From: an unicellular cyanobacterium SU3
GTDB taxonomy: Bacteria > Cyanobacteriota > Cyanobacteriia > Cyanobacteriales > Microcystaceae
Direction of reading: 5' to 3'
NCBI GenBank assembly: GCA_002172675.1
Contig: NETF01000181.1
Location: 1 to 44,390 of the forward strand
Length of the DNA stretch: 44,390 nt
Below are positions 1 through 44,390 of the stretch, in pieces. Within the stretch, counting starts at the first letter, position 1. The number at the start of each line of letters is the position of its first letter. The notes below the pieces were generated by a model. It saw only the letters and a list, made by a program, of their open reading frames with translations, was not told where the DNA came from and ran no database searches. The translations under genes were made by a program, and so were the position numbers.

Positions 1-127
1 TTAAGTCCAATCTTCTATTATATAAAACAAACTTATGTTTAAGGAGGTTTTTTGGGCTGTTTCAACGTAAATTGGCGATCGCAGATTAACGTTTCGCCTC
101 TCTGAAACTGAGTTTGTGATCTACTGA
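1..127 (+). repeat. Left copy of exact 127-bp terminal inverted repeat
   Basis: Bases 1-127 are the perfect reverse complement of 44264-44390; the match stops abruptly at 128 (g here, a different base in the mirrored position at the right end). The repeat includes one HIP1 octamer at 75-82, so it belongs to or has lived in a cyanobacterial genome. I see no transposase and could not assign it to a known IS end. The length 127 equals a common largest k-mer of de Bruijn assemblers, so the likely meaning is that both contig ends stop inside the same multi-copy repeat, oriented inwards. The boundary at 127 would then be the true edge of that repeat. Confidence 0.95.
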
Positions 128-165
128 GTTTATAATTAATCAAGTTAATTTAAAAAATAGTTAGA

Positions 166-1526
166 ATGTATATAAAAAAATAGAGTTTACTAATTTCAAA
201 GGCTTTCAAGAACTTTCAGTAGAGTTACCCGAAAATTTAGCAGTTTTTATCGGTTGGAATGGTTCGGGGAAAACAACCATTTTAAACGGAATTTATAAAT
301 TCATTTTAGCTTTTATTTATGAACTTATTTCTAATTCAGAAGAAAGACTTAATTATAAAAAATTCCCTGATGAGGGACTTCCCTCAGATCAAGTCCATAA
401 TAATGAAAGAAAATCAAGTATTTTTATAAATATAATTACTGATATTCTGATTAACAAAAATAATGAAATTTCTTGGGTATTAAGTAATAATCAAGGAGTG
501 ATAGAGAATGATTACTTACAATTACATAAATATATAAAAGAATTGAATGAAAATTTTAGACAAGATAGGACATATTCTTTTCCAATTACAGTTTCTTATC
601 AGACAAGTGCATTAATAACACCAGTTTCAAAAATATATAGAGAAGCAAAATTAGAGAGAAATGATAAAACTAATAGTCCTATTTTCTTTTATCAAGGTTT
701 AGCTTATAATGAGCCTCGAATTAATGAACTTAATGATTATAATGGTTTTAAAAAATGGTTTAAAGAGCAAGAAGACTGGGAAAATGCAGCGATTGTTAAA
801 AATCGAGACTTAAATTTTTCTAATAAAAGACTTGAGATAGTAAGAATAGCATTAAAAGAAATTTTAAGCAAACTTGAAAATGCTAACTTTTCTAATTTGC
901 GTGTTTTAAGAACTAAATCTGAACAGTTTTCTTTTTACTCTGTTCCTAGGATCTCAGAATTAACTATTTCCAAAGATGGTATAGAATTAAAACTATCACA
1001 ATTATCAGACGGTGAAAAAAAGTGTATTTTAATTGTAGCAGATATTGCGAGACGATTAGCGATCGCCAATCCTGGTCTAGAGGTTTTTGATGTGTTAAAA
1101 CAAGGAAAAGGAATTATCCTAATTGATGAAATCGAAGCCCATTTACACCCTGGATGGCAAAGATAAATTATTCCAGCATTAACACAAACTTTTCCCAGTT
1201 GTCAATTTATTGTTACCACTCATTCACCTCAAGTATTAAGTAAAGTAAAAAAAGAAAATATTTTTGTCCTAGAAGATGGTAAAGTTTATCCAGTTAGTCA
1301 CACTTACGGGAGAGATTCAAATTCAATTTTATCTGAAATAATGAGAGTACCTGAAAGACCAATTGAAATTAAAGAACAATTAGATCAATGTTTTGATTTA
1401 ATTGATGATAATAAACTAAAAGAAGCAAAAGCAAAGCTTAAAGAATTATCTAATTTATTAGGACATAATGATTCAGAAATTGTCAAAGCAAATACAACGA
1501 TTGACTTTATTAAAAGAGTAGAATGA
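166..1526 (+). pseudogene. ptuA: Septu-type anti-phage ATPase PtuA, broken by frameshift and in-frame stop
   Basis: This encodes an SMC/RecF-like AAA ATPase of about 454 codons, the ATPase of the two-gene Septu defence system. Walker A (GWNGSGKTT, about 255-281), the ABC signature region (LSDGEK, about 1003), Walker B (IILIDEIEAHLHP, about 1111-1150) and the H-loop region (VTTHSPQVL, about 1213) are all present in one frame. There are two lesions. The ATG at 166 reads five codons to a TAG at 181; adding one A to the A7 tract at 174-180 joins it to the long frame and gives the expected start MYIKKIEF. A TAA at 1164-1166 then interrupts the frame just after HLHPGWQR, and the same frame continues with the conserved C-terminus to TGA 1526. 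No other stop occurs, so inactivation looks recent. The stop overlaps the ATG of ptuB. Related retron-associated PtuA proteins exist, but no reverse transcriptase is visible here. Confidence 0.82.
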
Positions 1527-2185
1527 AACATATACAAAAACAAAGCGAACCCTTATCATTATTAGAACATCGTACTCAAACAAATGCAGATTATGATAAT
1601 TATGAAAATAAAGATGATTTACGGTTATCTTTATTAGAATAACAAGGTTATATTTGTTATTATTGTATGCAGAGAATAAAAATTGATGATGTTCAACTAA
1701 TGAACCAGAAAATGAAAATAGAACATTGGCAATGTCAAGATAACTATCCTCATTTACAACTAAATTATAATAATTTATTAGTTGCTTGTTTAGGGAATGA
1801 AGGAAAGCGATCTAAAGAACAACATTGTGATACGAAAAAAGGAAACTTAGATATTAAAATTAATCCGACAGATCAAAATTGCGAGACTTTAATAAAATGT
1901 AGAACTAATGGAAAATTAAAGTCTAGTGATCCTGATATTCAACAAGACTTAAATAAAACATTAAATTTAAACATCGACTTTTTGGTCAAGAATAGAAAAG
2001 AAGCTATTGGCACAGTAATTACTCAACTTAACAGAAGATATCCTAATAAATCTTGGCCTCAAACAGCAATTCAATCATTAATTAATAAGTTAAACTCAAA
2101 AGATGAAAATGGATACTATAGTGAATATTGTGGTGCAGTTATAATCTATTTGCGAACCAAAAAGAAAAATGGTGATAAAATTTGA
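1523..2185 (+). pseudogene. ptuB: Septu-type HNH nuclease PtuB (TIGR02646 family), interrupted by in-frame TAA
   Basis: The ATG at 1523 overlaps the ptuA stop as ATGA, the usual coupling of this pair. After 39 codons a TAA at 1640-1642 interrupts the frame; the same frame continues with QGYICYYC and runs to 2185. The continuation shows the family's zinc/HNH features: a CYYC pair, the EHW motif, NLLVACLGN, a second HCDTKKGN region and a conserved C-terminal part. Restoring the stop to Glu or Gln would give a protein of about 220 residues, the normal size. PtuB is the predicted DNA nuclease that PtuA activates. A shortened protein could start at ATG 1667, but it would lose the first zinc-ligand Cys pair, so function is unlikely. 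Confidence 0.82.
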
Positions 2186-2293
2186 GAATCAAAAAACAAT
2201 TAATATTAACTAGAAAACCATGTTTTATCTAATTTATGCTAAAATAATTAGTGATAAATTTATTTTTAAGTTTAAAATTTTTAGGGAATACCA

Positions 2294-2584
2294 ATGAAAC
2301 GGGATGAGGTACTTAAAATTATAGCAAAACATCGAGAACAATTAGAAAAATTGGGGGTCAAATCTTTGTCTTTATTTGGTTCAGTAGCAAGAGATGAAGC
2401 TGGCCCTGATAGTGATGTAGATTTCTTAGTAGAATTTAATCGAGCAATCGGATTATTCGAGTTTATAGAAATCCGACTTTATTTACAAGATATTCTCAAC
2501 TGTTCAGTAGATTTAGGAACTGAAAACGCTTTAAAAGAAAATTTACGAGAACCTGTATTAAAGGATGTAATCAATGCCTTCTAG
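2294..2584 (+). CDS. mntA: MntA-type antitoxin nucleotidyltransferase
   Basis: A 96-residue minimal nucleotidyltransferase. The catalytic motif is complete: GSVARDEAGPDSDVDF (residues 29-44) contains the GS pair and the DxD metal ligands, and a third acidic residue lies in the CSVDLGT segment. In characterised MntA/HepT pairs the antitoxin inactivates the toxin by adding AMP units to a tyrosine. Its 3' end overlaps the hepT start by 11 bases, so the two are translationally coupled. Just upstream, CTAATT at 2230-2235 is mirrored by AATTAG at 2246-2251 around an AT-rich, -10-like stretch, a possible autoregulatory site (weak). Confidence 0.88.
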   Translation: MKRDEVLKIIAKHREQLEKLGVKSLSLFGSVARDEAGPDSDVDFLVEFNRAIGLFEFIEIRLYLQDILNCSVDLGTENALKENLREPVLKDVINAF

Positions 2585-2930
2585 AGAATGGCCGCTGCGT
2601 ATTCAAGACATTATGGAATCTATTGATGACATTTTGCAACGCACAGCTAATATGACCTTTGAAGACTTTAGCAACAATCGGACAATTATTAAAGCTGTTC
2701 TCTATGATTTTTGTATTATTGGTGAGGCAGCCAGAAATATTCCCAGTGAAATACAGTTACGTTATCCTCATATTCCTTGGCGTTTGATGGGAGATATGCG
2801 AAACATTATATTCCATGAATATTTTCAGGTAGAATTACCACTTATTTGGCGGACAATTCAAAATAATTTAACTGCTTTACATTTACAATTACAGGAACTC
2901 TTAGACCAAGAAAATAGTTCTTCGTCTTAA
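2574..2930 (+). CDS. hepT: HepT-type toxin (DUF86, HEPN RNase)
   Basis: A 118-residue HEPN-domain protein of the DUF86/HepT family. The active-site signature R-x4-H-x-Y is seen as RNIIFHEY (about residues 76-83), which in HepT toxins carries both the RNase residues and the tyrosine that MntA modifies. The rest is all-helical, with conserved IIGEAARNIP and YPHIPWRLMGDMRN segments. It starts inside the last codons of mntA. Both partners look intact, unlike the Septu pair immediately upstream. The toxin would act on RNA in the cytoplasm when antitoxin activity drops. Confidence 0.88.
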   Translation: MPSREWPLRIQDIMESIDDILQRTANMTFEDFSNNRTIIKAVLYDFCIIGEAARNIPSEIQLRYPHIPWRLMGDMRNIIFHEYFQVELPLIWRTIQNNLTALHLQLQELLDQENSSSS

Positions 2931-2974
2931 CATACATCCTCCTATGAAAAAAGACCCTACATAATTTCTACTTC

Positions 2975-3655
2975 TTAAACCAGTAATCCTTCAAATAAAA
3001 TACGTCCTTCTGTTGCCCTTGTCAGAGAGTCTGAAGCCCTTTCTGGATGAGGCATCATCCCTAAAATATTGCCCTGTTTATTGCTAATTCCAGCAATATT
3101 AGATAACGATCCATTAGGGTTACTCTCTTCGCTTATTTCCCCTGATACATTGCAGTAACGAAAGACAATTTGATTATTATCTTCTAACCCTTTAATAGTG
3201 TCTTCATCCCCATAATAACGCCCTTCTCCGTGAGCAACGGGTAGGGTAATTACTTGTTGAGAATTGTATTTTTTTGTCCAAGATAATTGATTATTTTCTA
3301 CTCTTACAGGAACGCGATCGCAGATAAAATGTAAATCTCGGTTACGAATTAAAGCGCCGGGTAATAATCCCACTTCAGTTAACACTTGAAACCCATTACA
3401 GATCCCTAACACTAATTTACCTTGGTTAGCGTGTTCGATCACCGATCGCATAATAGGGGAAAAACGGGCGATCGCGCCACATCTGAGATAGTCCCCATAA
3501 CTAAACCCTCCAGGAATGACCATAACATCAATATCGCTGATATCGGTGTCTTGATGCCAAATCATACGGGTTGGTTGATCGAGTAACCCTTCTGTTACCG
3601 TAGCAAGATCGCGATCACAGTTTGATCCCGGGAAAACAATGACACCAAACTTCAT
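2975..3655 (-). CDS. purQ: Phosphoribosylformylglycinamidine synthase subunit PurQ
   Basis: The glutaminase subunit of FGAM synthase (purine biosynthesis, fourth step); it supplies ammonia to PurL in the PurLQS complex. It is 226 residues, the normal length. The class I glutamine amidotransferase features are clear: N-terminal VIVFPGSNCDRD, oxyanion-region GGFSYGDYLR, nucleophile Cys in LGICNGFQ (about residue 86) and the His-Glu pair in MMPHPER near the C-terminus. It overlaps purS by four bases (start ATG of purQ within the purS stop), so the two are co-translated. purL is not in the window. Confidence 0.97.
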   Translation of the reverse strand: MKFGVIVFPGSNCDRDLATVTEGLLDQPTRMIWHQDTDISDIDVMVIPGGFSYGDYLRCGAIARFSPIMRSVIEHANQGKLVLGICNGFQVLTEVGLLPGALIRNRDLHFICDRVPVRVENNQLSWTKKYNSQQVITLPVAHGEGRYYGDEDTIKGLEDNNQIVFRYCNVSGEISEESNPNGSLSNIAGISNKQGNILGMMPHPERASDSLTRATEGRILFEGLLV

Positions 3656-3930
3656 GATTCACTCCCAGTGGTTTCTAATGCAGTGATTTCATAACAATAA
3701 TTTTCGATGACGGGGTTAGCGAGAAGGCGATCGCACATTTCGTCTGCTTGGGTTTCGGCATGAGCTTGATCGTTAGCTGTCATGGTAAGCTCAATATACT
3801 TACCAATTCTTACTTTTTCGACTCCTTCATATCCTAGCTGATGAAGTCCTGATTGTACGGCAACACCAGCCGGATCTAAAACCGATGGTCTGAGGGTAAC
3901 ATAAATGCGACAATGGTATTCTTGAGACAT
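3652..3930 (-). CDS. purS: Phosphoribosylformylglycinamidine synthase subunit PurS
   Basis: The small bridging subunit of the PurLQS complex, which helps carry ammonia from PurQ to PurL. At 92 residues it is slightly longer than the typical 80-90. The family pattern is visible: an N-terminal beta strand (CRIYVTLRPSVLDPAG), then LGYEGVEKVRIGKYIEL and the C-terminal ADEMCDRLLANPVIENYCYEI segments. It is first in a purS-purQ operon that is divergent from zur; only 32 bases separate the two start codons, so their promoters must overlap. Confidence 0.96.
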   Translation of the reverse strand: MSQEYHCRIYVTLRPSVLDPAGVAVQSGLHQLGYEGVEKVRIGKYIELTMTANDQAHAETQADEMCDRLLANPVIENYCYEITALETTGSES

Positions 3931-3962
3931 TGGCAGTCAGTGATTAAGCTATATTTTCAATT

Positions 3963-4349
3963 ATGAAACGTACTCGTTCTCAGGCTAATATTGTTCATGT
4001 CCTAAAATCCTTAACTCATCCTATTTCGGCCCAAGATTTGTACATAGAAATGAAAAATCGGGATTTAGGGTTAGGACTAGCTACAGTTTATCGCAGTTTG
4101 GAAGCATTAAAGCTAGAGGGTGAGGTACAAGTCAGACAGTTACCCAATGGTGAGGCTGTTTATAGTTTAGTCCATGAGGATCAACATCATTTGACTTGTG
4201 TTAATTGTGGCCAATCTTTCCCCATTGATCAATGTCCCGTTCATGACTTAGAACAAAAGTTAGAAACTTCTCATCACTTTAAAGTTTATTATCATACTTT
4301 AGAGTTTTTTGGTTTGTGTCATTTATGTCAAACAGGAATAGAAGGTTAG
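3963..4349 (+). CDS. zur: Fur-family metalloregulator, probably zinc regulator Zur (FurB)
   Basis: A 128-residue Fur-family repressor. Residues 1-75 form the winged helix (ISAQDLYIEM, then GLATVYRSLEALKLEGEV, the family's recognition-helix signature). The C-terminal part has the HHLTC region and two structural zinc Cys pairs, CVNC and CHLC. The stretch around CPVHDLEQKL and YYHTLEFFGLC resembles cyanobacterial Zur/FurB as I remember it, more than iron Fur or PerR, so Zur is the best call. It is divergent from purS and its stop is 22 bases from the convergent DUF1350 gene. No clear Zur box was seen in the short upstream gap. Confidence 0.8.
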   Translation: MKRTRSQANIVHVLKSLTHPISAQDLYIEMKNRDLGLGLATVYRSLEALKLEGEVQVRQLPNGEAVYSLVHEDQHHLTCVNCGQSFPIDQCPVHDLEQKLETSHHFKVYYHTLEFFGLCHLCQTGIEG

Positions 4350-4370
4350 GGATTATGATTAACACTGATA

Positions 4371-5306
4371 TCAGGAATCTAGAATAGAATCTATTGAATC
4401 AGCAAGGGTTTCAGTTGAAATGTTCGTAGGTTGCAAATGTGATCCCTCCATATCTTGTAAAACTTCGGGATTAATTGGAATGCCACTGGCAATCAATTCT
4501 TGAATCTTATTAACAATAAATTCGGGATCGTCAATAGCAATACAATCATTTTTAAAGCGAATTAAGCCCATCAAATTGAAAAATCCTCGTGTGTTATTGA
4601 TTAAGCATTGTGTCGCCTTTTGGTTAGGAAATACCAGCTTCTCTGATAATGGATTAACAAGACTAAAGGATGAGTTAAGCGCATCCACGGAATTATTAAA
4701 TTTGGGGGCTAACAATACCGATCTTTGATCGCGAATGAAAAAATCTTGTCCAAACACTGCTGGTGTCCCGTCAAGTTGTTGATCAGCTGTTTCCCTAGCT
4801 TGATCTCCTCTTTGGATATCGGCGATCGCTTTATCAAAACCTTTATTCAAACACTGACGCAAAATTTGGTCCCTAACTTGAATATTACCATTACTCAAAA
4901 TTTCTAATAAAACAACATATTTACCGCCTAAACTATGGCCAACCCAAGCGTAGTTTTTATGGTTAGCGTAAAAAGAGCGTATTTCTTCAGAGATTCCATA
5001 ATTATTTGCGTTTTTTAGCAATTGAACTCTTAATGAATACTGTTCTTCTAGCAAAGATACGGCTACGGATAAGTGATCAAACTCAAAAGGATTTAGGGGA
5101 AAACGATAAATGAAAAGAGTATAACCTTTTTGATATAGATTTTCTAGAAGGGAATAATAATATTGAATAGGGAAAGAACCGAAAACAAAAGCACCAATAA
5201 ATTGAATTACCCCTTTAGGTTGAGGATGTAAAGCCACCTGACTTTTAGAAATTTTTCTAAATTTAATATCTGGTGTTTTATTTGATGTGTCCACAGGGTT
5301 AACCAT
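4371..5306 (-). CDS. DUF1350 family alpha/beta-hydrolase-like protein
   Basis: A 311-residue protein of the DUF1350 family found in cyanobacteria and plastids; its function is not established. The N-terminal segment QPKGVIQFIGAFVFGSFP matches the family start, and GHSLGGKY (about residues 123-130) looks like an alpha/beta-hydrolase nucleophile elbow with Ser in the middle. A clear Asp/His triad could not be assigned by eye. There is no signal peptide. A purine-rich AAGGAAAA lies just before the ATG at 5306. It is convergent with zur. Confidence 0.75.
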   Translation of the reverse strand: MVNPVDTSNKTPDIKFRKISKSQVALHPQPKGVIQFIGAFVFGSFPIQYYYSLLENLYQKGYTLFIYRFPLNPFEFDHLSVAVSLLEEQYSLRVQLLKNANNYGISEEIRSFYANHKNYAWVGHSLGGKYVVLLEILSNGNIQVRDQILRQCLNKGFDKAIADIQRGDQARETADQQLDGTPAVFGQDFFIRDQRSVLLAPKFNNSVDALNSSFSLVNPLSEKLVFPNQKATQCLINNTRGFFNLMGLIRFKNDCIAIDDPEFIVNKIQELIASGIPINPEVLQDMEGSHLQPTNISTETLADSIDSILDS

Positions 5307-5642
5307 AATTTTTCCTTGATTTTCTTGAGATTTTCCCGTGAGTTTAGCCTTAATAACAGGAACATTTTAGAACAGGTAATAGGCTAATCAAATTAGGATC
5401 TTTTTGAAAAAATTACAGCAGTTTACGACTTTATACTTTATAAGGTACAAAAAGTTATCTCTATAAGAAAAAGGGAACAGATGATTCATCTAGAGTGTAC
5501 TTTAATAACTTGCAAATTGCTGTAATAAAGCGGTTAGGGATTTACTCACTTGGTAAAAATGGCTTGAAGAAGCATCAATCAACCATTACAACAATTTATT
5601 TTGTCAATCACAAAATAGAAAAAACTTAGTACAATCTACGAA
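5307..5642. other. Intergenic stretch, no gene seen
   Basis: An AT-rich, 336-base gap between two minus-strand genes. It should hold the promoter and leader of the DUF1350 gene. I saw no open frame with a start and Shine-Dalgarno sequence on either strand, and no strong hairpin. Confidence 0.5.
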
Positions 5643-6266
5643 CTAACTTGAAAAAATTTCTAGCAAGCTTCCTCCCTTAGCTGTAGGAAGAGAATAAGCG
5701 ATTTGATCTAAATTTTGCTCAGAGGCTAAACTTAGTTCTGCTTCACGATCAACCGTTCCATCCGAATTAGTAGGAATATCTAATTGGTAAAAAGTTCCTC
5801 GCTGTTCTGGCGTTGCTAAAATCTTAGCAATCTTAGGACTCTTTTGACTACGCATATATTCAATTTCAACATAACCCCGAATCTCAATTTCACTTTCGGA
5901 AAGCTTATTCAATAATTTAAAAGGATTAGGTTGTACCAGAAGTAAACCTGTGTCTTTTGGAGGAAGAGTTAATACAATAGAACGCTTATCTGTAGAGATG
6001 GCAGTGATCGAAAGTGGTTTATTGGTACCATCTGCATCAAAAAAGGAACTAACGACACCCTCGTCAAACTTGTCTTCAGCATTAGCAGTTACCACAGTAA
6101 AGATAAGTTTCAAATCCACTGCGTTATCTTCGTCTAAATTAGAAAGTGTCAGAAAATATCCTTGTAAAACCTCTCTACTAATCGGTTTTAACTGTTCGAT
6201 AATTGGATTGGGAATTCTTGGTAATTGAGCTACATTACTCAGTAATTCAAAGGTTGAAAGAAACAT
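5643..6266 (-). CDS. Cyanobacterial protein of unknown function, 207 residues
   Basis: I do not recognise a family. It has no signal peptide, membrane segment or coiled coil. The sequence alternates short beta-prone segments (LKLIFTVVTAN, RSIVLTLPPKDTGLLLVQP, EIEIRGYVEIEYM) with acidic, polar loops, which suggests a beta-sandwich-like soluble domain at about residues 40-160. The C-terminal 25 residues are Ser/Ala-rich. It stands alone, with gaps of over 300 bases on both sides, so it is probably monocistronic. Codon use and composition match the neighbours. Confidence 0.6.
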   Translation of the reverse strand: MFLSTFELLSNVAQLPRIPNPIIEQLKPISREVLQGYFLTLSNLDEDNAVDLKLIFTVVTANAEDKFDEGVVSSFFDADGTNKPLSITAISTDKRSIVLTLPPKDTGLLLVQPNPFKLLNKLSESEIEIRGYVEIEYMRSQKSPKIAKILATPEQRGTFYQLDIPTNSDGTVDREAELSLASEQNLDQIAYSLPTAKGGSLLEIFSS

Positions 6267-6526
6267 AGGCTGATTGAGTCAATCTACTCAATTCAAAACA
6301 ACAATCTCATTATTTCAGAAGAAATCATATTTAATCAGTTAAAGTTACATTAATTAGTTAAATTTAACTTAAATTGAGAATAATAAACAATATAGAACTT
6401 TAAGCAATAAAAATTGATACTTAAATCTTATTTTTCTAGGATTTTTGCGAACTTTGAGAAAATATACCTTAAACTAAGGTACGACAGAGCAAATAGTTCA
6501 GCCTCACCCTTAAGACATAAAAAAAT

Positions 6527-6553
6527 AAAGCTGATTACAACTTAATCAGCTTT
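6527..6553 (-). terminator. Rho-independent terminator-like hairpin
   Basis: An 11-bp perfect stem (6527-6537 with 6543-6553) closes a 5-base loop. On the minus strand it is followed by a T-rich run (complement of the A tract at 6518-6525), and it lies 38 bases after the stop of the DUF1232 gene, which it should terminate. The rest of the 6267-6591 gap is AT-rich and shows no gene. Confidence 0.75.
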
Positions 6554-6591
6554 TGAAACCTCTACAATTAGGTTAGTTATCGATTGTTTAG

Positions 6592-6885
6592 TTATGAAAC
6601 AGGTTCGACATCAATCGTTTGTTCTTTGTTGAATTGATCTTCTTGGGTAATAGATGATTTATTACCTTTTTGACGATGTTCCAAAAATAAAGTGGATAAT
6701 TCACCGACTAATAAAGATAAAATGAGTCCGTCATCAATCCAACCTAAAATAGGAATAAAATCCGGTGCAATGTCAAAGGGAAGTAATAAGTAAGCAACGG
6801 TTCCTAGAATAATAAACCAACGATATTTAGGATGTTGTATTTTGGATCGATACCAGTTGTAAAAGGATTTAACAATAGAATCCAT
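6592..6885 (-). CDS. YkvA/DUF1232 family small membrane protein
   Basis: A 97-residue protein with the DUF1232 core at residues 23-60: YLLLPFDIAPDFIPILGWIDDGLIL, where the P-x-D-x-x-P-D-x-x-P pattern and the DD pair are the family signature. One or two hydrophobic helices anchor it in a membrane; residues 70-97 are polar and acidic. The family's biochemical role is not known. It is followed by its own terminator at 6527-6553. Confidence 0.82.
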   Translation of the reverse strand: MDSIVKSFYNWYRSKIQHPKYRWFIILGTVAYLLLPFDIAPDFIPILGWIDDGLILSLLVGELSTLFLEHRQKGNKSSITQEDQFNKEQTIDVEPVS

Positions 6886-6985
6886 AAATGTTTCCGCAAC
6901 GTTTTAACTATTATTAGTTTGCCATTTATTAATCGTCATAACCAAGGGTTGATTACCGATCCTTTTTGTAGGGTTTATCTTTTTT

Positions 6986-7061
6986 ATAGGTGACAGTTTA
7001 TCAACTGTCCTATTAGTTTTCAAAGAGATCAGTAGGAATCAATAAATTTATGAATTCCTAC
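6986..7061. other. Two hairpins between two small membrane-protein genes
   Basis: GACAGTT/AACTGTC (6992-6998 with 7003-7009, 4-base loop) and GTAGGAAT/ATTCCTAC (7032-7039 with 7054-7061). They lie downstream of the 7128-7550 gene and upstream of the DUF1232 gene, both on the minus strand, so they could terminate the former or form a leader structure for the latter. Neither has a long T tract. Confidence 0.35.
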
Positions 7062-7127
7062 TATTATTCGCATTTTTTTGCTCAAAACGTCAGTTAATTA
7101 TGGCTTATTTTTTGAAGATTATCTTTT

Positions 7128-7550
7128 CTAATCAACACTAGGAGAGATACGAAAAGCTTGTTTAACGTTAGGTTGATAGAGATAATAAAGAATGAAACCA
7201 GCTATTCCTAAGCTAATCAGTGATCCGATGATATTTTTACCATTTAAAAGACTGGTAACGTAGGTGAGTGCATAGACAAACTGAATAACAACAGCCATAG
7301 CCCAAGCCCAATTTTTCATGGCAAATAAACCATAACTAACCCCTAATGAGAGAATACTATTAACTAAACCGATGATAGCAGTAATTACCATGACAAAACT
7401 GGTTCCAGTAAAGTCTGCTTGTCCGGCTAAAAACCCTCCTACTGTTCCTATACTACCAAATAATAAAAAAAGTAAACTAGAAATAATTCCTAGTATTCCA
7501 CCGAGTAAGCTAAGAATAGCTAAAATAATCACACCTTTAGGACGTTCCAT
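7128..7550 (-). CDS. Small four-helix membrane protein, unknown function
   Basis: About 140 residues with four hydrophobic helices separated by short loops, and a C-terminal YYLYQPNVKQAF motif that recurs in cyanobacterial membrane proteins of this size. No catalytic motif is seen. I place the start at the ATG ending at 7550 because AAGGAG lies nine bases before it; the upstream ATG at 7571 has no such site and would make the Shine-Dalgarno sequence part of the coding region. The gene stands alone on the minus strand. Confidence 0.7.
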   Translation of the reverse strand: MERPKGVIILAILSLLGGILGIISSLLFLLFGSIGTVGGFLAGQADFTGTSFVMVITAIIGLVNSILSLGVSYGLFAMKNWAWAMAVVIQFVYALTYVTSLLNGKNIIGSLISLGIAGFILYYLYQPNVKQAFRISPSVD

Positions 7551-7632
7551 GTTTAATGACTCCTTATCCATGAAAATGATACTAATCTATAGTAACAAGT
7601 AATTTAGCTACTAAGTGACTATTGAATTGATT

Positions 7633-7827
7633 CTAGAGGTAAACAATAATAGGTTGTGTCAATTCTCTCTGTTCATCTTCTAATTTTAATGCTTTTGTGA
7701 TTTCCTATTGAATGGCTTTTGTAAGAGCTACTATTTGATAAGCTAAATCATAATAATTATTGATAACTTTTTCAGCAAAATTGAGAAAAGATAAGATGAA
7801 CTCTTCTGTTTTAAGAGATGTTATCTA
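7633..7827 (-). pseudogene. Possible C-terminal relic of a lost gene
   Basis: On the minus strand a frame opens after a TAG at 7825-7827 and reads about 38 protein-like, helical residues (including FILSFLNFAEKVINNYYDL), then a TAG, then 24 further plausible residues to a final TAG at 7633-7635. There is no start codon with a ribosome site. It looks like the decayed 3' end of a gene. I cannot name the family. Random coding-like sequence is possible. Confidence 0.3.
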
Positions 7828-7844
7828 GCGATCCACAGATTGAG

Positions 7845-7865
7845 CAGTGAACAGTAAACAGTTAA
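7845..7865 (+). repeat. Degenerate 7-bp tandem repeat
   Basis: Three heptamers in a row: CAGTGAA, CAGTAAA, CAGTTAA. A related stretch with cagtaa units lies at about 7957-7970. Both sit in the 428-base gap before argJ and belong to the same degenerate heptamer family as the tracts at 10734, 23234 and others. Confidence 0.6.
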
Positions 7866-7999
7866 TAAAGAAAAAGGAAGAGAACCCGAAAAGCTTTAAA
7901 CAAACCCTTAATATAGATCGAGTTGTGATCTCCACAGACAAGACAGCGATCGCACAGTAACAGTAAGCAATAAATATTACCAGAGGACTTTGATTAACT

Positions 8000-9244
8000 A
8001 TGGAAAACTACAGTAAAATTACAGGAGGAATAACCGCCCCTAAAGGGTTTAAAGCCTCGGGAATCGCCGCCGGGCTAAAACCGTCGGGCAACCCCGATTT
8101 AGCCCTAATTGTCTCGGATGTAGAAGCGATCGCAGCCGGGGTATTTACCACGTCTCAGGTAAGGGCTGCTTGTGTCGATTATTGTCGTCAACAATTACAA
8201 CAAAAAGCCAGTGCAAAAGCAATTTTGTGTAATGCTGGCCAAGCGAATGCAGGAACCGGGGAACAGGGATGGCAAGATGCCAAAGAATCGTCCCAATTAG
8301 TCGCCCAAGCTTTAAACATCGCTCCAGAGGCAGTTCTGTTGGCTTCTACGGGGGTAATTGGACAACGGATAAAGATGGAGGCGTTGCGATCTGGAATCTC
8401 TCCATTAGTGGAAAATTTGTCCGAAGATGGCAACGAAGCAGCAGCCAAAGCCATTATTACCACCGATTTAGTGACCAAAGAAATTGCCTTAGAAACTCTG
8501 ATCGATAACCGTCCCGTGAGGGTTGGAGGTATCGCCAAAGGGTCTGGAATGATTCACCCGAATATGGCCACAATGCTATCCTTTGTCACCTGTGATGCTG
8601 CGGTTTCAACGGGGTTATGGCAACAAATGCTAACCGTCGCAGCCAATGAAAGTTTTAATCAGATTACTGTCGATGGAGATACCAGCACTAATGATAGTTT
8701 AATTGCCTTGGCTAATGGTCAATCTCGTACCCCGGCCATTACGGAGATGAATAGTAAAAATGCTCAAACTTTGCAGACAATGTTAACCACTGTATGTCAA
8801 CATTTAGCAAAAGCGATCGCCAGAGATGGAGAAGGAGCGACTTGTCTAGTGGAAGTGCAAGTATCCGGTGCGCCAGACGATGAGGCGGCCAGACGCATTG
8901 CTAAAACCATTGTGGGGTCGTCTTTAGTTAAATCTGCTATTTTTGGTCGTGATCCTAACTGGGGCCGTATTGCAGCGGCAGCAGGCCGCGCTGGGGTTAT
9001 GTTTCATCAAGAAGACTTACGTATTATCTTAGGCGAGTATGTCATGATGGAAAATGGACAACCTTTGCAATATGATCCCGCTGCAGCCAGTAACTACATG
9101 AAACAAGCTGCACAAGGGACTTATTTACAAGACGATACGGTTCTAATCTCCGTTTGCGTTGGCAATGGTTCGGGAAAAGGTATCGCTTGGGGTTGTGATT
9201 TAAGTTATGATTATGTCAAAATTAACGCTGAATATACGACTTAG
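8000..9244 (+). CDS. argJ: Bifunctional ornithine acetyltransferase / N-acetylglutamate synthase ArgJ
   Basis: ArgJ moves the acetyl group from N-acetylornithine to glutamate and so closes the cyclic arginine pathway; many bacterial forms also use acetyl-CoA. The 414 residues match the usual length. Self-cleavage occurs before the nucleophile Thr in KGSGMIHPNMATML (Thr191), giving alpha and beta chains. Conserved AGQANAGTG, ASTGVIG, DGDTSTNDS and NWGRI segments are all intact. AGAGGA precedes the ATG. It stands alone; a small ORF on the opposite strand overlaps its last 23 bases. Confidence 0.97.
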   Translation: MENYSKITGGITAPKGFKASGIAAGLKPSGNPDLALIVSDVEAIAAGVFTTSQVRAACVDYCRQQLQQKASAKAILCNAGQANAGTGEQGWQDAKESSQLVAQALNIAPEAVLLASTGVIGQRIKMEALRSGISPLVENLSEDGNEAAAKAIITTDLVTKEIALETLIDNRPVRVGGIAKGSGMIHPNMATMLSFVTCDAAVSTGLWQQMLTVAANESFNQITVDGDTSTNDSLIALANGQSRTPAITEMNSKNAQTLQTMLTTVCQHLAKAIARDGEGATCLVEVQVSGAPDDEAARRIAKTIVGSSLVKSAIFGRDPNWGRIAAAAGRAGVMFHQEDLRIILGEYVMMENGQPLQYDPAAASNYMKQAAQGTYLQDDTVLISVCVGNGSGKGIAWGCDLSYDYVKINAEYTT

Positions 9245-9380
9245 ACTCTGAAGCGATGGTCTTATTATCGAGTAAAGTTTGATTAGGATTATTAAAGACT
9301 TCTACGGTTCCTGCTAGGAGTCTCATCCACACGAAAACAGTAGCAACAATAACCATCATTTTTAGCGGTTTATATAGCAT
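9222..9380 (-). CDS. Small 52-residue protein with N-terminal membrane helix
   Basis: An ATG at 9378-9380 (minus strand) is preceded by GAGGAG with seven bases between, a strong ribosome site. The frame runs 52 codons to TAA at 9222-9224. Residues 8-25 (MMVIVATVFVWMRLLAG) form a hydrophobic helix behind a basic start (YKPLK); the rest is polar. The tail-to-tail overlap with argJ is 23 bases. It is short enough to be missed by automatic calling. No family is recognised; the ribosome site and membrane segment support a real gene, not proof of one. The following gap, 9381-9561, shows nothing else. Confidence 0.55.
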   Translation of the reverse strand: MLYKPLKMMVIVATVFVWMRLLAGTVEVFNNPNQTLLDNKTIASESKSYIQR

Positions 9381-9561
9381 AGTAGCACTCCTCAAATTTA
9401 TCTTAATTAGAATTATTTCTATTCAAACAATTTTGTTTTTTATGTCACCTCCCCATAACAGATGAAATTACTTTCATTCTTTTGGGGGATGGCAACAGGC
9501 AAGAGGCAATAGAGAAAAATATACTATTATTGCTGTCGATAAAATCTCCCTGCTCCTTTGC

Positions 9562-12018
9562 TCACTTAAAATATGCCAATGTAACCCCAGAACCTCCCTC
9601 TTTTTGCTCAGCTAACTCAAAACGGGCAATCTGAGGATGACGCTTCAAAAATTCGTGAACCCCTTGACGCAATTTACCAGTACCTTTACCGTGAATAATC
9701 CATAATATCCCTGACTCAGTGGCTTGGGCGATCGCATTTTCTAAGTCTGCTTCTGCTTCTGCAACACGGTTTCCTCTAATATCAATAGTATTTTGAGAGG
9801 TGCGAATGGTTGGCACATCTTTGGATTTTGATGATGACGGTGGGGGTGTTACCGATTGTTTTTTCTCTTTAACTTTGGTTTCTACCTTTTGACCATCTAA
9901 TGATTCAATATCCCGAAAAGAAACGGTCATTTTCATCAGTCCAAACCGTACCATAACCTCTTCATCTTCAGGAGCAACGTCTAACACTTCAGCAGTTTGT
10001 CCTAAGTTAGAGAGGCGAATTTTTTCCCCAATTTTGGGCTGATAACTAACCGTTGGTTTAGCTTTTTTCGGCAACTGACGTTGACCAATAGTAGAAATAG
10101 CTTCCGTCGCTTGTTGGGCTTTTTGGCTACTTTTTTTCCCTTTTTGTAAGTTACGAATCACTTGAGCGATCTCTTCTTTAGCTTCGGCGATCGCTTTTTG
10201 TACTTCTTGTTCTTGATGTCGTTTTAAGTCTTGTTCTCTTTGTTGTAAGGCGGTCGCTTTTTCGGTGACTTCGGTATAAAATTTCTCCGTTTCTTGCAAT
10301 AATTTTTGTGCCTCTTGTGCCTTTTCTTCCTGTTCTCTGCGTTGCGCTTCTAACCCGGCAATGACATCGTTAACATCTTGAGACAGTCCCCCAATACGAG
10401 TTTTAGCCTCGTCCACAATTTCGTGATCTAGACCCAGACGTTGAGCAATACTGAGGGCATTAGATCGTCCTGGAATGCCCCACAACAAACGATAAGTCGG
10501 AGAAAGGGATCGATCATCAAATTCTACTGATGCGTTCTCAAAGCGCGAATCTTCGTATTTGAGGGCTTTTAATTCTCCGTAATGAGTCGTAGCAATGGTT
10601 AATCTGGCATGATCCGCTAAATGGTGCAATAAAGCGATCGCCAATGCACTGCCTTCGGCGGGATCGGTTCCGGCACCGACTTCGTCTAGGAGTATTAGAG
10701 ATGGGTGTGGGGTGTGGGGTGTTTCAGATAAAACTGCTCCCTGCTCCCTGCTCCCTGCTTCTTGCTCCCTGTTCCCTGTTTTCTGATCTAAAGCTTCTAA
10801 AATACGAACAATGCGGCGAATATGACCGGAAAAAGTAGATAAATTTTGTTCAATGGATTGTTCATCCCCAATGTCTGCCAAAATTTGCTCAAACCAAGGT
10901 AATTCTACTGGTTCTTTAGCAGGGACAAATAAGCCTACTTTAGCCATCAAAGCAGCTAACCCGACGGTTTTGAGGGTGACGGTTTTTCCACCAGTATTCG
11001 GACCGGTGATAGCAATAACCCGAATATCTGGGTTAATCTGCACGTTAATAGGAACAACGGGTGATCCTTGTTCGTGTCTTTCTTGCCAGACTAATAGGGG
11101 ATGACGTAACTGTCTAAGGGTGATGGTTTCTTTGTTTTCGATAAATCTCGGGGCATTTCCTCCTAACCAGAAACTATAACGGGATCTAGCCGTGGCTAAG
11201 TCTAAAATTGTGGCGATCGCTAGTAAATATTCTAAGTCTTCGGCCACTTCGGCCACTTGTTCACTGAGTTGGCGTAAGATTGCTTCTTCTTCTCTTTCTT
11301 CTTGTCGTAAGTATTGACGGCGTTTATTCCCCATCTGTACGACGGAGTTAGGTTCAATGTAAAAGGTTCCCCCTGTGCCGGAAGTATCGTGAATAATCCC
11401 TGGAATTTGCTCTTTTTGACCAGCTTTTACGGGAAGAACAAAGCGATCGCCTCTTTGAGTGATCACGGTTTCTTGGATCGCCCCTCCTTTTTGCTGCATA
11501 ATATTTTGCAGTTTCTGATAAATTCTATCCCTATTTTCTTTGAGATTATGACGAATTTCTGCTAATTTGGGACTCGCGCGATCGGCGACTTTTCCTGCTT
11601 CGTCTATGCAATAATGGATGGTTTTTTCTAGTTCGGGATAGGTGCGAATGTCGGCGACTAATTCTGTTAATGTAGGTAGTTCTTCATAATCTTCTATGAT
11701 TCGCCGTAACCGTCGCATTCCGGCTAAGGTTGTGGCGATATTAAGCAGTTCTTGTCCTGAAAGACTACCTTTTAGGGTTGATCTTTTTAGGGAGTCTCCT
11801 ACATCAGTAATGCCTTCAAATGTCCATTTTATTTCTAAATTTTGTTCTAGGCGGTAAATTTCTTTTGTCTGCTCTAGAAGTTCTTGACTTTCTTCTAAAC
11901 TTGTAGGAATCGGTAGATTACGAGCTGCTGTTGCACCCATTTTAGTGGCTGCAAAGGTGGCTAACTGCTGGCAAAGACGATGCCATTCTAGTAAATTTAA
12001 AGTTTCTTTGTAAATCAC
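9562..12018 (-). CDS. mutS2: MutS2 family ATPase/endonuclease with Smr domain
   Basis: An 818-residue MutS2: core and clamp region (1-300), MutS ATPase (Walker A GPNTGGKT at 339-346, Walker B LILLDE at 441-446 followed by VGAGTDP), a long charged coiled coil (about 520-640), a KOW-like segment and a C-terminal Smr domain (about 740-818; IDIRGNRVAEAE, then the WIIHGKGTGKLR motif). MutS2 proteins act on branched DNA or collided ribosomes, not in mismatch repair; which applies here is unknown. Residues 412-440, just before Walker B, are an insertion absent from typical MutS2. It is coded by 7-bp tandem repeats and reads REQEAGS-REQGAV with 7-residue period. The frame stays open, so the protein may tolerate it. 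Confidence 0.95.
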   Translation of the reverse strand: MIYKETLNLLEWHRLCQQLATFAATKMGATAARNLPIPTSLEESQELLEQTKEIYRLEQNLEIKWTFEGITDVGDSLKRSTLKGSLSGQELLNIATTLAGMRRLRRIIEDYEELPTLTELVADIRTYPELEKTIHYCIDEAGKVADRASPKLAEIRHNLKENRDRIYQKLQNIMQQKGGAIQETVITQRGDRFVLPVKAGQKEQIPGIIHDTSGTGGTFYIEPNSVVQMGNKRRQYLRQEEREEEAILRQLSEQVAEVAEDLEYLLAIATILDLATARSRYSFWLGGNAPRFIENKETITLRQLRHPLLVWQERHEQGSPVVPINVQINPDIRVIAITGPNTGGKTVTLKTVGLAALMAKVGLFVPAKEPVELPWFEQILADIGDEQSIEQNLSTFSGHIRRIVRILEALDQKTGNREQEAGSREQGAVLSETPHTPHPSLILLDEVGAGTDPAEGSALAIALLHHLADHARLTIATTHYGELKALKYEDSRFENASVEFDDRSLSPTYRLLWGIPGRSNALSIAQRLGLDHEIVDEAKTRIGGLSQDVNDVIAGLEAQRREQEEKAQEAQKLLQETEKFYTEVTEKATALQQREQDLKRHQEQEVQKAIAEAKEEIAQVIRNLQKGKKSSQKAQQATEAISTIGQRQLPKKAKPTVSYQPKIGEKIRLSNLGQTAEVLDVAPEDEEVMVRFGLMKMTVSFRDIESLDGQKVETKVKEKKQSVTPPPSSSKSKDVPTIRTSQNTIDIRGNRVAEAEADLENAIAQATESGILWIIHGKGTGKLRQGVHEFLKRHPQIARFELAEQKEGGSGVTLAYFK
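10704..10785 (-). repeat. Heptamer tandem repeats inside mutS2
   Basis: On the plus strand, 10734-10785 is seven units of CTGCTCC and close variants (CTGCTTC, TTGCTCC, CTGTTCC, CTGTTTT) plus CTG. At 10704-10722 a second tract repeats GGTGTGG. Together they make up most of the extra segment before the MutS2 Walker B motif. This is the short tandemly repeated repetitive type known from cyanobacteria, usually found between genes. Confidence 0.9.
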
Positions 12019-12111
12019 TTTCTATTAAACTCAAAAACCCATAAATTCTATGAGCTAATTCTGTTTATTATGGTAATTGAATTCATAGAGATTCGTCAAC
12101 ATATATAGGTA

Positions 12112-12143
12112 GAGATAACACCCAATCAATAGGGTATTATCTC
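12112..12143. other. Hairpin between coiled-coil gene and mutS2
   Basis: A 12-bp stem with one mismatch (12112-12123 with 12132-12143) and an 8-base loop. It follows the 12179-12496 gene and precedes mutS2, all on the minus strand. It may end transcription of the coiled-coil gene, though no T tract follows. Confidence 0.45.
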
Positions 12144-12178
12144 CAATGCTGAAGATTATAATCTAGCTCAGGATAGAC

Positions 12179-12496
12179 TTATTGAAACTTTTTCATCGCA
12201 TCTTCAAAAGCCATTTCTAAGTCTTTCCAAGCTAATTCAAATCCAGTTTGGATATCTTTCCAAGCGTCTTCTCCTGCTTTTTGCAGTTCCTCTAATTTAT
12301 TAAAGGCTGCGTCTCTTTTCGTCGTCAACTCTTCAATTTGACTATGATATTCGATTTCAGTTTCAGCTTTAGCTTGTTGAGCTTTAGCTTTCATTTCATC
12401 AATTTGAGCGTTTAGCTTATTGAGTTGAGCTTTTACTTTTTCTTCGTAAGCTTGCTTACTTAGATTTTGTTCGTTTGTGGGTAATTGAGTAGACAT
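12179..12496 (-). CDS. Coiled-coil protein, downstream tandem paralogue
   Basis: A 105-residue, highly charged helical protein. After a polar N-terminus, residues 14-78 form one long coiled coil rich in Lys, Glu, Ala and Gln; the C-terminal 30 residues are an amphipathic helix with three Trp/Phe anchors (DAWKDIQTGF, LAWKDLEMAF). About 80 percent of positions match the gene at 12607-12924. It has no signal peptide or membrane segment. Similar small coiled-coil proteins are common in cyanobacteria and unexplained; a scaffold or membrane-surface role is conjecture. AAGGAG lies before the ATG. Confidence 0.75.
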   Translation of the reverse strand: MSTQLPTNEQNLSKQAYEEKVKAQLNKLNAQIDEMKAKAQQAKAETEIEYHSQIEELTTKRDAAFNKLEELQKAGEDAWKDIQTGFELAWKDLEMAFEDAMKKFQ

Positions 12497-12606
12497 ATAT
12501 TATTATTCTCCTTGTCAGTTGTCGATATTTTTTCTTACAGAAGCAATAGCTTAATCAAGATCAAGCCTATTCCTTAAATAATGGAAAATTCCAGCACAGA
12601 GAAGTG

Positions 12607-12924
12607 TTATTTAAACTTCTTAGTGGCGTTTTCAAAAGATGCTTGCAAGTCTTTCCAAGCCAACTGAAATCCTACTTGAATATCTTTCCAAGCATCTTCT
12701 CCTGCCTTTTGCATTTCCTCTAATTTACTAAAGGCGGCATCTCTTTTGGCTGTTAATTCTTCAATTTGACTATGATATTCGATTTCAGTATCGGCTTTTG
12801 CCTGTTTGGCTTTAGCTTTTAGCTCATCAATTTGGGCATCAAGTTTTTCTAATTGAGCTTTTACTTTTTCTTCGTAAGCTTGTTTACTTAAGTTTTGTTC
12901 GTTTGGTGGTGTTTGGGCAGCCAT
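12607..12924 (-). CDS. Coiled-coil protein, upstream tandem paralogue
   Basis: The same length (105 residues) and layout as its neighbour at 12179-12496, with about 20 substitutions, mostly conservative and concentrated at the two ends. It begins MAAQTPPNEQNLSKQAYEEK and has AAGGAG shortly before the ATG. The 110-base spacer between the two copies has no strong terminator, so they could be co-transcribed. The order suggests a tandem gene duplication. Function unknown. Confidence 0.75.
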   Translation of the reverse strand: MAAQTPPNEQNLSKQAYEEKVKAQLEKLDAQIDELKAKAKQAKADTEIEYHSQIEELTAKRDAAFSKLEEMQKAGEDAWKDIQVGFQLAWKDLQASFENATKKFK

Positions 12925-12984
12925 ACGTTGTTATTCTCCTTAATTATGTCTACAAAATTTTATATTTTTTGAATACGTAAATAG

Positions 12985-13311
12985 TTAGCTTACACTAAAA
13001 GCAATACAAATTAAACTAATAACAAAAGTTGCAGCCAAGCCACCTAAAATAATGTAGCCATATTGTTCTTTAGGGGTAGGGTAGGTTGCTGCTGTCATAG
13101 GAGGTGTTACAGGATAATTGTTAATTAATCCTTCTTGGTCAACAGTATAGCCGTCTGTGGACATTGCATCATCTTGTTGAATTTCTTTTCTTTTTTCCTC
13201 TTGGGTTCCTTCTCTTTCTCTTCTTGCTGCAACGTCAGCCGGAATTAATTCGCTACCATCACTAACATCGTTATTTAGTGTTTTAGTATCAATGTTTGGA
13301 TTATTTTCCAT
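12985..13311 (-). CDS. Psb34-like single-helix membrane protein with N-terminal extension
   Basis: A 108-residue protein. The last 59 residues (from MSTDGYTVDQEGLINNYPV) resemble the small photosystem II assembly protein Psb34: a Tyr-Thr start, a Gly-x-x-NN(Y/F) motif, a Pro-rich linker, and one C-terminal helix (YIILGGLAATFVISLICIAFSVS). That identification rests on remembered family features. The first 49 residues are extra: acidic, polar, with an ADVAARREREGTQEEKRKE helix. The upstream ATG is preferred because AGGAG lies eight bases before it, while the internal Met50 has none. If right, the protein would sit in the thylakoid membrane. Confidence 0.5.
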   Translation of the reverse strand: MENNPNIDTKTLNNDVSDGSELIPADVAARREREGTQEEKRKEIQQDDAMSTDGYTVDQEGLINNYPVTPPMTAATYPTPKEQYGYIILGGLAATFVISLICIAFSVS

Positions 13312-13380
13312 AGTCTATTCTCCTATGTTTACGAGCAGTAGGCTTTATGCCTATTACTACTAATATAAGACAATATTTAT

Positions 13381-13418
13381 ACTTTGTCAAGTTTTTGTAC
13401 TAACAAAGTAAACAAAAA
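13381..13418. promoter_or_regulatory. Interleaved inverted repeats upstream of the RHH gene, possible operator
   Basis: ACTTTGT (13381-13387) pairs with ACAAAGT (13403-13409), and TTTTTGT (13392-13398) pairs with ACAAAAA (13412-13418). The two inverted repeats interlock with equal spacing. They lie about 85 bases before the ribbon-helix-helix gene and about 70 bases before the divergent Psb34-like gene, so a repressor bound here could control both. Operator function is inference. Confidence 0.4.
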
Positions 13419-13501
13419 GTACATTCACTGTGTGACAAATCCGAATATGATGTTACGATCTTGTTAAGACAAGTAAAGGAAAGTATCAGTAAAAAAGAAA
13501 T

Positions 13502-13678
13502 ATGGCTAGAACAAAACCAAGGTCTGACAAAGTATTAACCATTCGTCTTCCTGAGAGGGACTTACTACGTTTAGAAGCGTATTGTATGGCAGATGGTAAA
13601 ACCAAGACCGAAGTAATTAGACAGTTTATTCACGGTTTACCTGTTCAAGAAAGTTCGACGACAGAAAAAGCAGGGTAA
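13502..13678 (+). CDS. Ribbon-helix-helix (CopG/Arc type) small DNA-binding protein
   Basis: A 58-residue protein, too short for many gene callers. The layout is RHH: a basic start (ARTKPRSDK), a beta strand with alternating residues (VLTIRLP), helix A (ERDLLRLEAYCMADG) and helix B (TKTEVIRQFIHGL). GGAAAG lies upstream of the ATG. It may be a stand-alone transcription regulator or an orphan antitoxin; no toxin gene follows. It is divergent from the Psb34-like gene, with interlocked inverted repeats in between. Confidence 0.72.
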   Translation: MARTKPRSDKVLTIRLPERDLLRLEAYCMADGKTKTEVIRQFIHGLPVQESSTTEKAG

Positions 13679-13686
13679 TTTTGAGG

Positions 13687-13752
13687 TAAGCATTCAGCCG
13701 TCAGTGTTATAAGGATATAGCTGATGGCTGATGGCTGATAGCTGAATGCTTA
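13687..13752. repeat. Dispersed hairpin repeat with CTGATGG units, copy 1
   Basis: Outer arms TAAGCATTCAGC (13687-13698) and GCTGAATGCTTA (13741-13752) pair over 12 bp. The interior has TCAGTGTTATA followed by three CTGATGG-like heptamers. A diverged copy occurs at 44108-44220. It lies between the RHH gene (plus) and the DUF4335 gene (minus), where both end, so it could also act as a bidirectional terminator. Confidence 0.75.
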
Positions 13753-13780
13753 TATTGTCACCCTATGATTCCTCATTACC

Positions 13781-15214
13781 TTATTCTAAAAGGGTTTTAA
13801 CGGTTCCGTTGGGAACTAAAACTAAGCGAATGGTCTGATTATTCGCTGTTTCGAGAGGAGAAACGAATTCAGACCCTGGAGTCGGAAAAGGAATTTGAGA
13901 CAGATAAATAGAGGCCGAACGACCTAAAGGAACGGTTTGTTTAAGGGAACCATCTTCTTGAACAATGAGACGATATTCTAAGGTTTGCTGTAGATTTTCA
14001 GGGGGTTGCCACCGTTGCTGGAAATACTCGCGAGCTTGGGCAACTTGGGGAATGGCATCAAGAAGGGTAGTTTTTGGGGTAGGTTTGGGGACAACCTTAG
14101 CCTCTGGGGACAATAACTCGTCGGGAATGGTGACTTGATCTTGATTTGTGGTTGCTCCTGGCGGTGGGGTGGTATTCCTAGCTTGTAACGTTGGGGGTGG
14201 GGGTAATGTGGGGTTTTGGAGCAGTTGGTTGACCTGTTGTGGGGGTAAACCAGGCATGACGATGGGGGTTTCTCCATTGGGTAGAAGATGCTGTGGTACC
14301 GGTTCAACGGTTCCCGAAGCATTAGACTGGGCTGTATTGGGTTTTGGGGGAGCCGAAGGGGCTACTGGTGGAGGCGGGATGACCCGTAACGGAGGGGCTT
14401 GAATAGCAACATTGGGGTTTCGTGGTGGCTGAGTAGCTTGGCCAATTTCTCCAGGGGGTGGTAAAGGATCACGATTAGCTAAGGAGGGGGCTAAAGAAGG
14501 GGTAGGAAGAGGCGTTTTTGGGGGTGGGGGTACAGGGGGTGATACATCCAAGAAAGGAAGGGTGCTGTCTGCGGTTTCGGTGGTATCCTCGGAAGGGTTA
14601 TCTGTTGAACTAAGTTGTCTAAACCACTTCACCCCAACGGTAGGAATGAGAATGGCCAAGACTGCGACAGTACCGGTGGCGATCCAAACCTCCAGACTTT
14701 TCTTTAACGGGGTTTTTTTGTCCTGAGCTAGGGTGACAATGGTTTTATCGTAGGCTTCTAGAGCATTTACCAGGTCAAATAGTTGGGACAGGGTTAAGGT
14801 GACAGAGGTATGGGAGGCTTGAGACGCTAATGATCCCAACGCCAGATGGTGAGAAAGTAAGCCTTGAGAGGATAAAGAAGGTCCTGCGATCGCTTCTGTC
14901 TCTTTTATTTCTTGTTGACTTTGGGATAATTTTATTGTTGGTGTTCCTTCGATATAAGAAGCAGTGTTATGCAGGAAATTTTTTACATAAGTTTGAACAA
15001 CGTTACATAACAATTCAAGTTGAATGCGATCGCCTTTAATTGTCACTTGGTCTTCTTCTAAGAGTCGAGGATCGTCAAATTGTAGTTCAAACTCAATACT
15101 ATCTAGAGAAATTAATTCTCCCCAACGAGATAGTAAATGACGTTTATCCCATAATTTTAAGGTACAGGTAGGAGGGGTGTAGGTTTGTATGGGTGTATTA
15201 TTAAATAACATCAT
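13781..15214 (-). CDS. DUF4335-type membrane protein with Pro-rich region
   Basis: About 477 residues. The N-terminal domain (about 150-170 residues, opening IQTYTPPTCTLKLWDK) fits the cyanobacterial DUF4335 family as I recall it. It is followed by one membrane helix (VWIATGTVAVLAILIPTVGV), a long Pro-rich, low-complexity stretch (about 150 residues) and a C-terminal globular part (YRLIVQEDGSLKQTVPLG to the end). The start is uncertain: the ATG pair at 15211-15214 fits the family start, and a TTG at 15283 would add 23 residues; neither has a clear ribosome site. It follows the DUF3038 gene, and the two form a recurrent cyanobacterial pair of unknown function. Confidence 0.65.
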   Translation of the reverse strand: MMLFNNTPIQTYTPPTCTLKLWDKRHLLSRWGELISLDSIEFELQFDDPRLLEEDQVTIKGDRIQLELLCNVVQTYVKNFLHNTASYIEGTPTIKLSQSQQEIKETEAIAGPSLSSQGLLSHHLALGSLASQASHTSVTLTLSQLFDLVNALEAYDKTIVTLAQDKKTPLKKSLEVWIATGTVAVLAILIPTVGVKWFRQLSSTDNPSEDTTETADSTLPFLDVSPPVPPPPKTPLPTPSLAPSLANRDPLPPPGEIGQATQPPRNPNVAIQAPPLRVIPPPPVAPSAPPKPNTAQSNASGTVEPVPQHLLPNGETPIVMPGLPPQQVNQLLQNPTLPPPPTLQARNTTPPPGATTNQDQVTIPDELLSPEAKVVPKPTPKTTLLDAIPQVAQAREYFQQRWQPPENLQQTLEYRLIVQEDGSLKQTVPLGRSASIYLSQIPFPTPGSEFVSPLETANNQTIRLVLVPNGTVKTLLE

Positions 15215-15309
15215 ATAATTGGTTAAATATAATTGGTTTTGAGTAGAGGAGTCATGATTTTTATTTGAATCTTGAATAATCAATTAATTTAATCAAGCAT
15301 TGGCTTGGC

Positions 15310-15867
15310 TCAAGACGTATAATCTAGCAGCGTTAACCATAAGCGATCGTAGCCGTTATCTCCACTGTAGAATAGTAGGTCAGTTAATAATTTATAGGCT
15401 AGTTGCATTTGTTGGTAGGGGGAGAGTTGGACAGTATTTTCGCTTTTTGAATAAAAACCTTGAAAATTTTCTAAATAGTTTCCTAATAAAGTCGTTTGTG
15501 CTGGATCTTTATTTTGTGCTGTCATTTGTTCTAGGAGGGTGACAGCACGACGGATCAATTCTTCATGTTGTTGATTAAGGTAACAAATAATGAGAATTAG
15601 CGATCGCATTTGTTCAATGGTAAAACTGTCTAAGGGGTTATCTGTTTGGGTGGTATCTCGGTTTGACCACAGTTGTACGTTTTCGACCAAAGTAGTGTTA
15701 ACATCTAAGTCGATGGCTGCTTGTAGAAGCATATCTGTATCTATGAGGATCAAACACTCGCTGGCTAACAATACTAAATCCAGATGGGTTTGCATCTGAT
15801 TAAGTTGTTGTGGAGTGGGTGGGTTGGTTAGGGGTACATCTCCCCAGGCCGGAACTGACTGAGACAT
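15310..15867 (-). CDS. DUF3038-type protein
   Basis: About 185 residues, helical, with no signal peptide or membrane segment. The pattern HLDLVLLASECLILID, then the Leu-rich IEQMRSLILIICYLNQQHEELIRRAV segment, fits DUF3038 as remembered. The start is either the ATG at 15867 or a TTG at 15891 that has AAGGA nine bases upstream. It sits 95 bases before the DUF4335 gene on the same strand. Function unknown; the pairing suggests the two products work together. Confidence 0.6.
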   Translation of the reverse strand: MSQSVPAWGDVPLTNPPTPQQLNQMQTHLDLVLLASECLILIDTDMLLQAAIDLDVNTTLVENVQLWSNRDTTQTDNPLDSFTIEQMRSLILIICYLNQQHEELIRRAVTLLEQMTAQNKDPAQTTLLGNYLENFQGFYSKSENTVQLSPYQQMQLAYKLLTDLLFYSGDNGYDRLWLTLLDYTS

Positions 15868-15948
15868 TTTAACCACGTGGACAGACAACAATATGTTTAG
15901 TCCTTAATATAGCAATCTTTCTAAACAGATGATGATGAGGAGTATTTT

Positions 15949-17517
15949 ATGAGTCTAGAAGCTAGTGCTGCTGATATGGCCATTCAAGAAAATTTAGAAC
16001 AATTTTTAGTGGTTTTATCGGTTTCTTTGAGTGTCGCGACAATTTCTCGTATTTTTTCTTGGTTTCGACAAATTCCTTACACGCTTTTATTAGTAATTGT
16101 CGGCTTAGGATTAGCATTTGTTGATGTTCGCTTGGTTAATCTTTCTCCTGAATTAATTTTAGAGATTTTCTTACCCCCCTTACTATTTGAAGCTGCTTGG
16201 AATATTCGCTGGCGAGAGTTAAAAGAAAATTGGCTTCCTGTTGTCTTATTTGCTATTGTTGGAGTGATTATTTCGGTTGTTGGTATTGCTTTCGCGTTGA
16301 GTGAATTCACCCATTTGGGTTTACCCATTGCCTTATTAGTTGGGGCAAGTTTATCGGCCACCGATCCGGTTTCTGTGGTGGCTTTATTCCGAGAATTAGG
16401 AGCTAGTAAAAAGTTAACAGTATTGATGGAAGGAGAGAGTTTATTTAATGATGGGGTGGCAGTTGTTGCTTTTTTATTATTAGTGGGAATACCTTTAGGA
16501 ACAGAGGTATTTTCGGTTACGGATACAGTGCTTAGTTTTGGTAAGTTTGTTGGTGTTGGTATCGGTTTGGGTTGTTTAGTCGGCTTTGGTATTTCCTATT
16601 TAACCCAACGGTTTGATCTACCTTTAGTTGAGCAATCTTTAACTTTAGTGTCTGCCTATGGTACTTATTTAATTACCGAAGAATTAGGGGGTTCTGGAGT
16701 TATTTCTGTGGTAACAGTTGGTATTATTTTAGGTAACTTTGGCTCTCGTATTGGTATGAATCCCAGAACCCGATTATTAGTATCTGAGTTTTGGGAGTTT
16801 CTAGCCTTTTTTGTTAATTCGATTGTCTTTTTATTGATTGGCGATCAAATCGAATTTGATAGTTTAAGTGATAATTTAGATATTATTGCTATTGCTATTC
16901 TTGCTGTTTTAGCGACTCGTTTTATTGGTATTTATGGATTAGCAAACTTGAGTAATACTTTTACAAAAGTTGATATTAGTGTACCCGAACAAACGGTACT
17001 TTGGTGGGGTGGGTTAAGAGGTTCGGTTTCGATTGCCTTAGCGTTAAGTGTTCCTGTTTCTTTAAATGGAAGACAAGATATTATTGACACGGTGTTTGGT
17101 GTGGTCTTGTTTACTCTATTAATTCAAGGGTTAAGTACACAATGGGTATTGAAAAAATTAGACTTAGTAGGAGATCAACCATTACGTCAAGAATATTCAG
17201 AATTGTTGGCTCGGAAAATTGCTTTAGGACGAGTCATTGACCATTTTCAAACGTTAGATAAATCCCCGAGTATTGACTCAGAATTTTATCGTTATGAAAA
17301 AGAATTAGTGACAGGACAATTAAAATCGATAGAAGAAAAAATTTCTAATTTTCAACAAAAATATCCTCAGTTAGAATCTATTGCTATGCAACAACTTAAA
17401 GATACATTATTAGATATTGAAGCTGATACTTATGCTGAGTTAATTCGTAATGGAAAATTAGGAAAAAATCTGTCTCCTATTGTGTTAGAAATTTTAACAG
17501 AAAGTAGTGAACATTAA
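15949..17517 (+). CDS. nhaS1: Na+/H+ antiporter of the NhaP/CPA1 type (NhaS1-like)
   Basis: A 522-residue cation/proton antiporter with about 12 membrane helices. CPA1 hallmarks are present: the ND/DP ion-site motif SATDPVSVVALF (about 135-146), GESLFNDGVAVVAF (about 161-174) and the WWGGLRGSVSIALALS arginine-containing helix (about 352-367). The last 115 residues are a hydrophilic, cytoplasmic regulatory tail. Length and motifs match cyanobacterial NhaS1. It would export Na+ in exchange for protons at the plasma membrane. It is divergent from the DUF3038 gene. Confidence 0.9.
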   Translation: MSLEASAADMAIQENLEQFLVVLSVSLSVATISRIFSWFRQIPYTLLLVIVGLGLAFVDVRLVNLSPELILEIFLPPLLFEAAWNIRWRELKENWLPVVLFAIVGVIISVVGIAFALSEFTHLGLPIALLVGASLSATDPVSVVALFRELGASKKLTVLMEGESLFNDGVAVVAFLLLVGIPLGTEVFSVTDTVLSFGKFVGVGIGLGCLVGFGISYLTQRFDLPLVEQSLTLVSAYGTYLITEELGGSGVISVVTVGIILGNFGSRIGMNPRTRLLVSEFWEFLAFFVNSIVFLLIGDQIEFDSLSDNLDIIAIAILAVLATRFIGIYGLANLSNTFTKVDISVPEQTVLWWGGLRGSVSIALALSVPVSLNGRQDIIDTVFGVVLFTLLIQGLSTQWVLKKLDLVGDQPLRQEYSELLARKIALGRVIDHFQTLDKSPSIDSEFYRYEKELVTGQLKSIEEKISNFQQKYPQLESIAMQQLKDTLLDIEADTYAELIRNGKLGKNLSPIVLEILTESSEH

Positions 17518-17542
17518 TCAGTGACCAGTTATCAGTTAAGTA

Positions 17543-18268
17543 TTATTGAGAACTAATTAATACAAATCCCCTCGTTTTTTTAGAAACCGAATCAATAGTA
17601 TTGGTGGCTTTCCAAAGGTCTTCTGCTTTGACCCAAACGGGGGGATATTTGTAACGAGAAACGTCTAAAATTAAAAAGCGATCGCTTTCTTGATTGTAGG
17701 CTGCAATAGGAGAAATATGTCCCCCTCTTTCTTGCCCAATAGTAGCCCTTAAATAGTTCACTAAAACAAAATTATTCCCTTGTTTTAAATTATTAATAAT
17801 TTGCTGGCGAAATTCTTGTAAACTGACTTCATCCCCATGATAAACTTCAACATCAAGGGAATAACTTTTTAATAAACCGCCTAATTCTTGTAAGGTCATT
17901 CCTTGTCGAGAAACGGTTTCTTTTGTAATAATAGTTTCTGTTTGTGGGTTATCAAAAAAATTATCTTGAGTAAAGCGATGATACATAACCCATTCTGTGG
18001 CTTTTGGTGCAGGAATAGACAAAGCATTTAATACCATTACTATACTTGCAACCCCACAAAACGCTAAGTTTTCTTGAGTTTCAAATTGAAGACTTAAAGG
18101 GATATAATCTTGACGAGCATTACTTTCTATTAGTAACGTTTCCCCTTGAGAAGAATTAAAATTAATCAAATTCTCATGCAGGGGTAATTTTGTTTGAGCA
18201 AGGATTTGACTCGGAATAAAACCAACCCCTAACAACATAACTTTTGCAATTAGCTTTTTAATCTTCAT
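17543..18268 (-). CDS. Exported phytochelatin-synthase-like cysteine peptidase
   Basis: A 241-residue protein with a signal peptide (KIKK, hydrophobic core, ILAQ at about 25) and the phytochelatin synthase core. The papain-like triad is visible as Cys71 (FCGVAS), His184 (GGHISPIAAY) and Asp202 (LDVSRYKYPP). Prokaryotic homologues such as the Nostoc protein lack the C-terminal metal-sensing domain, as here, and mainly cleave glycine from glutathione or its conjugates. The signal peptide suggests a periplasmic role. It overlaps nothing but lies five bases after the amidohydrolase stop, so the two are probably one operon. Confidence 0.85.
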   Translation of the reverse strand: MKIKKLIAKVMLLGVGFIPSQILAQTKLPLHENLINFNSSQGETLLIESNARQDYIPLSLQFETQENLAFCGVASIVMVLNALSIPAPKATEWVMYHRFTQDNFFDNPQTETIITKETVSRQGMTLQELGGLLKSYSLDVEVYHGDEVSLQEFRQQIINNLKQGNNFVLVNYLRATIGQERGGHISPIAAYNQESDRFLILDVSRYKYPPVWVKAEDLWKATNTIDSVSKKTRGFVLISSQ

Positions 18269-18273
18269 TGACT

Positions 18274-19503
18274 TTAATTACAAAATTTTTCCACACAACG
18301 AACAAACATTTCAACTCCTAACGGTAACACAGTTTCGTCAAAATCAAAGCGAGGGTGATGATGGGGATAGTTTAAGCCTTTTTCTGCATTAGCTGACCCC
18401 AAAAAGAAGTAACATCCTGGCACTTCTTTTAAAAAGAAAGACATATCTTCTCCTCCCATGGTTTGACAAGTTGGGGCAATTCCTGCAGGGGTTTCTACCA
18501 CTTCTAAAGCGACAGATTTGACCAACTCTGCCATATTGTCATTATTAATAACAGGAGGATACAAACGCCAATAATCTAACTCATAATCTGCTCCATATCC
18601 TTGACAAATTCCTTTAACAATATCCTCAATTCTTTGACCAAAATAGCCCTCAAATTCAGGCTTAAAATAACGTACCGTTCCACTCATCCTAGCGGTATCT
18701 GCAATAACATTTAAAGCGGTTCCGGCGTGTAATTCTCCTATTGTCACCACCGCAGAATCAATGGGATTAACATTCCGAGAAACAATCGATTGTAAAGCAT
18801 TAACAATCTGTGCGCTAACCACTACAGAATCAATGGTTTGATGAGGCATAGCCCCATGACCCCCTTTCCCGAAGATATTGAGGCAAAAACACTCTACAGC
18901 AGCCATTAATGGACCGCTACGGACTCCTACAGTTCCCAAAGGAAGATTATTCCATAAGTGTAAACCAATAATTCCATCTACGTCAGGATTGTTTAACACA
19001 CCCGCTTCTATCATGGGTTTTGCACCCCCCGGACTTTCTTCTGCTGGTTGAAAAATAATTTTGACGGTTCCTTTAAAGGATGGACGATGTTGCCACAAAT
19101 AGTAAGCTGTTCCTAAAGCGATGGTTACATGGCCATCATGTCCGCAAGCGTGCATGGTTCCTTCGTGGAGGGAACGATAAGGGACTTCGTTTTCTTCATG
19201 GATGGGTAAAGCATCCATATCTGCACGAATGGCTAAAACAGGGCCTGGATGGGAACTTTCAATGGTTGCAACAATTCCTGTCTTGGCAATTCCTGTTTCA
19301 TGGGGAATGCCCATTTCTGTTAACTTTTGAGTAATAAATTTAGCAGTAATGTCCTCTTGAAATCCTAACTCTGGTCGTTGGTGTAGATAGCGTCGCCATT
19401 CTACTAATTGCAGGTTAAGATTGCGAATTTCTAGGCGAATTTGTGAAAAGTTAACGGAATTTGCTTGGGGAAAGGTAGAAATCATTGCAGATGTTACAGA
19501 CAT
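18274..19503 (-). CDS. M20D family amidohydrolase (HipO / IAA-amino-acid hydrolase type)
   Basis: About 409 residues. A metal-dependent amidase with the M20D pattern: LHQRPELGFQE near residue 40, AIRADMDALPI, then HACGHDGHVTIALG with the metal ligands, and QPAEESPGGAKPMIE around the catalytic Glu pair; a lid domain (about 190-300) follows. These enzymes release amino acids from N-acyl conjugates such as hippurate or auxin conjugates; the actual substrate is unknown. Start choice is uncertain: GTG 19545, ATG 19503 or ATG 19485. It is first in a likely two-gene operon with the phytochelatin-synthase-like gene. Confidence 0.88.
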   Translation of the reverse strand: MSVTSAMISTFPQANSVNFSQIRLEIRNLNLQLVEWRRYLHQRPELGFQEDITAKFITQKLTEMGIPHETGIAKTGIVATIESSHPGPVLAIRADMDALPIHEENEVPYRSLHEGTMHACGHDGHVTIALGTAYYLWQHRPSFKGTVKIIFQPAEESPGGAKPMIEAGVLNNPDVDGIIGLHLWNNLPLGTVGVRSGPLMAAVECFCLNIFGKGGHGAMPHQTIDSVVVSAQIVNALQSIVSRNVNPIDSAVVTIGELHAGTALNVIADTARMSGTVRYFKPEFEGYFGQRIEDIVKGICQGYGADYELDYWRLYPPVINNDNMAELVKSVALEVVETPAGIAPTCQTMGGEDMSFFLKEVPGCYFFLGSANAEKGLNYPHHHPRFDFDETVLPLGVEMFVRCVEKFCN

Positions 19504-19607
19504 TAATGAGACGTTTTCTATCTTTCCTATTGTATCGCTGATCACTTAGCAGCTATTCTAAATTTAGAATTTAGAATTAATTAAACATTCTGGATTCTAT
19601 ATGCTTA

Positions 19608-19802
19608 TCATTGTTCAACAATAATGATGATATTTTTTCTAATTGGTAAGACTTCTATTAATTCTTGATGAATAAATTGATAAAATCTTTCGTTTGAAAT
19701 ATCTTGTTCTATGTCCCAATTTTCTTTAAGATTAATATAACTTAAGTCTATGTGTAATGACGGAATAACTACATGAAAGCTTACCAAAATATACCTATTC
19801 AA
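19608..19802 (-). other. Possible gene fragment facing the dipeptidase gene
   Basis: A 64-codon open frame on the minus strand that overlaps the first 30 bases of the dipeptidase gene. Its second half (ENWDIEQDISNERFYQFIHQ and on) looks protein-like, but there is no ribosome site and I know no family. It may be the remnant of a lost gene, or chance. The palindrome TTCTAAATTTAGAA lies nearby at about 19556-19569. Confidence 0.2.
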
Positions 19803-20459
19803 GATTGTGGAGAACCCCTAATTGCTATTCCTTTAGAACAGTTTTCCGTAGAAACACCCCATCCCTACCAAAAGTTAGGTGCTAGTTATGGAGAAAAATC
19901 TCCTTATTATTTACGACCTAAAGTAATAGAAGCACTCAGACAAGCACAAACTTATCTACAACAACAATATGCAGGGTGGAAAATACACATTTTTGATGCT
20001 TATCGTCCCGTTGCAGTACAACAATTTATGGTAAATTATACGTTTACGTCTTTACTCAAAGAAAAGGGGTTAACCATAGACAGTTTATCTGAAACCGAAA
20101 AAGATAATCTTTGGCAGCAAGTGTATCAAATATGGGCTATTCCTAGTGATGATTTGGCTACTCCGCCTCCCCATAGTACCGGTGGGGCGGTTGATATTAC
20201 TTTAATCGATGATCGAGGTCAATTGTTGGATATGGGAGGGATGATTGACGAATTATCCGAGCGATCGCAACCTAATTATTATGCTAACCATACTGACAAC
20301 CTAGGACAAGCTTACCATCAGAAAAGAGCATTGCTCAATGAAATCATGACTCAAGCAGGATTTTTACGCCATCCTGGGGAATGGTGGCATTTTTCACTGG
20401 GGGATCAAATGTGGTCATGGCAAGGGCAAAAAGGGATTGCTTATTATGGGAGAGCTTAA
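19773..20459 (+). CDS. D-alanyl-D-alanine dipeptidase (VanX/DdpX, peptidase M15D)
   Basis: A 228-residue zinc dipeptidase. Motifs are complete: DAYRP with the oxyanion Arg78, the zinc ligands His134 and Asp141 in HSTGGAVD, and catalytic Glu203 with zinc ligand His206 in GEWWHF. The family splits D-Ala-D-Ala; outside vancomycin-resistance operons it is thought to serve in cell-wall turnover or D-Ala scavenging. No signal peptide is seen, so it is probably cytoplasmic. No vanH or vanA genes are nearby. Its TAA is directly followed by the stop of the convergent protease gene, leaving no gap. Confidence 0.9.
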   Translation: MKAYQNIPIQDCGEPLIAIPLEQFSVETPHPYQKLGASYGEKSPYYLRPKVIEALRQAQTYLQQQYAGWKIHIFDAYRPVAVQQFMVNYTFTSLLKEKGLTIDSLSETEKDNLWQQVYQIWAIPSDDLATPPPHSTGGAVDITLIDDRGQLLDMGGMIDELSERSQPNYYANHTDNLGQAYHQKRALLNEIMTQAGFLRHPGEWWHFSLGDQMWSWQGQKGIAYYGRA

Positions 20460-21647
20460 TTAATTGGCCGGGAAAGAACCAGGTAATACTTTTAAGGTTT
20501 TGGATTTTCCATCCCGAATTACTTCAACAGCTAAGGTTTCCCCGATGGTGCTAAGTTCTACTTCTTCTTGCACTTCAACCGCTTGAGTGACAGGTTTACC
20601 TGCGACTCTGAGAATAATATCCCCTGGTTTGAATCCTGCTTTTTGGGCGGGGGACTCATCAACCACTCGCACCACTAAAACCCCTTCGTCATTAGTGACT
20701 TTAAACCCAAGTTGTGGATCTTGATTTAATTCTTTGCTTAGTTCTGGGTTGAGGGTGATCATGTGGATACCCAGATAAGGATGGTCTGCTTTTCCGTTGG
20801 TTAATAGTTGGTTAGCTACCCGTTGGGCGGTTTCGATGGGTATGGCAAACCCTAACCCTTGAGCATCGGCCCGAATGGCTGTATTAATCCCGATGACCTG
20901 GCCTTGAGCATTCAGTAAGGGCCCGCCGGAGTTTCCTGGGTTAATAGCTGCATCAGTTTGGATGAAACGAACTCGTTTATCAGGAACACCCACTTCTGTA
21001 CTTGATCGCCCTAACGCGCTAATAATACCCACAGTCACCGTATTATCGAGTCCGAGGGGGTTACCAATAGCGATCGCCCATTCTCCTGGGTTCAGTTCTT
21101 CTGCACTGCCAATGGCTACCGTTGGCAAGTCTTGGGCTTCAATTTTTACCACAGCCACATCAGTCATGGGATCAGTTCCTAACACTTTTCCTTCATAGAC
21201 TTTGCCATCTTTGAGGGTTACTTTAACTTCTTTTGTGCCATCGACGACATGAGCATTAGTTAATAATTGTCCATCGGGCGTTAGAATAAATCCTGATCCG
21301 GTTCCCCGTTCAATGTGTTCTCTGGGAATGGGAAGCTCGCTACCGAAAAAACGACGGAAAAAAGGATGTTCAAATGTTTCTCCCATTTGATTAGAAACCT
21401 GTCGGGTTGCATCAATACGAACCACTGCTGGCCCGACTTTGTGGGCTGCTTCAGCAATAAAATTTAAGTTCGCTTTAGAAGAAGATTTTGCAGGAAAGGG
21501 AAAGGGTTTAAGGTTTGTGGGAACCACTGCCGGCGGTTGACTGGTTTGCTCTTGAGGGGTTTGAGTCCAGTAACGACTTGCCCAGACTCCTGCACTTCCA
21601 CCTAAGACCAATAGTGTTACATAGACAAATAACTGTTTAATACGCAT
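20460..21647 (-). CDS. hhoA: HtrA/Deg-family serine protease, HhoA-like
   Basis: A 395-residue Deg protease. It has an N-terminal signal or anchor (QLFVYVTLLVLGGSAGVWA), a trypsin-like domain with the triad His133 (TNAHVV), Asp163 (TDVAVV) and Ser240 (GNSGGP), and one PDZ domain (about 285-390; YLGIHM to the GETLAVEVIRDGK segment). Single-PDZ Deg proteases HhoA, HhoB and HtrA of cyanobacteria handle damaged exported proteins. Which of the three this is cannot be settled by eye. Its stop abuts that of the dipeptidase gene. Confidence 0.9.
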   Translation of the reverse strand: MRIKQLFVYVTLLVLGGSAGVWASRYWTQTPQEQTSQPPAVVPTNLKPFPFPAKSSSKANLNFIAEAAHKVGPAVVRIDATRQVSNQMGETFEHPFFRRFFGSELPIPREHIERGTGSGFILTPDGQLLTNAHVVDGTKEVKVTLKDGKVYEGKVLGTDPMTDVAVVKIEAQDLPTVAIGSAEELNPGEWAIAIGNPLGLDNTVTVGIISALGRSSTEVGVPDKRVRFIQTDAAINPGNSGGPLLNAQGQVIGINTAIRADAQGLGFAIPIETAQRVANQLLTNGKADHPYLGIHMITLNPELSKELNQDPQLGFKVTNDEGVLVVRVVDESPAQKAGFKPGDIILRVAGKPVTQAVEVQEEVELSTIGETLAVEVIRDGKSKTLKVLPGSFPAN

Positions 21648-21801
21648 GATACTTTTAATTTTTTATAATCACAGGGTTCCCTATTCAAAATTATGACAAA
21701 GTTTCCTGAAAAACAGTTAACTCCTATGGGTTTATTTTAGCTTTGGGGTGTCGAATGTAAAGTTTAGTGTAAAAACCATTAGTGAACTTTTACTGTACCC
21801 C

Positions 21802-23184
21802 TTACCTCAAAATGTTATCCTGTTCAAATCTATTGTCAAACTCATCAAGATCATTCAAGGGATTTCCTCTCCTTTCTATTTCTTGTTCAATTCTATCAAT
21901 ATTGATGTTACTGGGATCGCTTTCATTGGGTGATGGGGGTAACTCTTCTTGAACTGGGGGAGGTGTTTGTTCTTGCATTCCTTGATTAACTTTTTGAATT
22001 TGTGCTAAGAAATGTCCTTGATTATGATTCAAAGAACGGGCTAGGATTAATCCTTCTTGAAAGGCTGCTAAGGCAGGATCATAAAGTTGTTTGTCTAGAT
22101 AAATTTCTCCAATTTTGTCATAAACTTTCATTAAACCGTAATAATTATAAGATAATTGTTCGACTTGAATTAAACGTTGATAAATTTGTAAAGCATATTC
22201 TTCTTGTTCATAATCGGTGTATAAATCAGCGAGTTGGGTTAATGCTTCTGCTGCTGCTCCAAATAATTGTAAAGACCAAGCTAAAGCATAGGCCTCTTGA
22301 TAATTTTGGCTGGCTAACTCTGGTTGATCTAATGTTTCATAATCTTTACCAATATCAATTTTTAGGGGTGGGACAAACTGAATCTTTTCACTGGCTAAAT
22401 AACTATCGACTAATCTTTGTTTAATCGCTGCTGCATTATCGGCTTGTAAGGAGGCTGTATAAATTTCAGCTAAGGCTTGTAAATATAATCCTTCTTCGTA
22501 GGTATTTTGTTCTGCTTGAGCAATCTCTAATAATTCCTCATAGACGGCTGCAGCGTTGGGATAATCGAATTTGGCTAAATAGAGTCTTCCTAATCCTTGC
22601 AAGGCTTCTTTTATGGTAAAAGGACTATCATTTTCTCTGGCATAGTTTAAGACTTTTTGATAAACAATAATGGAATTATCTAAACTATGTAACTTCTCAT
22701 AAGCATTGGCTAAAGCAATTAAAAATGCTGGACTTAAGGGATCTTCTTTTTCTGATAATTCTTGTAATTCTACCAGTCTTTTCGTAATAATTTGTACATC
22801 TTCTGTACGGGTTCTATTCCAAGCAATTTCTCCGACTCTTCCTAAAGCATTGATTTCTTCTATTCTGCCTAAAACTCGTCTTAATCTTAATTCTCGGTAC
22901 CAAATTTCAAAGGCAAGGTTATCATTTCCAGCCTCTAATTGTTGTTGTGCTTGTTGATTAAGTTGGTCTAATTCTCTTCTTAATCTTTTTTCTTCTAATG
23001 GAGTTAATGGCCGAGGAACCGATGGAAGCAAAGGATCATCTAAAGGAATTTCTAAAGGGGTTAATTCTGGCTCAGGCAAGGATAAGACCATCTGATTAGA
23101 TACTATTAAATCCCCAGAATACAAAAGACAAGTTAAGCTAATTAAAACAGGAATTTTACTAATATAACCACGAAAATAAAACAT
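21802..23184 (-). CDS. Exported TPR-repeat protein
   Basis: About 460 residues. The preferred start is the ATG at 23184, since GAGGA lies six to seven bases upstream; an in-frame TTG at 23214 is less likely. An N-terminal hydrophobic segment (ISKIPVLISLTCLLYSGDLIV) suggests export or anchoring. A Pro-rich stretch precedes a coiled coil, then about seven TPR-like helical hairpins (about residues 90-395; for example AALTQLADLYTDYEQEEYAL). The C-terminus is acidic and disordered with a PPPVQEELPPSP linker. TPR arrays bind proteins; the partner is unknown. It is divergent from the phytase-like gene. Confidence 0.75.
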   Translation of the reverse strand: MFYFRGYISKIPVLISLTCLLYSGDLIVSNQMVLSLPEPELTPLEIPLDDPLLPSVPRPLTPLEEKRLRRELDQLNQQAQQQLEAGNDNLAFEIWYRELRLRRVLGRIEEINALGRVGEIAWNRTRTEDVQIITKRLVELQELSEKEDPLSPAFLIALANAYEKLHSLDNSIIVYQKVLNYARENDSPFTIKEALQGLGRLYLAKFDYPNAAAVYEELLEIAQAEQNTYEEGLYLQALAEIYTASLQADNAAAIKQRLVDSYLASEKIQFVPPLKIDIGKDYETLDQPELASQNYQEAYALAWSLQLFGAAAEALTQLADLYTDYEQEEYALQIYQRLIQVEQLSYNYYGLMKVYDKIGEIYLDKQLYDPALAAFQEGLILARSLNHNQGHFLAQIQKVNQGMQEQTPPPVQEELPPSPNESDPSNINIDRIEQEIERRGNPLNDLDEFDNRFEQDNILR

Positions 23185-23233
23185 AATTTTCCTCACCAAC
23201 ATTAAGTTTGACAAACAAGTCCAAAAGCCAATA

Positions 23234-23265
23234 ACTGGTCACTGGTTACTGCTCACTGTTCACTG
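23234..23265 (+). repeat. Heptamer tandem repeat between divergent genes
   Basis: ACTGGTC, ACTGGTT, ACTGCTC, ACTGTTC, then ACTG: four and a half degenerate 7-bp units. They occupy much of the gap between the TPR gene (minus) and the phytase-like gene (plus), so they may alter promoter spacing. Confidence 0.85.
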
Positions 23266-23312
23266 AATATAAGATAACATTTGAAAGAGAATTGTATTAT
23301 GGGGACAACCGT

Positions 23313-24458
23313 GTGAGGAAATTATCTAACCTTATCCTAGCCTTAATTGTCATTATTGGTTTATCTGCTTGTGGTACTATGCCTCAAATTTCAGCAGAAG
23401 AGCGATTATTTCCACCAATAACCTTAGAATTTTTAGATAAGTATGATATTCAACCCCAAAATTTTCAGAATACTCCCATAGGGGGTTTATCTGCTCTTAC
23501 CTATGATCGCCAACGTGATCGCTTTTATGCTTTGTCTGACGATCGCTCTCAACAAGCGCCGGCAAGATTCTATACCCTTAAAATAGACTTAACAACCACC
23601 GATGAGCAACCAGTTACAATTGAAGGGGTAACGGTAGAAAATGTCACCTTTCTCAAAGATCAAACAGGACAAAATTACTCATCCCAAACCATCGATCCAG
23701 AGGGCATTGCTTTGTCCCCTAGAGGCACTTTATTTATATCTAGTGAAGGAGTACCTAACGAGGGAATTAACCCCTTTATCGGCGAATTTGAACCCACTAC
23801 AGGACAACTTCAACAGGAGATTCGTCTACCGCAACGTTATTTAATGGCAACTGATTCAGACACGGAACCCCAAGGAGTCGAAAATAATCTAGGGTTTGAA
23901 CCATTAACCATTAGTGCGACGAGTACCTTAAAAGATGACCCTTTTCGCATTTTTACCGCCACAGAAGCATCACTCAAACAGGATACAGCTTCGACTCCTC
24001 CTGTTAATATTCCAGTCCGTCTGCTGCATTATGTCATCAGTCCAGTAGGCCCTCCAGTGTTACTGGCCGAACATTTATACTTATTAGATGAAACCCCAAA
24101 AGGTGCGATCGCTAATGGACTCACAGAATTACTTGCTTTACCCCGTGAAGGTTCTTGGTTAAGTTTAGAGCGAACCTTTGGAATGTTTGGGTTCGGCGCA
24201 AAATTATTTCAAGTGGTGAATAGTGCTGCTTCTGAAACTTCAACTATTGGCAGTTTTAAAGAGGGAATAGAAGGGATTAAACCATTACGAAAAAAACTAT
24301 TATTAGATTTAGAAAGTTTAGACATTGAGTTAGATAATTTAGAAGGAATGACCCTCGGACCCAGATTAACTAATGGTAGTGAAACCCTATTTTTAATCAG
24401 CGATGATAACTTTAATAGTGAACAAAAAACTCAACTTTTATTATTCAATGTACGGTGA
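23313..24458 (+). CDS. Esterase-like-activity-of-phytase family lipoprotein
   Basis: About 381 residues. A lipoprotein signal peptide ends in the lipobox LSAC (Cys becomes lipidated). The rest follows the esterase-like activity of phytase family (PF13449 type): GGLSALTYDRQRDRFYALSDDR, then IDPEGIAL, GVPNEGI, and the C-terminal LDNLEGMTLGP and LFLISDDNF segments of a six-bladed beta-propeller. True substrates are mostly unknown; phosphate esters are possible. Start: a GTG at 23313 gives a standard signal peptide (MRKLSNLIL); a TTG at 23292 would add seven residues. Confidence 0.85.
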   Translation: MRKLSNLILALIVIIGLSACGTMPQISAEERLFPPITLEFLDKYDIQPQNFQNTPIGGLSALTYDRQRDRFYALSDDRSQQAPARFYTLKIDLTTTDEQPVTIEGVTVENVTFLKDQTGQNYSSQTIDPEGIALSPRGTLFISSEGVPNEGINPFIGEFEPTTGQLQQEIRLPQRYLMATDSDTEPQGVENNLGFEPLTISATSTLKDDPFRIFTATEASLKQDTASTPPVNIPVRLLHYVISPVGPPVLLAEHLYLLDETPKGAIANGLTELLALPREGSWLSLERTFGMFGFGAKLFQVVNSAASETSTIGSFKEGIEGIKPLRKKLLLDLESLDIELDNLEGMTLGPRLTNGSETLFLISDDNFNSEQKTQLLLFNVR

Positions 24459-24628
24459 AGGATTATCGGATGTTTAAGAGCAATCGTTATCCTCAGGGAT
24501 GTTATATACGTACGTGACATAAACTTATACATCAAAGTTTACATTTTGGGGATGACAAATTGCCTTTGATCGAGTTTAATCGGGAACAACAATGTAATGC
24601 TCAAATTTTTAACTTGATTAGGACTAAA

Positions 24629-25294
24629 ATGATAATGAAACTTTCTAAGTTAGTAACCTTGACAACAGGACTAAGTTTAGGGCTAGGCTGTTTATCGAAT
24701 CAAGAAGCGATCGCTGGGACATTAGGGGGTGATTTTGCAGGAAAATCCATTGAAAAAATTAGTTTAATTGCAAATGAAGTGTCCATTGAACCCAAAGACT
24801 CTTTAACAAATTATACTTTAGAATTGCAACTAAAAGTTTCGTTTCTCGACGCAGAAGAACAACCAGGAGAAGGAACTTGGTTTATTAATCGTAGCGGTAG
24901 TTTCAACACTGTGGGTTCTCTGTTCACTTTAAGAGTCGATTTTTGCGAATCATCCGCTTCCTCTTCTCTTTGTCATTCTTTATTCGATAATTTCATTACC
25001 ATTAACAATAATACTCCCATTGGTAAACAATTTAGCAGAACACATAACGAGGTAGAAGATATTGTTACGCTTTTAACCAATGATGTAGATAATAATGTGA
25101 GATTAGAAGCCACTTTAATTGGAAGTCCATTCAATCAAAGTTTTACACAAAGTACCTCAGAAAGTATATTTTTTGTTTCAACTCCCCCTGTTGAACCTGC
25201 TACGATTCCAGAACCTTTAACAATTCTAGGTTCAGCAACTGCCATCGGTTTTGGTGCCTTTTTTAAGCGTAAATTAGGTCAAAAAAAATCTTGA
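24629..25294 (+). CDS. PEP-CTERM sorted exported protein
   Basis: About 221 residues. The start at ATG 24629 follows AGGA by five bases and gives a clean signal peptide (KLSKLVTLTTGLSLGLG, cleavage near AIAG). The mature part is Ser/Asn/Thr-rich and beta-prone. The C-terminus carries the PEP-CTERM signal: IPEP, a hydrophobic helix, and a basic KRKLGQKK tail, which exosortase recognises in exopolysaccharide-producing bacteria. No exosortase is in the window. The domain itself is unknown. It lies just before the agarase-like gene, 51 bases away on the same strand. Confidence 0.82.
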   Translation: MIMKLSKLVTLTTGLSLGLGCLSNQEAIAGTLGGDFAGKSIEKISLIANEVSIEPKDSLTNYTLELQLKVSFLDAEEQPGEGTWFINRSGSFNTVGSLFTLRVDFCESSASSSLCHSLFDNFITINNNTPIGKQFSRTHNEVEDIVTLLTNDVDNNVRLEATLIGSPFNQSFTQSTSESIFFVSTPPVEPATIPEPLTILGSATAIGFGAFFKRKLGQKKS

Positions 25295-25345
25295 TCAAAA
25301 GAATTTTAAGTTCATTAATTAAGCTAATTTGGATTAGGTATTATT

Positions 25346-27817
25346 ATGAAATTTACCAGAAGATTTTTATTAAGTTTAAGTACAGTTGTTTTTTATGGAC
25401 TTTGGCAAAAATATTATTCAAAACCCATTTTATCCCAAAATTCTGTAAATAATAATAATCTAACGATTCCAGGAATTGATCCGAAACCCCAAAAACCGAA
25501 AATTATAAATATTGAACCATCTAAAAAAATAATTACTAATGATCTAATTGAACCTGTTAAATTTATTAATGATACTGTTACTAATAAATGGTTATATAAA
25601 ACACCGATTATCCCAGGAGAAGGTAAAAAACTCGTTGATCTTATTCAAAATAAAAACCAAGAGATTTTAGAGACCTTAGAAAAATTACCACAAGATCAAA
25701 TCATTACTAATAGTTTTCCTGATTTTACTGATGCTATTGACTTGAAAAAACTAGGAAATAATAAGCCTAAAATTTCTTCTTTATTTTATACAGTAATGTC
25801 CTTTGATAAACCTCAATTACTAAGAGTGTGTCATGGGGCGATCGGATTAAATGTAAAGGCTACTTTTTGGATAAATAATCAACCTGTTCAACATGGAGAA
25901 TTAATTAGAGTTAATCAGGGACTTTACCCAATAATTATTGAAGCTTATCATGGTGAAAGAACAGAATGGTTGCCTTGGAAATTAGCTTATTTAGCTCCTC
26001 GTTTTACCATTATTACAGAAACAGAAATAGAAGAAGTTTATCAATGGCAACTAAGTGAATGGCAACAAACAATAGACATGGCAAAAGCGAATGACGATCG
26101 CTTATTAGCTGCTGTTCAATTTGATAATAAAACCATTCGCGGAAAAGACGGATATTTTCAAGTTGGACAGAGTCTAAATGGTAAATGGTGGTTCATTGAT
26201 CCCCAAGGAAAAGCCTTTTATCATAAAGGTTGTACAGGGTTAAATGCAGGAGGAATGGGAGGAAGAAGAGCTAACTTACCCCCTGTTCCTAAAAACACCG
26301 TTAAAACCTGGGTTAACTATCTCGAAGAATGGGGTTTCAATGCCATGGGTGCTTGGACAACTTCAGAATTTTTTGACCAAAATATGCCCTTTACAGAAAT
26401 CATAGAAACCTATTACGAAAAACCCTGGTTAGTCACTAAATTTCCCGACGTTTGGGATTCTAAATGGATAGAAAATGTTGATAAAAAATGTCAAAAACTT
26501 TGCACGCCTTTGAAAAATAATAAAATGCTGTTAGGGTATTTTTTAGATAACGAAAGGGGGTTTATGGAAATGATAAATAGTAATGAAACAATTATGGCAA
26601 ATGCTCCCACGTATCGCTATGACGGACCGATAAAATCTGATGAATTTGAGTTGCCAGCAGAACCCAAATTAAACCCGAAAGGCATTGGTCTACTACAATT
26701 TTGTTTAAGTCAAAAACAAGAGGTTCCTGCTGCTCAAAAAGCTTGGAAATTTGTTCTAGATCGTTATTCTTCCTTAGAAAAGTTAGGTCAAGCATGGCAA
26801 ATTAATATTACCTCAAAAGAAAGTATAAAAGAATTAAGCATCAGAGAAGAAATACTAATATCCGATAATTATCAAAAAGATAACTATCAGTTTATTAAAC
26901 AATGGGTAGAACAATATTATCGAATTTGTACGGAGAAAATCAAAAAATATGATCCCAATCATTTAATTTTAGGCTGTCGTTGGGGAGGCACTCCAGGAAA
27001 AGCAGTCTTGGAAGTAGAAAAAAAATGGGCTGACATAGTTTCTCGTAATAACTATCGAGCTAACTTTTATGAACTCTTTGATGAGTTTTATCAAGAAGTT
27101 AAACGTCCTATTTTAAATGGGGAATTTAGCACATGGACTGATCACTACACTTTATTTAGAAATCCCATTGAACCTCCAGGGGGTTATAAACCAGAAACAC
27201 GACAAAAAATTAAAGCCAGTGAAACGATGAATCGTCTTTTTTCTCATCCAGGAGTATTAGGTTATACTCAATATCGTTGGCATGGAAGATATGGTAAATT
27301 GTGGAATGAGAAGCCTATATTCAATGTTATTAACCCATTAAGGCAAGCTAATTATCGAGCAGTTTCTATAGCAACCTTTTGGGATCAGCCGCCTCAAAAA
27401 ATCCAGCAACCGCTTAAAGGACAAATTTTTGTTACCCTACTGGATAGCCAAATAACCAAACAAACCTTAAAACCTGCTAAAATTGAAGATAAGCCTAGTT
27501 TTAAAATTATTAGAAACCATTTAGCAATAGGATTAGTTTGTGAAAATGACAAATGGCAAAAAAGAGTCTATGGCGACGGAATTAAAGGAGAAGTGATTGA
27601 CAGCAAAATTGAGCAAAATAATTATCAATTAACCATTAAAATCCAAACGTTTCCCACCTTATTTAGTGACACCCAAGCAGAAGCAAACTATCAATTAACA
27701 CTGGTGCGTCATCAGACAAAATTAGAAGGAACCTTCACCGGAAGTTATAATCAAGAAAAAGTTGCAGGTAGAGCGATCGCTTATGTTCATCGTCCTGTCA
27801 CTACAGTGAGATATTAG
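25346..27817 (+). CDS. Agarase-like glycoside hydrolase (clan GH-A)
   Basis: An 823-residue protein. It has an N-terminal export-like segment (KFTRRFLLSLSTVVFYGLW), a linker, a beta-sandwich-like domain (about 130-240) and a TIM-barrel hydrolase (about 260-650). The barrel opens GKWWFIDPQGKAFYHKGCTG, as in agarase-annotated GH50-like enzymes. Likely catalytic residues are Glu403 in LGYFLDNERGF (acid/base) and Glu593 in PILNGEFSTW (nucleophile), typical of clan GH-A. The C-terminal 170 residues are another beta-rich domain. The substrate is unproven; agar-like galactan is only a family hint. It may be co-transcribed with the PEP-CTERM gene. Confidence 0.75.
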   Translation: MKFTRRFLLSLSTVVFYGLWQKYYSKPILSQNSVNNNNLTIPGIDPKPQKPKIINIEPSKKIITNDLIEPVKFINDTVTNKWLYKTPIIPGEGKKLVDLIQNKNQEILETLEKLPQDQIITNSFPDFTDAIDLKKLGNNKPKISSLFYTVMSFDKPQLLRVCHGAIGLNVKATFWINNQPVQHGELIRVNQGLYPIIIEAYHGERTEWLPWKLAYLAPRFTIITETEIEEVYQWQLSEWQQTIDMAKANDDRLLAAVQFDNKTIRGKDGYFQVGQSLNGKWWFIDPQGKAFYHKGCTGLNAGGMGGRRANLPPVPKNTVKTWVNYLEEWGFNAMGAWTTSEFFDQNMPFTEIIETYYEKPWLVTKFPDVWDSKWIENVDKKCQKLCTPLKNNKMLLGYFLDNERGFMEMINSNETIMANAPTYRYDGPIKSDEFELPAEPKLNPKGIGLLQFCLSQKQEVPAAQKAWKFVLDRYSSLEKLGQAWQINITSKESIKELSIREEILISDNYQKDNYQFIKQWVEQYYRICTEKIKKYDPNHLILGCRWGGTPGKAVLEVEKKWADIVSRNNYRANFYELFDEFYQEVKRPILNGEFSTWTDHYTLFRNPIEPPGGYKPETRQKIKASETMNRLFSHPGVLGYTQYRWHGRYGKLWNEKPIFNVINPLRQANYRAVSIATFWDQPPQKIQQPLKGQIFVTLLDSQITKQTLKPAKIEDKPSFKIIRNHLAIGLVCENDKWQKRVYGDGIKGEVIDSKIEQNNYQLTIKIQTFPTLFSDTQAEANYQLTLVRHQTKLEGTFTGSYNQEKVAGRAIAYVHRPVTTVRY

Positions 27818-27872
27818 AGACATATCTGGGAATACTAATCCTAGACATCGTAAAACGGCAAAAGACTTAAAG

Positions 27873-28655
27873 ATGTTAACATACCCTTCCGCTTCTCAAC
27901 CCGCTACTTCCCAGCGTCGTATTGTTATTGGTGACGTTCATGGTCATTATGACACCCTAAATCTTCTTTTAGAAGCGATCGCACTTAACCAAGATGATCA
28001 AGTTTACTTTTTAGGGGACTTAATTGATCGTGGGCCCCAAAGTTCTCAAGTAGTAGACTTGGTCATGAAACAGAACTACCACTGTTTACTAGGGAATCAT
28101 GAATATATGCTTCTCGAAACCGTTGGTAAAGGAGAAATCAATAGTCATCAATTGCAAGGATGGTTATATGGAGGAGGTTATTCTACTCTAGTTAGTTATG
28201 ATCATCATATTCCCGAAGAGCATATCAACTGGATAAAAACCTTACCAACCTATTTAGACTTAGGGGATGTGTGGTTAGTTCATGGAGGAATTGATCCTAA
28301 CATCCCTTTAGAAGAGCAAACCGCGCAACAGTTTTGCTGGATGAGAGACGAGTTTCATGCTATGGATAAACCCTATTTTGAGGATAAATTAATTATTACT
28401 GGTCATACGATTACCTTTACCTTTCCGGGAATCTTACCAGGAAAATTAGTAGCCGGAGAGGGATGGTTAGATATTGATACCGGTGCTTATCATCCCCAAA
28501 GTGGTTGGTTAAGCGCATTAGATTTAAGCACCGAAACCGTTTATCAAGTTCATCGTCAACACAAAACTAAGCGCATTCTTCCTTTAGCTGAAGCAGTGGT
28601 TAAAATTGATCCGTCTGTAGTTAGAGCAAAACGAGCCAGACAAAAGGTATCTTAA
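27873..28655 (+). CDS. PPP-family metallophosphatase
   Basis: A 260-residue serine/threonine-phosphatase-like protein. All PPP metal motifs are in order: GDVHG (residues 21-25), GDLIDRG (48-54), GNHE (75-78), VHGGID and the late TGHT. Bacterial members include PrpA/PrpB-type protein phosphatases and ApaH-type dinucleotide hydrolases; the short length and spacing fit the former better, but the substrate is not known. It is cytoplasmic. It stands 55 bases after the glycoside hydrolase and could be in the same transcript. Confidence 0.88.
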   Translation: MLTYPSASQPATSQRRIVIGDVHGHYDTLNLLLEAIALNQDDQVYFLGDLIDRGPQSSQVVDLVMKQNYHCLLGNHEYMLLETVGKGEINSHQLQGWLYGGGYSTLVSYDHHIPEEHINWIKTLPTYLDLGDVWLVHGGIDPNIPLEEQTAQQFCWMRDEFHAMDKPYFEDKLIITGHTITFTFPGILPGKLVAGEGWLDIDTGAYHPQSGWLSALDLSTETVYQVHRQHKTKRILPLAEAVVKIDPSVVRAKRARQKVS

Positions 28656-28734
28656 AACGAGTGTGAGAGATTAACAGACATAATGCTGTAGAATTGGATA
28701 AGTCTTCGACAAATCCCCTTATTCTCGCTAAAAT

Positions 28735-29565
28735 ATGTTAGTTAAAAAAAGAATTGATTATTATCCTATTACCATAATTTTGTTAGTTTTGGGGATAGAT
28801 TTAATTGTTTTTCTGTTTAGTCCCTCACCCTTATTACCGATTATCTGGATGCTCATCAGTCTTAATATTAAAGGATGGATTTGTAGTTGGAATCATAATC
28901 ATCAACATTATAATTTTTTTGCTGTACCTTGGGCTAATCGTTTCATTGAATTGGTAATGGGTTTGCACACAGGAATTGTTGGAGAAGCATGGGTTCTGCA
29001 TCATACCCTTGGTCATCATCTCAATTATTTAGATCAATCTAAAGATGAATCTGCCTGGAAAACGTCTCAAGGTCGATTAATGTCTCGTTTAGAATATACC
29101 TTTAAAGTAGGTTTCATGGCATATCCTACAGCCTTGAAAGTGGGAAAGCAGCATCCTAAATCTCGTAATAAACTGATTCAAAATATAGTCTTAACTGTTT
29201 TAATTTTGGGCTTATTATTCTACATTAATTGGCTAAATACATTGATTATTTTTATTGCACCGATGATCATTTTGTTATTCATGGTTGTCTATGAAACTTA
29301 TTATCATCATGCAGGATTAGATGAGTTAGACCCGTATCAAGCAAGTTATAATATTACAGATCCCTGGTACAACTTTTTTACCTGTAATTTAGGTTATCAT
29401 ACCGCTCATCATCTTCAATGTGGTAAACATTGGAGTCAGTTACCTGAGTTACACCAAAACATTAAACACAGAATTCCCCCTCATTTGTATAGAAAAGCAG
29501 GTTTTCCCTTTAGTTTAATGACAAAAATTGAGCAGCAAGTTTCACAACGTTTCTCAACCAATTAA
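28735..29565 (+). CDS. Membrane fatty acid desaturase family protein
   Basis: A 276-residue integral membrane protein with four hydrophobic helices and the di-iron histidine boxes: HNHQHYN (about 53-59), HHTLGHH (about 87-93) and YHTAHH (about 221-226). A further YYHHAG is present. The length is short for the acyl-lipid desaturases DesA-DesD, so a related hydroxylase or ketolase-type enzyme is possible. No substrate can be assigned. A terminator-like hairpin follows. Confidence 0.82.
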   Translation: MLVKKRIDYYPITIILLVLGIDLIVFLFSPSPLLPIIWMLISLNIKGWICSWNHNHQHYNFFAVPWANRFIELVMGLHTGIVGEAWVLHHTLGHHLNYLDQSKDESAWKTSQGRLMSRLEYTFKVGFMAYPTALKVGKQHPKSRNKLIQNIVLTVLILGLLFYINWLNTLIIFIAPMIILLFMVVYETYYHHAGLDELDPYQASYNITDPWYNFFTCNLGYHTAHHLQCGKHWSQLPELHQNIKHRIPPHLYRKAGFPFSLMTKIEQQVSQRFSTN

Positions 29566-29588
29566 TCACGTCAAGGTATTATAAATTG

Positions 29589-29625
29589 AAGTCGGGATGA
29601 AAAATTATTTGTCTCGACTTTTAAT
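29589..29625 (+). terminator. Rho-independent terminator-like hairpin after desaturase
   Basis: AAGTCGGGA (29589-29597) pairs with TCTCGACTT (29612-29620), one wobble pair, 14-base loop, followed by TTAATT. It starts 24 bases after the desaturase stop. Confidence 0.55.
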
Positions 29626-29630
29626 TATAT

Positions 29631-30209
29631 TTATATATCATACAGCAGTTTAAACCAGTTAACAAATAGTTGTGCTTTCGGGTTAGTTGCCACTAAAAAC
29701 TTTTTTTTGATAGCATCATGTAATTGTTTTCCTGGTTCTTTTTGCCATGCTAACCAAGTATGAATATAAGCTTTATCGGTGTAAGTTTCTCTAAAAGGTG
29801 CATTATTTTTTTTGACTTTTTGTACTGTTTCTTTTGCATATTGCCAAAGATGATTAGTTTCATCGGGTACTAAATATTCTAAAAATGTTTCTAACATCCC
29901 TCTCATTTTATTATCTGGCATCATCCAAATACCAAACTTTAAGCTTTTATTATTATAATCGAAGTCATGAATTAAACCCGTTTCTGGTAATTGTTCGGGA
30001 ATATTTGGAATAGTTGGTAAGCAAACATTACGAATACTTTGCCATCGTTGGGAAGGGTTAGCATCCGCATCAACAATAATTCCTAAAGAAATTAATCCTT
30101 TTTCTTCTAATTCTGTGTAAATAACATCTTTATCGAGTAAATTATCAATTCCATCTAACTCTTTAATTTTAATAATAGCTGTCTCTTTATTTAGGATATT
30201 AACACAGTA
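29631..30209 (-). pseudogene. 5'-truncated DUF3226 (TOPRIM-like) protein
   Basis: The frame is open from a TAA at 30210-30212 to the stop at 29631, 192 codons, but the first ATG comes only after about 95 codons. The start-less part encodes conserved DUF3226 sequence: KIKELDGIDNLL, the TOPRIM-type GIIVDADANPSQRWQSIRN and FGIWMMPDNKMRGMLETF. The N-terminal segment that should carry the LLVEGxDD motif with the catalytic Glu is missing. A shorter product from the internal ATG (29924) would lack both metal motifs. DUF3226 genes often follow an AAA ATPase gene in OLD-like defence pairs; no ATPase is here. Confidence 0.75.
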
Positions 30210-30248
30210 TTATACATAGTTTTATAATTTAAAGACTAAATTAATTTA

Positions 30249-30866
30249 TTAATCATGTTTAAATTGATCAATACTACTAGACAAAATTCCTAAAATTTTA
30301 TTCAGATCAGACAAATAATATTCAGTTAAATCAATATAAACCTTAGCATCTTCTAACTTCAAAAAACGCCAGTTTGTCCCTGAAGTAACTACCCCTAAAA
30401 TCATAGAAATATTATTGTTTTCTTTTTGATTAAAAATTTTTGCCGCTAGCATTTCAGCAATACATTGACCTAACCCTGCATTCAAGTCTTCTTTTTTTGC
30501 TTCTACCAAAGTAATAATAGGAGCAGAAATAATTAATTTTTCAGGAGAATGGGTAATTAAAAAATCACATACACCATTTAATTCTTGAGTTTCATCAACT
30601 GTAAAATTAATTCCAGAAAATAGGTTGATTTCGTTCGTAAAATGACGTTTTAATTCTACTAAAATAGGGGCAATAATCATCTCTGATCGTGCTTTTTCAC
30701 TATTACTAGCAATAGCAATAGGTAAATTATCTTGTAAAATTGTTTGTAACAGTTCACTACTATTAATCGGTTCAATATCTGCAAAAATACCAAGGTTTTC
30801 AACAGTAGTTAGATTAAATTTTTGTTTAACTTGCTCCAAAGTGAAATTACTGTAAGACATAAACAT
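30249..30866 (-). CDS. PD-(D/E)XK-nuclease-like protein
   Basis: A 205-residue protein of a type common and often multi-copy in cyanobacteria. The core suggests a PD-(D/E)XK fold: an N-terminal helix with conserved E (SEMIIAPILVELK), then GVCDFLI with the Asp, IITLVEAKKED with the E-x-K pair, and LGQCIAEMLAAKIF as the following helix. No partner or specificity domain is seen. It begins inside the tail of an Uma2 relic: GAGG lies 4-5 bases before the first ATG and about 10 before the second (Met3), so either may be used. Confidence 0.62.
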   Translation of the reverse strand: MFMSYSNFTLEQVKQKFNLTTVENLGIFADIEPINSSELLQTILQDNLPIAIASNSEKARSEMIIAPILVELKRHFTNEINLFSGINFTVDETQELNGVCDFLITHSPEKLIISAPIITLVEAKKEDLNAGLGQCIAEMLAAKIFNQKENNNISMILGVVTSGTNWRFLKLEDAKVYIDLTEYYLSDLNKILGILSSSIDQFKHD

Positions 30867-31068
30867 TAAACCTCTGATTGGAACTATAGTAAATGGTTAA
30901 ATTACCCGTAGCAAAAAAGTCCTCTCGATCTTGCCATAACCATTCTAAACATTCAATTAACAATAAAATTTGTCTTAGATGTAAATTACTTTCCACAGGA
31001 GGTTCATCACTCCAAAACTCACCTTGAGGAAAAATTATCTCATGTTCTTGGTTTGTAAAGTTGATGCG
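30847..31068 (-). pseudogene. Fragment of an Uma2-family (DUF820) nuclease gene
   Basis: The minus strand is open for 74 codons between two stops and encodes IIFPQGEFWSDEPPVESN, LHLRQILLLIECLEWLWQD and FFATGNLTIYYSSNQR, the typical first third of Uma2 proteins. No ATG starts it, and homology ends at NQR, exactly where the next gene's ribosome site begins. Both ends of the original gene are lost. Confidence 0.7.
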
Positions 31069-31182
31069 TTAGGAAAACGGCTAGATAATCAAGAATTTAT
31101 CAGTCGTGGTGTACTGATTGGTTTAATTGTTGCGTTATTAGGAGGTTTAGCCAAAATGTTCGGGTTTATAGGGACACCTTAA
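31042..31182 (+). other. Possible 46-residue membrane ORF or fragment
   Basis: ATG at 31042, TAA at 31180-31182. Residues 24-44 are hydrophobic (GVLIGLIVALLGGLAKMFGF). No good ribosome site precedes the ATG, and it overlaps the Uma2 relic on the other strand. It may be the 3' end of a lost membrane-protein gene. Confidence 0.25.
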
Positions 31183-31270
31183 TTACTAACACGGAAACAC
31201 TCATAATAGGGATCATCGTCATTATAATAGGTAAGCTAGAATACCCAAACAGCGATCGCTATATCTCAAT

Positions 31271-33493
31271 ATGAGTCAACAGCAACCCTTAAGCCAACTG
31301 TTAACCCAAGCAGTACAAAACTTGGTTAAATCAAACCCCAAGACACAGGTGTTAAAAAAAGGGGCAAAAATCCCAGAAATAAGGGTCAAAGAAAGCCCAA
31401 AAGAAAAACTTATCACCTACGCTTTAATTGGCGATCGCTATATCATTGGCCGGAGTTCGAGACACACCGACATCAAGGTACTCAACCCTATTGTCAGTCA
31501 AGTCCATTGTTCTTTGCATCGAGATCAAAAGAACCCCCGTCACTTCATTATTAAAGATGAAAACTCGACCAATGGCATTTATTTAGGCAAACGACGGGTT
31601 AAAAACTTATCCCTGCGTCATGGCGATACCCTTACCTTCGGACCACCAGAATTAAACGATATTGCCACCCTGACCTATCATAATCCACCGCCAAAATGGA
31701 TGCAGTGGCTACGATACGGTTTCTATGGCACCGGATCACTGATTACCCTATTAATAGTCTGGTTACTGTGGGAAACCAGCAAAATTAACGTTCATCCCTT
31801 ACCTTCAGGAGTTAGCGGTCCAGTGGTAGTTTACGCTAGGGATGGAGAAACCCCTTTGAGTCCCCTCAATGACGATCCTCACCACGAAATTGACCGTTTA
31901 AAGGACTTTTCTCCTCATTTGACCAAAGCAGTCATCGCCTCAGAAGATAGTCGCTTCTACTGGCATTTTGGCGTTGATCCCTACGGTATTTTAAGAGCGA
32001 TGGTAGTCAATTTTAAAGATGATGGTATTCGTCAAGGGGCCAGTACCCTCACCCAACAACTTGCCCGTAGTTTATTCCCAGAAGTGGGACGGGAAAACAC
32101 CGCTCAACGTAAAATTAGAGAGATTATTGTCGCCTTAAAATTAGAAGCGGTTTATAGTAAAGATTTTCTGCTCAGAACCTATCTTAACCGTGTTTATCTG
32201 GGTGTGGGTAACTATGGGTTTGAAGATGCGGCCCAATTTTATTTTGATAAGTCGGCCACTGAACTCGATATTGCCGAAGCAGCCACCCTCGTAGCGATGT
32301 TACCGGCCCCTAACTTATATAACCCAGTACAAGATTATGACACTTCGGTACAGTTAAGAAATCGAGTCATTGATCGCATGGCAACCTTGAGAATGATCTC
32401 CCCCGAAGAAGTAGCCCGGGCCAGGCGATCGCGCATTAACATCAGTCCCGAAGCCAGAAAAGCCTTAGCTAACAGTAAAGCCCCCTATTTCTACGCCCAC
32501 GTTTTCCAAGAGTTACGGCAGTTATTAGGGACAGAAATTGCTAAAGAAGGTAACTTTATTGTAGAAACTGGACTCGATTTAAACAGACAAGCATTAGCCG
32601 AAAAAAAGTTACAAGAAGCGGTTAAAACCCAAGGATCAACCTACGGCTTTTCTAACGGGGCCATGGTGACGTTAGATACTCGTACCGGGGAAATCTTAGC
32701 CCTAGTAGGCGGTACCGACTATAAACAAAGCCAGTTTAACCGCGCTACTCAAGCCAAACGACAGCCTGGATCAACCTTCAAACTGTTTCCTTATGCTGCA
32801 GCCCTAGAAAAAGGAATTTCTCCCGGAAAATCCTATAGTTGCAGTGGCATTAGATGGCAAGGTAGGGCTTATAAACCCTGTGAACGCAGTAGTGGCGCAA
32901 CGGATATGTATGGAGGGATGGCACAGTCAGAGAATACTATCGCCTTACAAGTAGCCAGAGAAGCCGGGTTAAACCGGGTGGTCGATGTTGCCCAACGGTT
33001 AGGGATCAAGTCTGAATTAGAAGCCGTTCCAGGGCTAGTTTTAGGGCAAAGTGAAGTCAGTGTTTTAGAAATGACGGGGGCCTATGCTGCTATGGCTAAC
33101 AACGGTGTATGGAACCGTCCCCACGCCATTCGTCGCATTTTAGACGGGGGGGACTGTACTAATAATGAGGACTGGCGTACTTGTCGAGAAATTTATAATT
33201 TTCAGACCGATAATAGTGCTAGACAACAGGCCATCTCTCCCCAAGTTGCCCAAACCATGACCCGTATGTTGCGAGGTGTCGTCAGTAATGGAACCGGCCG
33301 CGCTGCGAGTGTTGGGTTAGGGGAAGCAGGGAAAACCGGCACCACCGATCGCGCGGTTGATCTTTGGTTTATTGGCTATATTCCCCGTAATCACGTAGCT
33401 ACAGGGGTTTGGTTAGGGAATGACGATAATTCAGCTACAAAAGGCAGTAGTGGTCAAGCAGCAGCCCTCTGGGGAAACTATCATCGTCCTTAG
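31271..33493 (+). CDS. Class A penicillin-binding protein with N-terminal FHA domain
   Basis: A 740-residue bifunctional peptidoglycan synthase. Order: FHA domain (about 50-125; YIIGRSSRHTDI, NSTNGIYL, RHGDTLTFG), one membrane helix (about 150-168), GT51 glycosyltransferase (catalytic Glu225 in IASEDSRFYWHFG; QGASTLTQQLARSL), and transpeptidase with Ser501-x-x-Lys504 (PGSTFK), Ser553-x-Asn555 and Lys688-Thr-Gly (KTGTTD). All catalytic residues are present. The FHA domain faces the cytoplasm and binds phosphothreonine, suggesting control by a Ser/Thr kinase. Such FHA fusions occur in cyanobacteria. The gene stands alone. Confidence 0.95.
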   Translation: MSQQQPLSQLLTQAVQNLVKSNPKTQVLKKGAKIPEIRVKESPKEKLITYALIGDRYIIGRSSRHTDIKVLNPIVSQVHCSLHRDQKNPRHFIIKDENSTNGIYLGKRRVKNLSLRHGDTLTFGPPELNDIATLTYHNPPPKWMQWLRYGFYGTGSLITLLIVWLLWETSKINVHPLPSGVSGPVVVYARDGETPLSPLNDDPHHEIDRLKDFSPHLTKAVIASEDSRFYWHFGVDPYGILRAMVVNFKDDGIRQGASTLTQQLARSLFPEVGRENTAQRKIREIIVALKLEAVYSKDFLLRTYLNRVYLGVGNYGFEDAAQFYFDKSATELDIAEAATLVAMLPAPNLYNPVQDYDTSVQLRNRVIDRMATLRMISPEEVARARRSRINISPEARKALANSKAPYFYAHVFQELRQLLGTEIAKEGNFIVETGLDLNRQALAEKKLQEAVKTQGSTYGFSNGAMVTLDTRTGEILALVGGTDYKQSQFNRATQAKRQPGSTFKLFPYAAALEKGISPGKSYSCSGIRWQGRAYKPCERSSGATDMYGGMAQSENTIALQVAREAGLNRVVDVAQRLGIKSELEAVPGLVLGQSEVSVLEMTGAYAAMANNGVWNRPHAIRRILDGGDCTNNEDWRTCREIYNFQTDNSARQQAISPQVAQTMTRMLRGVVSNGTGRAASVGLGEAGKTGTTDRAVDLWFIGYIPRNHVATGVWLGNDDNSATKGSSGQAAALWGNYHRP

Positions 33494-33634
33494 TGATTTG
33501 AGTTCTGGGTTAGATCATATGCAAGGAAATAATGGGTATTTTATTATTAGCCTTTGAACTTATCGCGAATTCACGTTAAGTTACAAATCATTTAATTTTA
33601 TTTTTTATGATATTGTAACTATTCTCTTAAAATT

Positions 33635-34375
33635 ATGAATGTTTCTTCATCAATTTCAATAGTTTTATATACGTCTGTTTTAACTTTTTATCTGGTCTGG
33701 GGTTCTACCCTAATTCCTAAATTCTATCAGGCAATTTTTAATAAAATATTTGGTTTTAAAAATATTTTTCTGGTTATTCTTTATTATTTACCTTTCGTTT
33801 TAATTGATTATTTTCTACCCAATTATCTAGAACAATATACCTTAATATCCATTTATTTAAGCATTGGAATAATATCTTGGTTGGCTTTATTTTCAAATAT
33901 AAAATATAAAAATAACTTAGGTGAATTATTATTTACTTCTCGTTGCATACAAAGAAAACTTTATTTTACCATTCCATTAACATTGATCTGTTTATGGGTG
34001 ATTTATAAATATGTACTTGTTTTCTTTCAAGGCTCCGAATCAGCCTTTATACCAGAAATATTAGGAACACAAATCAATCCCTATTTATATTCTATTAGTC
34101 AACTTTTCATCCTCTTGTCCATAATGATTAACCTCCATCTAACTGGCTGGAATAAACTAGAAATTAGAAGTCAAGGTATTTGGTATGTTTCTGAAATTAT
34201 TTGGCAAGATATTGTCGGTTACGGTTGGTCAGAAGAAAAAAATAACCTCTTAATTATTAAACATCTTAATGGATATAAAAAAGAAATACAATCGAAAATC
34301 AAAATATACCCAAAAGAAAAAGAGCAGATCAATAATATTTTTTATGATAAATTGCAGATATTATCTGATAGTTAA
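33635..34375 (+). CDS. Integral membrane protein with DUF5673-like C-terminus
   Basis: A 246-residue protein with about five hydrophobic helices (residues 1-175) and a cytoplasmic tail. The tail (EIRSQGIWYVSEIIWQDIVGYGWSE, then LLIIKHLNGYKKEIQSKI) resembles the DUF5673 or YcxB-like membrane-adjacent domain, with the W-x-D-I-x-x-Y-x-W pattern. Function unknown. The composition is more AT-rich than that of the neighbouring PBP gene. It stands alone. Confidence 0.55.
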   Translation: MNVSSSISIVLYTSVLTFYLVWGSTLIPKFYQAIFNKIFGFKNIFLVILYYLPFVLIDYFLPNYLEQYTLISIYLSIGIISWLALFSNIKYKNNLGELLFTSRCIQRKLYFTIPLTLICLWVIYKYVLVFFQGSESAFIPEILGTQINPYLYSISQLFILLSIMINLHLTGWNKLEIRSQGIWYVSEIIWQDIVGYGWSEEKNNLLIIKHLNGYKKEIQSKIKIYPKEKEQINNIFYDKLQILSDS

Positions 34376-34700
34376 ACTCAAAAAAACTCCGATAAAAAAG
34401 CTAAAAAATAGCGTAAGTTTGGAGTAAAAAATTACTTTTTAAAAAGTCTTTATTGAATTTCTAGCTTATACCAAACTTATACCAATTCTAAAAAATAGCT
34501 CTTCGAGATAATATTGATTCTAAAAACTTAGACTATAGACATGACTGACTACAGCACTATCTGAGTGAGAATTTAAAATAATTGAGCAAAATTTAAGCGA
34601 TCGCTTCCACAAAATCCTAAAAATGCTGTTTGATATTTAGTTTACAAGCAATCTTTCGTGAGATACTATCTAGCTATCCACAAATTTACTGTATGACCCG
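34376..34700. other. Gap before the sulfotransferase cluster
   Basis: A 325-base, AT-rich gap with no gene seen. It holds an ACTCC/GGAGT pair (34386-34390 with 34421-34425) that may end the upstream gene, a 14-bp perfect palindrome ACTTTTTAAAAAGT at 34434-34447, a direct repeat of acttatacca near 34470-34490, and one HIP1 site. The promoter of the six-gene cluster should lie here; I could not fix it. Confidence 0.4.
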
Positions 34701-35681
34701 ATGAAAGTATTAGTAACAGGTGCAACAGGATTTATTGGTAGTTATTTGACTCAAATGCTAGTTAATCAAGGATATGAGGTCAAAGCTCTTATTCGTCCTT
34801 CTAGTCACTCAAATGCTCTTAAAGCTTTAGGTATTGAGGTGATACAGGGTGATATTCAAGATATTGATAGCCTTAAAAAAGCAATGAAAGGCTCTCAGCA
34901 AGTTTATCATGCAGCAGCCCAACGGACTCAGGTCAAAGTTCCTAAAAAGACTTATTATTCAGTGAACATAGAAGGAGCAAGAAATCTAACTAACCTAGCT
35001 CATCAACTAGGAATCGAACGACTGGTTTATTTAAGCAGCACGGGAGTGTACGGAAGAATGCCTAAAGAGGTAAAAGCAACAGAAAAAACGCTTCCTAAAC
35101 CTGACACTTATTATCGAACCACAAAATTACTAGCTGAACAAATTTTTTTAACCGCTTATCAAAAATTAGCAATTCCTATCGTTATTGCACGGTTGTCAGG
35201 GGTGTGCGGAATCGGTTCTTTGAGTAATTTAGGATTAATTCGAGCGATCGCAACAGGTAATTTTCGTCTAATTGGTACTGGAGATAATTATTACCATTTA
35301 GGACATATTACAGATATTGTTGAAGGATTACGGTTATGTGCAGAAACTCCCAATATTGAAGGAAACATTTATAATATCGCAGGAAAACATCCCATTAAAG
35401 TCAAAGACCTAGTAAAAATAATCGCCCAAAGCTTAAATATTGAACAAATAAACCGCCATTTACCGATTCTACCCTATCAAGTATTTGAGACTATGACTGA
35501 GTTTGTTTACCATACCGCAGGCAGACAATTACCAGGTCATCACCGCTATGATATGTTTTTGGCTAATCGGAATATTGATATTTCTAAAGCGATGACAGAA
35601 TTAAATTATGCACCGCAAGTTTCATCAGAGGTGGCAATTACAGAGGTAGTTAGTTGGTATAAAGAAAAAGGGTTTATATAA
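34701..35681 (+). CDS. NAD-dependent epimerase/dehydratase (extended SDR)
   Basis: A 326-residue extended short-chain dehydrogenase. The N-terminal Rossmann motif is GATGFIG (residues 7-13); the catalytic Tyr-x-x-x-Lys is YRTTK (about 142-146), preceded by LSSTGVYG with the active Ser. Family members modify nucleotide sugars, hopanoids, flavonoids or sterols; the C-terminal half has no sugar-specific hallmark I can name. It opens the 34.7-41.6 kb co-directional cluster, and 48 bases separate it from the glycosyltransferase, so a sugar-modifying step is likely. Confidence 0.85.
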   Translation: MKVLVTGATGFIGSYLTQMLVNQGYEVKALIRPSSHSNALKALGIEVIQGDIQDIDSLKKAMKGSQQVYHAAAQRTQVKVPKKTYYSVNIEGARNLTNLAHQLGIERLVYLSSTGVYGRMPKEVKATEKTLPKPDTYYRTTKLLAEQIFLTAYQKLAIPIVIARLSGVCGIGSLSNLGLIRAIATGNFRLIGTGDNYYHLGHITDIVEGLRLCAETPNIEGNIYNIAGKHPIKVKDLVKIIAQSLNIEQINRHLPILPYQVFETMTEFVYHTAGRQLPGHHRYDMFLANRNIDISKAMTELNYAPQVSSEVAITEVVSWYKEKGFI

Positions 35682-35729
35682 GTTTTATTGTTGTTTTATT
35701 GAAATTAGCGAAACTATTAAGATAAATTC

Positions 35730-36635
35730 ATGAACTTACCCTCAATTTCAATTATTATTCCTACTTATTCTCGTCCGCAGCAACTATCAGATTGTTTAGC
35801 TGCTTTATCCCGACTCAATTATCCCCCTAGTGATTTTGAGGTGATAGTTGTGGATGATGGAAATCCAATACAGTTAGACGAAGTGGTCAAACTTTGGCAA
35901 TCTAAACTACTAATAACCCTTTTAAAACAATCAAATCAAGGACCTGCTGCTGCTCGAAATTTGGGGGCTGATCATGCTGAGGGACAATTATTAGCCTTTA
36001 CAGACGATGATTGTACTCCTGCTACGGATTGGTTGCAAAAGTTTTCCGAGCAGTTTTCTAAAAACCCCAACAGTTTAATGGGAGGACAAACCATTAATGC
36101 TTTACCGAATAATCTCTATGCTACCACCAGTCACCTGTTAGTTGATTTCCTCTATGACTATTACAATGGGAAGGATGCAAAGATTCGTCAGACCCGATTT
36201 TTTACCTCCAATAACTTTAGTATTTCTAAACAAATATTTCAGCGTCTTGGGGGATTTAGTCTAAAATTTCCTCTCGCTGCTGGGGAAGATCGGGAATTAT
36301 GCGATCGCGCTTTACAATTGGGCTACGAAATGCTCTATGTTCCTGAAGCATTAGTTTATCATGCTCATCACCTCACCTTTGTGCAATTTTGCCAACAACA
36401 TTTTAACTACGGTAGAGGTGCAATTCATTTTAATCAAGTTAGAGCAACCCGAAACCTAGGAAAAATCAAGCCAGAATCATCTCCTTTTTACCTCAATTTA
36501 TTGCTTTACCCTTTTAAAAAAGGCTTTTCTTCTCGTTCTTATTTAATCTCAATGTTATTATTTTTAACCCAATTCGCCCACAGTGCTGGCTGTTTTTGGG
36601 AAAGACAAAAAGCATCTAATCAATCCACTGTTTAA
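35730..36635 (+). CDS. Family 2 glycosyltransferase
   Basis: A 301-residue GT-A glycosyltransferase. It begins SIIIPTYSRPQQLSDCLAAL, has VIVVDDG, NQGPAAARNLGA, and the metal-binding FTDDDCTP (DxD equivalent), then GGFSLKFPLAAGEDRELCDRALQLG, where the E-D pair is the usual catalytic-base region. C-terminal hydrophobic patches may touch the membrane. It would add a sugar to a lipid-linked or growing glycan. The stop is 11 bases before the next gene, so it is operonic. Confidence 0.9.
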   Translation: MNLPSISIIIPTYSRPQQLSDCLAALSRLNYPPSDFEVIVVDDGNPIQLDEVVKLWQSKLLITLLKQSNQGPAAARNLGADHAEGQLLAFTDDDCTPATDWLQKFSEQFSKNPNSLMGGQTINALPNNLYATTSHLLVDFLYDYYNGKDAKIRQTRFFTSNNFSISKQIFQRLGGFSLKFPLAAGEDRELCDRALQLGYEMLYVPEALVYHAHHLTFVQFCQQHFNYGRGAIHFNQVRATRNLGKIKPESSPFYLNLLLYPFKKGFSSRSYLISMLLFLTQFAHSAGCFWERQKASNQSTV

Positions 36636-36646
36636 TTGTAATCATC

Positions 36647-38311
36647 ATGAAAAATCCTGTTATTGCTATTGGTTTAGATTCGGCAGATCCCGTTTTACTC
36701 GAAACATGGATTGAACAAGGCTATTTAAAAAACCTAGCTCAACTGCGATCACAAGGGAGTTATGGGCGACTGAATAATCTAGTTCACTATGCACAACAAA
36801 CGACTCCATTTTGTATGAGTGAACCTTTATGGGTCATTTTTAACACAGGTTGCTTGCCCGATAAAACAGGATATTGGAGTGCTATTGAATACTATAAAGA
36901 AAATTATGGAGTGAAATATGACAATGTTAATGGAGGTTATAATTATCAAGAATTTTCTCCTTTTTATACTAACCTGAAAAACAAACGGATCGCTGTTTTT
37001 GATCTCCCTTGTACAAAAATGTCTCAACAGGTTGAAGGGGTACAAGTTCTTGGTTGGGGAGGACATAGCCTTCTGACTCCAAGTGAATCTATTCCCCCTC
37101 ACCTTTTACCAGAATTGAGCCAAAAATACGGAAAAGATCCCATTTATTTGAATGAATTAGGAATTTGGTGGCATAAAACTTTTAAAGACTCAATACTAGA
37201 AAAATTAAAAGGCAATATTGTCAAACGTTCGGCAATTTGCCAAGATTTACTAGGCCGTGAACCTTGGGATTTATTCTTAACTGTCATCAGTGATACTCAC
37301 AGAGCCGGTCATGATTTATTTGGTTATGGTCAATCCCATCATCCTCTTTATCCTACTTTTCAGAAAGAACAAAATTCATCTGATGTACTATTAGAATTTT
37401 ATCAACAAGTTGATGAAGAAATAGGAGAAATTTTAACAAAAGTCTCGGATGATGCTTATATTTTAGTGTTTTCCCTTCATGGGATGGATGCGAATATGGC
37501 GGATTTATTCACCATGCTCTTTTTACCTGAGTTGCTTTATCGGTTTAATTTTGGAGGACAAAGTGCGATCGCTCCAGGTCAAATTGATCAGTTTCCTTCT
37601 CCTATGATTACTGAGCCGGTGAGACATTCTTGGTTAGGGGAAGTTTGGGCGAGAAATACCCCTCAAAATTGGATACAAAAGCGATTAAAATCTTGGACAC
37701 CTAGTCAATTTCTCCGTTCTCCCAAAAACGGTTTAGATTGTCCCTTTTCTTTGTTAGAAACTTCAGACGAAGATGGGTTAGCCTGGATGCCGTCACGCTG
37801 GTATCGACCACTCTGGCCGAAAATGAAAGCATTTGCCTTGCCCACGTTTACTGATGGTCAGATTCGGATTAATCTAAAAGGGAGAGATCCTAAAGGAATT
37901 GTCGAGCCGTCTGAATATGATTCATTATGTCAGCAAATTAGTCAATTTCTTTATCAGTTAGTAGATGCTAGAACGAAAAAACCGATTGTCAGAAAAGTAA
38001 TTCGTACTCGTCAATCTCCAACAGAAGATCATTCTAAGCTACCTGACGGAGATTTAGTGGTTCTTTGGCATGAAACTCCCACAGATGTGGTAGACAGTCC
38101 AGAATTTGGCCGCATTGGCCCGGTTCCTTATTTTCGATTGGGTGGACATCGAGGAAGGGGTTTTTTAATAGCAAAAGGAGAAGGCATCGAGGCTAATTCT
38201 ACCTTTGGCAGTGGTCAAATAGTCGATTTAACTCCTACTATTTTAAAGTTAATGAATGTGCCAATTCCTGATTATTTTGATGGTCAACCTTTATTTAATC
38301 TTCACTCATGA
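36647..38311 (+). CDS. Alkaline-phosphatase-superfamily enzyme (type I phosphodiesterase-like)
   Basis: A 554-residue protein of the phosphodiesterase/nucleotide pyrophosphatase branch. Metal Asp11 is in GLDSADP; the nucleophile position is Ser58 (MSEPLWVIFNTG, where relatives usually have Thr); metal Asp and His are in SDTHRAGHDLFG; the late metal His is in LGGHRGRG. The usual SDHG motif reads SLHG, so one metal-ligand Asp is Leu. The enzyme may be altered or use another ligand. No signal peptide is seen. It may cleave or transfer phospho- or sulfo-groups on the glycan; this is inference. Its stop overlaps the sulfotransferase ATG (ATGA). Confidence 0.8.
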   Translation: MKNPVIAIGLDSADPVLLETWIEQGYLKNLAQLRSQGSYGRLNNLVHYAQQTTPFCMSEPLWVIFNTGCLPDKTGYWSAIEYYKENYGVKYDNVNGGYNYQEFSPFYTNLKNKRIAVFDLPCTKMSQQVEGVQVLGWGGHSLLTPSESIPPHLLPELSQKYGKDPIYLNELGIWWHKTFKDSILEKLKGNIVKRSAICQDLLGREPWDLFLTVISDTHRAGHDLFGYGQSHHPLYPTFQKEQNSSDVLLEFYQQVDEEIGEILTKVSDDAYILVFSLHGMDANMADLFTMLFLPELLYRFNFGGQSAIAPGQIDQFPSPMITEPVRHSWLGEVWARNTPQNWIQKRLKSWTPSQFLRSPKNGLDCPFSLLETSDEDGLAWMPSRWYRPLWPKMKAFALPTFTDGQIRINLKGRDPKGIVEPSEYDSLCQQISQFLYQLVDARTKKPIVRKVIRTRQSPTEDHSKLPDGDLVVLWHETPTDVVDSPEFGRIGPVPYFRLGGHRGRGFLIAKGEGIEANSTFGSGQIVDLTPTILKLMNVPIPDYFDGQPLFNLHS

Positions 38312-39207
38312 CTTTTTTAAAAAGTATATCTTTCTCATCTCCTAATAAGAATCATACTTTGCCCGATTTTATTATTATTGGTGCGATGAAATGTGGTACA
38401 ACTAGCTTACACTATTACCTCAATTGCCATCCTGAAATTTCGATGTCTCGACAAAAAGAGTTAGACTTTTTTATTGAGGAAAGAAACTGGAATAAAGGAG
38501 TAGATTGGTATCAGTCTCAATTTAAAAGTCAAGAAGGAGTAATTTGTGGAGAAGCTTCTCCTCATTATACTTCTTATCCTATTTTTAAAGGGATTCCTGA
38601 AAGACTATACGATACCCTTCCCCATGTTAAATTGATTTATATCATTCGAGATCCAATTGAACGAATTTTATCACAATATATCCATTTATATGCTGAAGAG
38701 CGAGAACATAGAAATATTGAAGAAGCTTTGATGGATTTTGAAGAGAATCCCAATAACCCTTATATTTGTCGTAGTCGATATTATTTTCAATTAGAACAAT
38801 ATTTATCTTATTTTCCTTCTGAGCAAATTTTATTAATTACTACAGAAAACTTAGCTAAATTTCCTAACAAAACTCTGAAAAATATTTTTAAATTCTTAGG
38901 AGTTAATGAAAACTTTGATATGAACCAGGTTACTAAAAAAAAGCTACACCAAACTAAAGATAAACGATGTAAAACATCTTTTGGAAATTTCATTTCTCAT
39001 CTTCCGATTATTCAGAATATAAATAAGTTACCTTCTTCTATAAGATTTCGTTTAAATAAAATGATTTATCGACCTTTTTCTCAACCTGTAGAACAACCTA
39101 TACTAAATAAAAACTTATATGATCGATTATATAATTATTTAAAAGAAGATATCGAAAAATTAAGAGATTATATGGAGGGAGATTTGAAAAAATGGACAAT
39201 TGGATAA
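38308..39207 (+). CDS. PAPS-dependent sulfotransferase, first of a tandem pair
   Basis: A 299-residue sulfotransferase of the heparan-sulfate/NDST-like domain family. The 5'-phosphosulfate loop is IIGAMKCGTTSLHYYL (about 23-38), with the catalytic Lys in MKCGTTS; the 3'-phosphate site is YIIRDPIERILSQY (about 112-125) with Arg and Ser. It would move sulfate from PAPS to a sugar hydroxyl or amine in the cytoplasm. Translation is coupled to the upstream phosphatase-superfamily gene. The next gene is a close paralogue. Confidence 0.92.
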   Translation: MTFLKSISFSSPNKNHTLPDFIIIGAMKCGTTSLHYYLNCHPEISMSRQKELDFFIEERNWNKGVDWYQSQFKSQEGVICGEASPHYTSYPIFKGIPERLYDTLPHVKLIYIIRDPIERILSQYIHLYAEEREHRNIEEALMDFEENPNNPYICRSRYYFQLEQYLSYFPSEQILLITTENLAKFPNKTLKNIFKFLGVNENFDMNQVTKKKLHQTKDKRCKTSFGNFISHLPIIQNINKLPSSIRFRLNKMIYRPFSQPVEQPILNKNLYDRLYNYLKEDIEKLRDYMEGDLKKWTIG

Positions 39208-39237
39208 TATAACTTTTTCTATTTCTCTTTTACATAA

Positions 39238-40140
39238 ATGACTAAAGCAATGAATAAATTAATTCAGAATTTATCTATTAAAAAAAGTAGAAAACAAAAT
39301 TTACCCGATTTTATTATTATTGGTGGGATGAAATGCGGTACAACTAGCTTACATTACTACCTTAACTGTCATCCTGAAATTTCTATGTCACAGGAAAAAG
39401 AACTCAATTTTTTTATTGAAGAAAGAAACTGGTACAGAGGAGTTGAATGGTACAAATCACAATTTAAAGGTAACGCTAAAGTTTATGGAGAAACTTCTCC
39501 AAATTATACTTATTATCCTAATTGGCAAGGGGTTCCAGAAAGACTCTATTCTATTATTCCTCATGCTAAATTGATTTATATTCTACGAGATCCAATTGAG
39601 CGAATCATCTCTAATTATGTTCATCGATATGCTTGTAGAAGAGAACATAAAACCATAACAGAAGCTTTAATAGATTTTCAAGATAATCCTCATAATTTCT
39701 ATGTTTGTCGAAGTCGTTATTATTTACAATTAGAACAATATTTACGTTATTTTTCATTTTCTAATATTTTAATTTTAACGACTGAAGAATTAGCAAATCA
39801 TACAAAAAAAACATTGCAAACTATTTTTAGTTTTTTAGGAGTAAGTAATAATATAAATATTATAAATTATCAAAAGAAACTTCATAAATCAATTTATAAA
39901 CGAAGAAATACAAATTTAGGAAATGCTCTAGCCCAACTTCCAATAATGACTCAAATTAATCATTTACCTCCTAGTTTAAGATACCATGTGAATAAATTAA
40001 TTTATTTTCCTTTTTCAACGGCTGTTCAAAAACCTAAACTAGAACCTGATTTACGAATTAAATTAATTAACTATCTTAAAGAGGATATTGACTGTTTACG
40101 AAAACATACAGGAAAATCTTTTAACGAATGGTCTATGTAG
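39238..40140 (+). CDS. PAPS-dependent sulfotransferase, second of a tandem pair
   Basis: A 300-residue paralogue of the preceding gene, with roughly 60 percent matching residues over the aligned core by eye. PAPS motifs are intact: IIGGMKCGTTSLHYYL and YILRDPIERIISNY. The two differ most in the C-terminal third and around the acceptor-side segment (VYGETSPNYTYYP against ICGEASPHYTSYP), so they may sulfate different positions. Only 30 bases separate the two genes and eight bases separate this one from the flippase. Confidence 0.92.
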   Translation: MTKAMNKLIQNLSIKKSRKQNLPDFIIIGGMKCGTTSLHYYLNCHPEISMSQEKELNFFIEERNWYRGVEWYKSQFKGNAKVYGETSPNYTYYPNWQGVPERLYSIIPHAKLIYILRDPIERIISNYVHRYACRREHKTITEALIDFQDNPHNFYVCRSRYYLQLEQYLRYFSFSNILILTTEELANHTKKTLQTIFSFLGVSNNINIINYQKKLHKSIYKRRNTNLGNALAQLPIMTQINHLPPSLRYHVNKLIYFPFSTAVQKPKLEPDLRIKLINYLKEDIDCLRKHTGKSFNEWSM

Positions 40141-40147
40141 ATAAATA

Positions 40148-41596
40148 ATGAGTATTAAAAAAAGAACGATTCAAGGCATATTTTGGTCAGGGATTCAAAA
40201 TTGGGGTAGTCAAGCTGGATCTTTTATTATTTTTTTGATATTAGCTCGTTTATTAACTCCCAAAGACTTTGGTTTAGTAGCTTTGGCTAATGTTTTTATT
40301 AACTTTATGCAAATTTTTTTAAATCAAGGTTTTACTTCAGCATTAATTCAAAAGCAAGATATCAACCAAAAACATATCGATACTGTTTTTTGGATACAAG
40401 TCTTTATTGGTTTTATTCTGGCATTCTTTACTTTTTCTGCTGCTAGTTTGATCTCTAATTTTTTTCAACAACCTAAATTAGAACCTATTTTTCAAGTATT
40501 TTCTGTTCTTTTTATTATTAATGCTTTCAGCCAAATACAAAAGACTTTACTTCAACGCAAATTTGCTTTCAAAATAATAGCTCTTCGTTCCTTACTAGGT
40601 ATTTTAATGGCAGGAATTGTGGGAATTTATATGGCATTTTCTAATTATGGTGTGTGGAGTTTAGTTGGACAACAATTTACCTATGAAGTTATGGGTGTTA
40701 TTGTATTATGGAAAGCAAGTCAATGGCGACCAAAACTACAGTTTTCTAGGAAGTATATACCAGAATTATTAAATTTTAGCTTAAATATATTAGGATATAA
40801 ATTAGTTGATTTTTTTAACCAACGCACTGATAATTTACTCATTGGTTATTTTTTAGGAGAAATTGCTTTAGGATATTATGCGATTTCTCATAGAATTTTA
40901 CAAGTAATGACGCAATTACTTATTGGTACTTTGAATCAAGTTGCATTATCAACATTTTCTCGCTTACAAGATGATCGCAATCGATTTCTTGAGGCTTTTT
41001 ATCGAGCTACTCAATTTACCACTTTACTTGCACTACCTGTCTTCTGCGGAACAATTATCCTTAGTTCAGAGTTAGTGATTACATTATTTGGAGAGAAATG
41101 GCTCGATGCTATTCCCATCATTAAAATTCTTGCTTTTGCAGGGATACTTCGTTCTGTTTCTTTCTTTCAACGCTCTGTTTTTATCGCTATCAATCAACCT
41201 TCGCTACAGTTTAAATTAGGATTACTCAATACTATTTTTAATGTAATTGCTTGTTTCATTGCAGTACAGTGGGGAATTTTGGCAGTTGCTACCGCTTATG
41301 TTATTAGTGATTATCTTGTTTTTCCCATTAGCCAAGTCCTTTTAAAAAAATTAATTTCAATTTCGTGGAAAACTTATTTATCTCAATTTTTACCCCCAAT
41401 TATTTGTACTTTAATCATGATTTTAACTGTTATGACTGTTCAACAATGGTTGACTCCTTATGTCAATCCGCAAGTAAGATTAGTAATTTGCTCAATTACA
41501 GCAATCGTTATTTATAGCTTGACACTAATCTCTATTTTTCCTAATCTATTTAAGCAAATTAGAATTTTAGTAACCCTAATTCAACCTCTTAAATAA
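40148..41596 (+). CDS. Wzx-type polysaccharide flippase (MOP superfamily)
   Basis: A 482-residue membrane protein with about 12-14 hydrophobic helices. It begins IKKRTIQGIFWSGIQNWGSQAGSF and has LARLLTPKDFGLVALA and an internal repeat around ALGYYAISHRILQVMTQLLIGTLNQVALSTFSRLQDD, both typical of the WzxC/polysaccharide biosynthesis branch. It should move lipid-linked oligosaccharide, here perhaps sulfated, from the cytoplasmic to the outer face of the plasma membrane. It closes the cluster; no Wzy polymerase is visible next to it. Confidence 0.9.
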   Translation: MSIKKRTIQGIFWSGIQNWGSQAGSFIIFLILARLLTPKDFGLVALANVFINFMQIFLNQGFTSALIQKQDINQKHIDTVFWIQVFIGFILAFFTFSAASLISNFFQQPKLEPIFQVFSVLFIINAFSQIQKTLLQRKFAFKIIALRSLLGILMAGIVGIYMAFSNYGVWSLVGQQFTYEVMGVIVLWKASQWRPKLQFSRKYIPELLNFSLNILGYKLVDFFNQRTDNLLIGYFLGEIALGYYAISHRILQVMTQLLIGTLNQVALSTFSRLQDDRNRFLEAFYRATQFTTLLALPVFCGTIILSSELVITLFGEKWLDAIPIIKILAFAGILRSVSFFQRSVFIAINQPSLQFKLGLLNTIFNVIACFIAVQWGILAVATAYVISDYLVFPISQVLLKKLISISWKTYLSQFLPPIICTLIMILTVMTVQQWLTPYVNPQVRLVICSITAIVIYSLTLISIFPNLFKQIRILVTLIQPLK

Positions 41597-41650
41597 TTCT
41601 TGTAACTCCACCACACAAAGATAAGTTGTGCCATAGCTGATTTTTTTTAC

Positions 41651-42052
41651 TTAGGTTACAGTAACTTCATAGATTTTGCCTGGACTGCATACTTGTCGAG
41701 GAGATGACTCTTTTGTAAAGACCTCACTCCAACCTCCCATTCGATCAGAATCAGGAACACGATATTTTACCCTAATGCGAATATTTTTTTCATTAACACG
41801 CTCAAGTCGCCGTGTTTCTTGCCATACTTGGTTATTCGGTATCACCTCATTAGAAACTGGTTCTGAACGCCATTTTTCGTAAGCAGGATCATAATAGTCA
41901 AGATCAATAACCTTAATTTCGTTACCAGTGTTATTGACAACTTTTAAATACACATCTTTACAGTGCCATGATGCTAAAGCTGGTGAGCTTATAAAAAATG
42001 AGCTACAAGCACTTAAAGCTAAGATAGATAGAGAAGTAACCTTACGAAACAT
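41651..42052 (-). CDS. Secreted small protein, unknown function
   Basis: A 133-residue protein with a clear signal peptide (MFRKVTSLSILALSACSSFF, cleavage near ALA, about residue 27). The mature part has two Cys (CKD and QVC) that could form a disulfide and a beta-rich body (VYLKVVNNTGNEIKVIDLDYYD; IRIRVKYRVPDS). The pattern resembles small extracytoplasmic beta-sandwich proteins; I cannot name a family. LSAC at 13-16 could be read as a lipobox, but a second hydrophobic run follows it. It is convergent with the flippase. Confidence 0.65.
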   Translation of the reverse strand: MFRKVTSLSILALSACSSFFISSPALASWHCKDVYLKVVNNTGNEIKVIDLDYYDPAYEKWRSEPVSNEVIPNNQVWQETRRLERVNEKNIRIRVKYRVPDSDRMGGWSEVFTKESSPRQVCSPGKIYEVTVT

Positions 42053-42199
42053 AATTTTTTTTGTATTATAGGTAATTTTCGGTTTTTCTGATACTCACTA
42101 TACTCGCAGTAACAAATTATGTCAGCCCCAAAATAAGTGTCTATACAAAACTCGTGTTTTGCATTTAAGTGGAAAAACATGAAATTAAGTAGAAATTAA

Positions 42200-42237
42200 C
42201 CTAAGCTTCGACCATATCAGTACAAACTAAGCTTAGG
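42200..42237. other. Inverted repeat downstream of dapF
   Basis: CCTAAGCTT (42200-42208) is mirrored by AAGCTTAGG (42229-42237) with a 20-base spacer. It lies 46 bases after the dapF stop and before the secreted-protein gene, both on the minus strand. It could be a weak terminator or a regulator site; no T tract is present. Confidence 0.35.
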
Positions 42238-42282
42238 ATATATAATTCTCTAGAAATTAAACTGTATAGTCTAGTTTACTAA

Positions 42283-43122
42283 CTATTCACCGACCACCCC
42301 TGTAAACACTGCTTCAGCAGGACCTGTCATATACAGTCGGTTATCTTGCTCAGACCATTCTATGGTTAAACAACCTCCTGGTAACTCCACCGTACAAAGG
42401 CGATCGCAATTTCTGGTCAAAACCCCTGCTACCACAGAAGCACAAGCACCAGTACCACAGGCCAAAGTAATTCCTGCCCCTCGTTCCCATACTCGCATTT
42501 TCAGATAATCAGAGCGAACCACTTCAATAAACTCCGTATTCGTCCGTTCAGGAAACACTGAATGATGCTCAAACATCGGGCCGATGGTTTCTAAAGGAAT
42601 CGTTGCCACATCATCCACAAAGGTAATACAGTGAGGATTACCCATACTCACACAAGTCACTGACCAAGACTGTCCACCCACTTCTATAGATTGATTAACG
42701 ACCTTTTCTTCTCCTTTCGTTAAGGTGGTGGGAATCTCTTTGGCCAATAAAAAGGGGTTTCCCATGTCTACTTTTACCTGTCCTTGTTCTTCTAAACGAG
42801 GGACAATGATCCCGGCTAAGGTTTGAATACGGTAAGATTTTCCTACTGTTTCAATGCCTTCTAATTTAGCTAAGAAACGGGCTAAACAACGAATACCGTT
42901 ACCACACATTTGCGGTTCTGAACCATCAGAATTAAAAATCCGCATGGTGTAATCACTCTTATCATCTCCAGGTAAGGCAAAAATGACCCCATCGGCCCCA
43001 ATCCCAAAATGGCGATCGCATAACTTTACCGCTTCTTTTGGGGATAATAAAGGGGTCGAACTGTGGCGATTGTCCACTAAAATAAAATCATTGCCTAGAC
43101 CTTGATATTTAGTAAATTCCAT
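42283..43122 (-). CDS. dapF: Diaminopimelate epimerase DapF
   Basis: Converts LL- to meso-diaminopimelate for lysine and peptidoglycan synthesis, without a cofactor. The 279 residues are normal. The two active-site cysteines are Cys73 ([10 protein letters not shown]) and Cys222 ([10 protein letters not shown]), and the N-terminal [13 protein letters not shown] is typical. It is divergent from hfq with a 110-base gap that includes a HIP1 site; dapF next to hfq is an arrangement known in cyanobacteria. Confidence 0.97.
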
Positions 43123-43232
43123 AATGAGTTCAATAAAGGATTATATAAACAATTATCAATTAATCTACAAATAAGGACAAGCGATCGCTGATAAGATAAT
43201 AAGAATAACCGCTATCTATATGTCTAAAACTT

Positions 43233-43445
43233 ATGAGTGAATTTGATACGGGGTTGCCCAGTGTTCGACAAGTTCAAAGATATATTAAAGATAAACAAAC
43301 AGTTGTTATTCAACTTGTCACGACAGAAACCATGACAGGGCAAGTGTTATGGCAAGATCCTCAATGTCTTTGTCTTAGCGATGAGTCTAATCAATCTCTA
43401 TTAATTTGGCGACACGCGCTTGTTTATATTAAACCTGCTTCTTAG
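43233..43445 (+). CDS. hfq: Cyanobacterial Hfq-like RNA-binding/pilus-associated protein
   Basis: A 70-residue Sm-fold protein of the divergent cyanobacterial Hfq group: LPSVRQVQRYIKDKQTVVIQLVTTETMTG (Sm1) and SLLIWRHALVYIKP (Sm2, replacing the YKHA of enterobacterial Hfq). In Synechocystis the homologue binds the pilus motor PilB1 and is needed for motility and DNA uptake, while canonical sRNA binding is weak. The stop is TAG; the same frame stays open behind it through comFB. Confidence 0.88.
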   Translation: MSEFDTGLPSVRQVQRYIKDKQTVVIQLVTTETMTGQVLWQDPQCLCLSDESNQSLLIWRHALVYIKPAS

Positions 43446-43580
43446 CTAGATAAAATTGCTTCTTATTTGCGTCAAAAAGAAGATGAATTTTATCGTTTTG
43501 AAACTTTTAATTCAATTCTGGGTAATCTAAGAATAACCCGTATTCACAGACTGCTCCATCTGTCAGTAAAAAACAAACCT

Positions 43581-44102
43581 ATGAGCATTCAAAAAATTGT
43601 CGAAAACGCATTACAAGATGGCTATTTGACACCCATAATGGAAGAAGAAGTCGGACGGATCTGTGAATCCGCTACAGACTTACCCATGGAAGAGTATATG
43701 GCATTAGATCGCCTCATGGGGGCTTTATTAACTGGGGACGTCAAAGCCATAGCAAGAAAACAGTTCATTAATGTCATGGAAGAATTAGTCTTAAGTGAGG
43801 CGATTAGTCAAGTTGCCGAACAAGAGTCTAAAGAATCTTGTCACCTTGATATTGGGGATATTGCTGCTTATGCTCTCAACCGTTTACCCCCCCTTTATGC
43901 TACCACTCACGAAGGAGCAAATTATCAAAGACAACGGGCAAAAGAAGAATTACAAACTTTGATCGCTCAGCAAGTTAAAGAAGGAATACAACGCTATTTT
44001 GAATGTCCTAATATTCCCAACCGACGACCCATTGAACAACAACAATATAGTGATATTCTTCAAAATATGACCGATATGCTTAAATCTCTAGCCCCTGATT
44101 AA
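43581..44102 (+). CDS. comFB: ComFB-family protein (predicted cyclic-dinucleotide receptor)
   Basis: About 173 residues. The ComFB domain is at about residues 45-150: MEELVLSEAISQV, then CHLDIGDIAAYALNRLPPLYATTHEGANYQRQ, the family core. ComFB-type proteins in cyanobacteria have been reported as cyclic-dinucleotide receptors affecting cell size, competence or motility. The ATG at 43581 gives the family start (MSIQKIVENAL); there is no good ribosome site, and an in-frame start at 43467 (TTG) would add 38 residues. It shares hfq's reading frame and probably its transcript. Confidence 0.82.
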   Translation: MSIQKIVENALQDGYLTPIMEEEVGRICESATDLPMEEYMALDRLMGALLTGDVKAIARKQFINVMEELVLSEAISQVAEQESKESCHLDIGDIAAYALNRLPPLYATTHEGANYQRQRAKEELQTLIAQQVKEGIQRYFECPNIPNRRPIEQQQYSDILQNMTDMLKSLAPD

Positions 44103-44107
44103 AAAAG

Positions 44108-44220
44108 CACTCAGCATTTAGCACTCAATGTTATAAGCGGTCAGTATTCAGCGTTCAGCAATCAGTGTTATATAAAAATAGCTAATAGCTGAGGACTGAT
44201 GGCTGGTAGCTATTAGTAGC
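44108..44220. repeat. Dispersed hairpin/heptamer repeat, copy 2
   Basis: Direct repeats of AGCACTCA and TCAG-rich units, then TCAGTGTTATA and ATAGCTAATAGCTGAGGACTGA, which match the order of motifs in the copy at 13687-13752. An imperfect stem forms around TAGCTAATAGCT and AGCTATTAGTAGCT. It directly follows comFB and may end its transcript. The remaining bases up to 44263 show no gene. Confidence 0.65.
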
Positions 44221-44263
44221 TGATACTGACATCTTGCACCAGTGCATAACAACTTAACAAGTA

Positions 44264-44390
44264 TCAGTAGATCACAAACTCAGTTTCAGAGAGGCGAAAC
44301 GTTAATCTGCGATCGCCAATTTACGTTGAAACAGCCCAAAAAACCTCCTTAAACATAAGTTTGTTTTATATAATAGAAGATTGGACTTAA
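44264..44390 (-). repeat. Right copy of exact 127-bp terminal inverted repeat
   Basis: The perfect reverse complement of bases 1-127. Read outward, the repeat edge begins TCAGTAGATCACAAACTCAG. The longest open frame crossing it outward is about 28 codons and ends at a TAA; I cannot match it to a transposase. See the left copy for the assembly interpretation. Confidence 0.95.

Follow-up and report, generated by a model that had tools for sequence, protein, structure and literature searches.

Do six adjacent genes of the unicellular cyanobacterium SU3, including two for sulfotransferases and one for an alkaline phosphatase (AP)-superfamily protein with an altered metal site, belong to one glycan pathway, and what does the AP protein do in it? 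The genes are part of a 44,390-nucleotide stretch (contig NETF01000181.1), the whole of which is referred to as the window. We give a probability of about 0.7 to the reading that they serve, as an accessory module, a pathway for a sulfated surface glycan, within which the AP protein acts. The sulfated glycans that cyanobacteria make matter both ecologically and technically.

All six open reading frames are intact and lie on the plus strand. The first (34701–35681) encodes an SDR-family NAD-dependent epimerase/dehydratase (Pfam PF01370 Epimerase, 2.4e-41) that is HpnA-like; HpnA is its best NCBIfam model, with 152.5 bits, which is under the cut-off of 367.65. It is followed by genes for a GT2 glycosyltransferase (35730–36635; PF00535, 5.1e-27), the AP-superfamily protein (36647–38311; PF01663 Phosphodiest, 2.9e-9), the PAPS sulfotransferases ST1 (38308–39207; PF00685 Sulfotransfer_1, 3e-19) and ST2 (39238–40140; PF00685 Sulfotransfer_1, 2.6e-20), and a MOP-superfamily flippase of the Wzx type (40148–41596; PF13440 Polysacc_synt_3, 2.1e-95). 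The Pfam matches of all six proteins are above the curated cut-offs. The flippase scores 250.4 bits against the MOP flippase model NF007773, under its cut-off of 273, and has nine transmembrane segments according to simple hydropathy, whereas flippases of this superfamily usually have 12–14. By the same measure, GT2, ST1, ST2, and the AP protein have zero transmembrane segments. The intergenic gaps are, in order, 48, 11, −4, 30, and 7 bases, with the negative value representing an ATGA overlap between the AP gene and ST1, and they are five of the seven shortest among the 23 same-strand gaps separating neighboring frames of at least 100 residues. The coordinates and Pfam matches thus bear out the initial annotation, which described a six-gene cluster running in one direction with gaps of 48 bases or less and one ATGA overlap. 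The spacing fits a predicted operon. Scans for promoters (44 versus 39.0 ± 5.3) and terminators (4 versus 4.8 ± 2.2) were at the level of shuffled sequence.

In this cyanobacterium, the six genes are accessory. In one genome of the same genus (G516, locus L145), positions 33500–41648 of the window are replaced by two bases, and the flanks 31193–33499 and 41649–42200 are matched by blastn. The missing insert also spans a reading frame at 33635–34375 with a DUF5673 match under the cut-off; in another genome (G554, L147) the DUF5673 stretch is partly present and the six genes are absent. The genes are missing from this site in all four same-genus genomes in which both flanks were seen. No direct repeats of note that would mark the ends of a mobile element were found at the boundaries (33400–42300), where the only matches were due to the homology of ST1 and ST2 or were short and AT-rich. 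The initial annotation overlooked the insertion, as well as the altered active site of the AP protein and a second, fuller sulfated-glycan locus of the host.

The gene-order search proposed in the initial annotation showed that the partners recur, in varying order, in three genomes from other genera (L039, L040, and L054), and chance adjacency was rejected on this ground. These closest loci share the epimerase, GT2, AP, and Wzx genes partly or wholly. In L039, epimerase–GT2–AP–GT2b–sulfotransferase form one run, and the Wzx gene adjoins it on the opposite strand. The order is epimerase–GT2–AP–Wzx–GT2b, then an APS kinase, in L054, and sulfotransferase–sulfotransferase–Wzx–GT2–x–AP–GNAT–GT2b in L040. 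Each locus therefore contains a sulfation gene: one sulfotransferase in L039, two in L040, and the APS kinase in L054. No sulfotransferase was found in the stretch of L054 examined, although the core is kept, and no epimerase in that of L040; therefore, neither gene is a fixed part of the set. The AP proteins of the window and the three loci form one clade with a support of 1.0, as do the GT2 proteins (L039_08, L040_05, and L054_03; support 1.0, identity 61–68%). A GT2 paralog on host contig C32 (65765–66625) is 54% identical. The epimerase is 64% identical to L039_09 and 57% to L054_02, and the Wzx protein is 51–59% identical to its partners. The L039 counterparts are part of a more extensive locus, which also encodes GT2c, an FAD oxidoreductase, and a LIC_10190 protein with 12 transmembrane segments.

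ST1 and ST2 are predicted PAPS sulfotransferases that share 57% of their residues. Both contain the 5′-phosphosulfate-binding PAPS lysine loop GxMKCGTTSLHYYL. Matches of ST1 in the PDB include 3rnl (1.3e-27) and the heparan sulfate sulfotransferase 3-OST-1 (4.6e-24), which ST2 matches at 5.7e-25. ST1 aligns to 3-OST-1 through the lysine loop and the glutamate preceding FF, and ST2 has the same motifs. The likeness to heparan sulfate 3-O-sulfotransferases thus includes overall sequence, the loop lysine, and the glutamate; by contrast, the histidine that follows this glutamate in the 3-O-sulfotransferases is replaced by aspartate in ST1 and asparagine in ST2. A recent tandem duplication in this strain is unlikely, because ST1 branches outside a group of ST2 with L039_05 (70% identical to ST2), L040_02, and L052_11 (support 0.997), which suggests that the pair is older than the splits within that group.

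The AP protein matches PF01663 with 37.4 bits versus a cut-off of 23 and has no hydrophobic segment by simple hydropathy. Its AF2 model (pLDDT 80.4, pTM 0.84) matches ENPP7, SPAP, and phosphonoacetate hydrolase in Foldseek, with ENPP7 in the first row (1.6e-8; TM 0.47 of the query and 0.64 of the target). Because the matches are loose, with rmsd of 7.6–11.5 among the 50 listed, no nearest subfamily is named. The Pfam match and the AP-like fold of the model are common to the window protein and the type I phosphodiesterase family PF01663 (NPP, phosphonoacetate hydrolase; COG3379-type). However, the canonical site is altered. Of the two-metal ligand set (D, D-x3-H, D-H, H), the residues D11, H222, H278, and H501 are kept, whereas one aspartate has become His218 and the other Leu277; the remaining site residues are S58, E59, and D216, and the nucleophile position varies across the family. 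A sulfatase reading was rejected, since matches to solved sulfatases are weak (E at least 0.026) and cover no more than the last 50 residues at the C-terminus; moreover, Ser, Thr, Ala, Val, or Gly stands at the nucleophile position rather than Cys. Defense-system models searched with the AP protein gave no match.

Residues of the site were surveyed in 96 proteins, comprising 101 members of two main clusters minus six identical copies (five from repeat contigs, plus L053_06, itself one of the bridges described below) plus the window protein. His218 takes the place of the aspartate ligand in all of them, and H222, H278, H501, and E59 are likewise conserved in 96 of 96. The second aspartate ligand is lost in 93. 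Bridges came from 12 of 16 weaker loci; L024, L030, and L031 were excluded as partial matches, and L036 because its protein is that of L020. Of these bridges, eight are canonical and four are of the altered type (L020, L021, L035, and L037), two of them without H278; all eight canonical relatives keep the full site. The protein would most likely carry out a metal-assisted phosphoryl- or sulfuryl-ester step at a three-histidine site formed by H218, H222, and H501, rather than two-metal phosphatase chemistry. We tentatively propose, with less than even confidence, that it stands for a cyanobacterial enzyme family, so far undescribed, that arose within the alkaline phosphatase superfamily. This family may have abandoned catalysis by two metals and a Ser/Thr nucleophile in favor of a single metal site rebuilt from three histidines, with E59 and E/D216 as conserved acids. 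It would serve an unrecognized step in the cytoplasmic assembly of lipid-linked glycans, and its genes recur in exopolysaccharide loci next to those for flippases, sulfotransferases, and polymerases. That the protein is instead a pseudoenzyme, acting as a non-catalytic scaffold or lectin-like subunit, is in our view unlikely. In its favor, 55 of the 96 proteins have Ala, Val, or Gly in place of the nucleophile, the loss of the second aspartate ligand points the same way, and the paralog L152_04 lacks nearly all of the ligands; however, invariance of four histidines and E59 would be unusual for a dead site, and Ser or Thr is retained at position 58 in all 41 proteins on the window's side of the tree (Ser in the window, Thr in its clade).

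Relatives of the AP protein at E ≤ 1e-140 occur in 11 of 292 genomes sampled across the phylum, including the host. Named genomes yielded 149 relatives, of which 78 loci were kept; the locus survey covered 86, which is 93 minus L051 and L052 (which lack an AP gene of the main clusters) and minus five repeat contigs. At least 68 of the 86 have glycan-assembly genes within eight reading frames of the AP gene, a lower bound given that the gene classes used miss some glycan genes and that the stretches measure 4 to 22 kb. Sulfotransferases are present in only 15 loci, and three of the 21 sulfotransferase matches are weak (E 5e-8 to 7e-6); therefore, the AP family is tied to glycans generally rather than to sulfate. 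On a Nostoc plasmid, an AP relative is located within a full Wzx/Wzy exopolysaccharide locus (sugar transferase–AP–GT2–flippase–x–GT4–O-antigen ligase–GT–WecB–xylanase–autokinase). Some relatives are outside obvious glycan loci, such as that of Planktothrix, which adjoins nadB and asnB. Relatives are annotated as "alkaline phosphatase family protein" despite the altered catalytic site. In the part of the literature searched, no paper on this family in glycan loci was found. If the protein is an enzyme, current models may lack a glycan-assembly step; if it is not, the annotation is misleading.

The initial annotation noted the absence of polymerase and chain-length genes and concluded that the product may be a glycolipid or short oligosaccharide. 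The absence holds at the cluster, where Pfam scanning of the ten reading frames in 33635–44102 recognized no Wzy polymerase or PCP, but the conclusion is not secured by it: the host genome has five Wzy_C, three Poly_export, and six Bac_transf (priming-transferase) matches, none of them on the window's contig. The cluster has a single glycosyltransferase and no priming enzyme, which counts against the reading as a sulfated-glycan module. It is plausible, at a little under even odds, that the module supplies repeat units for a sulfated exopolysaccharide of the ordinary polymeric kind; after flipping by Wzx, these would be polymerized and exported by proteins encoded elsewhere in the genome (Wzy, PCP, and OPX). 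Besides the matches in the host, this reading is favored by the scattering of exopolysaccharide genes in cyanobacterial genomes, as described in PMC4594306, by the synechan OPX gene, which PMC8205485 places on the main chromosome apart from the plasmid cluster, and by AP relatives in loci with Wzy_C (15/86), Wzc-like (13/86), and Wza-like (13/86) genes. By contrast, none of the reading frames scanned in L039, L040, and L054 belongs to Wzy_C, Wzc-like, or Wza-like clusters, and those of the related loci L190 and L191 have no match to Wzy, Wzc, or Wza references, with L190 encoding a nine-segment membrane protein of no assigned family. Since Wzy proteins often escape profiles, such absence is a weak argument.

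The same absence, beside the cluster and in the closest loci, speaks for an unpolymerized, Wzx-flipped sulfated glycolipid or short lipid-linked oligosaccharide, a product that is conceivable but that we would not bet on. The multi-pass membrane proteins of L039, L040, and L054 are Wzx, GT87, LIC_10190, or cytidylyltransferase proteins, and L040 and L054 encode GT87 proteins, a class in which the known members transfer sugars onto lipid carriers at the outer face. However, one locus without a polymerase says little when the host has Wzy genes elsewhere, and L039 could have a polymerase in its LIC_10190 protein. It is very improbable that the insert is only a piece transplanted from some larger locus, without any product in this strain. 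The empty site in four relatives and the larger locus around the L039 counterparts agree with such an origin, but the six frames are intact and tightly spaced, and host contig C32 retains homologs of GT2c, the FAD oxidoreductase, and GT2b.

Under the preferred reading, in which the genes are accessory to a pathway for a sulfated surface glycan, the following order of steps can be proposed. The epimerase would make or alter a sugar donor, and GT2 would add a sugar to a lipid-linked oligosaccharide at the cytoplasmic face. ST1 and ST2 would sulfate the lipid-linked unit with PAPS, the AP-like protein would act in the cytoplasm on this unit or its donor, and Wzx would flip it. Priming, the remaining sugars, and any polymerization would be provided by genes elsewhere, such as the locus on C32. 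Since that locus already has an ABC exporter (Wzm/Wzt) and sulfotransferases of its own, cooperation in trans is a guess. The initial proposal of a sulfated glycan assembled in the cytoplasm and flipped by Wzx is supported by the PAPS motif, the lack of transmembrane segments in the sulfotransferases, and the sulfation genes of the nearest loci; sulfation itself would take place on the cytoplasmic side. Judging from the module, genes for sulfation may move between genomes as a compact cassette that can be swapped, and it points to an AP-like family with an altered catalytic site in many exopolysaccharide loci.

Two known systems resemble the module. One is the cyanobacterial locus GT2c–FAD oxidoreductase (PRK07208)–...–GT2b, which shares the GT2, Wzx, and sulfotransferase families with the window and, in L039, includes counterparts of its genes. 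Its exporter is Wzx in L190 and L191 and Wzm/Wzt in L192 and host C32, with none seen in L193. By contrast, GT2c, the FAD oxidoreductase, and GT2b are not beside the six window genes. The other is the synechan (xss) cluster on pSYSM of Synechocystis sp. PCC 6803, the sole such cluster worked out in the literature searched, by which flippase-plus-sulfotransferase clusters are known in cyanobacteria, according to PMC8205485. Like the window cluster with its predicted sulfated product, xss combines two PAPS sulfotransferases, Wzx, and glycosyltransferase genes in a single cluster, which makes a sulfated extracellular glycan. Synechan differs in having eight glycosyltransferases, Wzy, PCP, and the regulators XssQ/R/S, whereas the six-gene cluster has one glycosyltransferase, and Wzy and PCP were not found among the ten frames scanned. 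ST1 and ST2 are 31% and 30% identical to XssA and 24% and 25% to XssE and form a separate clade, so orthology was rejected; the module has PAPS sulfotransferases and a Wzx exporter of the synechan type without XssA or XssE orthologs. The 28.8 kb annotated xss stretch has no AP-like gene, and no Synechocystis record is among the ten plasmid records that match the AP protein. The initial statement that no described pathway has this exact set therefore stands for the AP gene, which is without a match on the synechan plasmid, but not for the kind of pathway. Judged against synechan (PMC8205485), the window cluster is a variant of the known clusters that combine a flippase with sulfotransferases.

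The run of six genes proposed in the initial annotation is borne out. At 34701–41596 on the forward strand, genes for an SDR epimerase, a GT2 glycosyltransferase, an alkaline-phosphatase-like (AP) protein, two sulfotransferases (ST1 and ST2), and a Wzx flippase are separated by gaps of 48, 11, −4, 30, and 7 bases, and their matches to the Pfam models Epimerase, Glycos_transf_2, Phosphodiest, Sulfotransfer_1 (twice), and Polysacc_synt_3 all exceed the curated cut-offs. The ORF 325 bases upstream matches DUF5673 with a score under the cut-off. It is preceded by a gene for a class A penicillin-binding protein (PBP; 31271–33493, forward strand) with transglycosylase, transpeptidase, and N-terminal FHA domains, 89–95% identical copies of which are found in four same-genus stretches. 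A 133-residue ORF and dapF follow the cluster on the opposite strand. The cluster adds a variant to an already known kind, the sulfated-glycan clusters of cyanobacteria, and lies on an accessory stretch; its aspect most deserving pursuit is the remodeled AP family.

The host genome comprises 5.6 Mb in 208 contigs, and the window is the whole of contig C181. The six-gene cluster is accessory in this host. In G516, one of eight genomes of the same genus, the sequences matching the window flanks 31193–33499 and 41649–42200 are separated by 2 bases; therefore, 8149 bases (33500–41648) are missing there. In G554, the PBP gene and dapF flank a piece of the DUF5673 stretch and none of the six genes, and different ORFs occupy this interval in G531 and G534. 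The cluster is thus present at this site in none of the four same-genus genomes in which both flanks were seen. A search of all eight at E ≤ 1e-80 gave no match to the epimerase, and the sole match of ST2 at E ≤ 1e-40, in one genome, is 35% identical.

Other genes of the window include remnants of a Septu-like defence pair (498–2185, forward strand), in which the PtuA-like (498–1166) and PtuB-like (1667–2185) ORFs each cover just part of their models. The reverse strand encodes a PD-(D/E)xK-like ORF (30249–30866) that matches a CRISPR-associated PADLOC model (1.5e-52) and has a 91% copy in G554, a phytochelatin-synthase-family protein (17543–18268; PF05023, 1.7e-78), and a tandem pair of 105-residue ORFs (12179–12924) identical at 85 of 105 residues, the scanned one of which has no Pfam match.

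The partner genes of the cluster recur in its nearest relatives, three loci of other genomes. In L039 (genome G111), an epimerase (64%), GT2 (69%), AP (68%), the further GT2 type GT2b (53%), and a sulfotransferase (70%) form a run, after which Wzx (51%) is encoded on the opposite strand, with an FAD oxidoreductase and a third GT2 type, GT2c, as neighbors. Locus L054, from a Nostoc sp. NMS7 MAG, contains an epimerase (57%), GT2 (67%), AP (67%), Wzx (57%), and GT2b (51%), followed by APS kinase, GT87, and, farther along, a carbamoyltransferase. The L040 stretch (genome G187) has no epimerase and contains a sulfotransferase (62%), a second sulfotransferase (PF13469), Wzx (59%), GT2 (60%), AP (64%), GNAT, and GT2b (49%). 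All three loci include a sulfation gene: a sulfotransferase in L039 and L040, and the APS kinase instead in L054. The AP proteins of the window and the three loci form a single clade (support 1.0), and their GT2 proteins form a single clade separate from all GT2b. Because gene order and content differ among these relatives, the exact set emphasized in the initial annotation is not fixed.

Eight stretches from other genomes, fetched after GT2 and sulfotransferase searches, provided a recurring pattern of GT2c, a PRK07208-type FAD oxidoreductase, and GT2b. All three occur together in five of the eight (L190, L191, L192, L193, and L197); L198 lacks only GT2c, and L194 and L196 have only GT2b of the trio. 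The middle of the locus is variable: L190 and L191 have Wzx together with sulfotransferases there, L192 has the ABC exporter Wzm/Wzt, and no exporter was seen in the L193 stretch. The relatives of the window genes in L039 lie inside a locus of this type. Host contig C32 also carries one, which starts with GT2c (67%), FAD oxidoreductase (76%), GT2, GT4, GT2, and an unassigned ORF, continues with Wzm, Wzt, GT2, a GMC oxidoreductase (82% to L190_07), and two PF03567 sulfotransferases, and ends with two unassigned opposite-strand ORFs and GT2b (60%). Since the host has this locus, backbone enzymes from C32 may act together with the window module. The C32 locus (L189 10754–19670 and L199 1–7782) is a second, fuller sulfated-glycan locus with an ABC exporter. 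C32 also carries three adjacent sulfotransferase ORFs (L195 7850–13874; PF00685 matches at C32:19879–22209), which a few genes separate from the ATPase gene of a Wzt-type ABC transporter.

No polymerase was recognized among or adjoining the six genes, in agreement with the initial annotation, but five Wzy_C matches lie elsewhere in the host genome, together with three Poly_export and six Bac_transf matches. Given these matches, the sulfated glycolipid that it suggested is a possible product but not a secured one, and a polymeric sulfated glycan is slightly the more probable. The polymer is also favored by passages of PMC4594306, which describe the EPS genes of cyanobacteria as scattered and their sets as frequently incomplete, and of PMC8205485, which describe sulfotransferase-containing clusters as more or less partial. 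PMC13125312 states that cyanobacterial systems generally pair Wzx/Wzy or ABC machinery with sulfotransferases. However, the Wzy_C, Wzc-like, and Wza-like clusters include no ORF from L039, L040, or L054, the multi-TM proteins of which are Wzx, GT87, LIC_10190, or cytidylyltransferase. L190 encodes one nine-TM protein without an assignment, so a polymerase is possible there.

The genomic context of AP was surveyed in 86 distinct loci, with sulfotransferases detected by a local HMM. A glycan-assembly gene lies within eight ORFs of AP in at least 68 loci, Wzy_C in 15, and Wzx in 27. A sulfotransferase is present anywhere in the examined stretch in 15 of the 86; the HMM found none in the other 71, which counts against a sulfate-specific role of AP. 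On a Nostoc plasmid, AP lies between a sugar transferase gene and a GT2 gene followed by a flippase gene inside a full EPS locus. Sulfotransferases of other clades also occur one OR​F away from AP, in L087 and L124, the latter contained entirely in the same-genus stretch L208 (G552). A sulfotransferase-AP-GT4 triplet in three same-genus genomes (L206 8637–12339, L207 1–3759, and L208 672–4637) includes an AP from another branch (72–73% to L112_11) and represents a second AP-sulfotransferase pairing. On a Planktothrix agardhii plasmid (L157 3617–8869), an AP relative adjoins genes annotated as nadB and asnB, with no obvious glycan locus. Contigs L119 and L128 of a MAG titled Kiloniellaceae carry 41% AP relatives, which may reflect transfer or a binning error.

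Eight canonical relatives (L022, L023, L025–L029, and L038) were used to align the canonical set D-T-D-H-D-H-H, which falls on residues 11, 58, 218, 222, 277, 278, and 501 of the window AP; in the AP superfamily, these positions are the ligands and nucleophile. The set is intact in all eight canonical proteins. Among 96 family members, the window protein included, histidine occupies positions 218, 222, 278, and 501 in every one, and position 11 is D in 95 and E in one. Position 58 is A in 49, T in 40, V in four, G in two, and S in one, the window protein; position 277 is A in 47, V in 32, L in seven, P in five, D in three, G in one, and I in one. E59, adjoining the nucleophile position, is present in all 96 and is replaced by P or V in the canonical proteins. 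A proposed reading is one metal site formed by three histidines, in which E59 and D216 would take the acid/base roles. On the window's side of the midpoint-rooted AP tree, position 58 is T or S in 41 of 41 proteins, which suggests that their nucleophile may still function. Exceptions in the wider set are a Planktothrix relative with G11 and Q278, two G172 paralogues without H278, and tandem paralogues in G367 (L152 3927–7030), one of which has lost one of the histidines and the other nearly all metal ligands; a haloarchaeal relative has the canonical site. The structure model of AP (pLDDT 80.4) matches AP-superfamily structures, with ENPP7 in the first row (TM 0.47 of the query).

ST1 and ST2, two of the proteins behind 15 PF00685 matches in the whole host genome, are 57% identical. 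They form a clade with L039_05, L040_02, and L052_11 (support 1.0), in which ST1 branches outside the remaining four (0.997); judged from this tree, the pair probably did not originate from a recent duplication. Among solved structures, both are closest to 3rnl and heparan sulfate 3-OST-1, and they align with the latter at the PAPS loop (MKCGTTSLHYYL) and at the Glu preceding FF; the His that follows this Glu in 3-OST-1 is replaced by Asp in ST1 and by Asn in ST2. The residues compared here are the catalytic ones of 3-OST-1. Of the synechan sulfotransferases, XssA is 31% and 30% identical to ST1 and ST2, respectively, and XssE 24% and 25%.
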